From positions 62,001 through 126,000 of the forward strand of contig JAJUHA010000002.1 in assembly GCA_029268145.1 (NCBI GenBank): a DNA stretch of 64,000 bases, read 5' to 3'. Positions 1 through 64,000 of the stretch are shown one piece after another. This DNA is from Sphingomonadaceae bacterium. Its GTDB lineage: Bacteria > Pseudomonadota > Alphaproteobacteria > Sphingomonadales > Sphingomonadaceae. The notes below the pieces were generated by a model. The model saw only the letters and a list, made by a program, of their open reading frames with translations. It made no database searches and was not told the DNA's origin. Position 1 is the first letter of the stretch. Each line of letters starts with the position of its first letter. The translations under genes were made by a program, and so were the position numbers.

Positions 1-792
1 CATCTCGTAATCGACGCCGAGCGCCACCCAGCGCATCGCCCAGTCGACCTTCCACTGGCACTTCACATGCCCTCCCGTCACCGGCACGGTCACGCGCTCG
101 CCGGTCTCGGGATCGTCATAGCCGATCGTGCCGGCCGCGAGGTCGCGCTCGACGATGGGCACCTGCAGCACGCGCCCGGTGCGCGGGCACAGCGGCAGGA
201 AGGGGGAATAGGTCGCCCGCCGTTCCGGCCCGAGGGTGGGGAGCACCACGTCGCGGACCTCCTCGTAGCGCTCGAGGATCAGCAGCAGCACGCGGTCGAA
301 CCGGCCCGAGCGGTAGCAGTCGGTCGCCGAGAGGAACTGGTAGTCGAAGCCGAACCGGTCGAGAAAGGCGCGCAGCCGGGCATTGTTGTGCGCGCCGAAG
401 CTGTCGTGGGTTCCAAACGGGTCGGGAACGGCGGTTAGCGGCCGGTCGAGGTGGGCGGCGAGCAGCTCCTCGCTGGGAAGGCCGGGCGGAACCTTGCGCA
501 TGCCATCCATGTCATCGGAAAAGGCGACGAGGCGGGTGGGGACACCCGGGCACATCAGCTCGAAGGCGCGCCGCACCATGGTGGTGCGCGCCACTTCGCC
601 GAAGGTGCCGATGTGGGGCAGGCCCGAGGGGCCATAGCCGGTCTCGAACAGCACGCCGCCTGCCGGAAACCCCTCCGGGTAGCGGGCGACGAGCTTGCGC
701 GCCTCCTCGAACGGCCAGGCCCTGTTCTCCCGGGCCTCGGCACGCAGCGCGGCTAGCTCTTCCAGGCTGAATGCGGCAAGTCCGGTCTCCAT
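1..792 (-). CDS. lysK: Lysyl-tRNA synthetase, class I (N-terminal part)
   Basis: Charges tRNA-Lys in the cytoplasm. The first 264 residues are visible; the frame runs off the left edge, so the C-terminal half, including the KMSKS-like loop, is missing. The class I signature is clear: the HIGH-like [14 protein letters not shown] near residues 42-55, [12 protein letters not shown] near residue 85, and [17 protein letters not shown] at the edge. Class I LysRS is the archaeal-type enzyme that many alphaproteobacteria use instead of class II. The ATG lies in a CATG that also holds the likely ATG of the divergent helicase gene, so the promoter of at least one gene must lie inside the other's 5' end, or one start is misplaced. 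Confidence 0.93.
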
Positions 793-3505
793 GGCCGCCC
801 CCTTGCCATATCCCGCGTGCGTCGCAACCCACGGCACCGCGTGGATCGCCGCCCCGGGCGCTCCGGCCCGGCCGGTCGACCCGCGCGCGGCGGCCCGGCA
901 TCTGGCCGAGACGCCACATCTCCTCCTCAACGCGCCTTTTGCCGCCGCGCGCCTGGGTCTGCCCGAGTGCCCGGGCCTCGACCTTCTCGAGCTGTTCGCT
1001 TTCGTCCACCCGGCGCGCTTCGTGGTGCCCTCCGCGGCAGGCCTCGCCGCCTTCCTCGAGGAGCCGGCACCCGAGGGCCCGGCGGCCGAGGCCGCCTTCC
1101 TCGCCCGCGCCGCGGGGGCGCTTCTCGCCTCCGTCGAGAGGCCGGACTGGCCGGCCCGCGCCGGCGCCTTCGAGAGCGTGCTTCGCCTCGCGCGGAGGGG
1201 CTGGGGCTGGGCGGCCGAGGTCCAGCGCAGGCTGGCGCCGCCGGCGCGTGCCGAGCGCTCCCTGTTCGACGCGCTCCCGAGGTTCGAGGAGACCCCGCCG
1301 CGTCCGCCGGCGGCTGTCGTCCGCCTTGGCCAGGACGAGGTGGACGCGGTGCTGGAGGGCCTGCGCGGACACCGCCGCGAGCCCAGGCCCAAGCAGCGGG
1401 ACTATGCCCGCGCCATGCTCCACGCGCTGCAGCCGAAGGAGCGGCGGGAGGGCCCCAACCTCGTCATCGCCGAGGCCGGAACCGGCATCGGCAAGACGAT
1501 CGGCTATCTCGCACCGGCCGCGCTCCACGCCGAGCGCACCGGCGGCGCCGTGTGGATCTCGACCTTCACCCGCGCGCTCCAGCGCCAGCTTCGCGCCGAA
1601 ACCCGGGCCAGCCTCCCGGCCCGCATCGGCGGCCGTGCCATCGCGGTGCGCAAGGGGCGCGAGAACTATCTCTGCCTCCTCAACCTCGAGGATGCCCTCC
1701 AGTCGGGCCTCGGTGGCCGCAGCGCCATCCTCGTCGAGCTCGTCGCCCGCTGGGCCCGTTTCACCGCCGATGGGGACATGGTGGGCGGCGACCTGCCCGG
1801 CTGGCTTCCCGCCCTGTTCCGCGCCCGGGCGGCCCTTCCCACCCTCTCCGACCGGCGCGGCGAATGCGTCCGCGCGGCCTGCCCCCATTTCCGGGCCTGC
1901 TTCATCGAGCGGAGCGTCCGCGCCGCCCAGCAGGCCGCACTCGTCATCGCCAACCATGCGCTCACCCTTTCGGCCGCCGCGCGCGGCGGGGCGGATGTGC
2001 CGAGGCGCCTCATCTTCGACGAAGGTCACCATCTGTTCGACGCCGCCGACAGCGCCTTCGCCCTGCTGCTCTCGGGCGGCGAGGCGATCGAGCTGCGCCG
2101 CTGGATCCTCGGGCCCGAGCGCAGCAGCCGCCGCGGCGGGCGCCGGCGGGGCCTCGCTGCCCGCCTCCTCGACGTCGCGGCCCATGACGAGGGCGGACGC
2201 GACGCGATCGACGCGGCATGCGCGGCTGCCCGGGCGCTTCCCGCCGACCAGTGGCTCGATCGGCTCGCGGCAGGCGAGCCGGACGGCCCGGTCGAGGCCT
2301 TCCTCGCCCTCGTCCGCCGCCAGGTCCTGACGCGTGCCGAGGATGGCGAGCTCGGCCACAGCCTGGAGACGGCGATCGCCGACCTCCTGCCCGGCATGGT
2401 CGAGGCCGCAGATGCCGCGCGCGCAGCCCTCGCCGCGCTTTCCCGCGCGGTCCGGACGCTCCACGCCGCGCTCGACCGGCTGGCAACCGCGCGGCCCGAT
2501 TGGCTCGACGCCCCCGGCCTTGCCCGGATCGAGGCCGCCCGGGCCGGCCTTGCCGACCGCGCCCTGCTTCTCGACGGCTGGTGCGCCATGCTCGAGCGGG
2601 TGGGCGGCGGCAGCGATCCGCGCTTCGTCGACTGGTTCGCAATCGTCCGGGCCCAGGGCAGCGAGCGCGACGTCGGGCTGTTCCGCCACTGGCTCGACCC
2701 GCTCGAACCGCTGGCCAGGTTCGTCACCGGCCGGGCCGATGGCGTCGCCATCACCTCGGCGACGCTTGCCGACGCCGGGGCGGATGATGCCGCGCTGGCG
2801 GCTGCCGTCGGCGCCCGGCATCTCCCGACCGCGCCCCGCCTGTTCCGCGCCGAGAGCCCCTTCGACCATGGCGCCCGCGCCCGGGTCTTCATCGCCACCG
2901 ACGTCCTGCCGCGCGACCCGGCCATGCTGGCGCTCGCATTCGCCCGTCTGATCGCGGCGGCGCAGGGCGGCGCGCTTGGGCTCTTCACCGCCATCGCCCG
3001 GCTGAAGGCCGTCCATGCCCGGATCGTCGACCAGCTCGCCGCCGAGGGGCTGCCGCTCTACGCCCAGCATGTCGACCCGATGGACGCCGGCACGCTGGTC
3101 GAGCTGTTCCGCGCCGACCCGCGCGCCTCGCTCTTGGGCACCGACGCGCTGCGCGACGGCGTCGACGTGCCCGGCGATTCGCTCCGCCTCATCGTCTTCG
3201 AGGGCGTGCCCTGGTCGCGCCCGACCATCCTCGAGACGGCGCGCCGTGCCGCCGGCGGCGGGCAGGCCCATGAGGACCGCCAGGTCCGCCGCCGGCTTGC
3301 CCAGGGCTACGGCCGGCTCATCCGGCGCGCCGACGACCGCGGCGTCTTCGTGCTGCTCGGGCCGCAGGTGCCCTCGCGGCTGCTCTCGGCCTTCCCGGCG
3401 GCAGTGCCGGTGCGCCGGCTGCCGCTTGCCGCGATCCTCGCCGAAACCGCGGCCTTCCTGGCCGACACGCCGGCCGCGCTTGCCAGCCCGGCCCTGCCTT
3501 CCTAG
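791..3505 (+). CDS. ATP-dependent DNA helicase, DinG/XPD (Rad3) type
   Basis: Superfamily 2, iron-sulfur 5'-3' DNA helicase of about 904 residues, presumably acting in repair or replication-associated unwinding. Visible motifs are Walker [10 protein letters not shown] (about residues 227-235), the DEAH-type box DEGHH (410-414), and motif [11 protein letters not shown] near the C terminus. Four cysteines (C295, C359, C364, C370) are spaced as in the 4Fe-4S domain of XPD/DinG proteins. I chose ATG 791 because the family N terminus ([15 protein letters not shown]) begins just after it; TTG 803 is an alternative. The gene is divergent from lysK and followed 33 bp downstream by the phosphatase gene. 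Confidence 0.9.
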
Positions 3506-3538
3506 GAGAGCGCGGGGCGAGGTCCAGGGAGCCGGGGT

Positions 3539-4072
3539 TTGCGAACGCTGAGCCTGTTGCGCCACGCCAAGTCGAGCTGGGACGATCCGGTCCAGCGCGA
3601 CTTCGACCGGCCCCTCAATGCCCGCGGCCGGCGCGCTGCGGTCCGCATGGGCCGCTACCTGCGCGACGAGGGGCTCGCGTTCGACAGCGTCCTCGCCTCT
3701 CCCGCAGTCCGCGTGCGCGAGACGATCGAGGGCGTCGAGGAAGGGCTGGGGCGGAGCCTCGGCGCCGCGCACGACCGCCGCATCTACATGGCCTCCGCGG
3801 CGAGCCTCCTCGATCTCGTCCAGTCCACGCCGGACGTGCCGCACCTCCTCCTCGTCGGCCACAATCCCGGCCTCGAGGATCTTGCCCTCCTTCTCACGAC
3901 CGACGACTCCGATCCGCTGCGCCAGGCCCTCGGCGAGAAATATCCGACTGCCGCGCTTGCAACCCTCGAGTTCGCGGCCGGCTCGCTTGCCGGGCTCCGG
4001 GAAGGGCAGGGCCGTCTCGTCCGGTTCGTCCGCCCGCGCGATCTCGACCCCGAGCTTGGACCCGACGCATGA
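3539..4072 (+). CDS. SixA-like histidine phosphatase
   Basis: Histidine phosphatase (phosphoglycerate-mutase-like) superfamily, 177 residues, close to the compact SixA subgroup that acts on phosphohistidine. The RHG-type motif LLRHAKSSWDD supplies the catalytic His9, and the second His is in LLLVGHNPGLEDL (about H108); this RHAKSSW form is typical of the SixA subgroup. The start codon is TTG, with a weak purine-rich stretch 5' of it. The stop overlaps the next ATG (ATGA), so the two genes are likely translated together. The substrate cannot be told from sequence. Confidence 0.85.
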   Translation: MRTLSLLRHAKSSWDDPVQRDFDRPLNARGRRAAVRMGRYLRDEGLAFDSVLASPAVRVRETIEGVEEGLGRSLGAAHDRRIYMASAASLLDLVQSTPDVPHLLLVGHNPGLEDLALLLTTDDSDPLRQALGEKYPTAALATLEFAAGSLAGLREGQGRLVRFVRPRDLDPELGPDA

Positions 4073-4680
4073 TTGCTCTTGCCCTCCTCCTTGCCGCCGC
4101 GGCCGCCCAGCCGCCCGCCTCCCCAACGGCCTCCCCAACGGCCTCCCCGCCAGTGTCCCCGCCTCCATCTTCCCGCGCAGCGGGCGTGGAGGTGCCGGCC
4201 GAGCGGGTGCCGACCGACATCCGCCGGCTCACCATCCTGGTGCGCGACATGGAGCGGAGCCTGAAGCTCTACCGCGACGTCCTCGGGCTCCGGGTCAACT
4301 ATGATGCCGAGATCACCGTCTCGGGCGTGGCGCTGCCGGCCGGAGTCCCCGGCAACCGGACGCGGCTGGTGCTCCTCAACGGCAATGACCCGTGGATCGG
4401 CTGGATCGGGCTCATGCAGTACACCGATCCGCCCCTGCCCGATCCCGGCCCCTATCCGACCCGGCTCGGAGCCGGCGGCCATGTCCTCGTCACCAACACC
4501 GACGATGCCGAGAAGCGCTGCGCGCTCGCGAAGTCGGTCCCGGGCGTGACCTTCACGGCCGAGGCCCGGCTCCAGGTCTATGAGGGGCGCAACGGCGGCC
4601 CGCCGATCCGGGTGCTGGGATGCAATTTCTTCGATCCTGATGGCACCTTCATCGAGCTCAACCAGATCCTGTCGCAGTAG
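4069..4680 (+). CDS. Exported VOC-fold (glyoxalase/dioxygenase superfamily) protein
   Basis: A protein of 203 residues with a short hydrophobic N terminus (IALALLLAAAAA), a Pro/Ser/Thr/Ala linker and a C-terminal vicinal-oxygen-chelate domain (RRLTILVRDMERSLKLYRDV at its start; FFDPDGTFIELNQ at its end, which supplies the usual final metal-ligand Glu). The linker is encoded by a 12-bp tandem repeat. An exported or membrane-anchored VOC domain is somewhat unusual, and the substrate is unknown. The gene overlaps the upstream phosphatase stop by ATGA. Confidence 0.75.
   Translation: MIALALLLAAAAAQPPASPTASPTASPPVSPPPSSRAAGVEVPAERVPTDIRRLTILVRDMERSLKLYRDVLGLRVNYDAEITVSGVALPAGVPGNRTRLVLLNGNDPWIGWIGLMQYTDPPLPDPGPYPTRLGAGGHVLVTNTDDAEKRCALAKSVPGVTFTAEARLQVYEGRNGGPPIRVLGCNFFDPDGTFIELNQILSQ
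4117..4149 (+). repeat. 12-bp tandem repeat in the VOC linker
   Basis: Two perfect copies of gcctccccaacg (4117-4128, 4129-4140) and a partial third. They encode the repeating Ala-Ser-Pro-Thr linker behind the signal peptide and are a probable site of length variation between strains. Confidence 0.85.
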
Positions 4681-4723
4681 CCGGGGCTAGGACCCGCGGG
4701 CCCCTTGCCCTAGGCATCGTCGC

Positions 4724-5749
4724 GTGATTCCGCTTCGCTTGACGATCGACCGCCGGGCGCTCGCCGCCAACTGGCGGTGGTTCCGCGACCGGGCCGGCGT
4801 TCCCGCCGCCGCTGCCGTCAAGGCCGACGGCTATGGGCTCGGCGCCCGGCTGGTGGTCGAGACGCTCCGGGCGGAGGGGGCGCGCAGCTTCCTCGTCTCC
4901 ACCTTCGCCGAGGCCGAGGCGCTCGGAGCGCCGGGCGAGGGCGGCGAGATTCTCGTCCTCCACGGCTTCACCGCGGACGAGGCGCCCGCTGCAGCGCGCA
5001 TGCCCTGGGCCCGCCCGGTGCTCAACACGCCGCGCCAGGTCGCGGCCTGGGCCTCGGCCTTTCCCGGCCGTCCGGCCGACCTCATGGTCGAGACGGGCAT
5101 GCACCGCCTCGGCCTCGACCCCGGCGCGGTCGCGGCGGCTGTCGCCGCCGTCCCGGTCGAGACCATCCACAGCCATCTCGCAACCGCCGACGAACCCGCC
5201 AACCCCATGGCCGAGGTGCAGTGCGCCCGCTTCCGCGCGCTGGCGGCCGCGACGCCCGGCCATCGCCACAGCCTCGCCAATTCGGCCGCCATCTGCCGCG
5301 GCCGCGACTTCGCCTTCGACCTCGTGCGCCCGGGTCTCGGCCTTTACGGCGGAGTGCCGCACCCGGCCGCCGAGGTGGTGCCGGTCGTGTCGCTCGCCGC
5401 CCGGGTCATCCAGGTGAAGGCGCTCGCGGCCGGCGATCCGGTCGGCTATGGCGCGACCTGGCGCGCCCCGGCGCGCGCGCGCGTCGCCACGGTCAACCTC
5501 GGCTATGCCGACGGAATCTTCCGCGCCTGCGCGCCGGCGCTGCGCTTCCATGCCGGGGGCGTCGCCTGCCCGGCGGTCGGCCGGGTCTCGATGGACATGA
5601 TCGCGGTCGACGTGACGGCCGCCGAGGTGGGGGAGGGCGACTGGCTCGCCCTCGACTTCGACGTGCCGCGCCTTGCCGCGGCGGCGGGCCTGTCGCAGTA
5701 TGAGCTGCTCGTCTCGCTCGGGCGCCGGTTCGAACGGGTCGCCGCATGA
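4724..5749 (+). CDS. alr: Alanine racemase
   Basis: PLP-dependent enzyme that interconverts L- and D-alanine for peptidoglycan; 341 residues, slightly short for the family. The PLP lysine is K33 in AVKADGYGLG, and the C-terminal domain carries GYGATW and GRVSMDMIAVDV. The start is GTG at 4724, the only start that keeps the family N terminus (IPLRLTIDRRALAANWRWF). The stop overlaps the ATG of mlaE, which ties cell-wall precursor supply to an envelope lipid transporter in one transcript. Confidence 0.93.
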   Translation: MIPLRLTIDRRALAANWRWFRDRAGVPAAAAVKADGYGLGARLVVETLRAEGARSFLVSTFAEAEALGAPGEGGEILVLHGFTADEAPAAARMPWARPVLNTPRQVAAWASAFPGRPADLMVETGMHRLGLDPGAVAAAVAAVPVETIHSHLATADEPANPMAEVQCARFRALAAATPGHRHSLANSAAICRGRDFAFDLVRPGLGLYGGVPHPAAEVVPVVSLAARVIQVKALAAGDPVGYGATWRAPARARVATVNLGYADGIFRACAPALRFHAGGVACPAVGRVSMDMIAVDVTAAEVGEGDWLALDFDVPRLAAAAGLSQYELLVSLGRRFERVAA

Positions 5750-6531
5750 TGGCCCTCTCGAGGCTCCTCGTCGCGATCGGCGCCTTCACGCTTGCGGCCT
5801 TCGGAGCGCTCGGCCGCATGGCGCTGTTCGCGGCCGAGGCGCTGGTGCGCGCCGTGCGCCCGCCCTGGTATCCTGCCCGCCTCCTCGAGCAGATGGCGCA
5901 TGTCGGCTGGTTCTCGCTGCCCGTGGTCGGGCTCACGGCGCTGTTCACGGGCGCAGCGCTTGCCCAGCAGGTCTTCGTGGGCGGCACCCGCTTCAATGCC
6001 GAGTCGACCGTGCCGGCGATCACCGTGATTGCCATCGTCCGCGAGCTCGGCCCGGTGCTCGCCGGGCTGATGGTCGCCGGGCGCGTCTCCTCGGCCATGG
6101 CGGCCGAGATCGCGACCATGCGGGTGACCGAACAGATCGACGCGCTGGTGACGCTGCGCACCGACCCGTTCCGCTACCTCATCGCGCCCCGCCTGCTCGC
6201 CGCAACGCTCATGCTGCCGCTGCTCGTCATCGTCGCCAACATCATCGGCGTGCTTGGCGGGTGGCTGATCGCGACCACCCGGCTCGGGTTCAACGGCACC
6301 ACCTACCTCGTCACCACCGCGCGCTACCTCGAGTGGGAGGACACGCGATCCAGCCTGGTCAAGGCCGCGGTGTTCGGCTTCATCCTCGCGCTCGCCGGCT
6401 GCTACAACGGCTATCGCTCGTCCGGCGGCGCGGCCGGCGTGGGCCGCGCGACGACCGATGCCGTGGTCGCGGCCTTCATCCTCATCCTGCTTGCCAACCT
6501 CGTCATCACCGTTCTGGTGTTCGGCGCATGA
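5746..6531 (+). CDS. mlaE: MlaE-family ABC transporter permease
   Basis: Inner-membrane permease of the phospholipid (Mla) ABC transporter, 261 residues with several hydrophobic segments. The MlaE signature is obvious: QVFVGGTRFNAESTVPAI, IVRELGPVLAGLMVAGR and SAMAAEIATMRVTEQIDAL. It overlaps alr by ATGA and mlaF by the same device. No mlaD (MCE-domain substrate-binding) or mlaC gene follows, so the remaining subunits must be encoded elsewhere. Confidence 0.9.
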   Translation: MMALSRLLVAIGAFTLAAFGALGRMALFAAEALVRAVRPPWYPARLLEQMAHVGWFSLPVVGLTALFTGAALAQQVFVGGTRFNAESTVPAITVIAIVRELGPVLAGLMVAGRVSSAMAAEIATMRVTEQIDALVTLRTDPFRYLIAPRLLAATLMLPLLVIVANIIGVLGGWLIATTRLGFNGTTYLVTTARYLEWEDTRSSLVKAAVFGFILALAGCYNGYRSSGGAAGVGRATTDAVVAAFILILLANLVITVLVFGA

Positions 6532-7310
6532 CGCGCGACCAGCCGGCTCCCCGCCTTGCGCTTCGCGCCGTGCGCAAGGCCTTCGAGGGACGGCAGGTGC
6601 TCGATGGAGTCGATCTCGACATCCTGCCCGGCCAGTCGATGGTCATCATCGGCGGCTCGGGCACCGGCAAGTCGGTTCTGCTCAAGTGCATCCTCGGGCT
6701 CCTGCGGCCCGACTCCGGGTCCATCCGGCTCGACGGGCAGGAGCTGTTGGGGCTCGCGGGCGCAGGGCTCGATGCGGCCCGCGCGCGCTTCGGCATGCTG
6801 TTCCAGGGGGGCGCCCTGTTCGATTCGCTGCCGGTGTGGCGCAACGTCACCTTCGCGCTCACGGCCGGCCGCGGCGGCCGCGCGCGGGCGCTGCGCGAGC
6901 GCGCCATCGCGGAGCTGGCGAAGGTCGGCCTCGGCCCCGAAGTCGCCGACCTGAAGCCGGCGGCCCTCTCGGGGGGCATGCAGAAGCGCGTCGCGCTGGC
7001 GCGCGCCATCTGCGCCCGGCCCGACATCCTCTTCTTCGACGAGCCGACCACCGGCCTCGACCCGATCATGGCGGGGGTCATCAACCGGCTCATCCGCGAG
7101 CAGGTCGCAGCGCTCGGCGCCACTGCGCTGTCCATCACGCACGACATGGGATCGGTGCGCCACATCGCCGACCGGGTGGCGATGCTGGCGGAAGGCCGGA
7201 TCGTGTGGGAGGGCCCGGTCGCGGCGCTCGACCGCTCCGGAAACGCCTTCGTCGCCCAGTTCGTCGAGGGCCGCGCCGACGGCCCGGCCCGGCCATTCGG
7301 CCCGGCCTGA
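6528..7310 (+). CDS. mlaF: MlaF-family ABC transporter ATP-binding protein
   Basis: Cytoplasmic ATPase subunit that pairs with the adjacent MlaE; 260 residues. Walker A is GGSGTGKS, the signature is LSGGMQKRVALARA, Walker B is DILFFDEPTTGLDPI and the switch His is in SITHDMGS. The GMQKR form of the signature is characteristic of MlaF. Its start overlaps the mlaE stop (ATGA). No strong terminator is visible after the stop. Confidence 0.92.
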   Translation: MTRDQPAPRLALRAVRKAFEGRQVLDGVDLDILPGQSMVIIGGSGTGKSVLLKCILGLLRPDSGSIRLDGQELLGLAGAGLDAARARFGMLFQGGALFDSLPVWRNVTFALTAGRGGRARALRERAIAELAKVGLGPEVADLKPAALSGGMQKRVALARAICARPDILFFDEPTTGLDPIMAGVINRLIREQVAALGATALSITHDMGSVRHIADRVAMLAEGRIVWEGPVAALDRSGNAFVAQFVEGRADGPARPFGPA

Positions 7311-7444
7311 CCCAATCGTTAACCTTTCCTTTCCAGGCAAGGGCTTGCCACCAATGCTGCAGGGTGTCATAAGAGTCCAACAGTGCTGGTCTATGGGCCA
7401 GACTGTGCCCGGGCGGGAGGCGCCCGGCGGAAGAGAGGTCGGGC

Positions 7445-7537
7445 ATGTCCCTTCAGGTGAACTGGAAGCCGGTTGCCCTGTCCGTCGTCGTCGGCTTCGC
7501 CACGGGCTTCCTGCTGGTCTGGAACGCAATCGTCTGA
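7445..7537 (+). CDS. Putative 30-residue single-pass membrane peptide
   Basis: A short frame of 30 residues: a polar N terminus (MSLQVNWKP) then one hydrophobic segment (about residues 10-27, VALSVVVGFATGFLLVW). It has a good ribosome-binding site (AGAGG about 7 nt before the ATG) and stands alone in an otherwise empty 297-bp gap. A conserved Trp at each end of the hydrophobic span is typical of small inner-membrane proteins. I recognise no family; reality rests on the ribosome-binding site and the membrane-like composition. Confidence 0.5.
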   Translation: MSLQVNWKPVALSVVVGFATGFLLVWNAIV

Positions 7538-7540
7538 GAC

Positions 7541-7585
7541 GCATCCAGCCGGCCCGCATCCAGCCGGCCCGCATCCAGCCGGGCT
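7541..7585. repeat. 15-bp tandem repeat, three copies
   Basis: gcatccagccggccc occurs twice perfectly (7541-7555, 7556-7570) and once with two changes at its end (7571-7585). It lies between the small peptide gene and the end of the ABC exporter gene. No strong hairpin terminator is visible there. Confidence 0.85.
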
Positions 7586-7607
7586 GCCTTGGTCTTCATC
7601 GGCCGGG

Positions 7608-9443
7608 TCAGGAAAGTGCGGGCTGCGCTTCGCCGGCTTCGGTCGCCTGAAGCTCCCACATCGCCTTGTAGACCCCCTGGCGGGCCAGCAGTTCGGCGTG
7701 GCTGCCCTCCTCGACGATCCGGCCGTCTTCCATCACCAGGATGCGGTCGGCATCGGCCACGGTCGAAAGCCGGTGGGCGATGACGAGCGTGGTCCGGCCC
7801 GAGCCGGCCGCGAGCAGGGCCTCGCCGATCTCCGCCTCGGTCGCGCTGTCGAGTGCGCTCGTCGCCTCGTCGAGGATCAGGATGGGCGGGTCCTTGAGCA
7901 TGGCCCGTGCGATGGCGACTCGCTGCTTCTCCCCGCCCGAGAGCTTCAGGCCCCGCTCGCCCACCCGGGTGGCAAGGCCTTCGGGCAGCTTGCGCACGAA
8001 GCCGTCGAGCTGCGCGGCCGCGATCGCCCTTTCGATTTCCGCAGCCGTCGCGCCCGCCCGCCCGTAGGCGATGTTCATGCCCAGCGTGTCGTTGAACAGC
8101 ACCGTGTCCTGCGGGACGATCCCGATCGCCCGCCGGAGGCTCTCCTGCGTGACCGTGCGGATGTCCTGGCCGTCGATCCGGATCGCGCCCCCGGTCACGT
8201 CGTAGAAGCGGAACAGCAGCCGCGCGAGCGTGGACTTGCCCGCGCCTGACGGCCCCACGATCGCGATCCGGCTGCCGGGCGGGGCGGTGAAGTTCACCCC
8301 CTTCAGGATCGGCCGGCTGGCGTCATAGCCGAAGCGGACATCCTCGAAACGGACTTCGCCGCGCGTCACCACGAGCGCAGGCGCGCCGGGCGCATCCACC
8401 ACCTCGGCCGGGGTGTCGAGCAGGCGGAACATCGCCCCCATGTCGATCAGGCCCTGCTTCACCTCGCGATAGACCATGCCGAGGATGTCGAGCGGCCGGA
8501 ACAGCTGGAGGAGCAGCGCCTGCACCAGGATGACATCGCCAGGCGTGAAGCGCCCGTCGCGCCAGCCGAGCACGATCCAGCCCATGGCTCCGCCCAGCAT
8601 CACCGCCGTGATCGCCGCCTGACCGATGTTGAGCACGGCAAGCGAATTCTCGGTCCTGAGCGCGGCCTCGGCATAGGCGCGGCTGACCCGGGCGTAGGCG
8701 GCCACCTCCCGTTCCTCGGCACTGAAAGACTTGACCGTCTCGAAGTTGAGCAGGCTGTCCACGGCGCGCCCGGACGTCTCGCCATCGAGCTCGATCGACT
8801 TCCTGCGCAGCGCGGTGCGCCAGGTCGTCACCTTCCAGGTGTAGAGCGCGTAGAGGGCCACCATCGCGAGCGTGGCTGCGGCAAGCCCGGGCCCGATGCG
8901 GGCCGCGAAGATCGCGCTGACGGCCAGCAGCTCGACGATGACCGGCGCGAGGCTGAACAGCAGCAGGTAGAGCATGGTGTCGATCGACTTGGTGCCGCGT
9001 TCGATCACCTTGGCGAGCGAGCCGGTGCGCCGCTCCAGGTGGAACCGGAGGGAGAGCGCGTGGAGGTGGCGGAACACCTCGACGGCGAGCGTCAGCCAGG
9101 CCTCCTGCCCGACCCGCTCGAACACGACGTTGCGAAGGTTGTCGAACAGCGTCGCGCCCAGCCGGGCGACCGCATAGGCCGCCACCATGCCGAGGACGAC
9201 TGCGGACGCCTCCTCGCGCGCGTCTCCCGCCGCGGCCATTCCGTCGACAATGGCCTTGAGCGCGAAGGGCATGGCCAGCAGCACCGCCTTGGCCGCCAGG
9301 ACCAGCAGGAGCGCGAGCAGCACCCTGGCCTTGAGGTCCGCCCGCCCGGCGGGCCAGAGATAGGGCAGGAAGCGGCGGATGGTCCCGAGATCGGCGTCGG
9401 CCGCGGGCGCGTCGGCGGTCGGGTCCGAAGGTCGCATCGCCAC
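7608..9443 (-). CDS. Atm1-type heavy-metal/glutathione-conjugate ABC exporter
   Basis: Half-transporter with fused membrane and ATPase domains, 611 residues, of the Atm1/HMT1 group that exports glutathione-bound sulfur or metal species. The N-terminal ~320 residues hold six membrane segments (for example LLALLLVLAAKAVLLAMPFAL), with FHLERRTGSLAKVIERGTKS in a cytoplasmic loop, typical of Atm1. The ATPase domain has Walker A GPSGAGKSTLA, signature LSGGEKQRVAIARA, Walker B ILILDEATSALD and switch IAHRLSTV. It is convergent with the small peptide gene and divergent from the hydrolase. Confidence 0.9.
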   Translation of the reverse strand: MAMRPSDPTADAPAADADLGTIRRFLPYLWPAGRADLKARVLLALLLVLAAKAVLLAMPFALKAIVDGMAAAGDAREEASAVVLGMVAAYAVARLGATLFDNLRNVVFERVGQEAWLTLAVEVFRHLHALSLRFHLERRTGSLAKVIERGTKSIDTMLYLLLFSLAPVIVELLAVSAIFAARIGPGLAAATLAMVALYALYTWKVTTWRTALRRKSIELDGETSGRAVDSLLNFETVKSFSAEEREVAAYARVSRAYAEAALRTENSLAVLNIGQAAITAVMLGGAMGWIVLGWRDGRFTPGDVILVQALLLQLFRPLDILGMVYREVKQGLIDMGAMFRLLDTPAEVVDAPGAPALVVTRGEVRFEDVRFGYDASRPILKGVNFTAPPGSRIAIVGPSGAGKSTLARLLFRFYDVTGGAIRIDGQDIRTVTQESLRRAIGIVPQDTVLFNDTLGMNIAYGRAGATAAEIERAIAAAQLDGFVRKLPEGLATRVGERGLKLSGGEKQRVAIARAMLKDPPILILDEATSALDSATEAEIGEALLAAGSGRTTLVIAHRLSTVADADRILVMEDGRIVEEGSHAELLARQGVYKAMWELQATEAGEAQPALS

Positions 9444-9556
9444 TCCATGCCCCAGCCGCGTGGCCCGGAAAAGCCGCGCCGGCTCGCAAGGACCCGCACG
9501 CAGGGACCTGCACGCGAGGGATGGACGGGGCCGGGTCGAAGCCCCACATGCAGCGC

Positions 9557-10213
9557 ATGTCGAAGCCTCCGCTCCAGGCCGTGATCGTCCCGGTCACGCC
9601 GCTCCAGCAGAATGCCACGCTCATCTGGTGCACCGAGACGATGCGCGGCGCCTTCACCGACCCGGGCGGCGATCTCGACCGGCTGCTCGAGGTGGCGCGC
9701 GAGAGGGGCGTCACAATCGAGAAGCTGCTCGTCACCCACGGCCACATCGACCATTGCGGCCAGACCGGCGTGCTCGCCCGCCGGCTCGGGGTTCCGATCG
9801 AAGGACCTCACCCCGACGACCGCTTCTGGATCGAGATGAACCCGGTCGTCGGCGCCCAATATGGGGTGCCCGGCGCCGAGGCCTTCGAGCCCGACCGCTG
9901 GCTCCACGATGGCGACCAGGTGACCGTGGGCAAGCTGGTGCTCGATGTCTATCACTGCCCCGGCCACACGCCCGGCCATGTGGTGTTCCACCACCCGCCC
10001 TCGAAGCTCGCCATCGTCGGCGACGTGCTGTTCCAGGGCTCGGTCGGCCGCACCGATTTTCCGAAGGGGGACTTCGCCACCCTGGTCAGGAGCATCACCA
10101 CCCGCCTCTGGCCGCTCGGCAACGACACCGTCTTCGTGCCCGGCCACGGCCCGGTCTCGACCTTCGGCCGGGAACGGCAGACCAACCCCTTCGTCGGCGA
10201 CGCCGTGCTCTGA
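9557..10213 (+). CDS. Metallo-beta-lactamase-fold hydrolase, glyoxalase II-like (YcbL type)
   Basis: Zinc hydrolase of about 218 residues, similar to the small YcbL-type glyoxalase II proteins that cleave glutathione thioesters. Metal-binding motifs are THGHIDHCG, the His in CPGHTPGH, the bridging Asp in IVGDVLFQGSVGRTD, and PGHGP. The start is uncertain: I prefer the ATG at 9557, because the family begins a few residues before IVPVTPLQQN, but in-frame ATGs at 9521 and 9548 exist and none has a convincing ribosome-binding site. Confidence 0.87.
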   Translation: MSKPPLQAVIVPVTPLQQNATLIWCTETMRGAFTDPGGDLDRLLEVARERGVTIEKLLVTHGHIDHCGQTGVLARRLGVPIEGPHPDDRFWIEMNPVVGAQYGVPGAEAFEPDRWLHDGDQVTVGKLVLDVYHCPGHTPGHVVFHHPPSKLAIVGDVLFQGSVGRTDFPKGDFATLVRSITTRLWPLGNDTVFVPGHGPVSTFGRERQTNPFVGDAVL

Positions 10214-10240
10214 CGCGCCTGTCCAGGCCGCGCGCGCCGC

Positions 10241-11299
10241 TCAGAGCAGCCGCGGCTGGCAGGGATCCTCCGGCGGCTGGAACAGGTCGGTCCGCAGGCG
10301 CCAGTCGCGCGGCTTCAGCCCGTGCACGCGGCGCAACCGGGCAAGCCGGGCGGCGAGAAGCGCGGCCCAGGGCCCTTCGCCCTTCAGCCGGCTGCCGAAG
10401 CGCGGATCGTTGAGCCGGCCGCCGCGCATCGCCCGGATTCCGTTCAGCACCCGGTCGGCGCGGTCCGGCCGATGGTGGCGCAGCCAGGCCTCGAACAGCG
10501 GCGCCACCTCGTGCGGGAGCCGGACCGGCATGGCGGCGGCCGCAACCGCGCCGGCCTCGGCCGCGGCCCCGACGATCGCCTCGAGCTCATGATCGTTGAG
10601 CGCCGGGATCATCGGCGAGGCGGAGACCGCGACGGGAACGTCCGCCTCGGAGAGCGCCGCGATCGCGGCGAGCCGCAGGCGTGGTGCCGACGCGCGCGGC
10701 TCCATCGCCCGCGCGAGCGCGGGATCGAGCGTGGTGACCGAGAGCATGGCCATGGCCAGCCCCTCCTTCGCCAGCGCGGCGAGCAGGGGCAGATCGTCGA
10801 GGATGCGCGCCGACTTGGTCGTCACCGAGACCGGATGGCGCGTCTCGAGGCACAGCGCGAGCACGGCGCGGGTGATGCGGAACCGGCCCTCGATGGGCTG
10901 GTAGGGGTCGGTGTTGGTGCCGAGCGCCAGGGGGGAGGGGCGGTAGCCGGCCCGGGCGAAGGCCGCGCGCAGCAGCGCCGGCCCGTCGGGCTTGGCGAAC
11001 AGCCGGCTCTCGAAGTCGAGCCCGGGCGACAGGCCGTGGTAGGCATGGGTCGGCCGGGCGAAGCAGTAGATGCAGCCATGCTCGCAGCCGCGATAGGCGT
11101 TGAAGCTGGTCTCGAAGGGGATGTCGGGGCTGTCGTTGCGGGTGAGCGCGGAACGCGGCCGCTCGATGACCACCTCGGTCCGCAGCGGCCGTTCCTCCCG
11201 CGCGGCGGCAAGCCAGTCGAGGAAGTCGCCGTCGGCCTCGCGCACCTTGTCGCCGTAGCGGGCCGAGACGGGGTTCGCGGTTGCGCCACGCATCGCCAT
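10241..11299 (-). CDS. PA0069-family radical SAM protein
   Basis: Radical SAM protein of 352 residues from the PA0069/Rv2578c family, whose reaction is not established. The 4Fe-4S motif is CEHGCIYC, preceded by the family hallmark FNAYRG. TNTDPYQPIE and TKSARILDDLPLL follow, as in spore-photoproduct-lyase-like relatives. The gene stands alone, convergent with the hydrolase. Confidence 0.88.
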   Translation of the reverse strand: MAMRGATANPVSARYGDKVREADGDFLDWLAAAREERPLRTEVVIERPRSALTRNDSPDIPFETSFNAYRGCEHGCIYCFARPTHAYHGLSPGLDFESRLFAKPDGPALLRAAFARAGYRPSPLALGTNTDPYQPIEGRFRITRAVLALCLETRHPVSVTTKSARILDDLPLLAALAKEGLAMAMLSVTTLDPALARAMEPRASAPRLRLAAIAALSEADVPVAVSASPMIPALNDHELEAIVGAAAEAGAVAAAAMPVRLPHEVAPLFEAWLRHHRPDRADRVLNGIRAMRGGRLNDPRFGSRLKGEGPWAALLAARLARLRRVHGLKPRDWRLRTDLFQPPEDPCQPRLL

Positions 11300-11338
11300 G
11301 CAGGGAACATAACAGGAACAAAAGGGGCGCGAAAGCGG

Positions 11339-12325
11339 CTAGAGCCAGCCCTTCCGCTTGAACCACAGATAGGGCACGACGGCTGCCACCACCATCAGGA
11401 CGAGCGCCCAGAGATAGCCGAGGTCCCACTCCAGCTCGGGCATGTTGACGAAGTTCATGCCGTAGATCGAGGCGACCAGGGTCGGCGGCAGGAACACCAC
11501 CGCACCCACCGAGAAGATCTTGATGATCGCATTCTGCTCGATCGAGATGCGCCCCAGCGCGGCATCGAGGAGAAAGCCGACATTGGCCGAGAGATAGGAG
11601 GCATTCTGGTCGAGCGAGGCGATGTCGCGCGCGACCGACTTCAGCTCGTCGCGCGTCTGCTTGGCCTGCCGAAGCTCGGGATCGCGCGACGGCACGGACA
11701 GGAAGCTCGACATCCGCAGCAGCGTCTGCAGCGAGTCATGCACCTTATTGAGGACGAAGTTCACCTGCCCGATCCGGCGCAGGATGATGGTGAGGTCCTC
11801 GGTCGAGAGCCGCCGCCCGGAAGGCGCCCGCAGGGCGAAGACGGTGCCGTTGAGGCTGTCGATCTCGGTCCCCATCCGCTCGAGGATGTCGGCGGTGCGG
11901 TCGACCACGGCATCGAGGAGCCGGGTGAGCACTTCGAGCGGCGTTCCCGGCACGCCCGATTTCTCGCAGGCGGCCGCGAAGCTGCGGAAGGGCTGCGGGT
12001 CCGAGTAGCGCATCGTCACCAGCCGCTCGGGTGTCAGGATGAAGGAGACGGGCACCGACGTCGGGCTGTCGCTGTCGAGCCCGACGACCAGAAGCACCGT
12101 CATGAAGCTGGCATTGCCTTCGCGGTAGATCCGGCTCGAGGCCTCGATTTCCACCATGTCGGCCCGGCTGGGCAGGTCGATGCCCGTGGCCTTGAACAGC
12201 AGCGGACCTTCCCAGGCCAGCGGATCGGAGACGTCGATCCAGACCGCGCCATGGAGCGCCTCGGGCCCGGCCTCGGGGCCGATGACCTTTCCGCCCTGCT
12301 CGCCAGCCCGATAGACCCTCAGCAT
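11339..12325 (-). CDS. corA: CorA-family divalent-cation transporter
   Basis: Inner-membrane Mg2+/Co2+ channel subunit of 328 residues. The long N-terminal cytoplasmic funnel is followed by two C-terminal membrane segments; the GMN selectivity motif (ASIYGMNFVNMPEL) sits after the first. The charged tail WFKRKGWL is also typical. Homologues act as pentamers. No Mg-sensing leader is visible in the short upstream gap. Confidence 0.9.
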   Translation of the reverse strand: MLRVYRAGEQGGKVIGPEAGPEALHGAVWIDVSDPLAWEGPLLFKATGIDLPSRADMVEIEASSRIYREGNASFMTVLLVVGLDSDSPTSVPVSFILTPERLVTMRYSDPQPFRSFAAACEKSGVPGTPLEVLTRLLDAVVDRTADILERMGTEIDSLNGTVFALRAPSGRRLSTEDLTIILRRIGQVNFVLNKVHDSLQTLLRMSSFLSVPSRDPELRQAKQTRDELKSVARDIASLDQNASYLSANVGFLLDAALGRISIEQNAIIKIFSVGAVVFLPPTLVASIYGMNFVNMPELEWDLGYLWALVLMVVAAVVPYLWFKRKGWL

Positions 12326-12366
12326 GCGCCCGGACTAGCGCCACCGGCTTGCGAGCGCCAGCCGCC

Positions 12367-12756
12367 TCAGCGCGGTGGCGGCACCAGGCCCATCGCGTCG
12401 AGCACGACCGCCTGCACCAGCATGACGGCAAGCCAGAACAGCGCATCGGTCAGGGCAAGCCGGCCGCCCGCTCCGCGCAGGACATGGGTTGCCCCCACCG
12501 CCGGAAGCACGAAGCCGGCCCAGATGACGACGGGGGTGAGGAGCGCCATGACCTTGCGGGGCGCTTCGTCGGGGGCGAGGATGAGCGCTCCGGCCAGGAT
12601 GGCGGCAAGCCAGGCCTGGGCCAGCGCAAGGACGACGAGGACGGGAGGCCGGAGCGGCAGGGGGGTTCCGGCGAGCCGCAGGAGGCCGTGGCCCGCCGCC
12701 AGCCCCGCCAGAGTCGCGGCCAGGATCGGCAGGGCATTGAGGAGGATGTAGATCAT
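12367..12756 (-). CDS. Small polytopic membrane protein, unknown function
   Basis: A protein of 129 residues with about four hydrophobic segments (starting [18 protein letters not shown]; then [31 protein letters not shown] and [14 protein letters not shown]). The layout faintly recalls DUF1761 membrane proteins, but I would not assign it. Its ATG overlaps the moaB stop by ATGA, so it is co-transcribed with moaB and perhaps with the transglycosylase gene. Confidence 0.75.
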
Positions 12757-13283
12757 CCGCCTTCGCGCAGCCGCGGCATGAGTTCCACGAAATTGCAGGG
12801 CCGGTGGCGGCTGTCGAGCTGGGAGGCGAGGATTCCATCCCAGCCATCCCGCACCGCGCCGGTCGAGCCGGGCAGGGCGAAGATGTAGGTGCCGCGCGCA
12901 ACGCCGGCGCAGGCGCGGGACTGGATGGTCGAGGTGCCGATGGTCTGGAAGGAGAGCCAGCGGAACAGCTCCCCGAAGCCGGGGATCATCTTCTCGCAGA
13001 TCCGCTCCAGCGCCTCGGGGGTCACGTCGCGGCCGGTGACGCCGGTGCCTCCCGTGGTGATCACGCAATCGACCTCGGGGTCGTCGACGAAGCCCTCGAG
13101 CGCCGCGAGAATCGCCGGCACCTCGTCCTTCACAAGCGCCCGCCCGGCGAGCACATGGCCTGCCGCGGTCAGGCGCTCCACCAGCGTGTCGCCGCTGCGG
13201 TCGCTCGCTGCGTCGCGCGTGTCAGACACGGTCAGGACAGCGATCCTGACCGGCAGGAAGGGGCGCGCCGGGTCGATGGGCAT
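12753..13283 (-). CDS. moaB: Molybdenum cofactor biosynthesis protein MoaB/Mog
   Basis: Binds molybdopterin and participates in its adenylylation; 176 residues, the usual size. Motifs include [17 protein letters not shown], the molybdopterin-binding loop, followed by PGFGELFR and [11 protein letters not shown]. It sits just downstream of the transglycosylase gene (7-bp gap) and overlaps the small membrane protein, so it is probably read as the third gene of a udg-slt-moaB unit. No other molybdenum cofactor gene is in the window. Confidence 0.92.
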
Positions 13284-13289
13284 GGGGCG

Positions 13290-15116
13290 TCAGCGTTCGA
13301 CGACGGGAGCGCCGGGGAAGGGAACCGCGGGAAGGCCGGCGAGGCCCGGAAAGCGGGGCCAGCGGTTCGCGGCGATGGCCGACAGGCTGGAAGCAGCGAC
13401 CGGCTGCCCTTCGGCTTCCGCCTTCATCTCGTAGAGCCAGTAGTTCCGCAGCACGACCTCGACATAGTGCCGGGTCTCCCGGAACGGAATCGATTCGATG
13501 AATAGCAGGACGTCATTGTTGTCCCTGACCTCGCCGCTGTTCCACCGCGCCACCGACCCCGGTCCGGCATTGTAGGCGGCAATCACCTTGGGCAGCAGGC
13601 CGCCGGTTGCCGGGCTGTCGCGCAGCATCTCGAGATAGGCCTGGCCGAACTCGACATTGAAGCTCGGGTCGGCGAGATGCGCGTCGGATGCAGGCAGCAC
13701 CAGCATCCGCGAAAGCTCGCGCGCGGTGCCGGGCATGAGCTGCATCACCCCGCGCGCGCCGGCCGGCGAGCGCGCGGTGGTGATGAAGCGCGATTCCTGC
13801 AGCGCATGGGCAAAGACCAGGTTGCGGTCGACCCGCCAGCCGTTGACCGGTCGCCAGGCCGGTGTCGGGAAGCGCGCCGACATGGGCGCCTTCATGCCCG
13901 GCGGCGGGTTGGCGGCGAGCCAATATTGCGTCGCCGGAAGGTCGAGCCGGGCGGCAAGCCGCAGCAGCGGCTCGTAGAACTGGCTGTCCGCCGTGCGGGC
14001 GAGATGGCGCAGCTCGCGGTCGGCAAGCCCGATCTCGCCCACTTCCATCAGCGCCACCGACCGCCTGGCACCGGGCAGGCTGGAAAGCGTCGTCCAGTCG
14101 GCGGTGATGAAGTCCGGCTCGCGCCAGTCGAAGCCGGGGTCGATGCCGAGCAGGCGGGTGGCGAGAAGCCCGTAGAAGCCGGCCGGATCGGCCTCGGCGG
14201 CCACCTTCAGCCGCTCGGCGGCAAGCTCGGGTCGCCGGCAGCGGACATGGGCGCGGGCCGCCCAGAAGGCGGCAGACGAGCGCAGCTCGTCATTGGCGAA
14301 CTGGCGGGCGATGCGGTCGAAGTGGCGGGCCGCCGAAGCGCAGTCGTCGAGCCGGAAGGAGGCAAGCCCGGCCACCCAGTTGCCGAAGGCCGCCCAGTCG
14401 CCGGATCCGTCGGCGGCGCGCCCGGCAAGCGCGCGGGCGGCTTCGTCATCGAGCGCAAGATAGAGATCCCAGGCGCCGCGCGCGGCCCATTCGCTTTTGA
14501 CGGAAGAGGTGAGCTCCGGCGCGTAACGATCGAGAAGCGCGTGGATCTCGCGTGCCGCGTTCTGGGCGATCGCGGCCTGCGCCCGGCTCGCGAACTCCGT
14601 GTCGGCCGGCCGTTCGCCGCGCACGCTGCGCGGGCCCATCGATGGCGTCAGCCGGACAGGAACGAGCGCCCGCTCGCTGGCAATCGGCGGGAGGTTCTCG
14701 GCCCCGGCGCGGCGCGCCAGCACGGCGATGTCCCTGGCCTGCGGTGCGTCCGGGTTGGCCTCGAGCCAGGCGACGAGGGCCGCCTGCCCCGCCCCGGCGC
14801 CGCGGCGGAGCAGGATCTGCGATTCCGCCGTCGGGTGGAGAATGCCGCGGGGCATGCCCTGGAGCGCCGCCGAGGCTCGGGTCAGCCGGCCGGCGGCGAT
14901 GTCGCGGAAGACCTGCCGATAGGCTGCGCGCTGCGCCGGCCCGAGCTGGGCCGGCACCCGCATGTCTGCCGGACGCAGCCCGGTCACCACCAGGGTCGGG
15001 ATCTCCTCCGCGACCAGCGCAGGGGCGTCCCCCTGCTGCCCGCCCGCGTCGGCAGGCTGCGCCGGTGCAGCCGAGGCTCCCGCGAGCGCCGCGAGCAAGG
15101 CGAGGATCGATCTCAT
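13290..15116 (-). CDS. Soluble lytic murein transglycosylase (Slt type)
   Basis: Periplasmic enzyme that cleaves glycan strands to 1,6-anhydro products; 608 residues with a signal peptide (MRSILALLAALAGASAAPA). A long alpha-helical superhelix precedes the C-terminal SLT domain, in which the catalytic Glu is in HALQESRF and is followed by ARGVMQLMPGTA and VIAAYNAGPGSVARW. Its ATG overlaps the stop of the upstream glycosylase gene (ATGA). Confidence 0.9.
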   Translation of the reverse strand: MRSILALLAALAGASAAPAQPADAGGQQGDAPALVAEEIPTLVVTGLRPADMRVPAQLGPAQRAAYRQVFRDIAAGRLTRASAALQGMPRGILHPTAESQILLRRGAGAGQAALVAWLEANPDAPQARDIAVLARRAGAENLPPIASERALVPVRLTPSMGPRSVRGERPADTEFASRAQAAIAQNAAREIHALLDRYAPELTSSVKSEWAARGAWDLYLALDDEAARALAGRAADGSGDWAAFGNWVAGLASFRLDDCASAARHFDRIARQFANDELRSSAAFWAARAHVRCRRPELAAERLKVAAEADPAGFYGLLATRLLGIDPGFDWREPDFITADWTTLSSLPGARRSVALMEVGEIGLADRELRHLARTADSQFYEPLLRLAARLDLPATQYWLAANPPPGMKAPMSARFPTPAWRPVNGWRVDRNLVFAHALQESRFITTARSPAGARGVMQLMPGTARELSRMLVLPASDAHLADPSFNVEFGQAYLEMLRDSPATGGLLPKVIAAYNAGPGSVARWNSGEVRDNNDVLLFIESIPFRETRHYVEVVLRNYWLYEMKAEAEGQPVAASSLSAIAANRWPRFPGLAGLPAVPFPGAPVVER

Positions 15117-15940
15117 GCCGGCGCCGTTTCTTCGAGCAGGGTGCGAAAGGCAAGGAGGTCGGCCCAGGCGAGCGCCTTGTCCTCGGGCCGGCGGAGCAGA
15201 TAGGCGGGGTTGAAGGTGGCGAGCGCGGGCACCGTCCGCTCCCCGCAGCTGACCCGGAGCCGCCGGCCGCGCAGCGCCGAGATGGGCGCCGTCTCGCCCG
15301 CGAGCGTCTGGGCGGCGGTCGCGCCGAGGAGCAGGATCGCCCGCGGTGCGAGAAGCCGGAGGTGGGCTTTCGTCAGCGGCAGATCCTCTTCAATCTCCTC
15401 GGGGCGCGGCGGGCCCGGCACCCCCCGGCGCGGAACGAGCAGGGTGATGCCGCAGCTGCCGCGATCGAGGCCGATGGCAGCGAGCATGCGGTCGAGCAGC
15501 CGGCCGGCCGGGCCCGTGAAGGGCCGGCCGGTCTCGAGATCTGCCGCACTCGGCGCCTCGCCCATCACGAGGATGCCCGATGCCGCCGCGCCGTCGAACA
15601 GCGGCGCGCCCGGAAACAGGCCCCGGACATGGGCGTGAAGCGCGTCCAGCGTCGCGAAACGGGACAGATCCTCCGCCCCGCCGGGTGCGCGCGCCAAGGG
15701 CCGCGCTGCGGGAGCAGGCCGGGGTGCCGCTGTGGAGACGGGTTCGGGCAGCGGCGGTTCGGCGGGTGCGGCGAGCCAGCTGCGCGGCTCTGCCGCCGCG
15801 GGCGTGTCGACGCCCGCGAGCATCCACCAGTCGAACGCGGCCTGGACCACTGCGGCGCGCGTGCGCTGCCCGTCCGCAGTGCGCAACCCCTCCCTCGCGA
15901 CCATGGCTGTGACAGTTTCGAGGCTTGCGTCATGGGTCAA
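15113..15940 (-). CDS. Uracil-DNA glycosylase, family 4-like
   Basis: Base-excision-repair enzyme, about 275 residues. The N-terminal extension carries DWWMLAGVD, common in alphaproteobacterial versions. The catalytic domain has GEAPSAADLETGRPFTGPAG (the GEAPG-type water-activating motif) and the C-terminal FNPAYLLRRPE (equivalent to the HPS loop, with Asn-Pro-Ala instead). The family's usual iron-sulfur cysteines are not evident, so it may be a cluster-free variant. I chose TTG 15940 because AGAGG lies 4-5 nt upstream; ATG 15904 is nearly as good. An ATG at 16018 would overlap the divergent ETF-QO start. Confidence 0.8.
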   Translation of the reverse strand: MTHDASLETVTAMVAREGLRTADGQRTRAAVVQAAFDWWMLAGVDTPAAAEPRSWLAAPAEPPLPEPVSTAAPRPAPAARPLARAPGGAEDLSRFATLDALHAHVRGLFPGAPLFDGAAASGILVMGEAPSAADLETGRPFTGPAGRLLDRMLAAIGLDRGSCGITLLVPRRGVPGPPRPEEIEEDLPLTKAHLRLLAPRAILLLGATAAQTLAGETAPISALRGRRLRVSCGERTVPALATFNPAYLLRRPEDKALAWADLLAFRTLLEETAPA

Positions 15941-16016
15941 TGGGCCTCTAGGTCGCGCGCGGCGAGCGTCGGCTGCCATGCGACGAACGGCGCCCGCCCG
16001 GCTTGCTTGAGGAGAC

Positions 16017-17669
16017 ATGTCCGTGACGCGCGAGGCGATGCCCTATGATCTCGTGATCGTCGGTGGCGGGCCGTCCGGCCTTTCGGCTGCGATCCGCGCC
16101 AAGCAGGCCGCGGCCGGGAAGGGCATCGAGCTTTCGGTCTGCGTGCTCGAGAAGGGCTCGGAGATCGGCGCCCACATCCTCTCGGGCGCCGTCATCGATC
16201 CGAAGGCGCTCGACGAGCTCCTCCCCGACTGGCGGACCGACGGATGTTCGCTCGCGGACTGCCCCGTCACCTCCAACCATCACTGGATCCTGACGAAATC
16301 GGGCAAGACCGAGTTTCCGCACGGGCTGTTGCCGCCCTTCATGCACAACAAGGGCACCTACACCGGCTCGCTCGGCAACCTGTGCCGCTGGCTCGCCCAG
16401 AAGGCGGAAGTGCTCGGGGTCGAGATCTTCCCCGGCTTCGCTGCGGCCGAGGTGCTGTTCCACGAGGATGGGTCGGTCAAGGGCGTGGCGACGGGCGACA
16501 TGGGGGTCCGCCGGGACGGCAGCCACGGGCCAAACTACCAGCCCGGCCTCGAGCTCCACGCGAAATACACGCTGTTCGCCGAAGGCGCGCGCGGGCACCT
16601 CTCGAAGCAGCTCATCGCCCGCTTCGGCCTGCGCGAGGGGAAGAGCCCGCAGGTCTATGGCATCGGCTTCAAGGAGCTTTGGGACGTGCCGGCCGAGAAC
16701 CACGTGCCCGGCACGGTCATCCACACCCAGGGCTGGCCGCTGTCCGATGCCTGGGGCGGCGGCTTCGTCTACCACCAGGCCAACAGCCAGATCGCCGTGG
16801 GCTTCGTGGTCGCCCTCAACTACCGCAACCCCTATCTCTCCCCCTTCGACGAATTCCAGCGCTGGAAGACCCACCCTGCCATCAAGGCGATGCTCACGGG
16901 CGGCCGGCGCGTCGCCTACGGCGCCCGCGCCATCAACGAAGGCGGCTGGCAGGCCGTGCCGAAGCTGGTCTTCCCTGGCGGCGCGCTCATCGGCTGCGCG
17001 GCCGGCTTCGTCAACGTGCCGCGGATCAAGGGCACGCATACCGCCATGAAGACGGGCATGATGGCGGCCGAAGCCGTGGTCGACGCCATCGCCTCCCAGC
17101 GTCAGGGCGATGTGCTCGCGTCCTACCAGGCCGCCTACGAGTCGAGCTGGGTCGAGAAGGAGCTCCGTCTCGTCCGCAACACCGAGCCCTTCGTCGCCAA
17201 GTTCGGCTCGGCGCTCGGCACCCTCTTCGCCGGGGCGACCATGTGGCTCGAGCACTTGGGGATCCGGATGCCCTTCACGCTCCAGCACGAGCCGGATCAC
17301 GAGCAGCTCCAGCCCAAGAGCCATTTCACGCCGATCGACTATCCGAAGCCCGACGGGGTCTACAGCTTCGACAAGCTCTCCAGCGTGTTCCTCTCGAACA
17401 CCAACCACGAGGAGGACCAGCCGGTCCATCTGAAGCTGGCCGATCCGGACCGGCCGATCGCCTACAACCTTCCGCTCTACGACGAGCCGGCGCAGCGCTA
17501 CTGCCCGGCCGGGGTCTATGAGGTGGTCACCACCGAGGATGGCCCGCGCTTCCAGATCAACGCGCAGAACTGCGTCCACTGCAAGACGTGCGACATCAAG
17601 GATCCGACCCAGAACATCACCTGGGTCGCGCCCGAAGGCGGCGGGGGGCCCAACTACCCGAACATGTGA
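16017..17669 (+). CDS. Electron transfer flavoprotein-ubiquinone oxidoreductase
   Basis: Membrane-associated flavoprotein that passes electrons from ETF (fed by acyl-CoA dehydrogenases) to ubiquinone; 550 residues, full length. The FAD-binding fold is DLVIVGGGPSGLSAA, and the C-terminal 4Fe-4S ligands lie in RYCPAGVYE and NCVHCKTCDIKDPTQN, ending with the family tail GGGGPNYPNM. ATG 16017 has GAGGAG just upstream; ATG 16038 is an alternative. It would serve the acyl-CoA dehydrogenases encoded at 32-37 kb. Confidence 0.95.
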   Translation: MSVTREAMPYDLVIVGGGPSGLSAAIRAKQAAAGKGIELSVCVLEKGSEIGAHILSGAVIDPKALDELLPDWRTDGCSLADCPVTSNHHWILTKSGKTEFPHGLLPPFMHNKGTYTGSLGNLCRWLAQKAEVLGVEIFPGFAAAEVLFHEDGSVKGVATGDMGVRRDGSHGPNYQPGLELHAKYTLFAEGARGHLSKQLIARFGLREGKSPQVYGIGFKELWDVPAENHVPGTVIHTQGWPLSDAWGGGFVYHQANSQIAVGFVVALNYRNPYLSPFDEFQRWKTHPAIKAMLTGGRRVAYGARAINEGGWQAVPKLVFPGGALIGCAAGFVNVPRIKGTHTAMKTGMMAAEAVVDAIASQRQGDVLASYQAAYESSWVEKELRLVRNTEPFVAKFGSALGTLFAGATMWLEHLGIRMPFTLQHEPDHEQLQPKSHFTPIDYPKPDGVYSFDKLSSVFLSNTNHEEDQPVHLKLADPDRPIAYNLPLYDEPAQRYCPAGVYEVVTTEDGPRFQINAQNCVHCKTCDIKDPTQNITWVAPEGGGGPNYPNM

Positions 17670-17706
17670 CGCCGCCCGGCGCCCCCGCGCGGCCGGCCCG
17701 CCGGCC

Positions 17707-17951
17707 CTAGGGGCGGGAGGCGGGAAGCGGGTGACTGCCCTGCGTCTTCCAGAGCGAATAGCCCATCCCGGCCGCAAGTATCGCGAAGGTGATGCCGAGG
17801 CTGAGCGCCGGCGGGAACTTCCCTCCGGCGAAGCCGAGCATGTCGGCCAGAAAGATCTTGAGCCCGATGAAGACCAGCAGCACGGCTAGGGCATATTTCA
17901 GATAGTGGAAGCGGTGCACCATTGCCGCCAGCGCGAAATAGAGTGCCCTTA
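17707..17951 (-). pseudogene. TerC-family membrane protein, C-terminal fragment
   Basis: The last 81 codons of a TerC-family (tellurium-resistance C-like) integral membrane protein. Reading the minus strand from the IS junction gives RALYFALAAMVHRFHYLKYA followed by VLLVFIGLKIFLADMLG, the usual TerC C-terminal membrane hairpin. The upstream part of the gene is at 19327-20079 on the far side of the insertion; removing 17952-19326 plus one TA restores one continuous frame. The internal ATG at 17922 could give a 71-residue peptide, but this is probably a dead fragment. Confidence 0.9.
17950..17951. repeat. Target-site duplication (left copy, TA)
   Basis: The TA here and the TA at 19327-19328 flank the inverted repeats. 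Collapsing the two to one regenerates the terC codons for Leu-Gly-Leu-Arg-Ala-Leu, which indicates a 2-bp duplication as known for the IS427 group of the IS5 family. Confidence 0.8.
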
Positions 17952-17967
17952 GGGTCCGGACTCAATC
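17952..17967 (+). repeat. IS left terminal inverted repeat
   Basis: gggtccggactcaatc. It matches the inverted right end (ggttctgaacccaatc) at 12 of 16 positions, with the inner caatc perfectly conserved. Confidence 0.8.
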
Positions 17968-18066
17968 GGCCTCACGGTGGCAGTCGATGTCAAACCAGAG
18001 CGGAGGCCCATCTGAGGTGTGACGCGACGACTTCCGCGCCGCACGGGCTGGTGTTACTCCTTCAGC

Positions 18067-18450
18067 ATGTCCGAGATACCAAGCGTTGGCGCTTTCGCCA
18101 TCGTTCCGAGCAACGACCTTTCGGCCGCGGTCCACTTCTGGCAGCGGCTTGGCTTCTCACGGACGGGCGGCGAAGACCAATACATCATCATGAATGGGTG
18201 GGGTTGCGAGGTTCACCTCACCCAAGCAGGAGACGGCCCTTGGTCCGTCCCGGCGTCCCATAACCCGTTCGGCGTCTTCATCCGCACGCCCGATGTCGAC
18301 GCTATTGCGGCGCGAGTGGACGATCTGATCATCCGCCCCGGCGGCATTCTGCGCCACCGTGAATGGGGCTTATACGAGTGCGGGATTGGTGGTCCGGATG
18401 GCCTGCTCGTTCGTGTCGGCTGGCCTTCCCGACTGATGGAAAAGCCCTGA
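18067..18450 (+). CDS. VOC-family protein, bleomycin-resistance/glyoxalase-like (IS passenger)
   Basis: A 127-residue single VOC domain, the size of bleomycin-binding proteins. N-terminal half: FAIVPSNDLSAAVHFWQRLG, the usual first beta-alpha unit. C-terminal half: REWGLYECGIGGPDGLLVRV, which closely follows the pattern at the end of Ble-type proteins. Such proteins sequester glycopeptide drugs or act as metal-dependent enzymes; sequence alone does not decide. The ATG at 18067 was chosen because the VOC fold starts about nine residues later; the frame is open upstream to 18019. It lies wholly inside the IS, convergent with the transposase, separated from it by a small hairpin. Confidence 0.82.
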   Translation: MSEIPSVGAFAIVPSNDLSAAVHFWQRLGFSRTGGEDQYIIMNGWGCEVHLTQAGDGPWSVPASHNPFGVFIRTPDVDAIAARVDDLIIRPGGILRHREWGLYECGIGGPDGLLVRVGWPSRLMEKP

Positions 18451-18468
18451 TCTCGGGCTGCCCGACCT

Positions 18469-18483
18469 GCCCTGAAGCAGGGC
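18469..18483. terminator. Hairpin between passenger gene and transposase
   Basis: Six-base-pair stem GCCCTG/CAGGGC with an AAG loop, located in the 40-bp gap between the convergent passenger and transposase stops. It lacks a T-tract, so it is at best a weak bidirectional terminator. Confidence 0.35.
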
Positions 18484-18490
18484 GCTTGCA

Positions 18491-19248
18491 TCAGCACCAG
18501 AACGCGATGACGGCAGCCAGGGCCACGGCGGAAGCGAAGTTGTCCGCCAGCTTATCGTAGCGAGTTGCGATGCGGCGGAAGTCCTTCAGCCGACAGAACG
18601 CGGCCTCAATGCGCCAGCGCTCCCGGTAACGCCGTTCGTCGTGCCGGATCGGGCGCCTGCGTGAGCGGGTGCTCGGGATCACGGGCTTGGTGCCGCCTGC
18701 CTTTAGGTCGCGGCGCAGGTGGTTGGCATCATAGCCCCGGTCAGCGAGAAGACGCTTGAAGCGGCCCGGCGCGGCGGCGAGCACGTCGGGCGCGGTCGTT
18801 ACGTCCGAGGCGTTGCCCGGCGTGAGGTGGACCACGGCAGGCCGTCCGAGAACGTCGGTGAGGACGTGAACCTTGGTGGTTTGCCCGCCGCGCGATGGAC
18901 CGATGGCCTGCGCCCGAGCCCCCCTTTGCCGCCGTGCGCCGAGCGGTGCGCCTTGACGTAGGTTGAGTCGAGAGCGGCTGTCTCCGCGACCCAGCCCGCC
19001 TGGGCCAACGCGGCCAGCATGGCGCGCCAGAAGCCTCGGCGAGACCACCTGTTGAAGCGGTTGTAGACCGTCGTGTGGGGGCCGTAGGCGTCCGGGCAGT
19101 CGCGCCAGCGCCCGCCCGTCTTGAGAACGTGGACGATGCCGGAGATCACACGCCGGTCGTCTACCCGCCGCGCACCGGGCTGGTTCTTGGGCATGAACGG
19201 CTCCAGCACCGCCCACTGCTCGTCTGACAGCCAGAATAGGTCCGCCAT
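18491..19248 (-). CDS. IS5-family (IS427-like) transposase, two frames joined by -1 frameshift
   Basis: DDE transposase of about 252 residues, made from two overlapping frames. Frame A starts at ATG 19248 (MADLFWLSDEQWAVLEPF), covers GRWRDCPDAYGPHTTVYNRF and the first catalytic Asp in TAALDSTYVKAHRSA, and alone would stop at 18799. Frame B continues with QAIGPSRGGQTTKVHVLTD, the second Asp in LLADRGYDANHLRRDL and the Glu in RYRERWRIEAAFCRLKDF, ending at 18491. The change of frame coincides with AAAGGGGGG at 18927-18919 (minus strand), the kind of slippery run IS427-group elements use. All three catalytic residues are present, so the element may be active. Confidence 0.88.
18919..18927 (-). 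other. Probable programmed -1 frameshift site in the transposase
   Basis: The minus strand reads AAA GGG GGG in frame A. Slipping back one base after the G run joins HGGKGG to ARAQAIGPSRGG, which restores the IS5-type sequence. Transcriptional slippage on the G run would give the same product. Confidence 0.7.
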
Positions 19249-19267
19249 CGCCGCCTCCGCCCACCGT

Positions 19268-19283
19268 GATGAGGCACCTCATC
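19268..19283. promoter_or_regulatory. Palindrome upstream of the transposase
   Basis: Perfect 7-bp inverted repeat gatgagg-ca-cctcatc, centred about 27 bp before the transposase ATG and inside the right end of the IS. Its position suits an operator or end-proximal binding site; no function is shown. Confidence 0.35.
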
Positions 19284-19310
19284 CCGATCACATCGCTCGC
19301 GCAAGCACCT

Positions 19311-19326
19311 GATTGGGTTCAGAACC
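19311..19326 (-). repeat. IS right terminal inverted repeat
   Basis: On the plus strand gattgggttcagaacc; inverted it is ggttctgaacccaatc. It is followed directly by the TA duplication (19327-19328) and then terC sequence. Confidence 0.8.
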
Positions 19327-20079
19327 TAGGCCAAGGATGGCGAAGATGTTGGAGGTGTAGACGATGAACGGATCGGTCGTGATGGCGAAGATCGCAGGCA
19401 CCGAGTCGATCGCGAACACCACGTCCACGAACTCCACCGTCGCGAGCGCGAGAAACAGCGGCGTCGCCCAGAGCAGCCGGCGGCCGGTCGTCGGGTCGGG
19501 CAGGGTCACGAAGAAGCGATTGCCGTGCATCTCTTCGGTGACCCGGATGTGGCCGCGCAGCCAGCGAAGGGCAACCGAGCTGCCGATGTCGTGAGTTTCG
19601 CCCGCCATGGTCCACATCCGGATCCCCGTGAAGACCAGGAAGGCGGCAAAGATGTAGAGGATCCAGCCCCACTCCGAGATGATCGCCGCGCCGAAGCCGA
19701 TCATCACGCCTCGCAGCACGATCACCCCCAGGATGCCCCAGAACAGCACGCGATGCTGATAGAGCCGCGGAATGGCGAAATGGAAGAAGATCATCGCGAT
19801 GACGAACACATTGTCCATCGCGAGGCTCTTCTCGACCACGAAGCCGGTCAGATACTCGATGGCGGATTGCTGGCCGAGCTGCCACCAGACGAAGCCGCCG
19901 AAGGCAAGGCCGAGGACGATGTAGCCCGCCGAGAGCCGCAGGCTTTCCCTGACGCCGATTTCGTGATCCGTGCGGTGGAGGACGCCGAGGTCAAGGGCGA
20001 GCAGCGCGACCACGACGGCGAGAAAGCTCAGCCAGAGCCACAGCGGCGTTCCCAGCCACGCGGTGAGCAGGAGATCCAT
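19327..20079 (-). pseudogene. TerC-family membrane protein, N-terminal fragment
   Basis: The first 251 codons of a TerC-family inner-membrane protein, linked in relatives to metal-ion (Mn2+) export and tellurite resistance. The ATG at 20079 has an upstream AGAGGG and begins MDLLLTAWLGTPLWLWLSFL. The metal-site motifs FVVEKSLAMDNVFVIAMIF and FVDVVFAIDSVPAIFAITTD are intact. The frame enters the IS after TSNIFAILGL and ends at 19288 with ten foreign residues. Loss of the last membrane hairpin (at 17707-17951) very likely abolishes function. The intact protein would have had about 331 residues. Confidence 0.92.
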
Positions 20080-20202
20080 GAACTGCCACCCTCTGCCATC
20101 CGGGGCCGCCCGGGCGGCCCGCACCTCAAGTCCGACATCACCGCGCAACCGCGCGGCCAGAGGGGCCCGGACCCCCGAAATCTGGCACCGGTCCGGGAGA
20201 TT

Positions 20203-21075
20203 TCAAGCCCTGGCAGGGAGATTGCGCCCGGCCTGCTTCAGGGCCGGCTGGCGCAGGGCCCAGCGGACGAGCGCACCCATGCCGGTCGCGCCGGCGCGCA
20301 CCAGCGGCGCGGCCGGGCCCGGCGCGCGCAGTCCGTGCATCTCCCGGGCCCATGCCGGGAGCAGATCGACGGCCGCCTCGATCAGGAGCCGGTGCGCGGG
20401 CGCAAGGGCCGGGGAAGGGGGCGGGGCGGCGAGCAGCAGGCCACAGACCTCGCGCGTGCGCAGGTCCGCGCGGAGCTGCGGCCGCATCCGCCGGACGAGC
20501 GCCTCCGCCCCGGCCTTCGTCTCGGGCACCGGTAGAGCGCCGAGCCGGCGCGCCACTTCGGCCATGCCGGCCATGTAGCGATCCTGCCGGGAAGGAGGCA
20601 TGAGGGGGTCCCGATAGCGCCGCCACGCCTTCAGGAAGGCGAGCGCCTCGACGGCGCCGACGAATGCCAGCGTCTCCGGCTCGTCGGCGCGATAAGGCGT
20701 GCCATCGGCAAGGTGTCCCTCGATGCGCGCGTGGATCCGCCGCACCCGCGCGATCGCGGCCTCCGCCTGCTCGCGCGGGCCGAAGGTGGTGATGGCGATG
20801 AAGGCCGCGGTGCGCCGCAGCCTCCCGCCCATGTCCCGCCGGAAGTCCGAATGATCCCAGACACCTGCCATTGCCTTCGGATGCAGCATCTGAACGAGCA
20901 GCGAGGCGATGCCGCCGATCATCATGGTGGTGACATCGGCGTGCACGTCGAAGCAGGGCGAGCCGGCGGCAAGCAGCCGCTGGTCGAGCGGTGCCGGGAC
21001 CACCGCGGGTCGGGCGCTTCCCGGCTCGAGGAAGGGCCGGCGGATCTCGCGGGCAAGGGCGTGCCGGAGGCTCAT
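20203..21075 (-). CDS. MpaB-like oxygenase family protein (DUF2236)
   Basis: A protein of 290 residues from the family that includes the latex-clearing/MpaB-type heme oxygenases. Visible family features are the N-terminal PCFDVHADVTTMMIGGIASL followed by LLVQMLHPKAMAGVWDHS, and TTFGPREQAEAAIARVRRIH. I took ATG 21075 because the family starts close to it; the frame is open further upstream. It is encoded on the same strand as the following adh and sppA genes but separated from adh by 70 bp. The substrate is unknown. Confidence 0.82.
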   Translation of the reverse strand: MSLRHALAREIRRPFLEPGSARPAVVPAPLDQRLLAAGSPCFDVHADVTTMMIGGIASLLVQMLHPKAMAGVWDHSDFRRDMGGRLRRTAAFIAITTFGPREQAEAAIARVRRIHARIEGHLADGTPYRADEPETLAFVGAVEALAFLKAWRRYRDPLMPPSRQDRYMAGMAEVARRLGALPVPETKAGAEALVRRMRPQLRADLRTREVCGLLLAAPPPSPALAPAHRLLIEAAVDLLPAWAREMHGLRAPGPAAPLVRAGATGMGALVRWALRQPALKQAGRNLPARA

Positions 21076-21145
21076 GCCCCGCAGGATTCCGGCGGACGCT
21101 GCGCCCGGGAGGGGCCGGGGCGCGCGGGGGCCAGGCGGCACGCCA

Positions 21146-22255
21146 TCAGAACAGGATGACCGAGCGGATGCTCGCGCCCGCGCGCATCAGGTCGAAGGCC
21201 TCGTTGATCCGCTCGAGCGGCAGGCGGTGGGTGATCATCGGGTCGATCTCGATGCGCCCTTCCATGTACCAGTCGACGATCCTCGGCGTGTCGGTGCGGC
21301 CGCGCGCGCCACCGAAGGCCGTGCCCTTCCACACCCGCCCGGTCACCAGCTGGAAGGGGCGCGTGGCGATTTCCTTGCCGGCCTCGGCGACTCCGATGAT
21401 GATGGACTGGCCCCAGCCGCGGTGGCAGCTCTCGAGCGCCTGGCGCATCACCTCGGTGTTGCCGGTGCAGTCGAAGCTGTGGTCGGCCCCGCCGTCGGTC
21501 AGCGCCACCAGATGGGCGACGAGATCGCCCTCGACCTCGCGCGGGTTGACGAAGTCGGTCATGCCAAAGCGGCGGCCCCACGCCTCCTTCGCGGGATTGA
21601 TGTCCACGCCGACGATCCGCCCCGCCCCGACCATCCGCGCCGCCTGGACGACATTGAGGCCGATGCCACCGAGCCCGAAGACGACCACCGTGTCCCCGGC
21701 CGCGACTCTGGCCGTGTTGACGACGGCGCCGACTCCGGTGGTGACGCCGCAGCCGATGTAGCAGGCGGTGTCGAAGGGCGCGTCGCGGCGGATCTTCGCC
21801 ACCGCGATCTCGGGGAGCACGATGTGGTTGGCGAAGGTCGAGCAGCCCATGTAGTGGAAGAGGAGTTCGCCACGGTGGCGGAAGCGGCTCGTGCCGTCGG
21901 GCATCAGCCCCTTGCCCTGGGTGGCCCGGATGGCGGTGCACAGGTTGGTCTTGCGGCTGAGGCAGCTTTTGCACTGCCGGCATTCGGGCGTGTAGAGCGG
22001 AATCACATGGTCGCCGGGGGCCACGCTTGTCACGCCCGCGCCCACCTCCTGCACCACGCCTGCGCCCTCGTGCCCGAGGATGCAGGGGAAGTTCGCTTCG
22101 CTGTCGAGCCCGTCGAGCGTGTAGGCGTCGGTGTGGCACACGCCGGTTGCCTTCACTTCCACGAGCACTTCACCGGCCCTCGGTCCCTCGGGCTCGACCT
22201 CGAGAATTTCGAGCGGCCGCCGGGGGCCGAACGCAACCGCCGCCCGGGTCTTCAC
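21146..22255 (-). CDS. frmA: S-(hydroxymethyl)glutathione dehydrogenase / class III alcohol dehydrogenase
   Basis: Zinc- and NAD-dependent oxidation of S-hydroxymethylglutathione in formaldehyde detoxification; also S-nitrosoglutathione reduction. It has 369 residues, the family length. The catalytic zinc ligands begin in [10 protein letters not shown] and continue with GHEGAGVV; the structural zinc cysteines are in [17 protein letters not shown]; the Rossmann motif is [13 protein letters not shown]. The start is GTG 22255, overlapping the sppA stop (GTGA). No S-formylglutathione hydrolase gene is adjacent. Confidence 0.95.
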
Positions 22256-24123
22256 CGCGGACGTCCCCCGGGGAGGGCCGCGAGCAGCCGCTCGAGCCCG
22301 CGCTGCTGGGCGATGGTGGCGGGGCGGAACCCGGCGCAGGCCACGCAGGCCGCCTGCACCGTCGGCCCGCGCAGCGCCTCGAGCGCCGTCGAAAGCGCGC
22401 TGGCGGCGCGCAGCCGTTCGGCAAGCACCAGCCGCCCGAGCGCGTCCGGCGCGCTCCGGGAGCGGACGAGGCTGCCCTCGGCAAGGAGCGATTCGTACCA
22501 CGGCCTGGGCTGGCGGAACGGCCGGACCTCCGGCGTGCCGGCAATGCCGCCAAGCCTGCCGGCATCGGCCACGGCCGCATCGAGGCCGCCAAGGCCATCG
22601 ACGAGCTTCAGTTCGAGCGCCCGGGCCCCGGACCACACCCGCCCCTCGGCAATGGGCTCGACCTGGGCGGGCTCCAGCCGGCGTGCCTCGGCCACCAGCC
22701 GGATGAAGCGGCGGTACACATCCTCCACTCCGGTCTGGATGAGGTCGCGCACCGGCTCGTTCAGCCCGCCGATCAGGTCGGGCTGGCGCGAATAGGGGGT
22801 CGTCCCCACGCCGTCGGCCGTGATCCCGAGGTCGGCGAGGGTGCGCCCGAAGGTGGGGATGAGGCCGAAGACGCCGATCGAGCCCGTGACGGTCGAAGGC
22901 TCCGCCCAGATCCGCTCGGCGCCAGTCGCGATCCAGTAGCCGCCCGAGGCCGCGACCGGGCCCATGCTGGCCACCACCGGCTTGCCCTTCGCCCGCGCCG
23001 CCATGAGCGCATCGCGGATGACATCCGATGCCGTTGCCGAGCCGCCCGGCGAATCGATCCGCAGCACGATGGCCTTGACGCGGGGATCGGCTGCCGCCTG
23101 CTCGACGAGATCGGCGACGCTGTCCCCGCCGGACTGGCCCTCGGGCGCCTCGCCATCGACGATGTTGCCCGCCGCATGCACCAGCGCGACCACGTCTCCT
23201 CGTGCCCCCTCCTCGCCCTGGGAGGCGAGATAGGCCGAGAGGCCGATGCCGTTCAGCGTGTCGGAACGTTCCTCCTCCTCGCCCGCGCCCACCACTTCGC
23301 GCACCCGGGCAACGAAGGCGAGCTCCGAGCCGATCCGGTTCACGAAGCCCATGTCCCGGGCGAGCGTCGCGAGATCGCCATTGAGGCCCCTGACCCGCTC
23401 CGGCATGCTCTCGACTGCGGCCTTCACGTCGAACCCGGGCCGCGCCCGGCGGATCCCGTCCTGGTAGGCCGCCCACAGATCCTCGGCCAGCAGCTGGTCG
23501 GCGGCGCGCGCCTCGGGCGAGGCTTCGCTCCGCGTGAAGGGTTCGATCGCGCTCTTGAAGGTGCCCACGCGAAACACCTCGACATCCACCTTGAGCTTGT
23601 CGAGCGCGCCCTTGAGATAGAGCCCGGTCCCGCCCGGGCCGGTCAGGAACACCCCGCCATTGGGGTTGATCCAGGCCTCGTCGGCGTGCGCGGCCAGGAA
23701 GAAGCCGTCGTCGGCATAGGCGGTCGCATAGGCGAAGACCGGCTTCTTCGCTGCCTTGAACCTGAGGATCGCCTTGCCGACGGCCTCGAGATTGGCCAGC
23801 CCGCCGCCGAGGAAGCTGTCGAGGTCGAGCACCAGCGCCTTCACCCGCGCGTCCTTCGCGGCGAGGTCGATGGCGCGGACGACATCGCGGGCCTCGGTCT
23901 CGGCCAGCCGGCTGCCGTCGAGCGCGGCGAGCGCGGACACCGGCGTCGCCTGGTCGACGAGCGTGCCTTCGAGGCTCACCACCAGCGCTCCGCCATCGGG
24001 AACGCTGACCGCCGGTGCGCGCAGGCCGAGCACCCCCCACAGCGCCACGAAGAACAGCAGCAGGAAGAGGAGGACGAGCGCGTCCTTCACCCCCACCAGG
24101 AACCGCCAGAGTCTCCCGATCAC
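22252..24123 (-). CDS. sppA: Signal peptide peptidase SppA (67-kDa type)
   Basis: Membrane-bound serine protease that degrades cleaved signal peptides; 623 residues with two tandem ClpP-like S49 domains, the long (67K) type. It has an N-terminal membrane anchor (about residues 14-34), the catalytic Lys190 in [11 protein letters not shown] in the first half and Ser393 in [11 protein letters not shown] in the second half, as in the Escherichia coli Lys/Ser dyad. It is the first gene of the sppA-adh pair. Confidence 0.93.
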
Positions 24124-24277
24124 CTGCGTCTCCGTCCGTCGCCTGCCGCCGTTCCTACCGGTGCCGGGCCTGCGCGGCTAGGGGGGCGCTGCCCCTACGC
24201 GGCATCGCGCGGCACGGCGGGAATAGCGCGCAGGGGTCAGGCGTTCTTCCGGCATCGACCAGATGGGAGATGCCCCG

Positions 24278-25369
24278 ATGTCCAGCCTCGACACCTCCTC
24301 CTTCCCGTTCCGTCGGCGCGCCGGCGGCGACCGGCTGTCCTCGCCGCGCCGGGCCTTCGCGACGCGGCGGGTCCGCATGTCGGATGCCGCGCGCCTGCTG
24401 CGCGATCCGGCGCACCGGCCGGCGGCCGGAGATCTGCTGCTCGCCCGCGTCGACCGCCTGGGCCACCACCAGCGGCTGGAGAATCTCCACGGCCGGCGCG
24501 AGCAGATGAACGTCGGTGACGAGATCATCGTCGCCTATGGCAACCGCTATGCGCCCGACCAGTTCGAGGCGACCGTGCCGTCGAGCCTCGGCCCCTGCCA
24601 CCTCGTCGCGGGCGGCGGCATTGCCGCGCTGGTGCGCTGTCAGCACGCGGCAGTGCGGCCTGCCACCCGCATCACGCCGGTCGGCCTCCTCCTCGACCAG
24701 AATGGCGAGGTGCTGAACCTCGCCCGCTACGCTCTCCCCGATCCGGCGCCGGTGCGCAGCCTGCCCCTTGCCTTCGCCGTCGTCGGCAGCTCGATGAACG
24801 CCGGCAAGACGACGACGGCCGCCGGCCTCGTGCGCGGCCTCGCCCGGGCCGGGCTCAGGGTGGGGGCGGCCAAGCTCACCGGCACGGGCTCGGGCGGCGA
24901 CCTGTGGACCATGCGCGACGCCGGCGCTGCGGTGGCGCTCGACTTCACCGACGCCGGCCACGCCTCGACCTATCTCGTCGGCCGGGACGAGCTTGACCGC
25001 ATCGGCCAGACATTGCTCGTGCAGCTCGCCCGCGAGGAGGTGGATGTCGCCATCGTCGAGATCGCCGATGGCCTGTTCCAGCGCGAGACCGCGATGATGC
25101 TCGAGATCGCCCGCTCGCGCGAATGGTTCGAGGGCGTCCTCTTCGCGGCAGGGGATGCGATGGCGGCCGTCCACGGCGTCGAGTGGCTCCGCCGGCGGGG
25201 CCACCCGCTTCTCGCCGTCTCCGGGCTCCTCAGCACGTCGCCGCTGGCCGCGCGCGAAGCCGAAGGCGAGACGGGCGTGCCGGTGCTCGGTCTCGGCGAC
25301 CTGACCGATCCGGTCGCCGCCACCAAGCTCGCTTTCTCGGGTCCGTCGGTTCGGGAGCTGGTCGCATGA
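24278..25369 (+). CDS. Conserved P-loop protein, function unknown (MobB/dethiobiotin-synthetase-like fold)
   Basis: A protein of 363 residues. The first ~150 residues look beta-rich (AGDLLLARVDRLGHHQRLEN, VGDEIIVAYGNRYAPDQFEA); the rest is a P-loop domain with Walker A VVGSSMNAGKTTTAAGLVRG (K177), then RVGAAKLTGTGSGGDLW, a pattern seen in the SIMIBI class (dethiobiotin synthetase, MobB). VAIVEIADGLFQRET could hold the Walker B acid. The start ATG 24278 is fixed by GGGAG 8 nt upstream. It is the first gene of a four-gene operon and may energise or regulate the NBD-less ABC domain that overlaps it, which is inference. Confidence 0.7.
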   Translation: MSSLDTSSFPFRRRAGGDRLSSPRRAFATRRVRMSDAARLLRDPAHRPAAGDLLLARVDRLGHHQRLENLHGRREQMNVGDEIIVAYGNRYAPDQFEATVPSSLGPCHLVAGGGIAALVRCQHAAVRPATRITPVGLLLDQNGEVLNLARYALPDPAPVRSLPLAFAVVGSSMNAGKTTTAAGLVRGLARAGLRVGAAKLTGTGSGGDLWTMRDAGAAVALDFTDAGHASTYLVGRDELDRIGQTLLVQLAREEVDVAIVEIADGLFQRETAMMLEIARSREWFEGVLFAAGDAMAAVHGVEWLRRRGHPLLAVSGLLSTSPLAAREAEGETGVPVLGLGDLTDPVAATKLAFSGPSVRELVA

Positions 25370-26316
25370 GCCTGCCCGCGCTCTTCGGTCCCGGGCGGCG
25401 GGTGCTGGCGATCGCGCTGGCCGGCTCGGGCCTGGCCCAGGCCGGCGGCGCGGCGGTCGCTGCCGCGGCCGCCAGCGCGGCACTCGCCGACCCGGCGTGT
25501 GGCGCGCCCCTCGTCGGGGCGATGGTCCTTGGCGGCGGCTTTCTCGCCGGCGCCTTCTGGCTCGAGCGGCGGATTGGCGAGGGGCTCGCCCAGTCCCTGG
25601 TTGCGGACCTTCGGCAGCGGCTCTTCGGGGCCAGCATCGCGGTTGCCCACCGGCTCGACCGGGGCCGGCTTGCAGTGCCGTTCGTCGGCGACCTCGCTGC
25701 CGTGCGCAACTGGGCTGCGCGCGGGCCAATCCGGCTGCTGGGCGCGGGCCTCGCCTTCGCCGGTGGCATGGCGGCCCTCGCCGCGCTCCACCCCTCGCTC
25801 TGGCCGAGCGCGGTGCCCCTGGGGCTCGCGCCGCTCGCTGCCGCGCCCGTCGGCCGGCGCCTGCGCCGCACGATCAGCCGGCAGCGGGACATCCGCGGCG
25901 GCATGACGCGCTTCGTCCTGCGCAGGCTCGAGCGCCACGGCCGGCAGCCCGACGCCGGCGCGGCCCGCGCGCGGGATGCCGAGGCGCTGGCCGAACGCTC
26001 GAGGCGTCTTGCCGAGATCTCGGTGGCCCGCGCCGCCATGGCGGCCGATCTCGAGGCGCTTGCCGTGCTTGCGGGCGGACTTGCCGGGGCCCTCGCGGTC
26101 TTCGGGACCATCGTCGGCGCCGGCAGCCCGGCAGGGGCTGCCGGCGCGCTCGCGCTGGTCGGCTTCGTCGCCGCCCGCCTGCGCGACATGGCGCGCGCCG
26201 AACACGCCCGCATCGCCGGCGAGGTTGCGCTGCGACGCATCGCCGCACGGCTCGCCGAAGCGCGCGCCGCCAGCATCGCACCCGGCGGCCCGGCGGAGGT
26301 CTCCCATGCCGAATGA
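25366..26316 (+). CDS. ABC exporter-type membrane domain without ATPase domain
   Basis: A protein of 316 residues that follows the pattern of a type-I ABC exporter membrane domain: two N-terminal hydrophobic segments, then a coupling-helix region (GDLAAVRNWAARGPIRLLGA), a central hairpin (LAFAGGMAALAALHP to VPLGLAPLAAAPVGRRLRR), a long basic cytoplasmic helix and a final hairpin (LAVLAGGLAGALAVFGTIV). No Walker A or signature motif follows; the frame ends. The only ATPase-like partner nearby is the overlapping upstream P-loop protein. The start overlaps that gene by ATGA. Confidence 0.7.
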   Translation: MSLPALFGPGRRVLAIALAGSGLAQAGGAAVAAAAASAALADPACGAPLVGAMVLGGGFLAGAFWLERRIGEGLAQSLVADLRQRLFGASIAVAHRLDRGRLAVPFVGDLAAVRNWAARGPIRLLGAGLAFAGGMAALAALHPSLWPSAVPLGLAPLAAAPVGRRLRRTISRQRDIRGGMTRFVLRRLERHGRQPDAGAARARDAEALAERSRRLAEISVARAAMAADLEALAVLAGGLAGALAVFGTIVGAGSPAGAAGALALVGFVAARLRDMARAEHARIAGEVALRRIAARLAEARAASIAPGGPAEVSHAE

Positions 26317-27181
26317 TGCCGCCATCCGCTTCCTGCCGGCTGCGAGCCCCGTGGAGCCGGATGCCTTCTTCCGTCCGGGAGCAGCGGACGCACCCGTGGT
26401 GGTCAGCGTGCATGGCATCTCGCGCAACGCCGCCGAGCATGCGCTACGGCTCGCGCGCGTGGCGGCCTTCGACGGGCTTTCGATCCTGTGCCCGCTGTTC
26501 GAGAAGGCACGGTTCGGCCGCTACCAGCAGCTCCACCCCGGCGCGTCCGGCGGCCGTGCCGACGAGGGCCTGCTGCGCCTGCTCGACCGGCTCGCGGCAG
26601 AAGGGCGGATCCCCGACCGGCCGATCCTGCTGACCGGCTTCTCCGGTGGCGCCCAGTTCGCCCATCGCTTCGCGGCCTCCTGGCCCGACCGCGTGGCCCG
26701 GCTCGCCCCTGTCGCTGCCGGCTGGTATCTCTGGCCCGACCCGGCGCTGGCCTGGCCCGAAGGCCTGGCCAGCCCGCCAGCCGGTCTTCCGCCCCCTGAC
26801 GTCCGGCGCCTGCTGGCGATCCCGACCAGGGTCATCTGCGGCACCAGGGATCGCCGCAGCCGGGACGGGGCGTTCCGCTCCTCGCCCGACCTCGACGCAC
26901 GGCAGGGCCGCAGCCGCATCGGCCGCGCTCGCCGCTGGGTGGCCGCGATGCAGGATGCGGCGCGCGCGGCCGGTGTCGCAGCCGACATCGCCTTCGTCCC
27001 CCTGCCGGGTGCCGGCCATGACTTCGGCGCGGCGATGATGCACTTCGGGCTCGGGGAAGCCGTGGCCTTCGGCCTGCTCGACAACGCTGCGGCGCCATCG
27101 CGCGGCGGCGGCTGCTTGCACCGCGTGGGAGAGGCTGTCAGGGCCGATCAGGGCTCGGAAACGGAGGGGAAAGTTTCATGA
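26306..27181 (+). CDS. Alpha/beta hydrolase-fold protein
   Basis: A protein of 291 residues with an alpha/beta hydrolase core: oxyanion strand VVVSVHGISRNAAEHALRLA, nucleophile elbow LLTGFSGGAQFAHRFA (Ser in GFSGG), and a late His in LPGAGHDFGAAM. It resembles esterase/poly-hydroxyalkanoate depolymerase-like hydrolases, but no substrate can be named. There is no clear signal peptide. It overlaps the ABC-like gene by 11 bp and the porin gene by ATGA, so all four genes should be translated from one message. Confidence 0.78.
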   Translation: MPNDAAIRFLPAASPVEPDAFFRPGAADAPVVVSVHGISRNAAEHALRLARVAAFDGLSILCPLFEKARFGRYQQLHPGASGGRADEGLLRLLDRLAAEGRIPDRPILLTGFSGGAQFAHRFAASWPDRVARLAPVAAGWYLWPDPALAWPEGLASPPAGLPPPDVRRLLAIPTRVICGTRDRRSRDGAFRSSPDLDARQGRSRIGRARRWVAAMQDAARAAGVAADIAFVPLPGAGHDFGAAMMHFGLGEAVAFGLLDNAAAPSRGGGCLHRVGEAVRADQGSETEGKVS

Positions 27182-28233
27182 AACGAGCAGGATACATGGC
27201 CTTCGGGCTGTTTCTTTCAATCTCGTCAAGTCTGCCGGCAGCGCCGCTTCCCGAGTTCGGACCTGTGCGCCTCCAGGTGCGGGGGATCGATCTTCGCCTC
27301 GGCGGCGGGGCGTCGCTGCAGGGGGGTGCCTTCCGCGTGGACGGCCGTGGCGCCGGCAGCCCGGAGGGCAATGTCGATCTCTTCGGCGAGGCCAATGCCG
27401 AGTGGACCTCGCCGGGCGGGATCCTCGTCGGGTTCAACGTCAAGGCCTCCAACCGCGAGCGCGAGACCGAGCAACTGGAGACCGGCGAGGCCTATCTCTT
27501 CTTCGCCTCCGAGCGTGGACGGGTGGAGATCGGCCGCCAGGACGGCCCTGCCGACACGCTCTCCTTCCATGCGCCCGTGATCGCGCTTGGCCAGATCCGC
27601 GGCGACAGCTCCCGCTACGCCGGAACCCAGGCGCTGCTTTCGCCGCTCGACACGCAGGACGCGTTCAAGCTCATCTACCTCTCCCCGCCCATTCGCGGCT
27701 TCCGCGGCGGCGTCAGCTGGTCGCCGAAGGTGACGCGCAACCCCGATGCCCCCGATCCCACGGCCCGAACGAAGCTCAGGAATGCGGTCGAACTCGGGCT
27801 CCAGTATCAGCAGCCGGTGGGCCAGTGGATCCTCGGCGCGAGCGGCACCTGGGCGCGCGGCAACGCCGATCCCGAGACTGGCCGCGCCGACCTCAACTCC
27901 TGGAGCGTGGGGGGCGAGGCGCGGCGGGGTCCGCTGCGGATTGGCGCGGCCTATGTCGACCGGGGCGACAGCAACCGCCTCGACCGCGGGTTCGACCAGA
28001 GCGAGGTGAACGCCGGCGTTGCCTGGGTGACGGAGCGCTGGGGCCTCGCTGCCTCGGCCGCGCGGCAGAAGGCGAGCACCCGCACCGATCGCAGCGTGGC
28101 GGCCGGCGGCTTCTTCCGCCTGACCCGCAACATCGAGTTCCGGGCCGATGTGAACCGCTTCGACCTGACCCGGCCGGACCGGCCGCGTCGCAAGGGGGTC
28201 GTCGGCGTCGCCGAGATCGAGTTCAGCTTCTGA
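27178..28233 (+). CDS. Outer-membrane porin (Gram-negative porin type)
   Basis: A protein of 351 residues with a signal peptide ending near SSLPAAP and alternating beta strands through to a C-terminal Phe (EIEFSF), the outer-membrane insertion signal. GEAYLFFASERGRVEIGRQD and RYAGTQALLSPLDTQ match general porins of the Rhodobacter/Sphingomonas kind. GGAGGGGAAAG lies just upstream of the ATG. As the last gene of the four-gene unit it suggests that the operon moves or processes a small molecule across the envelope. A hairpin follows the stop. Confidence 0.82.
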   Translation: MKRAGYMAFGLFLSISSSLPAAPLPEFGPVRLQVRGIDLRLGGGASLQGGAFRVDGRGAGSPEGNVDLFGEANAEWTSPGGILVGFNVKASNRERETEQLETGEAYLFFASERGRVEIGRQDGPADTLSFHAPVIALGQIRGDSSRYAGTQALLSPLDTQDAFKLIYLSPPIRGFRGGVSWSPKVTRNPDAPDPTARTKLRNAVELGLQYQQPVGQWILGASGTWARGNADPETGRADLNSWSVGGEARRGPLRIGAAYVDRGDSNRLDRGFDQSEVNAGVAWVTERWGLAASAARQKASTRTDRSVAAGGFFRLTRNIEFRADVNRFDLTRPDRPRRKGVVGVAEIEFSF

Positions 28234-28248
28234 ACCAATGGGAGAGCC

Positions 28249-28272
28249 GCCGCGCGGAACGGCCCGCGCGGC
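28249..28272. terminator. Bidirectional hairpin between porin and anti-sigma genes
   Basis: Perfect 9-bp stem GCCGCGCGG/CCGCGCGGC with a 6-nt loop in the 44-bp gap between the convergent porin and anti-sigma genes. There is no T-tract, as is common in very GC-rich genomes. Confidence 0.55.
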
Positions 28273-28277
28273 AGCGC

Positions 28278-29075
28278 CTAGTTGAGCGCAGCAAGCGCGC
28301 GGGCCTCCGCATCGGCGTCGAGCGGTGCGCCGGCGATCCGCGCTGCAACCGCTGCGGCGACTGGCCCATCGTCCGGCCCGGAGGCGGTCGCATAGCCGCC
28401 GGTCGCCGCCGGACGCGCGGCGAGCGCCTCGACGCGCCAGCCATCCTTCCCATGGCAGAGGAGCGCATCAACGGCACCGTCTGCGCGCCTGACGACGAGC
28501 TGCCGGCACAGCGTGCCGGCGCCGTCGCGGAAGCTCAGCACGGGCGAAAGGGTCGCGCCCCCGGACTTGGCCGAGCCCCCGCTCGGGGTGGTCGAGACGA
28601 GCCGCGCCACTTCCGGGTCCACGACCGGCGCGCCCGCGGCGAGGCGGAAGCCGGCCTCCACCCCGCCTCCGGGCGCAAGCCCCGCGGGATCGAACCGGCC
28701 GCCGATCACGAGGCCGAGCGCGAGCGAGGCCGCCATGGCCATCCACCCGGCCCAGCGCGGCGCCTGCCGGCGGGCCCGGGCTTCGGCAAGCGGGATTACC
28801 TGCGCAGCTGGCTGCGCCGTCGCGGGTGGAGAGGCGCTCGGGGCCGCCGGCCCGGCGGCGGCCGCGCGGAGCAGGGCGGTCAGCCGGTCCGGCACGGGTT
28901 CGGCCAGGACCGAATCGAAGGCCGCGCCGATGCGCGCGCCAAGCGCTCGCAGCTCCGCCTCGCGGCGGGCGAGTTCCGGATCGGCCGCGATCGCCGCGGC
29001 CACGCGCGCGGCCTCGGCCGGCGGCAGCTCGCCATCGACATAGGCCATGAGATCGGTTTCGGTCACGGCGGTCAT
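28278..29075 (-). CDS. Membrane-anchored anti-sigma factor
   Basis: A protein of 265 residues. The N-terminal ~60 residues (DLMAYVDGELPPAEAARVAA) follow the anti-sigma pattern of RsrA/ChrR-like cytoplasmic domains, without the zinc-binding HxxxCxxC. One membrane segment follows (WAGWMAMAASLALGLVIGG, about residue 110), then a periplasmic domain with the two cysteines in GTLCRQLVV and DALLCHGKDGW, which could form a disulfide. Its ATG overlaps the sigma-factor stop, the usual sigma/anti-sigma arrangement. Confidence 0.82.
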   Translation of the reverse strand: MTAVTETDLMAYVDGELPPAEAARVAAAIAADPELARREAELRALGARIGAAFDSVLAEPVPDRLTALLRAAAAGPAAPSASPPATAQPAAQVIPLAEARARRQAPRWAGWMAMAASLALGLVIGGRFDPAGLAPGGGVEAGFRLAAGAPVVDPEVARLVSTTPSGGSAKSGGATLSPVLSFRDGAGTLCRQLVVRRADGAVDALLCHGKDGWRVEALAARPAATGGYATASGPDDGPVAAAVAARIAGAPLDADAEARALAALN

Positions 29076-29578
29076 GCTGCCTCCAGGGGGCCGAGCCACT
29101 GCTGCAGCCGGGCCCTTGCCCGGCTGAGCCGGCTCATGATCGTGCCCACCGGCACGTCGAGGATCTCGGCGGCTTCGGCGTAGCTGTGGCCCTCCACGAG
29201 CACCAGCGCAACGACGCTGCGCTGCTCGTCGGCGAGCCGGTCGATGGCCGCGCGCACCCGCTCGCCCTCGGAGAGGGCCTCGAGCTCCGCGACGAGGTCG
29301 CCGGCGGGCGGTTCGGCAATGTCGGCGATGTCGTCGTGCGGCAGGCGATTGCGCGCTGCGCGCCGCTCGTCGAGCCAGAGATTGTGGGCGATCCGGATCA
29401 TCCAGCGATCCAGTCGCGTGCCGTCCCGGAAGCTGTCCAGGTTGCGCAGCGCCCGTTCGATCGTCGCCTGCGCCAGGTCGTCGGCGGCATCCGGGCTGTT
29501 CGCCAGCGAGCGGCAGAAGCGGCGCAGCCGGGGCAGCTGCTCCGCCATCTCCTGCACCAGCCGGTTCCGCCGATCCAT
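29072..29578 (-). CDS. ECF RNA polymerase sigma factor
   Basis: Alternative sigma factor of 168 residues with region 2 (LPRLRRFCRSLANSPDAADD through LDRWMIRIAHNLWLDERRA) and region 4 (SVVALVLVEGHSYAEAAEIL then DVPVGTIMSRLSRARARL). I chose ATG 29578 because GAAGGGG lies 6 nt upstream; the ATG at 29593 is also in frame. It is divergent from the subtilase gene, with 141 bp between the starts, so that protease may be a target of this sigma factor. Confidence 0.9.
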   Translation of the reverse strand: MDRRNRLVQEMAEQLPRLRRFCRSLANSPDAADDLAQATIERALRNLDSFRDGTRLDRWMIRIAHNLWLDERRAARNRLPHDDIADIAEPPAGDLVAELEALSEGERVRAAIDRLADEQRSVVALVLVEGHSYAEAAEILDVPVGTIMSRLSRARARLQQWLGPLEAA

Positions 29579-29719
29579 GCCATGCCCCTTCAACGTTCCA
29601 GGACGTCCCGCTATTCCCTGGCCCGTTGCCCCGGACCCGGAGGGCGCGCTCTCTCGCCTTGGCGGACGCGCCTTCCGCTGTTAAGGGATTTTTCACGGCA
29701 GTCCCTGCTTTCTGGTGCC

Positions 29720-31399
29720 ATGCGCGCGTTCGGTCTCGCCCTTCTTCTCCGCCTGCTGCCGTGCGCCCTTCCGCTTCTGATCGCGCCGGTGCTGGAGCAG
29801 CCGGCGGCGGCGCAGGAAGCGGAGGACCCGGACGACCCTGATGAAGAGGACCCGGACGAGCCGGACACGCCGGACGAGCCGGACACTCCCGATGAGCCCG
29901 ACACGCCGGACGAGCCGGATGCCCCGGACGAGCCCGACACGCCGGACGAGCCGGATGCCCCGGACGAGCCCGGCGACGACGGCCCCGGCGACGATGGCCC
30001 CGGCGATGACGGACCTGGCGACGATGGCCCCGGCGACGATGGCCCTGGCGACGACGGCCCCGGCGATGACGGACCCGGCGACGATGGCCCCGGCGACGAT
30101 GGCCCCGGCGATGACGGACCTGGCGACGATGGCCCCGGTGACGATGGTCCGGGCGATGACGGACCTGGCGACGATGGTCCCGGCGACGATGACCGACGGG
30201 ATGGATCCGGTGACGGCGACCCCGACGACGACGACGAACGGCCCGAGCCCGAGGAGCGCGATGGGGAGGGCTCGGTCTGGGGCGACGCCGAGATCGACGC
30301 GGACTCGCCCCTTGTCTGGGTGCCGGAGGAGAGCTGGTCCGAGCGCAGCAGCCGCGACCGGGCCGAAGGGATCCGCACCGATGCCGATGGCTATCGCTAC
30401 CGTGACCGCGAATTCGTGGCGATCGGGCTCGATCGGGCGACGCTCGCGGCACTGTCCCGCGAAGGGTTTCGCCAGATTGCCGTCGAGCGGCTTGCCGCCT
30501 CCGGCCTGACGCTTCACCTCCTCAAGGGCCCGGACCGGCTGGACGGCGAAGCCGGCCTCGAGCGCCTGGTCGCGCTTGCCGCCAACGCGCCGGTCGCCTT
30601 CAACCATCTCTTCGACCGCAAGTCCGTCACCATGCGGCGTGGCGTGCGGGTCAGCCTGCCCGAGCGGCCGGGATGCGGCTGCCGGCTGGGCCTGGTCGAC
30701 ACCGGCGTCGCCGAGCGGTCGCCAAGTCTCGCCCATGTCCGCTTTGCCTCGCGCGCCTTCAACGGCAGCGCGCCAGCGCCGGACCTGCACGGAACCGCGG
30801 TGGCCTCGCTCGTCGGCGGCACACGGCGGCACCCGGCGCGTGACACGCGCCTGCTGGTTGCCGATGTCTTCGCCGGCCCGCGCGCCACGGCGGGCTCGGC
30901 CTTCGCGGTTGCCCGCGCCATCGACTGGCTGGCGCGCGAGAAGGTCGCCGTCATCAACCTGAGCCTTGCCGGGCCACCCAACCGGGCGGTCGAGCGGGTC
31001 ATCCAGAGCGTCTCGGCCCTCGGGCATGTGGTGGTCGCCGCCGCCGGCAACGAGGGCCCGGCAGCCCCGCCCGCCTTCCCGGCCGCCTACCCTGAGGTCG
31101 TCGCCGTCACGGCCGTTGCCCGCGATGGCCAGCCCTACCGCTATTCCAATCGCGGGCCCCACATCCGATTCGCCGCCCCCGGGGTCGATGTGCCGGTCCT
31201 CGACGCATCAGGCACGCCGCGGCTGCTGTCCGGCACCTCCTTTGCTGCCCCCATCGTCGCCGCGCGGATCGCCCGCGACCTCGAGGCGCCCGACCGGCTG
31301 CGCGCGCGCCAGGTGCTCGCCGGCCTCGAGAAGGCCGCGCGCGACCTGGGCCCGGCGGGCCGGGACCCGGTGTTCGGCCATGGCCTTGTGGAGCCCTGA
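29720..31399 (+). CDS. Subtilisin-like (S8) serine peptidase with Asp/Pro/Gly repeat region
   Basis: Exported protease of 559 residues: signal peptide (LALLLRLLPCALPLLIAP), a low-complexity acidic region (about residues 35-175) made of DEPDTP-type hexapeptides and then 14 GDDGP pentapeptides, a linker, and a C-terminal S8 domain with Asp327 (LVDTGVA), His357 (DLHGTAVASLVGG) and Ser507 (LSGTSFAAP). VVVAAAGNEGP holds the oxyanion Asn. The acidic segment may bind Ca2+ or act as a spacer in the envelope. ATG 29720 begins the signal peptide. A gene for another exported protein follows 1 bp after the stop. Confidence 0.87.
   Translation: MRAFGLALLLRLLPCALPLLIAPVLEQPAAAQEAEDPDDPDEEDPDEPDTPDEPDTPDEPDTPDEPDAPDEPDTPDEPDAPDEPGDDGPGDDGPGDDGPGDDGPGDDGPGDDGPGDDGPGDDGPGDDGPGDDGPGDDGPGDDGPGDDGPGDDGPGDDDRRDGSGDGDPDDDDERPEPEERDGEGSVWGDAEIDADSPLVWVPEESWSERSSRDRAEGIRTDADGYRYRDREFVAIGLDRATLAALSREGFRQIAVERLAASGLTLHLLKGPDRLDGEAGLERLVALAANAPVAFNHLFDRKSVTMRRGVRVSLPERPGCGCRLGLVDTGVAERSPSLAHVRFASRAFNGSAPAPDLHGTAVASLVGGTRRHPARDTRLLVADVFAGPRATAGSAFAVARAIDWLAREKVAVINLSLAGPPNRAVERVIQSVSALGHVVVAAAGNEGPAAPPAFPAAYPEVVAVTAVARDGQPYRYSNRGPHIRFAAPGVDVPVLDASGTPRLLSGTSFAAPIVAARIARDLEAPDRLRARQVLAGLEKAARDLGPAGRDPVFGHGLVEP
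29832..29970 (+). repeat. Degenerate 18-nt repeat encoding DEPDTP/DEPDAP
   Basis: Repeats of about 18 nt encode Pro-Asp-Glu-Pro-Asp-(Thr/Ala), about seven units, directly ahead of the 15-nt array. Synonymous changes between units show that the protein repeat is maintained. Confidence 0.8.
29972..30181 (+). repeat. 15-nt tandem repeat, 14 units, encoding GDDGP
   Basis: Exactly 210 nt made of fourteen 15-nt units (ggcgacgatggcccc and variants ending ggacct, ggaccc or ggtccg). Every unit keeps Gly-Asp-Asp-Gly-Pro while third positions vary. The repeat opens several reading frames on both strands, which are not genes. Confidence 0.92.
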
Positions 31400-31400
31400 G

Positions 31401-32066
31401 ATGCGCGCCCGGCTGACCCTGGCGAGTGCCCTCCTGCTCGGCCTGGCCCCGGCACCTGCCCTCGCGTCGCTGCCGTCCTACCAGCCGGGGGACAGCTATG
31501 TCTGGGATGACGGGCGGGTCGAGCGGGTGGTCCGCGTCGAGGGCGAGCGGATCCACTGGGGCGGGCTTGGGTCCGGCACCTATGTGCGGCATCGCAACAT
31601 CGTCGTCCCCATCCTCCAGTGGTCCGCGCGCGGCGAGGAAGGCCGGCGCCGGATCCATGGCGATCCCGACCGGCTCTGGCCGCTCGACAGGCCGAGGTCG
31701 GTCCGCTTCAGGGTCGTGACCGAGAGCCGCAGCCGGCCCGACCGGCCCTGGGTGCGTTCGACTGCGCTCTGGCGCTGCGAGACGGGCAGGCCGGCGTGGG
31801 TCGATGTGCCAGCGGGCCGGTTCGAGGCCGTGCCCATCCGCTGCGACCGCTACTCGGCCACCACCATGCGGCCGATCGAGCGCATCAGCCTCGATTACGC
31901 GCCCGAACTTGGGCATCCGGTGCGGCGGTCGCTCACCAGCTACGGGAGGGCCACGACCCGCACGACGCTGCTGGCGGCGACGCTCCACGGGCCCAAGGCA
32001 ACGCCGGAGCGGCTGCGCGCGCTCGCCCGCAAGGCGCGGCGAACCCCGTCCCGCGCCAACACCTGA
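31401..32066 (+). CDS. Exported protein of unknown function
   Basis: A protein of 221 residues with a signal peptide (MRARLTLASALLLGLAPAPA then LASLP). The mature part is rich in Arg and Trp and has no membrane segment; it has the repetitive strands LPSYQPGDSYVWDDGRVERV and GGLGSGTYVRHRNIVVPILQ. Two cysteines (LWRCETG, PIRCDRY) may pair. It starts 1 bp after the protease stop, so the two are likely co-expressed and may be a protease/substrate or protease/accessory pair. I do not recognise the family. Confidence 0.72.
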   Translation: MRARLTLASALLLGLAPAPALASLPSYQPGDSYVWDDGRVERVVRVEGERIHWGGLGSGTYVRHRNIVVPILQWSARGEEGRRRIHGDPDRLWPLDRPRSVRFRVVTESRSRPDRPWVRSTALWRCETGRPAWVDVPAGRFEAVPIRCDRYSATTMRPIERISLDYAPELGHPVRRSLTSYGRATTRTTLLAATLHGPKATPERLRALARKARRTPSRANT

Positions 32067-32067
32067 A

Positions 32068-32092
32068 CCGCGGCAGGCCCCGGGGCCTTGCG
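32068..32092. terminator. GC-rich inverted repeat between convergent genes
   Basis: The 27-bp gap between convergent genes is dominated by aggccccggggcct, flanked by near-complementary ccgc/gcgg. It can fold as a hairpin, but with little or no loop and no T-tract. Confidence 0.3.
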
Positions 32093-32093
32093 G

Positions 32094-33236
32094 CTAGAGG
32101 CTGCGGCCCACCAGTTCCTTCATGATCTCGCTGGTGCCGCCGTAGATGCGCTGCACCCGCGCGTCCCGCCACAGCCGGGCGATCGGATATTCGTTCATGT
32201 AGCCGGCCCCGCCGTGGAGCTGGAGGCAGGCATCGACCACCTCCCACTGCAGCTCGGTCGAGAAGAGCTTGGCCGCCGCGCCCTCATAGGCATCGAGCTT
32301 GCCGGCCATGTGCCGCTTCAGCGCCCAGTCGAGATGGGCCCAGCCGGCCTGCAGCTTGGCCTTGAGCTCGGCGAGGGTAAAGCGCGTGTTCTGGAAGTCG
32401 AAGACCGTCTTGCCGAAGGCCTTGCGCTCCTTGGTGAAGGCCACCGCCTCGTCGAAGGCGCGCTGGGCGCCGCCCATCGCCGAGCAGGCGATCGACAGCC
32501 GCTCCTGCGGCAGCTGGCTCATGAGGTAGATGAAGCCCTTGTTCTCCTCGCCGAGGCAGTTGGTGATTGGCACCCGGCAGTCCTCGAAGAAGAGCTCGGA
32601 CGTGTCGGCCGAATGCTGGCCGATCTTGTCGAGGTTGCGCCCGCGCGAGAAGCCGGGCGTGTCGGCGTCGACCAGGATGAGGCTGGTGCCCTTCGCGCCC
32701 TTCTCGGGGTCGGTCTTGGCGACCACGATCACCACGTCGGCATTCTGGCCATTGGTGATGTAGGTCTTGGAGCCATTGATCACATAATGGTTTCCGTCGC
32801 GCCGCGCCGTGGTGCGGATGCCCTGCAGGTCGGAACCGGCGCCCGGCTCGGTCATGGCGATCGCGGTGATGCACTCGCCCGAGATCATCTTCGGCAGATA
32901 CTTCGCCTTCTGCTCGTCCGAGCCATAGGCGACGAAATATTCGGCCGTGATGTCGTTCTGGAGCGTGATCCCCGCCGAGGAGCCGAGATAGGCCAGCTCC
33001 TCGTCGATCACGCTGTTGTAGCCGAAGTCGAGCCCGAGCCCGCCATATTGCTCGGGCACATTGGGGCAGAGGATTCCGGCCTCGCCGCACTTCCGCCAGA
33101 ACTCGCGGTCGACGATGCCCTGCGCTTCCCAGCGGTCGAGGTTCGGCACCAGCTCGCGGGCGTAGAATTTCCGCACCTGTTCGCGGAAGGCCTCGTGGTT
33201 CTCGTCGAAGGCGATGCGGCGGCTGGTGTCGAGCAT
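32094..33236 (-). CDS. Acyl-CoA dehydrogenase
   Basis: FAD-dependent dehydrogenation of an acyl-CoA, passing electrons to ETF; 380 residues. Family motifs: AMTEPGAGSDLQGIRTTA (FAD loop), KTYITNGQNADV, and the C-terminal LHGGAGYMNEYPIARLWRDA followed by RIYGGTSEIMKEL. AAGGAGG sits directly upstream of ATG 33236. It is the last gene of the MaoC-ACAD-CaiB-CaiB-ACAD run, all on the minus strand. The chain length preferred cannot be read from sequence. Confidence 0.93.
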   Translation of the reverse strand: MLDTSRRIAFDENHEAFREQVRKFYARELVPNLDRWEAQGIVDREFWRKCGEAGILCPNVPEQYGGLGLDFGYNSVIDEELAYLGSSAGITLQNDITAEYFVAYGSDEQKAKYLPKMISGECITAIAMTEPGAGSDLQGIRTTARRDGNHYVINGSKTYITNGQNADVVIVVAKTDPEKGAKGTSLILVDADTPGFSRGRNLDKIGQHSADTSELFFEDCRVPITNCLGEENKGFIYLMSQLPQERLSIACSAMGGAQRAFDEAVAFTKERKAFGKTVFDFQNTRFTLAELKAKLQAGWAHLDWALKRHMAGKLDAYEGAAAKLFSTELQWEVVDACLQLHGGAGYMNEYPIARLWRDARVQRIYGGTSEIMKELVGRSL

Positions 33237-33313
33237 GGGAAACCTCCTTCGCAGCCCCGTTGCCGCCGCCCGCGCGCTGGCGCAACCCTGCCGGATGTGG
33301 GCGGTTTGCCGCG

Positions 33314-34360
33314 TCAGCCGCCGCGGAAGCGGATGGGCGAGGCGAAGGCGTGCGCGCCATCGCGTTCGGTGAGGAGCCCGGCCTCGCGGACGGCGGGCTG
33401 GCGCATCGCCTCGGCGAGGTCGAGCACGGGCGCGAAGGCCACGTCCCGGCCGTGAAACCACTCCACCCATTCGTCGCGGGTGCGGGTGACGAAGGTTGCG
33501 CGCAGGAACGCGATGAGGGGCGCGTGCGCGGGCCCGGCCTCCTCGGCCGCGACCGGGATGAGGTCGGGCCGGCCGAGCGCCTCGAGCAGGGCCTGCGCGA
33601 ACTTGGGCTCGCGGCCGCACAGCACCACGTGCCGCCCGTCGGCGCAGGCATAGACGTTGTAGAAGGCGTGCCCGCCCAGCGAGCGCTGCGTGGCCGAGCG
33701 CACCGGCCGCCCCTCGACCACGGCCTCGCCGGCGATGTGCGCTGTCCAGGGCAGGAGGGAGCCGAACATCGAGAGATCGATGAAATCGCCCCGGCCGGTC
33801 CGCGCCCGGCCGATGAGCGCCATCAGCACCGCGGCGCAGCCGGTGAGGCCCGCTGCCATGTCCGAGGCCGGAAGCCCCGGCACCACGGGCGTGCCATCCG
33901 GCCCGTCGTTGACCGAAAGCGCCCCCGAAAGCGCCCAGGCGCCGAGATCATGCGCCGGGTGATCGGCGAGCGGGCCCTCCTGCCCGAAGGCCGAGATGGA
34001 GCAGTAGACGATGCCCGGATTGCGCGCGGCGACTGCCTCGTAGCCGAAGCCGAGCCGGGCCATCACGCCGGGCCGGAAGCCTTCAACAAGCACGTCGACC
34101 CCCTCGAGAAGCCGCCACAGGTCCACCCGGCCGGCCTCGGTCTTGAGGTCGAGCGTGATGCAGCGCTTGCCGCGGTTCAGATTGGCGAACCAGAAGCTCG
34201 TGCCCTGCTCGAACGGGCCCATGGCCCGCGCCGGATCGCCGCCCGGTGGTTCGACCTTCACCACCTCGGCGCCATGATCCGCCATGAGCAGAGTGAGCAT
34301 CGGGCCGGGGAGGAACATGGAGAGATCCACCACGCGGATCCCTTCGAGCTTGCCGCTCAC
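33314..34360 (-). CDS. CaiB/BaiF-family (class III) CoA transferase, first copy
   Basis: Transfers CoA between carboxylic acids; 348 residues. It has the N-terminal EGIRVVDLSMFLPGPMLTLL then MADHGAEVVKVEPPGGD, the LNRGKRCITLDLKT segment, and a catalytic Asp expected in PGLPASDMAAGLTG. The start is GTG 34360, overlapping the stop of the second transferase gene (GTGA). Two non-identical CaiB/BaiF genes side by side suggest either two substrates or a hetero-oligomer. Confidence 0.9.
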   Translation of the reverse strand: MSGKLEGIRVVDLSMFLPGPMLTLLMADHGAEVVKVEPPGGDPARAMGPFEQGTSFWFANLNRGKRCITLDLKTEAGRVDLWRLLEGVDVLVEGFRPGVMARLGFGYEAVAARNPGIVYCSISAFGQEGPLADHPAHDLGAWALSGALSVNDGPDGTPVVPGLPASDMAAGLTGCAAVLMALIGRARTGRGDFIDLSMFGSLLPWTAHIAGEAVVEGRPVRSATQRSLGGHAFYNVYACADGRHVVLCGREPKFAQALLEALGRPDLIPVAAEEAGPAHAPLIAFLRATFVTRTRDEWVEWFHGRDVAFAPVLDLAEAMRQPAVREAGLLTERDGAHAFASPIRFRGG

Positions 34361-35544
34361 ACGACCCCTTTCGCCCGCAGCGCCGCGACTTCGGCAGCGC
34401 CAAGGCCGATCTCGGCGAGAAGCGCATCGGTGTCGGCGCCGAGCAGCGGGGCATGGCGGGCCGGCAGCCTGGCGCCGTTCACCATGATGGGGCTGGCCAG
34501 CGCGCGCATGTCGGGCCGGGAGGGGTGGGGCACCGCCTGGACCATGCCGCGGCTTCGGATGAAGGCATTGTCGAGCGCCTGCGCCAGATCGTGGACGGGC
34601 GCGACCGGGCAGATGCCGCCAAGGCGCTCCACCCACGCCGCGGTCGGCTTCGTCATGAACACGCCGTCAAGGATATCGGTGAGTTCCGGCCGGTTCCTGA
34701 GGCGCGCCTCCATGGTGGCGAAGCGCGGGTCCGTCGTGAGCTCGGGGACCCCGAGCGCGTCGGTCAGCCGCTCCCAGAACTTCGGAAGCTGCGCCATCAC
34801 GAAGATCCAGCCGTCGGCGGTGCGGAACAGCTGCGAAGGCGTGACGGAGGGGTGGGCCGAGCGCGGCGCCCGGCCGGTCTCGTAGCCCTCGTTCAGGTAC
34901 CAGGTGGCGGGGTAGCTGGTCTGGTGGAGCGCGGCCTCAAGCAGGGCCACGTCATAGTCCCCGCCGCGGCCGGTCGCACGCGCCCCGAGAATTCCGGCAA
35001 GCGTGGCAGTTGCCAGCATCTGGCCGGTCATGAAGTCCACCATCGAGAGGCCGAAGCGGGTAGGGGGCGCATCCGGCTCGCCGGTCATGGCAAGGAAGCC
35101 GGCTTCCGCCTGCATCAGGTAGTCGTAGCCGGGCCAGCTCTCCCGCGCGTTGCCGCGGCCGTAGGCGGAGGCGTGGACGCACACGATCTCGGGCTTCACT
35201 TGCCCGAGGGCGGCATAGTCGAGCCCGAGCTTGGCCGGCTGGTCGCCCCGCGCATTGTTGGTGACGGCATCGGCCGTCGCAACAAGGCGGTGCAGGATCT
35301 CCTGGCCCTCGGCGGTCTTGAGGTCGAGGGTGAGCGAGCGCTTGGAGAGGTTGAACGTCTGGTAGAAGAGACTGTCGTCGGGCCCGAGGAAGAAGGGGCC
35401 GGTGGCGCGGCTCGAATCCCCGCCCTTCGGTGGCTCGAGCTTGATGACCTCGGCGCCCATCTGGGCAAGGCACATGGTGCCGTAGGGCCCAGCGCCATAC
35501 TGCTCGAGGGAGAGGATGCGCAGGCCCGCAAGCGGCAGGGTCAC
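34357..35544 (-). CDS. CaiB/BaiF-family (class III) CoA transferase, second copy
   Basis: A protein of 395 residues, full length. Family features: LRILSLEQYGAGPYGTMCLA then QMGAEVIKLEPPKGGDSSR, NLSKRSLTLDLKTAEGQE, and the catalytic-Asp region RFGLSMVDFMTGQMLA. It is clearly divergent in sequence from its neighbour. A 40-bp gap separates it from the upstream acyl-CoA dehydrogenase gene. Likely role: activation of an organic acid to its CoA thioester for the dehydrogenase and hydratase. Confidence 0.9.
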   Translation of the reverse strand: MTLPLAGLRILSLEQYGAGPYGTMCLAQMGAEVIKLEPPKGGDSSRATGPFFLGPDDSLFYQTFNLSKRSLTLDLKTAEGQEILHRLVATADAVTNNARGDQPAKLGLDYAALGQVKPEIVCVHASAYGRGNARESWPGYDYLMQAEAGFLAMTGEPDAPPTRFGLSMVDFMTGQMLATATLAGILGARATGRGGDYDVALLEAALHQTSYPATWYLNEGYETGRAPRSAHPSVTPSQLFRTADGWIFVMAQLPKFWERLTDALGVPELTTDPRFATMEARLRNRPELTDILDGVFMTKPTAAWVERLGGICPVAPVHDLAQALDNAFIRSRGMVQAVPHPSRPDMRALASPIMVNGARLPARHAPLLGADTDALLAEIGLGAAEVAALRAKGVV

Positions 35545-35584
35545 GCGCGCCCCTCCGCCAGACCGTGCGCCAGCGGCCCACCCG

Positions 35585-36760
35585 TCACGCCGGGTTCCGC
35601 TTCAGCCACTGGCGGGCCACGATCATGCGCTGCATCTCGTTGGTGCCCTCGCCGATGCACATGAGAAGCGCATCCCGGTAGTAGCGCTCGATCTCATACT
35701 CCTTGGAATAGGAGTAGCCGCCGAAGATCCGCATCGCCTCCTCGGCGTTGCGGACGGCCGCTTCGCTTGCGAAATACTTGGCCATGCCGGCCTCCATGTC
35801 GCACCGCTCGCCCCGGTCATAGGCCTCGGCCGCGTCGAAGGTGAGGAGGCGGGCCGCCCTTGCCCGCGTCACCATCTCGCCGAGCTTCAGCTGGATCGCC
35901 TGGTGCTCGGCGATGGGCTTGCCGAAGGTCCGGCGGACCTGGGCATATTCGGTCGCGAGGCGCAGCGCGCCCTCGGCGAGCCCCACGCCGCGTGCCGCCA
36001 CGTTGATGCGCCCGAGCTCGAGACCCCCGGTTGCCTGGTAGAAGCCCTGACCCTCCACCTCGCCGATGAGCTGGTCGGCCGGGATGCGGCAGTCCTCGAA
36101 GATGAGCTCGGCCGAATCGATCGCCTTGTAGCCCAGCTTCTCGATCTTCTTGCCCACCCGGAAGCCGGGGAGCGACTTGTCGGCGATGAACAGGCTCATG
36201 CCGCGGTGGCGCGGCTCAGCCTCCGGGTCGGTCTTGACGAGAAGGGCGAAGACCTGGCCCTTGATCCCGTTGGAGATCCAGGTCTTGGTCCCGTTCACCA
36301 CATAATGGTCGCCCTCGCGCCGGGCGGTCATGCGGATGCCCTGGAGGTCGGTGCCGGCATCGGGCTCGGTCAGCGCGAGGCCGCCGCGCAGCTCGCCCGA
36401 GGCCATCCGCGGCAGCCACTTCGCCTTCTGCGCCGGCGTTCCGAACTTCTCGATCGCCATTGCGCAGATGAGGTGCGAGTTGAAGATGCCTGTCGGCGCC
36501 ATCCAGAAGGAGGCGATGCGGGCCACGATCTTCGCATAGGTCGTGGCCGGCAGGCCGAGGCCACCCCACTCCTGGCCGATGGTCGCGCCGAAGAGGCCAA
36601 GCTCAGTCATCTGCCGGACGGTTTCCTCCGGCCAGATGTCGCCATGGTCGTGCGGCACGACCGCGGGCCTCAGGTCGCGGTCGATCCACTTGTCGATCGC
36701 GTCCATCAGCTGGTTCTCGAACGCAGGGTCGATGCTCCTGAGGTCGTGGGCAGTGGCCAT
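35585..36760 (-). CDS. Acyl-CoA dehydrogenase, second type
   Basis: A flavoprotein of 391 residues. FAD loop ALTEPDAGTDLQGIRMTARR; KTWISNGIKGQV; C-terminal MRIFGGYSYSKEYEIERYYR then MCIGEGTNEMQRMIVARQ. The FGGYSYSKEYEIERYYRD form is common in enzymes for short-chain or branched substrates. ATG 36760 has GGAGAG 5 nt upstream. It lies 11 bp after the MaoC gene. Confidence 0.92.
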   Translation of the reverse strand: MATAHDLRSIDPAFENQLMDAIDKWIDRDLRPAVVPHDHGDIWPEETVRQMTELGLFGATIGQEWGGLGLPATTYAKIVARIASFWMAPTGIFNSHLICAMAIEKFGTPAQKAKWLPRMASGELRGGLALTEPDAGTDLQGIRMTARREGDHYVVNGTKTWISNGIKGQVFALLVKTDPEAEPRHRGMSLFIADKSLPGFRVGKKIEKLGYKAIDSAELIFEDCRIPADQLIGEVEGQGFYQATGGLELGRINVAARGVGLAEGALRLATEYAQVRRTFGKPIAEHQAIQLKLGEMVTRARAARLLTFDAAEAYDRGERCDMEAGMAKYFASEAAVRNAEEAMRIFGGYSYSKEYEIERYYRDALLMCIGEGTNEMQRMIVARQWLKRNPA

Positions 36761-36771
36761 GGCGGCTCTCC

Positions 36772-37281
36772 TCAGCTCTCGGACGGGCCGAAGCCCTTCT
36801 TCCAGATCAGCATGGTCCGCAGGAAGTCGCACACCACCACGCCGTGCTGGTTGCGCCCCGTGGTGCGGATGGTCACGATTCCCTGCTGCGGGCGCTTCTC
36901 GCTCTCGCGCTTCTCGATGACCTCGCTCTCGGCATAGAGCGTGTCGCCGGCGAAGACCGGCGCGGTCAGCCGGATTTCTTTCCAGCCGAGGTTGGCGACC
37001 GCCTTCTGGCTCACATCCGAGACGCTCATCCCGACAAGGATGGCGACGGTGAGCGGCGAGGCCACCAGCGGCCGGCCGAACTCGGTCTTCTTCGCGTATT
37101 CGGCGTCGAAATGCGCCGGATGCGTGTTCATCGTCAGCAGGGTGAACCAGATGTTGTCGGTCTCGGTGATGGTCCTCCCGGGCCGATGCTCGTAGACATC
37201 GCCGACGGTGAACTCCTCATAGTAGCGCCCGAACGTCTCCCGGTAGCGCTGGGGCCCCACTTCGATCACGCCTGGGCGCAT
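36772..37281 (-). CDS. MaoC-family enoyl-CoA hydratase/dehydratase
   Basis: Hot-dog-fold hydratase of 169 residues. It resembles mesaconyl-CoA hydratase-like MaoC proteins: RYYEEFTVGDVYEHRPGRTI, TETDNIWFTLLTMNTHPAHF (with the catalytic His/Asp region HPAHFDAEYA), and GDTLYAESEVIEKRES. ATG 37281 has AAGGA about 8 nt upstream. As the first gene of the operon it gives the hydration step that would follow either dehydrogenase. Confidence 0.87.
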   Translation of the reverse strand: MRPGVIEVGPQRYRETFGRYYEEFTVGDVYEHRPGRTITETDNIWFTLLTMNTHPAHFDAEYAKKTEFGRPLVASPLTVAILVGMSVSDVSQKAVANLGWKEIRLTAPVFAGDTLYAESEVIEKRESEKRPQQGIVTIRTTGRNQHGVVVCDFLRTMLIWKKGFGPSES

Positions 37282-37360
37282 CGCATCGTCCTTTCCCGCT
37301 TGACCCACCGGCTATTTGTCCGGACAACTTCGCTGTCAAGGAAAAGCAGGAGGACGACGC

Positions 37361-38242
37361 ATGCGGCACTGGGTCATCGCAGCCATGCTGGCAGCGGCAG
37401 GCGGAACGGCGCATGCCCAGCGCCCCGACCCCGAAAGCCCCGACCAGCAGATCGCCATGTTCCGCCGGATCCAGTGCTCGACGCGCGACAATGAGCCGGT
37501 CGTCTACCACTGGTCGGGGCGGGTCTGGTCCCGCGTGCCGGGCGAGCCGGATCGTCACCTCTGGAACGTCGAGGGCATGAACATCCGCCAGTGCGTGACG
37601 GTGGAAGACCCGGCGCGCGGCCGGGGCGTGCGCATGGTGAGCCGCGAGCTCATGTTCTACCTCGACCCGAAGACCGGCGCGGTCATCGACGAATGGCAGA
37701 ACCCCTGGACGGGCAAGGTCAACCGCATCTTCCATGTGGCGAACGATCCGGTGAACCAGCGCCCCGTCTTCCCGCGCGGCGCCGATGGCACGCACTACCG
37801 CCTGCCGCTGCGCATTGAGGATGGCCGCGCCTTCTGGAACATCGAGGTGCCGCTCTTCTACGAGAACCCGCTCGGCGGCGACTTCCAGGCCTATGTCGGC
37901 AACCACTACCACGCGATGGAGATCTTCAACTTCGTTGTCGACGCGAAGGCGCTTGCCGACCCGCGCAGCCGCAACGCGAACGCCGCCGTCTCCTGGGTGC
38001 GGCTGTCGGGCTGGATGCCCTTCATGGAAATGGGCTCGCGGCCGGGCTCGCTCGTCTTCAACGCGACCGGCCAGGTGGTGGGCGGGATCGAGGCGCTTCC
38101 CAGGGTCATCCAGGATCAGATCGCCCGCCGCTATCCGGAGTATCGCGTGCCGCCGCCGGCCGATGACGCGCGGCCGAACGCCACGACCTGGACCGAGTTC
38201 CGCCGGTTCATCGAGGCCGAGCGCGCCGCCGCCCGGCCATGA
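37361..38242 (+). CDS. DUF1838 family exported protein
   Basis: A protein of 293 residues with a signal peptide (VIAAMLAAAGGTAHA). It matches the DUF1838 pattern as I know it: QQIAMFRRIQCSTRDNEPVV, a metallo-like GNHYHAMEIFNFVVD, and VSWVRLSGWMPFMEMGSRPG. Function unknown; such proteins often accompany catabolism of lipids or aromatics. ATG 37361 has AGGAGG 8 nt upstream. It is divergent from the acyl-CoA operon and overlaps the next gene. Confidence 0.82.
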   Translation: MRHWVIAAMLAAAGGTAHAQRPDPESPDQQIAMFRRIQCSTRDNEPVVYHWSGRVWSRVPGEPDRHLWNVEGMNIRQCVTVEDPARGRGVRMVSRELMFYLDPKTGAVIDEWQNPWTGKVNRIFHVANDPVNQRPVFPRGADGTHYRLPLRIEDGRAFWNIEVPLFYENPLGGDFQAYVGNHYHAMEIFNFVVDAKALADPRSRNANAAVSWVRLSGWMPFMEMGSRPGSLVFNATGQVVGGIEALPRVIQDQIARRYPEYRVPPPADDARPNATTWTEFRRFIEAERAAARP

Positions 38243-38787
38243 TGGGCCTCCTCGCCGCTGCGGCGGCACTTGCCGGCGTGTGGACCAACGAGGAGCAGGT
38301 CCGCTTCGCCGAGGAGGCGGGCAGGCCCGCTCCGGCCTGGGTGGGCCTCCGGGTTGCCGACGGCCGGGTGACACCCATCGACGCCTTCGGCACCAGCGTG
38401 GGCGAGGGCAGGGCGCTGACCGCTGGGGAAGCCGCGGCCGGCGCGCCCGCGGCCGCCGGTGCCGAGCTTCGCCGCGCCCGCGCCTTTGCGTGCTGGGCGG
38501 CGATCCCGAAGGCCGGTGGCGGCTGGTGGGGCCGGCGCGACATCCCCCTCCACGACCAGGGCGGCATGGCCCGCCTCGAGACCGACGAGCCCCTGCCCCA
38601 GCGCTTCGATCTCAAGCTCCGGAACGTCGTCTGGCCATCGGGGCCCAACCGCCCCAGCCTGGTCCTCTATGTCCATGAACCCGGCAATCCGCGCGCGCTG
38701 GCCTATGCCTGGGCCAATCCGGAGGCCACCCGCGTCGGGCTCAACCTGCGCACCGTCCAGGCCAGCTGCACGCTGGCCGCGCCCTGA
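38239..38787 (+). CDS. Protein of unknown function downstream of DUF1838
   Basis: A protein of 182 residues with a short hydrophobic N terminus (MMGLLAAAAALAGVW). Its ATG overlaps the DUF1838 stop (ATGATG), so the two are translationally coupled. Features such as RDIPLHDQGGMARLETDEPL and SLVLYVHEPGNPRALAYAWA suggest a beta-rich soluble domain. I do not recognise it. The gene ends 4 bp before the convergent outer membrane protein gene. Confidence 0.7.
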   Translation: MMGLLAAAAALAGVWTNEEQVRFAEEAGRPAPAWVGLRVADGRVTPIDAFGTSVGEGRALTAGEAAAGAPAAAGAELRRARAFACWAAIPKAGGGWWGRRDIPLHDQGGMARLETDEPLPQRFDLKLRNVVWPSGPNRPSLVLYVHEPGNPRALAYAWANPEATRVGLNLRTVQASCTLAAP

Positions 38788-38791
38788 CCCT

Positions 38792-40171
38792 TCAGAAGAA
38801 GGCCTCGAGCGCGCTCGCGACATAGAGGCTCGAGCGGCCCGGCGCCGCGCCTTCGAGCAGGCCCCGCCGGGCGAGACCGGTGAGATTGAGGTCCGCCCGC
38901 AGTCTCCGGGACACGAGCCAGGCCCGCGCCCGCGCATCCACCTGCACGCCGGCGAAGCGGCCGGAGGCACCGGTCGGGTCGCGCACGCCGCTTGCGGAGA
39001 AGACATCGGTTGCGCTCGCCGCCCACAGGCCCCGGGCGATGATCCAGCCGTCGGCCCGTCCCGGCTCCTCGAAGGTGAAGCGCACCCCCGGCGACGTCAG
39101 GTTGGCGCGGCCGAGCACGCCGTAGATGGACGATGGCCCGAACTCGAACCGCCGGGCGCCGAACAGCGGGTCGAACCGGCCATAGCGCCCGCCCGGTGCA
39201 TCGCCCGAGACATGGTCGAACTCGAGCGCGAGCCGGGGCGCGCACGCGCCGCGCCAGCCGTAGCCCAGCACGGCGCGCACCATGCCGGCCCGCACCGGAA
39301 CCGCATCCCCGCGCGGGGTGTCGACCGGCGCGGCTTCGCCGCCCTGGAGATAGGCCTCGACCTCCAGGTCGAGTTCCCCCGGTGCCGGCGGCTTCAGGAG
39401 CCGGGGGCCGAGCGTCCAGAGCTTCCGGTCCCGCGTGTCGAAGCCCGGCCGGTCCCGTTCCGAAAGGCCGACGAGGGTGAAGCCCAGTTCGAAGCCCTTC
39501 CCGCCGGCCGGCGCCAGCGCCGAGAAGCCGAAGAGCTGCAGGGCCAGCCGCTCGCGGTCGAGCGCGGGGCGGTTGGCGCGCACGGCCTCCGCGTCGTCCG
39601 GCCGGCGGGTCTGCGGCAGCATCCAGAACAGCTCGAGATCGGCACCGCCGCGGGTCTCCAGCACGGCGTCGACGCCGGTGAAGAAGAAGGCGGCGTTGCG
39701 ATAGTCCCCGGTCGCGAACAGCCGGCGCGAGGCGAACTGCATCTCGGTCCGCCCGAGGACGAGGCGCAGCTTCGTCCCTTCGCCGGCGAGGTCGCCGAGA
39801 TCGACGCTCGCCTTGAGCTGGACGGGCTCGAACGCGTTGACGTCGCCGGCCACCAGCGCCGAATTCTTCGGCTGGCCATGGGTGCGGGAGTCCCGAAGCT
39901 CGAGGACGAAGCGGGCCGGCCCGGATGTCACCGTCGCGTTGAGGATGGTCCGCAGCTCGAGGACGCCCTCCGAGGTCGCGGCACCCGGCCGCACCTGGCC
40001 GTCGACGAGAGCCGGCCGCACCCGCACCGCGCCCGAGAGGTCGAACTCCGCAGCCGAGGCTGGCGCGCCTGCGGCATGCAGCAGGGCGAGGAATCCCGCC
40101 GCAAGCAGCATGGCAGTCGCGGACCGCGAGGGGCGAGGCGCGACGCGGGGGCGGGCGGCTTGCTCCGGCAT
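38792..40171 (-). CDS. Alginate-export-like outer membrane beta-barrel protein
   Basis: A protein of 459 residues with an N-terminal signal (about residues 20-40), then alternating strands to a terminal Phe (SALEAFF). The pattern FVLELRDSRTHGQPKNSALV followed by EPVQLKASVDLGDL and VLGRTEMQFASRRLF matches the alginate-export (AlgE-like) barrel family, which in sphingomonads is often found without alginate genes. The cargo is therefore unknown. Convergent with the gene at 38239. Confidence 0.75.
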   Translation of the reverse strand: MPEQAARPRVAPRPSRSATAMLLAAGFLALLHAAGAPASAAEFDLSGAVRVRPALVDGQVRPGAATSEGVLELRTILNATVTSGPARFVLELRDSRTHGQPKNSALVAGDVNAFEPVQLKASVDLGDLAGEGTKLRLVLGRTEMQFASRRLFATGDYRNAAFFFTGVDAVLETRGGADLELFWMLPQTRRPDDAEAVRANRPALDRERLALQLFGFSALAPAGGKGFELGFTLVGLSERDRPGFDTRDRKLWTLGPRLLKPPAPGELDLEVEAYLQGGEAAPVDTPRGDAVPVRAGMVRAVLGYGWRGACAPRLALEFDHVSGDAPGGRYGRFDPLFGARRFEFGPSSIYGVLGRANLTSPGVRFTFEEPGRADGWIIARGLWAASATDVFSASGVRDPTGASGRFAGVQVDARARAWLVSRRLRADLNLTGLARRGLLEGAAPGRSSLYVASALEAFF

Positions 40172-40188
40172 CGCCGCCCCTGACGGCG

Positions 40189-40454
40189 TCAGTCGGTGAG
40201 CGACAGGTCGCCGGTCAGGATGGTGAGCCCGGCCTCGTTCACTTCGGCAAGACCGCCGTCCACCTCGATCCGCTCCGGCGTGCTGCCGGGCTCGCGAAAG
40301 ACCTCGATGGCCCCCGGGCGGATGGTCGAAAGCACCGGGGCGTGGCCGGCGAGCACGCCGAAATCGCCCTCGGTTCCCGGCACCACCACCATGTGGACCT
40401 GGCCGGAATCGATCCGCCTGACGGGCGTCACGATGTCGAGGTGGAACTTCGCCA

Positions 40455-40455
<1 letters not shown>
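40189..40455 (-). CDS. atpC: ATP synthase F1 epsilon subunit (short form)
   Basis: Rotor-stalk subunit, 88 residues, only the N-terminal beta-sandwich (FHLDIVTPVRRIDSGQVHMV, GDFGVLAGHAPVL); the C-terminal helical hairpin that inhibits the enzyme in E. coli is absent, as is usual in alphaproteobacteria. ATG 40455 overlaps the atpD stop by one base (TGATG). It is the last gene of atpHAGDC. Confidence 0.93.
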
Positions 40456-41912
<1,457 letters not shown>

Positions 41913-42788
41913 CTAGAGCGCTTCCGCGCCCGAGATGATCTCGATGAGTTCCTTGGTGATCGCCGCCTGGCGGGTGCGGTTGTAGGTGAGGGTGAGGCGG
42001 CCGATCATGTCGCCGGCGTTGCGGCTGGCCGCGTCCATGGCCGTCATCCGCGCGCCTTCCTCCGACGCCCGGCTCTCCAGCAGCGACTGGTAGACGTGCA
42101 CGGCGACCGCGCGGGGCAGAAGCTCGGTCAGGATCGCCTCGGCCGAAGGCTCGAAGGTGATCGACGCCGGAAGCCTGCCCGCATCCGCCACCTCCGGCCG
42201 GCGCACCGGGATCAGCCGCTCGTCGGTCGGGATCTGGGTCAGCGCCGACTGGTAGCGGGCGAAGAGGATGTGGGCGACATCGAACTCGCCGGCGTGGAAC
42301 CGTGCGACCACGTCGTCCGACAGCGCCTTGGCCTCCTCGAAGGTCAGCATCCTGCGCCCCTCGAGCGAGCGGGTCTCGACGATGTGCCGGCCGTGGGTGC
42401 GCACAAGCTGGGCGCGCCCCTTGCGGCCGATGACGTAGAGCTTGACCGTCTTCCCCTCGGCCATCAGCGCATCCGCCTTGCGCCTGGCGAGCTTGACGAT
42501 GTTGGAATTGTAGGCCCCGCACAGGCCCCGCTCGGAGGTGATGACGAGGAGGAGGTGGGTCTGCTCGCGCCCAGTGCCGGCGAGGAGCTTCGGCGCCTCG
42601 GGCCCCACCATGTTGACTGCGAGATTGCCGATGACCCGCGCCGCCCCTTCGGCGAACGGCCGGCCGGAAATGGCCGCCGCCTGCGCGCCGCGCAGCTTGG
42701 CGGTCGCCACCAGGTTCATGGCCTTGGTGATCTTCTGGGTCGACTTGACCGAGGCGATCCGCGTCTTGAGCGACTTCAGCGAGGGCAT
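41913..42788 (-). CDS. atpG: ATP synthase F1 gamma subunit
   Basis: Central rotor shaft, 291 residues. Typical ends: PSLKSLKTRIASVKSTQKIT KAM-type N terminus and the C-terminal LTYNRTRQAAITKELIEIIS. SERGLCGAYNSNI is the conserved central motif. It follows atpA by 18 bp. Confidence 0.97.
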   Translation of the reverse strand: MPSLKSLKTRIASVKSTQKITKAMNLVATAKLRGAQAAAISGRPFAEGAARVIGNLAVNMVGPEAPKLLAGTGREQTHLLLVITSERGLCGAYNSNIVKLARRKADALMAEGKTVKLYVIGRKGRAQLVRTHGRHIVETRSLEGRRMLTFEEAKALSDDVVARFHAGEFDVAHILFARYQSALTQIPTDERLIPVRRPEVADAGRLPASITFEPSAEAILTELLPRAVAVHVYQSLLESRASEEGARMTAMDAASRNAGDMIGRLTLTYNRTRQAAITKELIEIISGAEAL

Positions 42789-42806
42789 GGGGGGGCCGTC
42801 CCGGCG

Positions 42807-44339
42807 TCAGGCAACGAAGGTGCGGGCATAGCCCTCGATCGCGGCCCTGAGCTTGTCGCGGGTCGCGTCCGCAAGGTCGCGGGTGTCGCGGATCTCGGCC
42901 AGGATGTCGGCGTGCTTCGAGCGGAAGGTCTCGAGCAGACCCGCCTCGAACCGCACCACGTCCGAGACCGGGATGGGGTCGAGGAAGCCGTTGACGCCTG
43001 CGAAGATCGAGACGACCTGCTCCTCGAACGGCAGCGGCTGATACTGCGGCTGCTTCAGGAGCTCGGTGAGCCGCTGGCCGCGGGCGAGCAGCTTCTGCGT
43101 TGCCGCGTCGAGGTCCGAGCCGAACTGGGCGAAGGCCGCCATTTCCCGATACTGGGCAAGCTCCAGCTTGATGGAGCCCGCCACCTTCTTCATCGCCTTG
43201 GTCTGCGCCGCCGAGCCGACGCGCGAGACCGAGAGGCCGACGTTGATGGCCGGCCGGATGCCCTGGTAGAAGAGCTCGCTCTCGAGGAAGATCTGGCCGT
43301 CGGTGATCGAGATGACGTTGGTCGGGATGTAGGCCGAGACGTCACCCGCTTGAGTCTCGATGACGGGAAGGGCGGTCAGCGACCCGCCGCCATTCTCGGC
43401 ATTCATCTTGGCGGCACGTTCGAGCAGGCGCGAGTGGAGGTAGAAGACGTCGCCCGGATAGGCCTCGCGGCCCGGCGGGCGGCGCAGCAGGAGCGACATC
43501 TGCCGGTAGGCGACCGCCTGCTTGGAGAGGTCGTCATAGGCGATGACGGCGTGCATTCCGTTGTCGCGGAAATACTCGCCCATCGTGCAGCCCGTGTAGG
43601 GCGCGAGATACTGGAGTGGCGCCGGGTCGGACGCCGTGGCTGCCACCACGATCGAATATTCCATCGCGCCCGTCTCCTCGAGCTTGCGCACGAGCTGCGC
43701 GACGGTCGAGCGCTTCTGGCCGATGGCGACATAGATGCAGTAGAGCTTCCGCGTCTCGTCGCCGGACGCGTTCACCCCCTTCTGGTTGATGAAGGTGTCG
43801 AGGATGACCGCGGTCTTGCCGGTCTGGCGGTCGCCGATGATGAGCTCGCGCTGGCCGCGGCCGATGGGAACGAGCGCATCGAGCGCCTTCAGGCCCGTCT
43901 GCATCGGCTCGCTGACCGACTTGCGCGGAATGATTCCCGGCGCCTTCACGTCCACCCGGCGCCGCTCGCTTGCCTCGATCGGACCCTTGCCGTCGAGCGG
44001 GTTGCCGAGCGCATCGACCACCCGGCCAAGGAGGCCCTTGCCCACCGGCACGTCGACGATGGAGCTGGTCCGCCGGACCGTGTCGCCCTCGCGCACCGCT
44101 GTGTCATCGCCGAAGATGACGATGCCGACATTGTCCACCTCGAGGTTCAAGGCCATGCCCTTCAGGCCGCCGGCAAACTCCACCATCTCGCCGGCCTGCA
44201 CCCGGTCGAGCCCGTGGACGCGGGCGATGCCGTCCCCGACCGAGAGCACCTGGCCCACTTCCGAGACTTCCGCCTCGGTGCCGAAGCCCGCGATCTGCTC
44301 GCGGATGACGCGGGAGATCTCGGCTGCGCGAATGTCCAT
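42807..44339 (-). CDS. atpA: ATP synthase F1 alpha subunit
   Basis: Non-catalytic nucleotide-binding subunit, 510 residues. P-loop [18 protein letters not shown], and [18 protein letters not shown] with the Arg finger region. Its ATG overlaps the atpH stop by one base (TGATG). Confidence 0.98.
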
Positions 44340-44887
44340 CAGTTGAGGCCTTTCATCCTGGCGCCCAGCCGCTCGAGCCGGGTCTTGACCGACGTGTCGA
44401 TCTGTTCGGAACCGATGCGGACAACGAGCCCGCCGAGAATCGAGGGGTCGACGGTCACGTCGAGCGCCATGTCGCGCCCGGTGCGCGCCCTGAGCTTCGC
44501 GGCAAGCGCCTTCTCCTGCGCGGCCGTCAGCCTGTGGGCGGCGATCACCTTCGCAGTCGCCTCGCCCCGGTGCGAAGCCAGCCGCTCGCGATAGGCGCGG
44601 ATCACGTCGGGAAGCAGCGCGGACCGACCGTTGGCGGCAAGCACGCCAAGGAAATTCGCCACCAGCGTCGGCAGCTTCATCGTCTTCGCCACGGCGGCAA
44701 GCCCGGCACCGATTTCGGCGCGGCTGAGCAGCCGATCACCGATCAGCGCGGCAAGCTCCGGCGATTCGGCAAGCGCCGTCTCCAGCCTGGCGAGCGCGTC
44801 CATCACCTTGTCGAGGCTCCGGTCGCTCTCGGCAAGGTCGAACAGCGCCGCCGCGTAACGCCCGGCCAGGCTGTTGGCTGTACCCAC
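44339..44887 (-). CDS. atpH: ATP synthase F1 delta subunit
   Basis: Peripheral-stalk subunit linking F1 to the b subunits; about 182 residues. [20 protein letters not shown] is the family N terminus, and the C-terminal domain has [20 protein letters not shown]. The start is a GTG: 44887 has GAGG 5 nt upstream; 44893 is also possible. The operon lacks the Fo genes (atpBEF), which in alphaproteobacteria are usually elsewhere. Confidence 0.93.
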
Positions 44888-45101
44888 GCGCACCTCGACT
44901 GCCCCGCCGGCGGCACTCCCGGGTGGCGACCCGTGCGCAGCATGCCGGCACATTGCGGAAACGCTCGGCGGGCCCCCGCCGGCGATTTGGCGGCCGCTAG
45001 CATGGGGGTGCGGCACATTCAAGGCCATCCCGGACCCACCCGCGCCCTGCATTGCGGGCATAGGATTGGCGCATGGCGATTAACCTTTATCCATGCACCA
45101 T

Positions 45102-45120
45102 CTGTCAGATTTTTTGACAG
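45102..45120. promoter_or_regulatory. Inverted repeat, candidate activator site for the sigma-54 promoter
   Basis: CTGTCA-N7-TGACAG, perfect 6-bp arms with a T-rich spacer. The centre is about 97 bp before the predicted start of transcription, a usual distance for sigma-54 enhancer-binding proteins. It does not resemble the site seen at the two psp-locus promoters. Confidence 0.5.
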
Positions 45121-45181
45121 CGTCCGTCACTCGGGATGTCTCCGGCCATCGCAAAGTCAAGGACTTGTCCGGCTCCACCAG

Positions 45182-45197
45182 TTGGCACGAATCTTGC
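45182..45197 (+). promoter_or_regulatory. Sigma-54 (-24/-12) promoter of the PEPxxWA-CTERM gene
   Basis: TTGGCACG-aatc-TTGC: the invariant GG (45184-45185) and GC (45196-45197) are exactly 12 bp apart and the flanks match consensus. Transcription would begin near 45208, giving a 35-nt leader before ATG 45243. Confidence 0.85.
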
Positions 45198-45242
45198 TTT
45201 GCTAACGCCGCCCGCATGGTGCGGACAGAACGTGAGGGTTTC

Positions 45243-45905
45243 ATGCGCAGTCTCATTGTTAGCACGCTCATCGCGCTCGCCGCGCTGCCGGCGTCCGCCA
45301 CGACCATCCACTGGACCGACTGGACCAGCGGCACGGCCTCCAGCGCCGGCGGCGTGATCGCCGCCCCGGGCGGCACCATCAACGTGACCTTCACCGGCCC
45401 GACGTGGTTTGTCCAGGGCGGCTGCGGCACCGGCTTCTGGGCGCCCGGCACCTACAACGGTGCGTTCAACAAACCCCCGGCCTGCGACATCGTCGCGCTG
45501 GGCGTGGGTGGCACCAAGACGATCAGCTTCGATGTCGCCGTCAAGGATCCCTACATCGCGCTCCAGAGCTGGAACGGCAACACCGTCGATTTCGGGACCC
45601 CGATCGAGATCGTCGCCAACGGCACAGGATTCTGGGGCTCGGGCACGCCAATCCTCAACGGCACCGGCACCGGCTTCTACGGCGCCGGCGAGGTCCATGG
45701 CATCATCCGCCTGCCCGGCACCTTCACGTCCATCACCTTCACCGACACCTCCGAAGCCTGGCACGGCTTTACCGTGGGCGTGCTCGATGTCGCGCCTCCG
45801 GGCGGTGCCATCCCCGAGCCGGCCACCTGGGCGATGCTGATCGCCGGTTTCGGGCTCGTCGGCGTCACCGCCCGCCGGCGTCGCGTGGCGTTCGCGCGCG
45901 CCTGA
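45243..45905 (+). CDS. PEPxxWA-CTERM sorting-domain exported protein
   Basis: A protein of 220 residues with a signal peptide (LIVSTLIALAALPASA) and a C-terminal sorting signal: IPEPATWAMLIAGFGLVGVT followed by a basic cluster ARRRR, the form recognised by exosortase-type systems of Sphingomonadales. The mature domain is rich in Gly, Thr and Asn with beta-type repeats (GTGFWGSGTP, GTGTGFYGAGEV). ATG 45243 has GAGGG 5 nt upstream. It is likely surface-displayed or released, perhaps with exopolysaccharide. Its last 41 bp overlap the end of the convergent smr gene. Confidence 0.88.
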   Translation: MRSLIVSTLIALAALPASATTIHWTDWTSGTASSAGGVIAAPGGTINVTFTGPTWFVQGGCGTGFWAPGTYNGAFNKPPACDIVALGVGGTKTISFDVAVKDPYIALQSWNGNTVDFGTPIEIVANGTGFWGSGTPILNGTGTGFYGAGEVHGIIRLPGTFTSITFTDTSEAWHGFTVGVLDVAPPGGAIPEPATWAMLIAGFGLVGVTARRRRVAFARA

Positions 45906-46449
45906 GCACCAGCCACACCGCCCCCGGGCCGCCCTGCCGGCCCGGGGCCTGCCGGACGGCGGCGATCCGCGCTGAAAGTTCGGGCGCTCCCAGCCAGCGC
46001 GGCAGCTCGGCCCGGATGGCGCCGCGCCCGGGCCGGTCGCTCATGAGATCCGCCGGTGCCGGCCCCGGCAGGTCGCCCTTGCCGGTGATGACGAGCAACA
46101 GCCGTTCACCGCGATCGGCGGCGGCCAGCACCGTCCGCTCGAGGAGGGCGCGGGCGCCTTCCCGGCTGTGACCGTGCAGGTCGATCACCCGGTCGGGCCG
46201 GGCCTTGCCCGAGGCCAGCCGCCGGTCCCAGCTGGCGTCGAGCGTCTCGGCAGGCGGGGCGGAAGCGCCGGACCCTGGCGGCGAAGCGCGCGCCTTTCGT
46301 GCCCCCACGCTGCTCCGGTCGGGTCGCGCGGCGGGCGGGGGCGGCTCCTCGTCCGCATCGGGCAGGTCCGGCAGCGGCCGCCACGCCGTGACCGTCGCTG
46401 CCACCTGCCGCCACAGCGCCAGTTCCGCCGCCGTCAGCCGCCGGCTCAT
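45865..46449 (-). CDS. Smr-domain protein
   Basis: A protein of 194 residues: a Pro-rich disordered N-terminal half, then a small MutS-related (Smr) domain beginning RVIDLHGHSREGARALLERT, with LLLVITGKGDLPG and GAVWLVLRRAR. Smr domains act as nucleases on branched DNA or, in newer work, on RNA at stalled ribosomes. It overlaps mltA by ATGG-type coupling (46446-46449). The 3' end overlaps the PEPxxWA-CTERM gene on the other strand. Confidence 0.85.
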   Translation of the reverse strand: MSRRLTAAELALWRQVAATVTAWRPLPDLPDADEEPPPPAARPDRSSVGARKARASPPGSGASAPPAETLDASWDRRLASGKARPDRVIDLHGHSREGARALLERTVLAAADRGERLLLVITGKGDLPGPAPADLMSDRPGRGAIRAELPRWLGAPELSARIAAVRQAPGRQGGPGAVWLVLRRARTPRDAGGR

Positions 46450-47456
46450 GGTGCCCCCTTCGGCAGCAGGATAGTCGCGCGCGCCTCGGCCTGCTGGCCG
46501 CCGGCAAGGCGCCCGGCCTCGCTGCCCTCGCCAAAATAGATGTCGAACCGGTTGGCACCGCGAATCGCGCTGCCGGTGTCCGCGGCCACCAGCAGCCGCC
46601 GGAACGGCGTTCCATCGGCAAGCCGCGTCTCGAGCCGCACCAGCGCACCCATCGGCACGAGGGCCGGGTCCACGGCGAGGCTCGCCCCTGCCACCAGCCG
46701 GCTCCCCAGGGTGCCCACGGGAAACGGCCGGTCGTCGGGAATCCGCCGGAAGAAGATGAAGCGCGGGTTCTCGGCCAGCACGGCGTCGCGCGCGCCGGGG
46801 TTGGTGGCGAGCCAGGCGCGGATTTCCGCCATGCCCGCGCCTTCCGGGAGCGCGCCCCGCGCCCGCAGCACCCGCCCGATGGCGACATAGGGATGGCCAT
46901 TGTGGCCGGCGAACCCCAGCCGCAGCGCGCTGCCGTCGGGGAGCCGCGCCAGCCCGGAGCCCTGCACCTGGAGGAAGAAGAGGTCGATCGGGTCCATCCA
47001 CAGCAGCACGTCCGCCCGCCCGTCGAGCGCGCCGGCCATGATCTCCGCCCGTGTCGGGCAGCGGTCCCGGGTGCAGTCGAGGCCCGCAGGCGGCCCAAGC
47101 ACCGGCACGAGGCCGGGCGCCGCCGCCGTCTGCGCGCGATATTCGGGCACGAAGTAGCCGGTGGCGAAGCCGCGCCCGTCGGCAAGGCGCAGTTCGCGGA
47201 AATGGGCGGAGACGAACCGGTCGAACGTCTCGGCCGACGCGCCTTCCGCGTTCCGGCAGGGAAGGGCCCAGTCGGCGGTCGTCGTCAGCCCGGTCGCGTC
47301 GCGCCAGTCCGGAAGCCGGGTGCAGGCCGCGCGGAAGGCCGCGAGCGCGGCGGCTTCGGGCGCGAAGGGCGGGACGGCGGAACGGGGCTCCCGGCCCGTC
47401 GCGCATCCGGCAAGCAGGAGCCCGCAACCGATTGCCGCGGCCGCCCCCCGCCACAT
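46446..47456 (-). CDS. mltA: Membrane-bound lytic murein transglycosylase A
   Basis: Lipoprotein of 336 residues (lipobox LLAGC near residue 18), outer-membrane attached. MltA domain features: GYFVPEYRAQTAAAPG, LFFLQVQGSGLARLPDG, VGFAGHNG-type LRLGFAGHNGHPY, and the 3D domain with the catalytic Asp region LVAADTGSAIRGANRFDIYF. It is read in the order Tim44-like gene, mltA, smr, an arrangement common in this order. Confidence 0.93.
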   Translation of the reverse strand: MWRGAAAAIGCGLLLAGCATGREPRSAVPPFAPEAAALAAFRAACTRLPDWRDATGLTTTADWALPCRNAEGASAETFDRFVSAHFRELRLADGRGFATGYFVPEYRAQTAAAPGLVPVLGPPAGLDCTRDRCPTRAEIMAGALDGRADVLLWMDPIDLFFLQVQGSGLARLPDGSALRLGFAGHNGHPYVAIGRVLRARGALPEGAGMAEIRAWLATNPGARDAVLAENPRFIFFRRIPDDRPFPVGTLGSRLVAGASLAVDPALVPMGALVRLETRLADGTPFRRLLVAADTGSAIRGANRFDIYFGEGSEAGRLAGGQQAEARATILLPKGAP

Positions 47457-47465
47457 CGGCCCGGA

Positions 47466-48137
47466 CTATTCGGCGACGTCGGTCCCGACGACGAGCCACG
47501 CCGGATCGGGCGAGGTCACGTGGCGGCTGAAGGTCCAGACATCGTGCGTCTCGACGCTGGCGTCCGGGTTGCCTGCCACCACCGCGCCCGCGGAATCGCG
47601 GGTGACGGCCACGATCTCGGCATCGAACTGCACCGTCACCTCGGCCATGGAGCCGTTCATCCGCGCGCCGACGATCCGCACCTGGTCAACCTCGAGCAGG
47701 CGGTTCTCGACGGTGAGGCCGGCAGCCTTGCGCTCGGCCAGCGCGTGGCGGAAATTCTCCATCACCTCGTCCGAGACCAGTTCGGCAAGCTCCTCCTCGT
47801 CGCCGCGCCAGAAGGCCTCAAGCACCATCTGATAGGCCCCGCGCGCGCCGGCGATGAAGCGGTCGACATCGAAGCTGCGGTCGACCTTCCGAATCGAATC
47901 GAGGCCCGAGCGCACGCCCGAGCCCAGCGATGCCGGAAGGTCGGGGAGCGGCAGCGGCTCGGCCTCGCGGACCGTCCCGTTGGCGGCGGGCCGCGCCACT
48001 TCCGGGCCGCTTCCCCGGAACGGATCCGCCACCGGCTTCTCATGGCCGGTGCGGCGGCCGAGCACCTGGTAGAGCCTGAGCCCGATGAAGCCGGCAAGCA
48101 TCGCCAGGAAGACAATCTCGATCCATCCGCTCTGCAT
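47466..48137 (-). CDS. Tim44/TimA-domain protein
   Basis: A protein of 223 residues: one N-terminal membrane segment (IEIVFLAMLAGFIGLRLYQV) then a linker and a C-terminal Tim44-like domain (FDVDRFIAGARGAYQMVLEA then FWRGDEEELAELVSDEVMEN). Bacterial relatives are inner-membrane proteins; the mitochondrial homologue anchors the import motor. It is divergent from secB with 272 bp between, the usual alphaproteobacterial pairing. Confidence 0.9.
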   Translation of the reverse strand: MQSGWIEIVFLAMLAGFIGLRLYQVLGRRTGHEKPVADPFRGSGPEVARPAANGTVREAEPLPLPDLPASLGSGVRSGLDSIRKVDRSFDVDRFIAGARGAYQMVLEAFWRGDEEELAELVSDEVMENFRHALAERKAAGLTVENRLLEVDQVRIVGARMNGSMAEVTVQFDAEIVAVTRDSAGAVVAGNPDASVETHDVWTFSRHVTSPDPAWLVVGTDVAE

Positions 48138-48374
48138 CACATCCCGTGCCTTGCTGCCCGCCCAGTGCCACGGGGGCCGGCCTTCCGTCTGGAACCTTGG
48201 CACAAGATAGGGCGGCGCGACAGGGAGAAAAGAGCAGGCCTCGACGCGACGGCCCGCACGCTGCGCCTTGCCGCATGCGCCACCCGCTGCTAGCCGCCCT
48301 TCGCGCGGACCCGGCCTGACCTTGGAGAGACCGGGGCTCCGTTCCGAACATCCGCACCCAGAGCCTGCACCGAT

Positions 48375-48409
48375 AGTCCGCACCGAAAGTCCGCACCGAA
48401 AGTCCGCAC
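48375..48409 (+). repeat. 13-bp tandem repeat directly ahead of secB
   Basis: agtccgcaccgaa at 48375-48387 and 48388-48400, then agtccgcac running straight into the ATG at 48410. No Shine-Dalgarno sequence is visible, so the repeat occupies the place of the ribosome-binding site. Confidence 0.8.
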
Positions 48410-48919
48410 ATGGCCAGCATCACTCCCGAAGACGCCGAAGCCCTCGCCAATGGCGCCGATCTCGCCCCCCAGGCGGGGATCCTCGCCCAGTATGTGAAGG
48501 ATCTCTCCTTCGAGAATCCCAACGCCCCCGCATCGCTCCAGGGCCAGGGCCAGCCGAAGCTCGAGGTCTCGGTCAACGTGAACGCCCGCGCCGGCGACAA
48601 TGACATGTTCGAGGTCGAGCTGCGCATTTCCGCCAACGCGAAGAACCAGGACGACATGGCCCTGTTCGCGGTCGAGCTGCTCTACGCCGGCCTGTTCCGC
48701 CTCTCCGGTGCGCCGCGCGAGGCAATCGAGCCCTTCCTCCTCGTCGAGGCGCCGCGCATCCTCTTCCCCTTCGCCCGCCGCGTCATCGCCGACGCCGTGC
48801 GCGACGGCGGCTTCCCGCCGCTCATGCTCGACCCGATCGATTTCGGCGGGCTTTACATCCAGCAGCTGGAGGCCCGCCGCGGCGGGTCGGGCGAGGGCAG
48901 CATCGTCGGGAACGCCTGA
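48410..48919 (+). CDS. secB: Protein-export chaperone SecB
   Basis: Tetrameric chaperone that keeps preproteins unfolded and delivers them to SecA; 169 residues. FILAQYVKDLSFENPNAP-type N terminus (GILAQYVKDLSFENPNAP), LFAVELLYAGLFRL, and APRILFPFARRVIADAVRDG followed by GFPPLMLDPIDF, the SecA-contact region. The ATG is preceded by a 13-bp tandem repeat rather than by a ribosome-binding site. Confidence 0.95.
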   Translation: MASITPEDAEALANGADLAPQAGILAQYVKDLSFENPNAPASLQGQGQPKLEVSVNVNARAGDNDMFEVELRISANAKNQDDMALFAVELLYAGLFRLSGAPREAIEPFLLVEAPRILFPFARRVIADAVRDGGFPPLMLDPIDFGGLYIQQLEARRGGSGEGSIVGNA

Positions 48920-48947
48920 GCCGCGCGGACCAGGTCGAGGTTCGGCA

Positions 48948-50516
48948 ATGGCGCTCGTGCGCGCGGCTTCGACCGTCGGATCGCTGACCCTGCTGTCGCG
49001 CATCCTCGGCTTCACCCGCGATCTCCTGATGGCGCGCTACCTCGGCGCCGGGCTCGCCGCCGACGCCTTCCTCGTTGCCTTCCGGCTGCCCAACCTGTTC
49101 CGCTCGCTGTTCGCCGAGGGCGCTTTCTCGGCTGCCTTCGTTCCCATGGCCGCCGAGCGGCTCGAGCAGCCGGACGGCCGGGCTGCCGCCCGCCGCCTGA
49201 CCGAGCAGGCGCTGGCCTTCCTGCTCCCCATCCTGCTCGGCTTCACGGCCGTCATGCTCGTCGCCGCCGGCCCGGTGGTCTGGGCCATGACCGGCGGCTT
49301 CCGAGACGCCGGTCCGGAGAAGTTCGCGCTTACCGTGGAGCTGACCAGGCTGACCTTTCCCTACCTGATGCTGATCTCGCTCGTTGCGCTGCTTGGCGGC
49401 GTGCTCAACGCGATCGGCCGGTTCGCCGCCATGGCCGCAGCCCCGGTGCTGCTCAACCTGGCGCTCATATCGGCGCTCCTCCTCTTTCGCGGCAGCACCA
49501 GCGTGGAGACGGCGCGCGCGCTCGCAGCGGCCGTCAGCGTGGCCGGACTCCTCCAGTTCCTGTGGCTGCTCGCCTTCGTCCGCCGTGCCGGCATGGCGCC
49601 GCGCCTCGTCGTGCCGCGCCTGTCACCCGACGTGCGCACCCTGCTGCGGCGCATCGGCCCGGCAGCGATCGGGGCGGGGGCGACCCAGCTCAACCTCCTG
49701 GTCTCGACCGTGCTTGCCGCGCGCCTGCTTGCCGAAGGCTCGGTCAGCTACCTCTATTATGCCGACCGGCTGAACCAGCTTCCGCTCGGCCTCATCGGCG
49801 TCGGCATGGGTGTCGCGCTCCTCCCCACGCTCGCCCGCCTCATCGGCGCCGGCCGGGAGGATGCCGCGCTCCACCAGCAGAACCGTGCCCTCGAGTTCGC
49901 CCTGTTTCTCGCCATCCCGGCGGCGACCGCGCTCGTCGTCGCAGCCCTCCCCATCATCACGGCACTGTTCCAGCACGGCCGCTTCACGCCCGCGGACGCG
50001 GCAATGGCGGCGCGCGCGCTCATGGCCTTCTCGCTCGGACTCCCGGCCTACATCCTCGTCAAGGTGCTCACGCCCGGCTACCATGCCCGCGGCGACACCC
50101 GCACGCCGATGCGCTTCGCCCTGATTGCGATCGCGGCCAATCTCCTTGGCAATCTGCTCCTCATCTGGCCCTTCGGACATGTGGGAATCGCCCTTGCGAC
50201 TGCGCTTTCGGCCTGGCTTAACGTGGCCCTTCTCGCCCGCGGCCTCGGGCGCAGGGGCCGCCTTGCCCCTGATGCGGCGCTGCGCCGGGCGGTGCCGCGC
50301 ATGGCGCTTGCCGCTGCCGCCGTGGCCGGCTTCCTCCTCCTCGCCGGTCCGCCGCTCATGCCGCTCGCGCGGGGGGCGGCGTTGGAGCGCGCCGCTGCCA
50401 TGCTGCTGCTGGTCGGCGGGGGCGCTGCCATCTACCTCGGCCTCGGCACCCTCATCGGCGCCTGGCAGCCCCGCGCGCTTCTCGCGGCGCTGCGCCGCCC
50501 CCTTCCCACCCCCTGA
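48948..50516 (+). CDS. murJ: Lipid II flippase MurJ
   Basis: Inner-membrane flippase for lipid II, 522 residues with about fourteen hydrophobic segments. MATE/MVF-type motifs: SRILGFTRDLLMARYLGAGL, RLPNLFRSLFAEGAFSAAFV, and LPLGLIGVGMGVALLPTLAR. GAGG precedes ATG 48948. It lies 28 bp after secB and 6 bp before trpS. Confidence 0.95.
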   Translation: MALVRAASTVGSLTLLSRILGFTRDLLMARYLGAGLAADAFLVAFRLPNLFRSLFAEGAFSAAFVPMAAERLEQPDGRAAARRLTEQALAFLLPILLGFTAVMLVAAGPVVWAMTGGFRDAGPEKFALTVELTRLTFPYLMLISLVALLGGVLNAIGRFAAMAAAPVLLNLALISALLLFRGSTSVETARALAAAVSVAGLLQFLWLLAFVRRAGMAPRLVVPRLSPDVRTLLRRIGPAAIGAGATQLNLLVSTVLAARLLAEGSVSYLYYADRLNQLPLGLIGVGMGVALLPTLARLIGAGREDAALHQQNRALEFALFLAIPAATALVVAALPIITALFQHGRFTPADAAMAARALMAFSLGLPAYILVKVLTPGYHARGDTRTPMRFALIAIAANLLGNLLLIWPFGHVGIALATALSAWLNVALLARGLGRRGRLAPDAALRRAVPRMALAAAAVAGFLLLAGPPLMPLARGAALERAAAMLLLVGGGAAIYLGLGTLIGAWQPRALLAALRRPLPTP

Positions 50517-50522
50517 ACAGGC

Positions 50523-51545
50523 ATGTCCATGACGGCCAAGCGAATCGTCTCCGGAATCCAGCCCACGGGCCAGCTCCACCTCGGCAACTGGCTCGGCGCC
50601 ATCCGCAACTGGGTGCGGATGCAGGATGCGCTCGGACCGGACGATCGCGCCTTCTTCTTCATCGCCGACCTCCATGCCATCACGCTCCCGCAGGATCCGG
50701 CCGAGCTGCGCCGCGCGACGCGCGAGATCGCCGCTGCGCTCATCGCCTCGGGGATCGATCCGGCCCGCTCGGTCCTCTTCAACCAGGCCCAGGTGGCCGA
50801 GCACGCCGAGCTTGCCTGGGTGCTCGGCTGCACCGCGCGCATGGGCTGGCTGAACCGCATGACCCAGTTCAAGGAGAAGTCCGGCAAGGACCGCGAGGGC
50901 GCCTCGGTCGGCCTCTTCACCTACCCGGTGCTCCAGGCCGCCGACGTCCTCGTCTACAAGGCCACCCATGTGCCCGTCGGCGAGGACCAGAAGCAGCATC
51001 TCGAGCTTGCCCGCGACATCGCCATCAAGTTCAACACGGACCTCGGAGTCGAGGTGCTGGTGCCGCCCGAGCCGATCATTCCGCCCGAGGCGCCGCGGAT
51101 CCGCTCGCTGCGCGACGGCAAGGCCAAGATGTCCAAGTCCGACCCGTCGGAGCAGTCGCGCATCGCCCTGACTGACACGGCCGACGCCATCCGCCAGAAG
51201 ATCCGCCGCGCCAGGACCGACCCCGACCCGCTGCCCGAGACCGCCGCCGGGCTCGCGGGCCGCCCGGAAGCCCAGAATCTCGTCGGAATCCTCGCGGCCG
51301 TCACCGGCCGGACGATGGACGCAATCTGCGCCGAGTTCGCCGGCCAGGGGTTTGCCGCGTTCAAGCCGGTGCTGGCCGACGCCCTCGTCGCCGTGCTCGA
51401 GCCGCTGTCCGCCCGGTTCCGGGAGCTTCTCGCCGACCCTGCCGAGATCGACTCGATCCTGCGAACCGGGGCCGCGCGCGCCCGCGAGGTGGCGCAGGCG
51501 ACGGTCGCCGAAGTCCATGACGCCGTCGGCTTCCTGAAGCCGTGA
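50523..51545 (+). CDS. trpS: Tryptophanyl-tRNA synthetase
   Basis: Class I synthetase of 340 residues. HIGH equivalent in SGIQPTGQLHLGNWLGAI (TGQLHLGN), KMSKS in GKAKMSKSDPSEQS, and AADVLVYKATHVPVGEDQKQ, the tryptophan-pocket region. The start may be ATG 50523 or ATG 50529. It overlaps the following P1 peptidase gene by GTGA. Confidence 0.96.
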   Translation: MSMTAKRIVSGIQPTGQLHLGNWLGAIRNWVRMQDALGPDDRAFFFIADLHAITLPQDPAELRRATREIAAALIASGIDPARSVLFNQAQVAEHAELAWVLGCTARMGWLNRMTQFKEKSGKDREGASVGLFTYPVLQAADVLVYKATHVPVGEDQKQHLELARDIAIKFNTDLGVEVLVPPEPIIPPEAPRIRSLRDGKAKMSKSDPSEQSRIALTDTADAIRQKIRRARTDPDPLPETAAGLAGRPEAQNLVGILAAVTGRTMDAICAEFAGQGFAAFKPVLADALVAVLEPLSARFRELLADPAEIDSILRTGAARAREVAQATVAEVHDAVGFLKP

Positions 51546-52477
51546 GCGACCCCTGCGGCGATGCCTGGCTCCCCTCGCTTGCGGTCGGGCACGCTTCGTG
51601 CCCGACGGCCCGGACGGGTGTCACCGTCATCCTGCCCGGGGAACCGGCGGTCATGGCCGTCGATGTCCGCGGCGGGGGGCCGGGCACGCGCGAGACCGAT
51701 GCGCTCGATCCCGCCAACCTCGTCGAGCGCGCCCATGCCATCGTCCTTGCCGGCGGCAGCGTCTTCGGCCTTGCCGCCGCCGACGAGGTGGCGCTCCTCC
51801 TTGCCCGGCAGGGCCGGGGGCTCGCCCTTGGCGAAGGCGCGGCAGCGCTTCACGTGCCCGTCGTTCCCGCCGCCATCCTCTTCGATCTCCTGAACGGCGG
51901 TGACAAGGCCTTCGCGCGCGCCGACGGCCCCGAACCCCCCTACCGTCGCCTCGCGCGCGCGGCGCTCGCCGCGGCCGGTCCGTCGCCGGCCATGGGCCAG
52001 GTCGGTGCGGCCTACGGGGCGCGGGCCGGCAGCCGGCCGGGCGGCTTCGGCTGGGCCTCGGCCGCGCTCGACGAGGGCGGGCAGGTGCTCGCCCTGGTCG
52101 CCGTCAACAGCTTCGGCGAGGTCGAAGCCGGGGAACCGCCCGCTACGGGCGCCGTGCCCATGCCCAAGCGCCGCCCCATGGCCGGCCTCGACCGGCAGGA
52201 CGGAGCGGATGGCCTTGCCAACACGACGCTCGCCGTCGTCGCGACCGACCGGCCCCTCACCCGCGCCGCCGCCCGCCGCCTCGCCATGATGGCGCACGAC
52301 GGGCTTGCCCGCAGCATCCGCCCGATCCACACCCCCTTCGACGGGGACACGGTCTTCGCCCTGTCGGTCGCGACCGAGACGCCTCCGGCGGTTGCGCCAG
52401 CCCTTCTCGCCGAGCTTGGCACCCGCGCGGCCGATTGTCTCGCCATCGCGGTTCGCCGGGCCGTCCTCCGCCCTTGA
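51542..52477 (+). CDS. P1-family (DmpA/NylC-like) N-terminal-nucleophile peptidase
   Basis: Precursor of 311 residues that would self-cleave at Asn227-Thr228 (GLANTTLAVVATD), making Thr228 the catalytic N terminus; relatives are aminopeptidases and amide (nylon oligomer) hydrolases. LAGGSVFGLAAADEV and MGQVGAAYGARAG are typical family segments. The start is GTG 51542, overlapping trpS. It has no signal peptide, so cytoplasmic. Confidence 0.87.
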   Translation: MSDPCGDAWLPSLAVGHASCPTARTGVTVILPGEPAVMAVDVRGGGPGTRETDALDPANLVERAHAIVLAGGSVFGLAAADEVALLLARQGRGLALGEGAAALHVPVVPAAILFDLLNGGDKAFARADGPEPPYRRLARAALAAAGPSPAMGQVGAAYGARAGSRPGGFGWASAALDEGGQVLALVAVNSFGEVEAGEPPATGAVPMPKRRPMAGLDRQDGADGLANTTLAVVATDRPLTRAAARRLAMMAHDGLARSIRPIHTPFDGDTVFALSVATETPPAVAPALLAELGTRAADCLAIAVRRAVLRP

Positions 52478-52528
52478 AGCGCAGCGCCCGCTCGGCCACA
52501 TGGATGGCGCGGCAGCAAGAGGCCCGAC

Positions 52529-53083
52529 ATGCTGATCCAGACCGAAACCACGCCCAACCCCGCCACGCTCAAGTTCCTGCCCGGGCGGCTGGTGGCGGGA
52601 AGCCGGACCCATGACTTCGCCGACGCCGAGGCGGCGGAGGCCTCGCCGCTCGCCCGCGCCCTGTTCGCGCTGGGCGATGTCGAGCGGGTCTTCTTCGGCG
52701 AGGACTTCGTGACCGTGACGAAGGCGCCGGGCAGCGCCGACTGGGCGAGCCTCAAGCCGGACATCCTCGCCGTGCTTGCCGACCATTTCGCCAGCGGTGC
52801 GCCGCTCGTCGTCGGCGAGCAGGCCGAGGCCGAGACCTTCGACAATCCCGAGGACGCCGCGATCGTCGCCCAGATCCGCGAGCTGCTCGACACCCGCGTC
52901 CGCCCCGCCGTCGCCGGCGATGGCGGTGACATCATCTACCGCGGGTTCGACCGCGGCATCGTCTATCTGCACATGCAGGGAAGCTGTGCCGGCTGCCCGT
53001 CCTCGACCGCGACGCTGAAGGGCGGGATCGAGAATCTGCTCCGGCACTATGTGCCCGAGGTGGTCGAGGTTCGGGCCGTCTGA
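52529..53083 (+). CDS. NFU-type iron-sulfur cluster carrier (NifU C-terminal domain)
   Basis: A protein of 184 residues: an N-terminal Nfu domain (MLIQTETTPNPATLKFLPGR) and a C-terminal NifU domain with the cluster-binding C153xxC156 (GSCAGCPSS). It receives and delivers 4Fe-4S clusters, which would serve the many Fe-S enzymes here (MiaB, the radical SAM protein, ETF-QO). Its stop overlaps the next ATG (TGATG). Confidence 0.94.
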   Translation: MLIQTETTPNPATLKFLPGRLVAGSRTHDFADAEAAEASPLARALFALGDVERVFFGEDFVTVTKAPGSADWASLKPDILAVLADHFASGAPLVVGEQAEAETFDNPEDAAIVAQIRELLDTRVRPAVAGDGGDIIYRGFDRGIVYLHMQGSCAGCPSSTATLKGGIENLLRHYVPEVVEVRAV

Positions 53084-53673
53084 TGGGCTCCCCGCTCGCC
53101 GGCTCGGCGCTCGACCAGCTCTTCCGCGAAGCGCGCACCCAGTATGTGTGGAAGCCGGACCCCCTCCCGGACGGGACGCTCGAGGCGCTCTACGATCTCC
53201 TGAAGCTCGCGCCGACCTCGGCCAACTGCTCGCCCGCCCGCTTCCTCTTCTGCGCAAGCGCGGAAGCCCGCGCCCGGCTCGCCGCCTGCGCGATGGAGGC
53301 CAACCGGCCCAAGATCCTGGGGGCGCCCGTGACCGTCATCGTCGGCATGGACCTCGCGTTCCACGAACGGCTGCCCTTCCTCTTCCCCCACACCGATGCG
53401 CGGAGCTGGTTCGAGGGCAATCCGGCCCTCATCCGCGAGACCGCCTTCCGCAATGGCTCGCTCCAGGGCGCCTATCTCATTCTGGCGGCCCGCGCGCTCG
53501 GGCTCGACTGCGGCCCCATGTCCGGCTTCGACAAGGCTGCAGTCGATGCCGCCTTCTGGGCCGGAACCACGGTTGAGACCAATTTCCTGTGCGCGATCGG
53601 CCAGGGCACGGGCGAAGCCGTCTTCCCGCGCGCACCGCGCCTGCCCTTCGAGGAGGCATGCCGGATCCTCTGA
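53083..53673 (+). CDS. Nitroreductase-family protein, RutE/malonic-semialdehyde-reductase-like
   Basis: FMN-dependent oxidoreductase of 196 residues. LDQLFREARTQYVWKPDPLP and LYDLLKLAPTSANCSPARFL match the RutE/HadB subgroup; GPMSGFDKAAVDAAFW is its C-terminal signature. No other pyrimidine-degradation (rut) gene is nearby, so a detoxifying role is as likely. It overlaps both neighbours. Confidence 0.87.
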   Translation: MGSPLAGSALDQLFREARTQYVWKPDPLPDGTLEALYDLLKLAPTSANCSPARFLFCASAEARARLAACAMEANRPKILGAPVTVIVGMDLAFHERLPFLFPHTDARSWFEGNPALIRETAFRNGSLQGAYLILAARALGLDCGPMSGFDKAAVDAAFWAGTTVETNFLCAIGQGTGEAVFPRAPRLPFEEACRIL

Positions 53674-54293
53674 CCCGGTCGGGCGCCGGCCCCGGGGCGA
53701 CCCTCGCCATCGCCACTGGCCATGCCCTTTCGCTTGCCCTGGTCGAAGGCGCCAGAGTCCTCGCCTTCCACCACGCCGCGATGGCGCGGGGTCACGCCGA
53801 AGCGCTCATGCCCGCGCTTCGCGCCCTGCTCGCCGGCCGGCCGCGCCCGGCGGCGATCCGGGTCGAGACCGGGCCTGGCAGCTTCACCGGCCTACGGGTC
53901 GGGATTGCCGCTGCCCGCGCGCTGGCGCTGGCCTGGGGCTGCCCGGTGCAGGGCGTCGGCGCGATGCAGCTGGTCGCCGCCGCGGCGCAGGCGCGGGGCC
54001 ACGCCGGCCCGCTCCTCGTGCTCCTCGCCGCTCCGCGCGGCCAGGTCTGGGTGCAGCCGCTCGACGGGGCCGTGCCGCTCGGTCCGGCCGAAGCGCTCGC
54101 ACCCGGCGAGGCGCACGCCCGGCTCGCCGCCTGGCCGCACGCGGCAACCGGCTCGGGCCTCGCCCTTTTCGGGCGGCTGCCGGGCCCGGAGCTGGAGCCC
54201 GACGCCCGCCATGCCGGGCGCGTTCCCGACGCGCTGCTCGGCCCGCCGCTGCCGCTCTATGTCCGGCCGCAGCCGGAACCGGAGCCCGCCTGA
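53658..54293 (+). CDS. tsaB: tRNA threonylcarbamoyladenosine biosynthesis protein TsaB
   Basis: Partner of TsaD in the t6A37 modification of tRNA; 211 residues. ETGPGSFTGLRVGIAAARAL is the diagnostic motif. The N terminus ATLAIATGHALSLALVEGAR has the ASKHA strand, but with Ala-Thr-Gly where most TsaB proteins have the Asp-Thr-Ser pattern. ATG 53658 lies inside the end of the nitroreductase gene; the stop overlaps rimI (TGATG). Confidence 0.9.
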   Translation: MPDPLTRSGAGPGATLAIATGHALSLALVEGARVLAFHHAAMARGHAEALMPALRALLAGRPRPAAIRVETGPGSFTGLRVGIAAARALALAWGCPVQGVGAMQLVAAAAQARGHAGPLLVLLAAPRGQVWVQPLDGAVPLGPAEALAPGEAHARLAAWPHAATGSGLALFGRLPGPELEPDARHAGRVPDALLGPPLPLYVRPQPEPEPA

Positions 54294-54778
54294 TGGCGAC
54301 TGCGCGCGACGAGGGCTGGCGGCTGCACCGGGGCACGGCCGCCGACGCCCAGGCGGTCGAGCGGCTCTCGGCGATCGCCTTCGATCCGGCCTTCCGGGAG
54401 GCGTGGAGCGCCCAGCAGCTCGCCCGCGGGCTGGACGATCCGGGCGCCTTCCTTCTGCTGGCCCGCGATACCGGGGGCGCTGCCATCGGCTTCGCGCTGA
54501 CGCGCGCGGTCGCCGGCGAGGCCGAGCTGCTGCTGTGCGCCGTCGCGCCGGACTGGCGCCGGCGGGGCCTCGCGACGGCGCTGGTCGATGCGGCCATGGC
54601 AGAGGCCCGCGCCCGGGGCGCACATCGCCTCTTTCTCGAGGTCCGCGAGAGCAATGTTGGTGCACGAAACCTCTATCGGCGCCTTGGCTTCGTGCCGGTG
54701 GGGACAAGGCCTGGCTATTACAAATCTGTAACTGGAATTGCCGCTGCTGCCATCACGCTCAGTCTTCCCCTCGACTGA
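54293..54778 (+). CDS. rimI: Ribosomal-protein-alanine N-acetyltransferase RimI-like (GNAT)
   Basis: GNAT acetyltransferase of 161 residues. The acetyl-CoA loop is VAPDWRRRGLATALVDAAM (R/QxxGxG/A) and the C-terminal motif is LFLEVRESNVGARNLYRRLG then FVPVGTRPGYY, as in RimI. The tsaB-rimI pairing supports the assignment. It is followed by a 173-bp gap before mucR. Confidence 0.9.
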   Translation: MATARDEGWRLHRGTAADAQAVERLSAIAFDPAFREAWSAQQLARGLDDPGAFLLLARDTGGAAIGFALTRAVAGEAELLLCAVAPDWRRRGLATALVDAAMAEARARGAHRLFLEVRESNVGARNLYRRLGFVPVGTRPGYYKSVTGIAAAAITLSLPLD

Positions 54779-54922
54779 TCAGAGGGGATCATTGCCAACC
54801 GAAGACATGTCGCCGATCAGGATTGCGATTGTGCTTGCATTTCCTTCGAACATCGCGGCAGTGGGGTAGTCAGGGCAGCGCGAGGGCATGGTGTCCTCGG
54901 CCTGCTGCAGGCCCGGAAGCGT

Positions 54923-54937
54923 GTTTCGCGCCGAAAC
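54923..54937. promoter_or_regulatory. Palindrome just upstream of mucR
   Basis: GTTTCG-cgc-CGAAAC, perfect 6-bp arms, 15 bp before the mucR ATG. MucR/Ros proteins often regulate their own gene, so this may be an operator; inference only. Confidence 0.4.
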
Positions 54938-54951
54938 GAGGAAAGTGGAGA

Positions 54952-55371
54952 ATGTCCGAACCCATTGCCGAGAATGATCTGCTCGCGCTCACGTCCGACA
55001 TCGTGTCGAGCCATGTGGCCAACAACAATGTGGCCGTCGGCGAAGTGCCGCAGCTGATCCAGAGCGTCTACACCACGCTCGCCTCGCTCGCCCGGCCGCA
55101 GGCCGCGCCGGCTCCGAGGCAGGAACCGGCAGTCCCGATCCGCTCCTCGGTCAAGCCCGACTACATTGTCTGCCTCGAGGACGGGAAGAAGCTCAAGATG
55201 CTGAAGCGGCACCTGATGACCGCCTATGGCATGACGCCCGACCAGTATCGGGCCAAGTGGGGCCTGCCCGCCGACTATCCGATGGTCGCGCCCAACTATG
55301 CCGAGGCGCGCCGGGCGCTGGCCAAGCAGATCGGGCTGGGCACGGCGAAGACGTCGCGCCGCAAGAAGTAG
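54952..55371 (+). CDS. mucR: MucR/Ros-family transcriptional regulator
   Basis: Zinc-finger-type regulator of 139 residues, a global repressor in alphaproteobacteria (exopolysaccharide, motility, cell cycle). The finger region is YIVCLEDGKKLKMLKRHL followed by MTAYGMTPDQYRAKWG. Compared with Ros, C74 is kept, the second Cys is Asp77, H87 is kept, and the last His positions are Ala91/Tyr92, so at most three ligands remain. The ADYPMVAPNYAEARRALAKQ tail is conserved. GGAG lies close to the ATG. Confidence 0.93.
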   Translation: MSEPIAENDLLALTSDIVSSHVANNNVAVGEVPQLIQSVYTTLASLARPQAAPAPRQEPAVPIRSSVKPDYIVCLEDGKKLKMLKRHLMTAYGMTPDQYRAKWGLPADYPMVAPNYAEARRALAKQIGLGTAKTSRRKK

Positions 55372-55497
55372 GGGCCGGCGCGTCCCGGCCGGACCATCGG
55401 AAGATGTGGCGCCTGCCGCCATGCCTTGCCCGGCCGCCCGCCCGGGGGTATCACGGAGCAAGGCGCCTGCCCGGCGGCGGGCCGTTCGGGGTTGCAC

Positions 55498-55920
55498 GTG
55501 TCAGGAACGATCGACATCGAGGCGCTGTGCCAGGCCAAGGGCCTCCGCATCACGGAGCAGCGCCGCGTCATCGCCCGCGTGCTTTCCGAGTCGCATGACC
55601 ACCCCGACGTCGAGGAGCTGCACCGGCGCGCCTCGGCGATCGACAAGGGCATCTCGATCGCCACCGTCTATCGCACGGTGCGCCTGTTCGAGGACGCGGG
55701 CATCCTCGAGCGCCACGACTTCCGCGACGGGCGCTCGCGCTACGAGCCGACGCCCGATGAGCATCATGACCATCTGATCGACATCGAGTCGGGCGAGGTG
55801 ATCGAGTTCAGCGATGCCCGGATCGAGGCGCTCCAGGCCGAGATCGCCGAGCGGCTCGGCTTTCGGCTCGTCGATCACAGGCTGGAGCTCTACGGCGTCC
55901 GCCGAAAGGGGCAGGACTGA
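55498..55920 (+). CDS. fur: Ferric uptake regulator (Fur family)
   Basis: Metal-responsive repressor of 140 residues. Winged-helix part: GLRITEQRRVIARVLSESHD, KGISIATVYRTVRLFEDAGI. The dimerisation part starts HHDHLIDIESGEVIEFSD: the regulatory His residues are kept but the CxxC structural zinc pair of the E. coli protein is replaced (DIES), as in many alphaproteobacterial Fur proteins. The start is GTG 55498, without a strong ribosome-binding site. Confidence 0.9.
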   Translation: MSGTIDIEALCQAKGLRITEQRRVIARVLSESHDHPDVEELHRRASAIDKGISIATVYRTVRLFEDAGILERHDFRDGRSRYEPTPDEHHDHLIDIESGEVIEFSDARIEALQAEIAERLGFRLVDHRLELYGVRRKGQD

Positions 55921-55927
55921 ACCGCGG

Positions 55928-56863
55928 ATGCCCCGCCTTTCTCCGCTGGTCCGTGCCCGCTCCGGCACGCGCCCGCGCATGACCTCCGTGCCGTTGCTCC
56001 CGGCCGCGCGCCCGCCGGCGGGCGAAGTGCAGGCGCCCGGCCGGCAGCTGCTGCGCACGCCGCGGCCCCTTCGCCCGCGCGCGTTCCGCCCGTCAGGCCC
56101 GGTCAAGACCATGGCCGGTGCGCTTGCCGCCACCGGCGCCCTGGTGCCGACCTTCGTCGCCCTCAAGACGCTCGCACCCGCAGCAAGTGCGCGGATCCCC
56201 GAGCTCTACTGCGCCATCGTCGCGCGCGCGCTCGGCGTGCGGATCGAGCTCTCGGGCGAGCCTGCGACAGGCTCCGTCCTCTACGTTGCCAACCACCTTT
56301 CCTGGCTCGACATCCTCGTCCTTGGCGCGCGCCTCGAGGGCGCGTTCGTCGCCAAGCACGAGGTGGGGGACATGCCCTTCGTCAACACCCTTGCCCGGCT
56401 TCGCGACACCATCTTCGTCGAGCGCGAGCGACGCAGCCGGTCGGCCAGCCAGGTCGGGGACATCGGCAGGCGCCTGCGTGACGGCGGCAATGTCATCCTC
56501 TTTCCCGAAGGCACGTCGAACGATGGCCTGCGAGTCCTCCCCTTCAAGTCCACGCTCTTCGCCGGGCTCGAGACGGTCCCGGAGGCGCGGGTCCAGCCGC
56601 TCACCCTGGCCTACACCGAGCTGAACGGCCTGCCGCTTACCCGCAGCCGCCTCATCGAACTGGCCTGGATCGGGGACATGGAGCTCGCCCCCCACGCGCT
56701 CGACATGAGCCGGATCGGCCGGGTGCGGGCCGTGATCCACTGCCACCCGACGGTCCGGCCGGCGGAGTTTCCCGACCGCAAGGCGCTCGCCCGCCACTGC
56801 CATGCGGCAATTGCTGCCAGCTACCGCGGCCTGGTGCGCGGCGAGCGGGAGCGCGCACCATGA
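55928..56863 (+). CDS. plsC: 1-acyl-sn-glycerol-3-phosphate acyltransferase (PlsC-like)
   Basis: Phospholipid-synthesis acyltransferase of about 311 residues. Catalytic NHLSWLD (H-x4-D), the [16 protein letters not shown] and [12 protein letters not shown] blocks. The first ~55 residues are basic and Pro-rich with no homology I can see; ATG 55928 gives the full frame, ATG 55979 a shorter one. The stop overlaps miaB (ATGA). Confidence 0.88.
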
Positions 56864-58197
56864 GCCCCCGCAGCTTCGCGATCCGCTCCTACGGCTGCCA
56901 GATGAACGTCTACGACAGCGAGCGCATGGCCGAGCTGCTCCGTGCCTCCGGCTTCGTCGAGGCGGAGGAGGGCAGGGCGGCCGACATCGCGCTGCTCAAC
57001 ACCTGCCACATCCGCGAGAAGGCAACCGAGAAGCTCTATTCCGACATCGGCCGCATCCGCTCGGCGGCCATGGCCGAAGGCCGGAGGAGGCCGACCGTTG
57101 TCGTCGCCGGCTGCGTCGCCCAGGCGGAAGGCGCGGAAATCCGCACCCGCGCGCCCGGAGTGGACGTGATCGTCGGGCCGCAGGCCTATCATCGCCTGCC
57201 GCAGCTCCTCCTCGAGGCGGAGCGCAGCGGGCGCGCGGTGCTCGACACCGACATGCCCGAGATCGCGAAGTTCGCGGCGCTCCCGCCCCGCGCGCAGCGC
57301 GCCCGGCCTTCGGCCTTCCTCACCATCCAGGAAGGGTGCGACAAGTTCTGCACCTTCTGCGTCGTCCCTTACACGCGGGGTGCGGAGGCCTCGCGCCCCG
57401 CCGCCGACATCCTCGCCGAGGCGCGGGCTCTGCTCCATGCCGGCACGGTGGAGCTGACCCTGATCGGTCAGAATGTGAACGCCTGGTCGGAACCCTCCGA
57501 CCCTTCGCGGGATTTTGCCTGGCTTCTGGGCGAGATTGCAGCGCTTCCGGGTCTTGGCCGGCTGCGTTACACAACGAGCCACCCGCGTGACGTGACGGAC
57601 GCGCTGATCGCCGCCCACGGCCAGCTCGCCGCGCTCATGCCCTTTCTTCACCTTCCCGTGCAGTCGGGTTCCGACCGCATCCTCGCCGCCATGAACCGGC
57701 GCCACGGCCGGCGCGACTATCTCGCCCTCGTCGCCCGGTTCCGCGCTGCCCGCCCCGATCTCGCGCTGTCGTCCGATTTCATCACCGGCTTCCCCGGCGA
57801 GACCGAGGAGGACTTCGCCGAGACGCTCGCCCTCGTCGAGGAGGTCGGCTTCGCCCAGGCCTACAGCTTCCGCTACTCGCCCCGGCCGGGAACGCCGGCG
57901 GCCGATCGCGCCGACCAGGTGCCGGCGAGCGTTGCAGCCGAGCGCCTCGCCCGCCTCCAGGCCCTGCTCGCCCACCAGCAGCTCGCCTTCAACCGCGCCC
58001 ATGTGGGGACCGAGACCGAGATCCTCGTCGAGCGGCCGGGGCGCCACGCCGGCCAGTGGATCGGCAAGTCGCCCTGGATGCAGTCGGTGGTGGTGGAAGC
58101 GCCAGGCCTTGCCCCCGGCGTGCTGGTCCAGGTCGCCATCACCGGCGCCGGCCCCAACAGCCTGGCCGGCCGCCTGGTCGCGGCCGCCGCCGCATGA
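56860..58197 (+). CDS. miaB: tRNA-2-methylthio-N6-dimethylallyladenosine synthase
   Basis: Radical SAM methylthiotransferase of 445 residues acting on A37 of tRNA. N-terminal UPF0004 domain cysteines ([27 protein letters not shown]), radical [11 protein letters not shown] and a C-terminal TRAM domain ([18 protein letters not shown]). It overlaps plsC and phoH by ATGA. Confidence 0.96.
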
Positions 58198-59207
58198 GGA
58201 AGCCGCCCGGCAAGCCCGCGCCGCCGCCGCGCACCGAGCCCGCCTCGGCCCGCGCCCGGGCCGAGCTGGAGTTCGACCGCGCCAACCTGCTCGGCGCGCT
58301 GTTTGGCCAGTTCGACCAGAATCTCATCACCATCGAGAACAGGCTGGGTGTCTACATCGCGGCGCGCGGCACGCGCGTTGCCGTCGAGGGCGAGGCCTCG
58401 GCCATCGCCCGCGCGCGCGACGTCCTCCTCCTCCTCTATGGCCGGCTGGAACGGGGCCAGCCGGTCGAGCCAGCCGATGTGGAAGCGGCGATCGCCGCCA
58501 CCGACCAGGCCTCGCTTGACGGCCTCATCCCCGGTCCGGGCGGCGAGACGCCCGCCATCCGCACCCGGCGCAAGACCATCTTCGCACGAAACGCCGCCCA
58601 GGCGCGCTACATCGAGGCGCTCGCTGCCACCGAGATCATCTTCGCCCTCGGCCCGGCCGGGACGGGGAAGACCTATCTCGCCGTCGCGCAGGCGGTCTCC
58701 CAGCTCATTTCCGGCTCGGTCGATCGCCTCATCCTGTCGCGGCCGGCCGTCGAGGCGGGCGAGCGGCTCGGCTTCCTGCCCGGCGACATGCGCGAGAAGG
58801 TGGACCCCTATCTCCGGCCCCTCTACGATGCCCTCTATGACATGCTCCCCTCCGAGCAGGTCGAGCGCCGCATCGCCTCGGGCGAGATCGAGATCGCTCC
58901 GCTCGCGTTCATGCGCGGGCGCACCCTTTCGAGCGCCTTCATCATCCTCGACGAGGCGCAGAACACCACGCCGCTGCAGATGAAGATGTTCCTGACCCGC
59001 TTCGGCGAGGGGAGCCGCATGGTCATCTGCGGGGATCCCAACCAGGTCGACCTGCCCGACCCCGGCAGGAGCGGCCTTGCCGACGCGGTCCACCGCCTCG
59101 AGGCCGTGAAGGGCATCGGCACGATCCACTTCAGCGCGAAGGACGTCGTCCGCCACCCGCTCGTCGGCCGGATCGTCGAAGCCTATGAGGGCCCCGATGC
59201 CGGATGA
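58194..59207 (+). CDS. phoH: PhoH-family ATPase
   Basis: P-loop ATPase of 337 residues with an N-terminal extension. Walker [17 protein letters not shown], Walker [12 protein letters not shown], and [20 protein letters not shown]. It is linked in many genomes to ybeY and to RNA metabolism, as here. A three-copy 16-bp repeat lies between its stop and ybeY. Confidence 0.94.
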
Positions 59208-59208
59208 C

Positions 59209-59255
59209 GCCCATGCCTGATCGTGCCCATGCCTGATCGTGCCCATGCTTGACGT
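59209..59255 (+). repeat. 16-bp tandem repeat overlapping the ybeY start
   Basis: gcccatgcctgatcgt at 59209-59224 and 59225-59240, with a diverged third copy (59241-59255) that holds the ybeY ATG. The first two copies each present ATG-CC-TGA, a start codon with an out-of-frame stop two bases on, so only the third copy opens a gene. Confidence 0.85.
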
Positions 59256-59766
59256 CGCCGTCGAAGTCGTCGCGCCCGAGTGGGACGCGCGGCTCGCCCC
59301 CGAGGCGCTGGCCCGGCGCGCGGTTGCCGCCGCGCTCGAAGGGGCCGGATGGGCCACGCTCATCGCCTCGCCCGCGCTCGATCTCGAGGTCTCGGTGCTG
59401 TTCGCCGACGACGGGGAGCTCCAGCGCCTCAACCGCGACTATCGCGGCCACGACCGGCCCACCAACATCCTCTCCTTCCCGATGCTCGAGCCCGCGGCCC
59501 TTTCGGCTCTCCTCGCCAGCCCGACCGGCAGCCATCTTCTCGGCGATCTCGCCCTCGGGCTCGAGACCATCGCCGGCGAGGCCGCGGCCCAGCGCAAGCC
59601 CTTCGCCGACCATGTGACCCACCTCCTCGTCCACGGCACGCTCCACCTCCTCGGCCATGACCATCTGGCCGAGCCCGAGGCCGAAGCCATGGAGGCGCTC
59701 GAGAGGGAGATCCTCGCCCGCCTCGGGATCGCCGACCCCTACCGGCCCGGGGAGGCCGCCGGCTGA
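59245..59766 (+). CDS. ybeY: Endoribonuclease / rRNA maturation factor YbeY
   Basis: Zinc-dependent RNase of 173 residues for 16S rRNA 3'-end maturation and ribosome quality control. Metal site HLLVHGTLHLLGHDH (H-x3-H-x5-H), and the RGHDRPTNILSFPM motif. The start could be ATG 59245 or GTG 59239; the gene has no standard ribosome-binding site because the 16-bp repeat precedes it. The stop overlaps the corC-like gene. Confidence 0.94.
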   Translation: MLDVAVEVVAPEWDARLAPEALARRAVAAALEGAGWATLIASPALDLEVSVLFADDGELQRLNRDYRGHDRPTNILSFPMLEPAALSALLASPTGSHLLGDLALGLETIAGEAAAQRKPFADHVTHLLVHGTLHLLGHDHLAEPEAEAMEALEREILARLGIADPYRPGEAAG

Positions 59767-60656
59767 TGGGAGACCCGTCGAGTCCCCCCGCGCCGCCGCG
59801 GCTGTGGCAGGCGCTTCGCTCCCTCCTCCCGCTGCGCCCCCGCGAGGGGAGCCTCAGGGAAAGCCTCGAGGAAGCGATCGAGGACCATGTGGAGGAAACG
59901 GCCGCCGCCGACGATCTCGACGCCGAGGAGCGCGAGATGCTGAAGAACATGCTCGACGCCGGGGACCGCACCGCCGCCGACATCGCCACTCCGCGCTCCG
60001 ACATCGAGGCCCTGCCCGAGGACTGCCCGTTCGCCGAGGCCGTCGCCTTCCTGCGCGACACCGGCCACAGCCGGATCCCGGTCTATCGCGGCTCGCTCGA
60101 CGATGTGACCGGGATGATCCACATGAAGGACCTGTTCGCGATCCTCGCCGGAGAGGGCAGCCCGCCGGAGACGATCGCCCCGCTCCGCCGCCCGGTCCTG
60201 TTCGTGCCTCCGGGCAAGCCGGCACTCGATCTCCTGACCGACATGCGCAAGTCGCGGACCCATCTGGCCATCGTCGTCGACGAATATGGCGGCACCGACG
60301 GGCTCATCACCATCGAGGACATCGTCGAGGAGATCGTCGGCGAGATCGAGGACGAGCATGACGAGGACGCAGCCGACATCCTCCTCGAGCGACCGGGCGA
60401 GGGATGGGAGGCCGAAGCCCGCCTGCCGCTGGAGGAGCTGGAGGAACGGCTCGGCACCGCCTTCACCGACGATGGCCTGGCGGGCGAGGTGGACACGCTG
60501 GGCGGCCTTGCCGTCGTCCGCGCCGGCCGCGTGCCGGTCCCTGGCGAGACGGTCGAACTTCCCAATGGCTGGGTGCTCGAAATCCTCGCCGGGGACGACC
60601 GCAGGCTGGAACGGCTGCTGCTCCGCCCTCCGGCGCCGACGGACGCCGACGGCTAG
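59766..60656 (+). CDS. CorC/HlyC-type CBS-domain protein
   Basis: A cytoplasmic protein of 296 residues with two CBS domains (MLDAGDRTAADIATPRSDIE, DTGHSRIPVYRGSLDDVTGM, HLAIVVDEYGGTDGLITIED) and a C-terminal CorC/HlyC transporter-associated domain (RLGTAFTDDGLAGEVDTLGG). Relatives affect Mg2+/Co2+ efflux. There is no membrane (DUF21) domain. It closes the miaB-phoH-ybeY run. Confidence 0.92.
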   Translation: MGDPSSPPAPPRLWQALRSLLPLRPREGSLRESLEEAIEDHVEETAAADDLDAEEREMLKNMLDAGDRTAADIATPRSDIEALPEDCPFAEAVAFLRDTGHSRIPVYRGSLDDVTGMIHMKDLFAILAGEGSPPETIAPLRRPVLFVPPGKPALDLLTDMRKSRTHLAIVVDEYGGTDGLITIEDIVEEIVGEIEDEHDEDAADILLERPGEGWEAEARLPLEELEERLGTAFTDDGLAGEVDTLGGLAVVRAGRVPVPGETVELPNGWVLEILAGDDRRLERLLLRPPAPTDADG

Positions 60657-60677
60657 CCTCTCACGCTTGGGAAATCG

Positions 60678-60695
60678 CACCAACTCTCGGCGAAA
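60678..60695 (+). promoter_or_regulatory. Candidate PspF-binding site (first locus)
   Basis: CACCAACTCTCGGCGAAA matches the site ahead of pspA (62101-62118) at 14 of 18 positions. Its centre lies about 117 bp before the predicted start of transcription from the sigma-54 promoter at 60777. Confidence 0.55.
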
Positions 60696-60776
60696 CTTGC
60701 CGGGGGATGAACGGGTCGTGCCAAGACCTTTCGGATAACCACTTGAATTTGCGTGTCCCATTGTCCGCGCCGGAAC

Positions 60777-60792
60777 TTGGCACGGGTCTTGC
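60777..60792 (+). promoter_or_regulatory. Sigma-54 promoter of the 45-residue peptide gene
   Basis: TTGGCACG-ggtc-TTGC, GG at 60779-60780 and GC at 60791-60792, exactly 12 bp apart. The predicted start is near 60803, 33 nt before ATG 60836. Confidence 0.87.
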
Positions 60793-60835
60793 ATGGCTGT
60801 CGGCATCAACACCCCGACTGCCACAGGAGACCAAC

Positions 60836-60973
60836 ATGACCATGACCTTCCCCACCAGGCTCGTCACCATCGCCGCGGCGCTCATGCTCTCGGCCCTCAA
60901 CCTCTCCTTCCTCGCGGCGCCGGCCGAGGCGCTGCCGACGGTGGCGCAGGTCGGGCTCGAGCAGCGGGCCTGA
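60836..60973 (+). CDS. 45-residue exported peptide under sigma-54 control
   Basis: A frame of 45 codons with a textbook signal peptide: MTMTFPTRLV, hydrophobic core TIAAALMLSALNLSFLAA, and a cleavage site after PAEA, which would release the 13-residue peptide LPTVAQVGLEQRA. AGGAG lies 7 nt before the ATG, a sigma-54 promoter is upstream, and a strong hairpin follows the stop. It is convergent with pspF, whose product probably activates it. I recognise no family; the complete expression signals are the main evidence that it is a gene. Confidence 0.75.
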   Translation: MTMTFPTRLVTIAAALMLSALNLSFLAAPAEALPTVAQVGLEQRA

Positions 60974-61021
60974 CGGCGCCAGAGCCACCCCCCGCCGCGT
61001 TCCCCTCGCGCGGCGGACCCC

Positions 61022-61049
61022 GGCGGGGCGACCGCAAGGTCGCCCCGCC
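61022..61049. terminator. Strong bidirectional hairpin between the peptide gene and pspF
   Basis: Perfect 12-bp stem GGCGGGGCGACC/GGTCGCCCCGCC closed by a GCAA tetraloop, in the 84-bp gap between the convergent 45-residue peptide gene and pspF. No long T-tract, but the stem is very stable. Confidence 0.75.
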
Positions 61050-61057
61050 CTTGCATC

Positions 61058-62071
61058 TCAGGCGGCCGCGCCTTCGCCCTTCAGCAGGCCGTGCCGGCGC
61101 AGCGCGTGGCGGAGCTGGTCGTAGCTGAGCCCGAGCAGCTCGGCGGCCTTGCGCTGGTTGTGGCGGGCCCGCTCCATCGCGGCGTCGAGCAGCCGGCGTT
61201 CATGCGCCAGAACCGACGTCCGGAAATCGACCGGAAAGGCCGGCTCGCCGCCATCGGTCGCCGCCGCCTGCGTCCCGCCCGGTCCCCGCGGCCGCCAGGG
61301 GCTCTCGAACGGATCGATCTCGATCCGGCCGACCGGCCGGTCTGGATCGCCCCAGCGATAGACGGCGCGCTCCACCACGTTCCGCAGTTCGCGCACATTG
61401 CCCGGCCAGTCATGGGCCATGAGCGCCTCCATCGCGGCGCGGGCGAAGCCGGGGAAGCCGCGCCAGCCCACCTCGCTCGCCATCCGCCGGCCGAAGAAGT
61501 CGGCAAGGAGCGGGATGTCCTCGCGCCGGTGGCGAAGCGGAGGGAGGGTGATGACCTCGAAGGAGAGGCGATCGAGCAGGTCGGCGCGGAACCGCCCGCG
61601 CGCTGCCAGCGCCGGCAGATCCTCGTTGGTCGCGGCCACGACCCGCACGTCGACCGAAAGCGCGCGGTTGCTCCCCAGCCGCACCAGCTCGCCATATTCG
61701 ATGACGCGCAGCAGCCGCTCCTGGCCGGCGGCCGTCAGGGTTCCGATCTCGTCCAGGAAGAGCGTGCCGCCATCGGCCTCCTCGAACTTGCCGCCCCGGG
61801 CCCGAGTCGCGCCCGTGAAGGCGCCGGCCTCGTAGCCGAACAGCTCGGCGTCGATCAGGCTTTCGGGCAGGGCAGCGCAGTTGAGCGCGACCAGCGGCTC
61901 CTCCCAGCGCGGCGAGAGGCGGTGCAGCCGCTCGGCGATCATCTCCTTGCCGGTGCCCCGCTCACCCACCACCAGCACGGGGCGGTTGAGGGCGGCAGCA
62001 GCGCTCGCCCGTTCAACGGCATCGAGGAAGGCCGAGGCCTGGCCGACGAGCTGGGTCGGTTTCGCGGGCAC
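61058..62071 (-). CDS. pspF: PspF, sigma-54-dependent activator of the phage-shock operon
   Basis: Enhancer-binding AAA+ protein of 337 residues without a regulatory N-terminal domain, as in E. coli PspF. Walker A GERGTGKE, the sigma-54 contact loop GAFTGAT (YEAGAFTGATRARGGKFEEA), Walker B GGTLFLDEI, and a C-terminal Fis-type helix-turn-helix (QRKAAELLGLSYDQLRHAL). It is divergent from pspA, and PspA is its expected inhibitor. Confidence 0.94.
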   Translation of the reverse strand: MPAKPTQLVGQASAFLDAVERASAAAALNRPVLVVGERGTGKEMIAERLHRLSPRWEEPLVALNCAALPESLIDAELFGYEAGAFTGATRARGGKFEEADGGTLFLDEIGTLTAAGQERLLRVIEYGELVRLGSNRALSVDVRVVAATNEDLPALAARGRFRADLLDRLSFEVITLPPLRHRREDIPLLADFFGRRMASEVGWRGFPGFARAAMEALMAHDWPGNVRELRNVVERAVYRWGDPDRPVGRIEIDPFESPWRPRGPGGTQAAATDGGEPAFPVDFRTSVLAHERRLLDAAMERARHNQRKAAELLGLSYDQLRHALRRHGLLKGEGAAA

Positions 62072-62100
62072 CGGCCTCTGCTAGCAGGGGTGGGAAGTTT

Positions 62101-62118
62101 CGCCAAGTCTTGGCAAAA
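62101..62118 (+). promoter_or_regulatory. Candidate PspF-binding site ahead of pspA
   Basis: CGCCAAGTCTTGGCAAAA, containing the perfect palindrome GCCAA-gtc-TTGGC; with one mismatch the arms extend to 9 bp. The centre is about 97 bp before the predicted start. A related sequence precedes the 45-residue peptide gene. Confidence 0.65.
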
Positions 62119-62178
62119 TCTTCGGCCCTTTCGACCTTCGCTTCATCCTAACCCGTTGAATTTTCGCGTGCGTCCCGG

Positions 62179-62194
62179 TTGGCACGGCGCTTGC
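62179..62194 (+). promoter_or_regulatory. Sigma-54 promoter of the psp operon
   Basis: TTGGCACG-gcgc-TTGC, GG at 62181-62182 and GC at 62193-62194, 12 bp apart. Predicted start near 62205, just ahead of the long-form ATG at 62226. Confidence 0.9.
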
Positions 62195-62225
62195 AAGGTG
62201 CCTGTCGCCACAGGACAGGACGACA

Positions 62226-63146
62226 ATGACCAACCCCCACGACGACCCCTTCGCGATCGACCTTCCGGCCGACGCCTGGGGCAGTTCCGTTGAACCCGCC
62301 GGCTCCGCCCGCCGCCAGTCCCCGGAGCATGCTCCGATGCGGGCGGCGCCTCGGGCCCGGGCAGACTTTCAGCCCCTCTCGACGCGGATCACCCCCGCGG
62401 CTGCCCGGGCCCCCTTTTCTTCCGCCAGCGAAGGGCGCACCTTCGCTGCCAGCATCCAGGAGGTCATCCCCATGGGAATCTTCTCCCGCGCCCGCGACAT
62501 CATCCAGGCCAATGTGTCCGATCTGCTCGAACGCGCCGAGGATCCGGCCAAGACCATCCGTCTCGTCATCATGGAGATGGAGGAGACGCTGGTCGAGGTC
62601 CGCGCCTCGGCGGCGCGGACCATCGCCGACCAGAAGGAGATGCGCCGTACCATCATCCGGCTCGAGCAGGCCCAGGAAGGCTGGGCCGAGAAGGCCGAGC
62701 TTGCGCTTTCAAAGGGCCGCGAGGATCTTGCCGCTGCCGCGCTCACCGAGAAGCAGAAGGTGAAGGCCATGGCCGACCAGATGAAGGCCGAGCTCGACCT
62801 TCTCGCCGAGCAGCTGAGCGGCCACGAGGACGACATCCTGAAGCTCGAGGCCAAGCTGCGCGAGGCCCGCGCCCGCCAGACTGCGCTCATGGCCCGGCTC
62901 GAAACGGCGCAGAACCGCGCCCGCGTGCGGGCCATGACCCGCGGCCAGCGGGTCGAGGAGGCCTTCTCGCGCTTCGAGATCCTCGAGCGCCGGGTCGATC
63001 TCGCCGAGGGCCGCGCCGAGAGCTACGATCTCGGCGCGCCGCGCAAGTCGCTCGACGAGGAGATCGCCGAGCTCCGGACCTCGGATGCCGTCCGGGCCGA
63101 GCTCGAGGCGATGAAGCGGCGCATCGCCGCAGCGAAGGAGGGCTGA
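62226..63146 (+). CDS. pspA: Phage-shock protein PspA, with in-frame N-terminal extension
   Basis: Membrane-stress effector and PspF inhibitor. Canonical PspA is the 224-residue part from ATG 62472 (MGIFSRARDIIQANVSDLLE, then RAEDPAKTIRLVIMEMEETL), which has a perfect AGGAGG 8-9 nt upstream; the rest is the long coiled coil ending RRIAAAKEG. The frame is open without a stop back to ATG 62226, 21 nt after the predicted sigma-54 start and with AGGA upstream, adding 82 mostly polar, Pro/Ala/Arg-rich residues (DPFAIDLPADAWGSS). Both forms may be made; the short one is certain. pspB starts 4 bp after the stop. Confidence 0.9.
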   Translation: MTNPHDDPFAIDLPADAWGSSVEPAGSARRQSPEHAPMRAAPRARADFQPLSTRITPAAARAPFSSASEGRTFAASIQEVIPMGIFSRARDIIQANVSDLLERAEDPAKTIRLVIMEMEETLVEVRASAARTIADQKEMRRTIIRLEQAQEGWAEKAELALSKGREDLAAAALTEKQKVKAMADQMKAELDLLAEQLSGHEDDILKLEAKLREARARQTALMARLETAQNRARVRAMTRGQRVEEAFSRFEILERRVDLAEGRAESYDLGAPRKSLDEEIAELRTSDAVRAELEAMKRRIAAAKEG

Positions 63147-63150
63147 GGCC

Positions 63151-63432
63151 ATGGACGGGCTCGAGATGCTCATCCCGCTGACGGCGATCCTTGCGATCTT
63201 CGTCGGCCTCCCCTGGCTCGTCTTCCACTACATCACCAAGTGGAAGCAGGCGAAGTCGCTCACGCTGGAGGACGAGAATCTGCTCGACGAGCTGCACGAT
63301 CTCGCCCGCAAGCTCGACGAGCGCATGACCTCGATCGAGCGGATCCACGCCGCCGACCGCGCGCTCAGCGCGCCGGCCGAGCCCACCAGCGTCGCTGCCA
63401 TCCGGCCGCGCGCCCTTGGAAAGGATGTCTGA
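63151..63432 (+). CDS. pspB: Phage-shock protein PspB
   Basis: Small inner-membrane protein of 93 residues: one N-terminal membrane segment (MLIPLTAILAIFVGLPWLVF) and a cytoplasmic helix (LLDELHDLARKLDERMTSIE). Together with PspC it relieves PspA inhibition of PspF. Somewhat longer at the C terminus than the E. coli protein. The stop overlaps the pspC start region. Confidence 0.92.
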   Translation: MDGLEMLIPLTAILAIFVGLPWLVFHYITKWKQAKSLTLEDENLLDELHDLARKLDERMTSIERIHAADRALSAPAEPTSVAAIRPRALGKDV

Positions 63433-63823
63433 CATGGCCCGCCGCACCGGCTTCTACCTCGACAAGCGCAACGGGAAGTTCATGGGCGTCTGTGCCGGCA
63501 TCGCCGACTATACCGGCTTCGACGTGCTCTGGGTCCGGATCTTCATGGTTGCCGGCACGCTGCTCGGCGCCGGCTTCCTCATCCTCCTCTACCTCGTGAT
63601 CGGCTTCATGGCCGAGCCCAAGCCGGCCGAGCTCTACGCCGGCGAGGTGAACCCGGAGGATCGCGCCTTCTGGCAGAAGACCCGCGCCGCCCCCGGCCGG
63701 AGCATCCGCGAGGTCCGCTCCTCCTTCCGGGACATCGACCGCCGGCTGCGCGACATCGAGGCGAGCGTCACCTCGCAGAACAGCCGCCTGGCGCGCGAGA
63801 TCGACGATCTTCGCCACAGCTGA
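63425..63823 (+). CDS. pspC: Phage-shock protein PspC
   Basis: Membrane sensor of about 132 residues: PspC domain (FYLDKRNGKFMGVCAGIADY, with the two membrane segments VLWVRIFMVAGTLLGAGFLI and onwards) and a C-terminal helical tail (IREVRSSFRDIDRRLRDIEA). Start candidates are ATG 63425 and ATG 63434; AAAGG lies 0-9 nt upstream. It overlaps pspB by 8 bp. Confidence 0.92.
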   Translation: MSDMARRTGFYLDKRNGKFMGVCAGIADYTGFDVLWVRIFMVAGTLLGAGFLILLYLVIGFMAEPKPAELYAGEVNPEDRAFWQKTRAAPGRSIREVRSSFRDIDRRLRDIEASVTSQNSRLAREIDDLRHS

Positions 63824-63862
63824 CCGGCTCGGACACAATCACCAGAAGGAGGGACTGGCACC

Positions 63863-64000
63863 ATGGTCCGCGAACTCGGGGTCCTCATCCCCATCATCGC
63901 GCTCCTCATTCCCATCGTTGCCATCACCATGCGTCACTGGAAGAGCGTGAAGATGCGCGAGCTCGACCTGCTCGAGCAGTCCCGCAACAGCCTCGACGGC
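63863..64000 (+). CDS. Small membrane protein downstream of pspC (partial)
   Basis: The first 46 codons of a gene cut by the right edge. AAGGAGGG precedes the ATG. One hydrophobic segment (LGVLIPIIALLIPIVAITMR) is followed by an amphipathic helix (HWKSVKMRELDLLEQSRNSL). The plan resembles PspB. It lies 39 bp after pspC, so it is probably a further psp-operon member; its family cannot be settled from this part. Confidence 0.75.
   Translation, partial: MVRELGVLIPIIALLIPIVAITMRHWKSVKMRELDLLEQSRNSLDG

What the first reader, a model, noticed from the sequence alone, without database searches (positions are those of the whole stretch)
17707..20079. IS5-family element carrying a VOC (bleomycin-resistance-like) passenger gene has split a terC gene
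Seen: the minus-strand reading frame of a TerC protein stops at Leu-Gly-Leu at 19327 and resumes with Arg-Ala-Leu-Tyr at 17949. Removing 17952-19326 and one TA gives CTT GGC CTA AGG GCA CTC, the exact expected coding sequence. The removed segment has 16-bp inverted repeats, a frameshifted DDE transposase and a convergent 127-residue VOC gene. Passenger genes are well known in a few IS families but not, to my knowledge, common in IS427-type elements. The insertion both disables a metal-ion transporter and brings in a possible drug- or metabolite-binding protein.
Basis: partly seen in the sequence, partly recalled or inferred. Interest (0 to 1): 0.8.

Follow-up and report, generated by a model that had tools for sequence, protein, structure and literature searches.

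The report
Jumping gene carrying an extra gene
A small jumping DNA element that normally carries only its own transposase has, in this bacterium, an extra enzyme-like gene packed just inside one end, and it sits in and breaks a metal-transport gene; elements with passenger genes are known, but this element type and this gene make an unusual case.

Summary
A 1,375-bp IS5-family (IS427-like) element at 17952-19326, flanked by TA, splits terC; joining the flanks restores a frame that is unbroken in 14 of 14 intact homologues aligned. The transposase is not a damaged gene: 19 of 20 relatives compared share the slippery run and 16 of 20 the out-of-frame length, so its frameshift is most likely the normal programmed one. 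Of 85 readable copies (this one included), 78 have the left terminal repeat directly at the transposase stop codon. Here 522 bp with a VOC-family gene lie between them; without it the element would be 853 bp, the usual length. The outer left end is a true IS end: left ends of six relatives match it at 13-15 of 16 bases and no other of 808 TA sites in the window above 11. The VOC gene is widespread, with no such IS beside it in the 80 related loci examined; it is absent from four congeners, and no second copy of the combined element was found. So this looks like a one-off captured passenger, not a fixed part of this IS. Elements in two other genera hold an unrelated passenger at the same place. 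Movement as one unit is likely, not proven. Known kind, new variant, modest interest.

The parts
17707..17951 (-). 3' part of the split terC gene (includes one TA of the duplication, 17950-17951)
17952..17967 (+). left terminal inverted repeat, 16 bp
   Evidence: same as left ends of relatives
17968..18489 (+). 522-bp insert absent from related elements; ATC stands at both junctions (17965-17967, 18490-18492)
18067..18450 (+). VOC (glyoxalase/bleomycin-resistance superfamily) passenger gene, 127 aa
18491..19248 (-). IS5-family DDE transposase in two overlapping frames (-1 frameshift at AAAGGGGGG), 758 nt
19311..19326 (-). right terminal inverted repeat, 16 bp
19327..20079 (-). 5' part of the split terC gene (TerC/Alx family; includes the other TA, 19327-19328)
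20123..20178 (-). terC RNA motif (Rfam RF03067) upstream of terC

Best explanation
A single autonomous IS427-like insertion sequence, close to ISMpo7, acquired a 522-bp piece of DNA holding a complete VOC gene between its transposase stop codon and its left terminal repeat (shown by comparison with relatives). The composite then moved as one unit into a TA inside terC, duplicating TA and truncating TerC after residue 251 (insertion and truncation shown; movement as one unit inferred). The insert sits where it spoils neither the transposase reading frame nor the end that the transposase must bind, so the element may still be mobile (inferred). How the DNA was captured is not known: illegitimate insertion at the stop/repeat junction, or deletion between two flanking copies, both fit. 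The VOC gene probably keeps its ancestral small-molecule role (inferred).
For: Empty site restores TerC, unbroken in 14 of 14 intact homologues aligned. ISMpo7 copies, 78% identical, have TA and the left repeat directly at the transposase stop. Survey of 85 copies with a readable C-terminus, this one included: 78 have a recognisable end within about 25 bp of the stop, 3 have another kind of end not checked further (second copies in L006 and L152; L154), 1 has no end found (L142), 3 have extra DNA: this one, L003, L004 (partly by eye: one search's loose pattern scored L003 as standard and missed L108 and L189, corrected from the printed letters). Length without insert 853 bp, against 832-865 bp for IS427-group elements in the table passages of PMC3281130. 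Left ends of six relatives match at 13-15 of 16 here, at most 11 at any other TA site. VOC is absent from 4 of 4 congeners (one is 82% complete) and its third-position GC is 71% against 87% (terC) and 92% (ETF-QO), which suggests import. All 57 columns invariant in 25 other VOC proteins are kept.
Against: Only one copy of the combined element was found, so movement as a unit is not shown. The TA duplication would look the same if VOC DNA had entered an IS already sitting in terC. Overall GC does not mark the insert as foreign to its surroundings: VOC 62%, terC 63%. Absence of VOC from congeners could also be loss. The donor of the insert was not found; the nearest VOC protein is 88% identical.
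Confidence: 0.72

Rival explanations
1. Two steps in place: a plain IS427-like element first entered terC, and the VOC fragment was inserted into the resident IS afterwards, so the VOC gene was never mobile with it.
For: Single copy in the genome; no related element with the VOC gene in the collections searched; the 80 VOC relatives examined have no related transposase beside them.
Against: Congeners lack the VOC gene (0 of 4), so a separate import would also be likely. The insert hits the few bases that spare both transposase and repeat, as expected if the element had to stay functional (inference). A different passenger at the same place lies in elements of two other genera.
Confidence: 0.2
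2. Remnant of a composite transposon: VOC lay between two IS427-like copies, and deletions removed all of one copy but its outer left repeat and the inner repeat of the other.
For: One end is of the left type and the other of the right type, as two direct copies would leave. It is also one possible route to the best explanation, so the odds overlap.
Against: Needs two deletions with exact endpoints; only one transposase lies in the element.
Confidence: 0.12
3. Coincidence or artefact: the true IS ends inside 18451-19326 and the VOC gene is a chance neighbour.
For: Relatives end at the stop codon.
Against: No left repeat at the stop in this copy (6 of 16); a left repeat with TA at 17950, flush with the terC break.
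Confidence: 0.03

Closest known systems
ISMpo7 (IS5 family; Methylobacterium/Methylorubrum plasmids CP029174.1, NC_011758.1)
   Same: 78% identical DNA over the transposase part, same 758-nt two-frame transposase, left end 13 of 16 alike, TA flanks
   Different: 850 bp between the TA flanks (one search prints 852, counting one TA), no passenger; left repeat abuts the stop codon
IS427 group of the IS5 family as described for Paracoccus (PMC3281130; passages and section 17 seen)
   Same: 832-865 bp, repeats of 13-21 bp and 2-bp duplications in all but one element of the passages; two overlapping frames with a frameshift motif in some
   Different: that section names IS21 and IS66 families as the typical ones with extra ORFs, not IS427
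Transporter IS, IS copies with passenger genes (PMC3129680; passages seen)
   Same: genes unrelated to transposition inside the ends of a simple IS
L003 (G125) and L004 (G032), unnamed family members
   Same: IS427-like elements of about 1.12 kb with a different small ORF (76-residue stretch 72% identical between them) at the same place, between transposase stop and left repeat
   Different: ORF unrelated to VOC, no Pfam family above cut-off, same direction as the transposase

Membership tests
IS5 family, IS427-like | IS5-type DDE transposase | tested here: met
   PF13340, PF01609; NF033580 above cut-off for both halves
IS5 family, IS427-like | terminal inverted repeats and 2-bp TA duplication | tested here: met
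   12 of 16 identical, TA on both sides
IS5 family, IS427-like | two overlapping frames joined by frameshift | tested here: met
   slip run in 19 of 20 relatives, CDS length 755 or 758 in 16 of 20 (L010, L108, L110, L111 differ in length, L110 in the run); frameshifting itself not assayed
IS5 family, IS427-like | length near 830-870 bp | tested here: not met
   1,375 bp; 853 bp if the insert is left out
IS5 family, IS427-like | assignment in ISfinder | not testable with these tools
   ISfinder is not held; group name rests on PMC3281130 features and the ISMpo7 label in plasmid records
Transporter IS (IS with passenger gene) | gene unrelated to transposition between the ends | tested here: met
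   VOC gene inside the pair of ends
Transporter IS (IS with passenger gene) | passenger moves with the element (several copies) | tested here: inconclusive
   one copy only
Composite transposon | two IS copies flanking the gene | tested here: not met
   one transposase in the element
VOC superfamily | Glyoxalase/bleomycin-resistance domain | tested here: met
   PF00903 23.8 bits, cut-off 20.6; structure model weak, mean pLDDT 60.9
VOC superfamily | bleomycin binding or glyoxalase activity | not testable with these tools
   no NCBIfam family, no solved relative by sequence
TerC/Alx family | family profile | tested here: met
   TIGR03718 317 bits, cut-off 246; terC RNA upstream

The most novel reading that the evidence does not exclude
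In IS427-like elements the transposase stop codon overlaps the inner edge of the left repeat, and this spot is a recurrent gene-capture slot: two unrelated passengers (VOC here; a small ORF of unknown function in two other genera) were taken up at the same position, so some of the smallest IS may act as gene carriers.
Probability: 0.3. Interest if true: 0.5.

Novelty: new variant of a known kind. Interest (0 to 1): 0.35.

Why it matters
Passenger genes blur the line between insertion sequences and transposons. A passenger in one of the smallest IS types, at a place where stop codon and terminal repeat overlap, gives a simple case for how an IS becomes a gene carrier. The event also removes the last quarter of a TerC metal-homeostasis protein. 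No medical meaning follows from the VOC superfamily name.

Tried and rejected
Rejected: transposase as pseudogene (slip run in 19 of 20 relatives). Integron-cassette origin of the insert (no cassette-type core site seen by eye; motif recalled, not scanned by a tool). VOC as fixed part of this IS (the best 80 of 101 VOC loci show no related transposase, and no left-end pattern with up to 1 mismatch). VOC on phages or viruses (none; junction pattern 0 in viral contigs). VOC on plasmids: 4 records, at most 43% identical; insert DNA none. Plasmids with the element's DNA: 149 records, 0 with one place covering 80%.

Led nowhere: a donor of the 522 bp was not found; the VOC structure model was too weak and no fold search was made; G292's family held only 2 genomes.

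Full report
Observation. The element lies at 17952-19326 with TA on both sides (17950-17951, 19327-19328). Its ends match at 12 of 16 positions. Joining the terC flanks restores a 331-residue frame, and the joint Ile-Leu-Gly-Leu|Arg-Ala-Leu-Tyr is the same in 14 of 14 intact homologues aligned. These are the 14 best places after the own one, where 57 of 199 family genomes, own included, matched. TerC is found in none of the 4 other congeners searched, so the empty site rests on other genera. None of the 14 terC loci (about 3.7 kb each) holds the VOC gene or the transposase. The broken TerC ends after residue 251 and 12 foreign residues. A terC RNA motif lies upstream (20123-20178, minus, which searched 16000-34000 only).

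The outer left end. Left ends read from six relative copies match 17952-17967 at 13 of 16 (L005, L006, L022, L023, L024) and 15 of 16 (L004), and no other TA site of the 809 in the window exceeds 11. The 16-mer at the stop codon, where relatives have their repeat, matches the left repeat at 6 of 16. A pattern allowing 2 mismatches finds two places in the genome, both IS ends.

Transposase. It is 758 nt in two frames. Both halves pass NF033580, IS5 family. Of 20 relatives printed with both halves, 16 have a CDS of 755 or 758 nt (both out of frame by one) and 19 have the A/G slip run; L010, L108, L110 and L111 differ in length and L110 lacks the run. PMC3281130 (section 17 read) reports two overlapping frames with a frameshift motif for some IS427-group elements. 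The frameshift is therefore most likely normal; it was not assayed.

Where relatives end. ISMpo7 copies (78% identical) and L024 show TA plus the left repeat directly at the stop codon. I surveyed distinct copies among loci L001-L024, L105-L111, L128-L182 and L185-L198, and among L201-L210. Of 85 with a readable C-terminus, this one included, 78 have the end within about 25 bp of the stop, 3 have another end type not checked further, 1 has none found, and 3 have extra DNA. Left out: rows whose C-terminus was not matched (9, 2), one at a contig end (L163), and loci with no match to the second frame. The counts are partly by eye, because the pattern used was loose (it misplaced L003 and missed L108 and L189). 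Several copies in one genome count separately.

The insert. In the window 522 bp (17968-18489) separate left repeat and stop, with ATC at both junctions. Because the stop codon and the repeat share these bases, keeping both working demands such a duplication, so it is not evidence for a special mechanism (inference). Without the insert the element is 853 bp. GC is 63% in the insert, the same as in terC, against 71% in the whole window; third-position GC of VOC is 71%, against 87% in terC and 92% in the neighbouring ETF-QO gene.

The VOC gene. It reaches the Pfam cut-off narrowly and has no NCBIfam family or solved relative by sequence. A scan of genome contigs found 101 relatives. The 80 kept are 72-88% identical, in Alpha-, Beta- and Gammaproteobacteria and in bins labelled Acidobacteria, Phycisphaerae and others. 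None of the 80 has a related transposase in the fetched DNA (up to 4 kb a side, less at contig ends). Homology to the insert mostly stops near the gene's borders. All 57 columns invariant in 25 other VOC proteins are kept here. The gene is absent from 4 of 4 congeners. It was thus most likely an ordinary gene before capture and still looks intact.

A second passenger. L003 and L004, from two genera, carry roughly 270 bp at the same place, with a small ORF homologous between them (76-residue stretch 72% identical). L004 has TA at both ends; L003's right end is degenerate. A relative of that ORF in G044 (L183) has no such transposase or end around it. In 199 family genomes the ORF occurs in 3.

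Verdict. An IS with a passenger gene, in an IS group for which I saw no such report (open PMC papers only, most seen as listings). Structure is well supported. Movement as a unit is likely, not shown. The capture route is unknown.

Noticed in passing
L003 1206-2326 and L004 1218-2347: Two IS427-like elements in other genera carry a different small ORF between transposase stop and left repeat.
   Followed up: partly
window 20123-20178: terC RNA motif (RF03067) on the minus strand upstream of the broken terC.
   Followed up: no
L190 636-4181; L193 612-4196: On a Sphingomonas and a Sinorhizobium plasmid, an IS427-like copy lies between two convergent IS701-family genes at nearly the same spacing.
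   Followed up: no
L002 (G000:C6:63768-64504): Second, 70% identical IS427-like copy in the same genome, without passenger.
   Followed up: partly
window 31582: A TA site inside an ORF matches the right repeat at 12 of 16; taken as chance.
   Followed up: yes
L025-L104: The VOC protein is strikingly conserved (mean column identity 84% in 26 proteins) across distant bacteria.
   Followed up: partly
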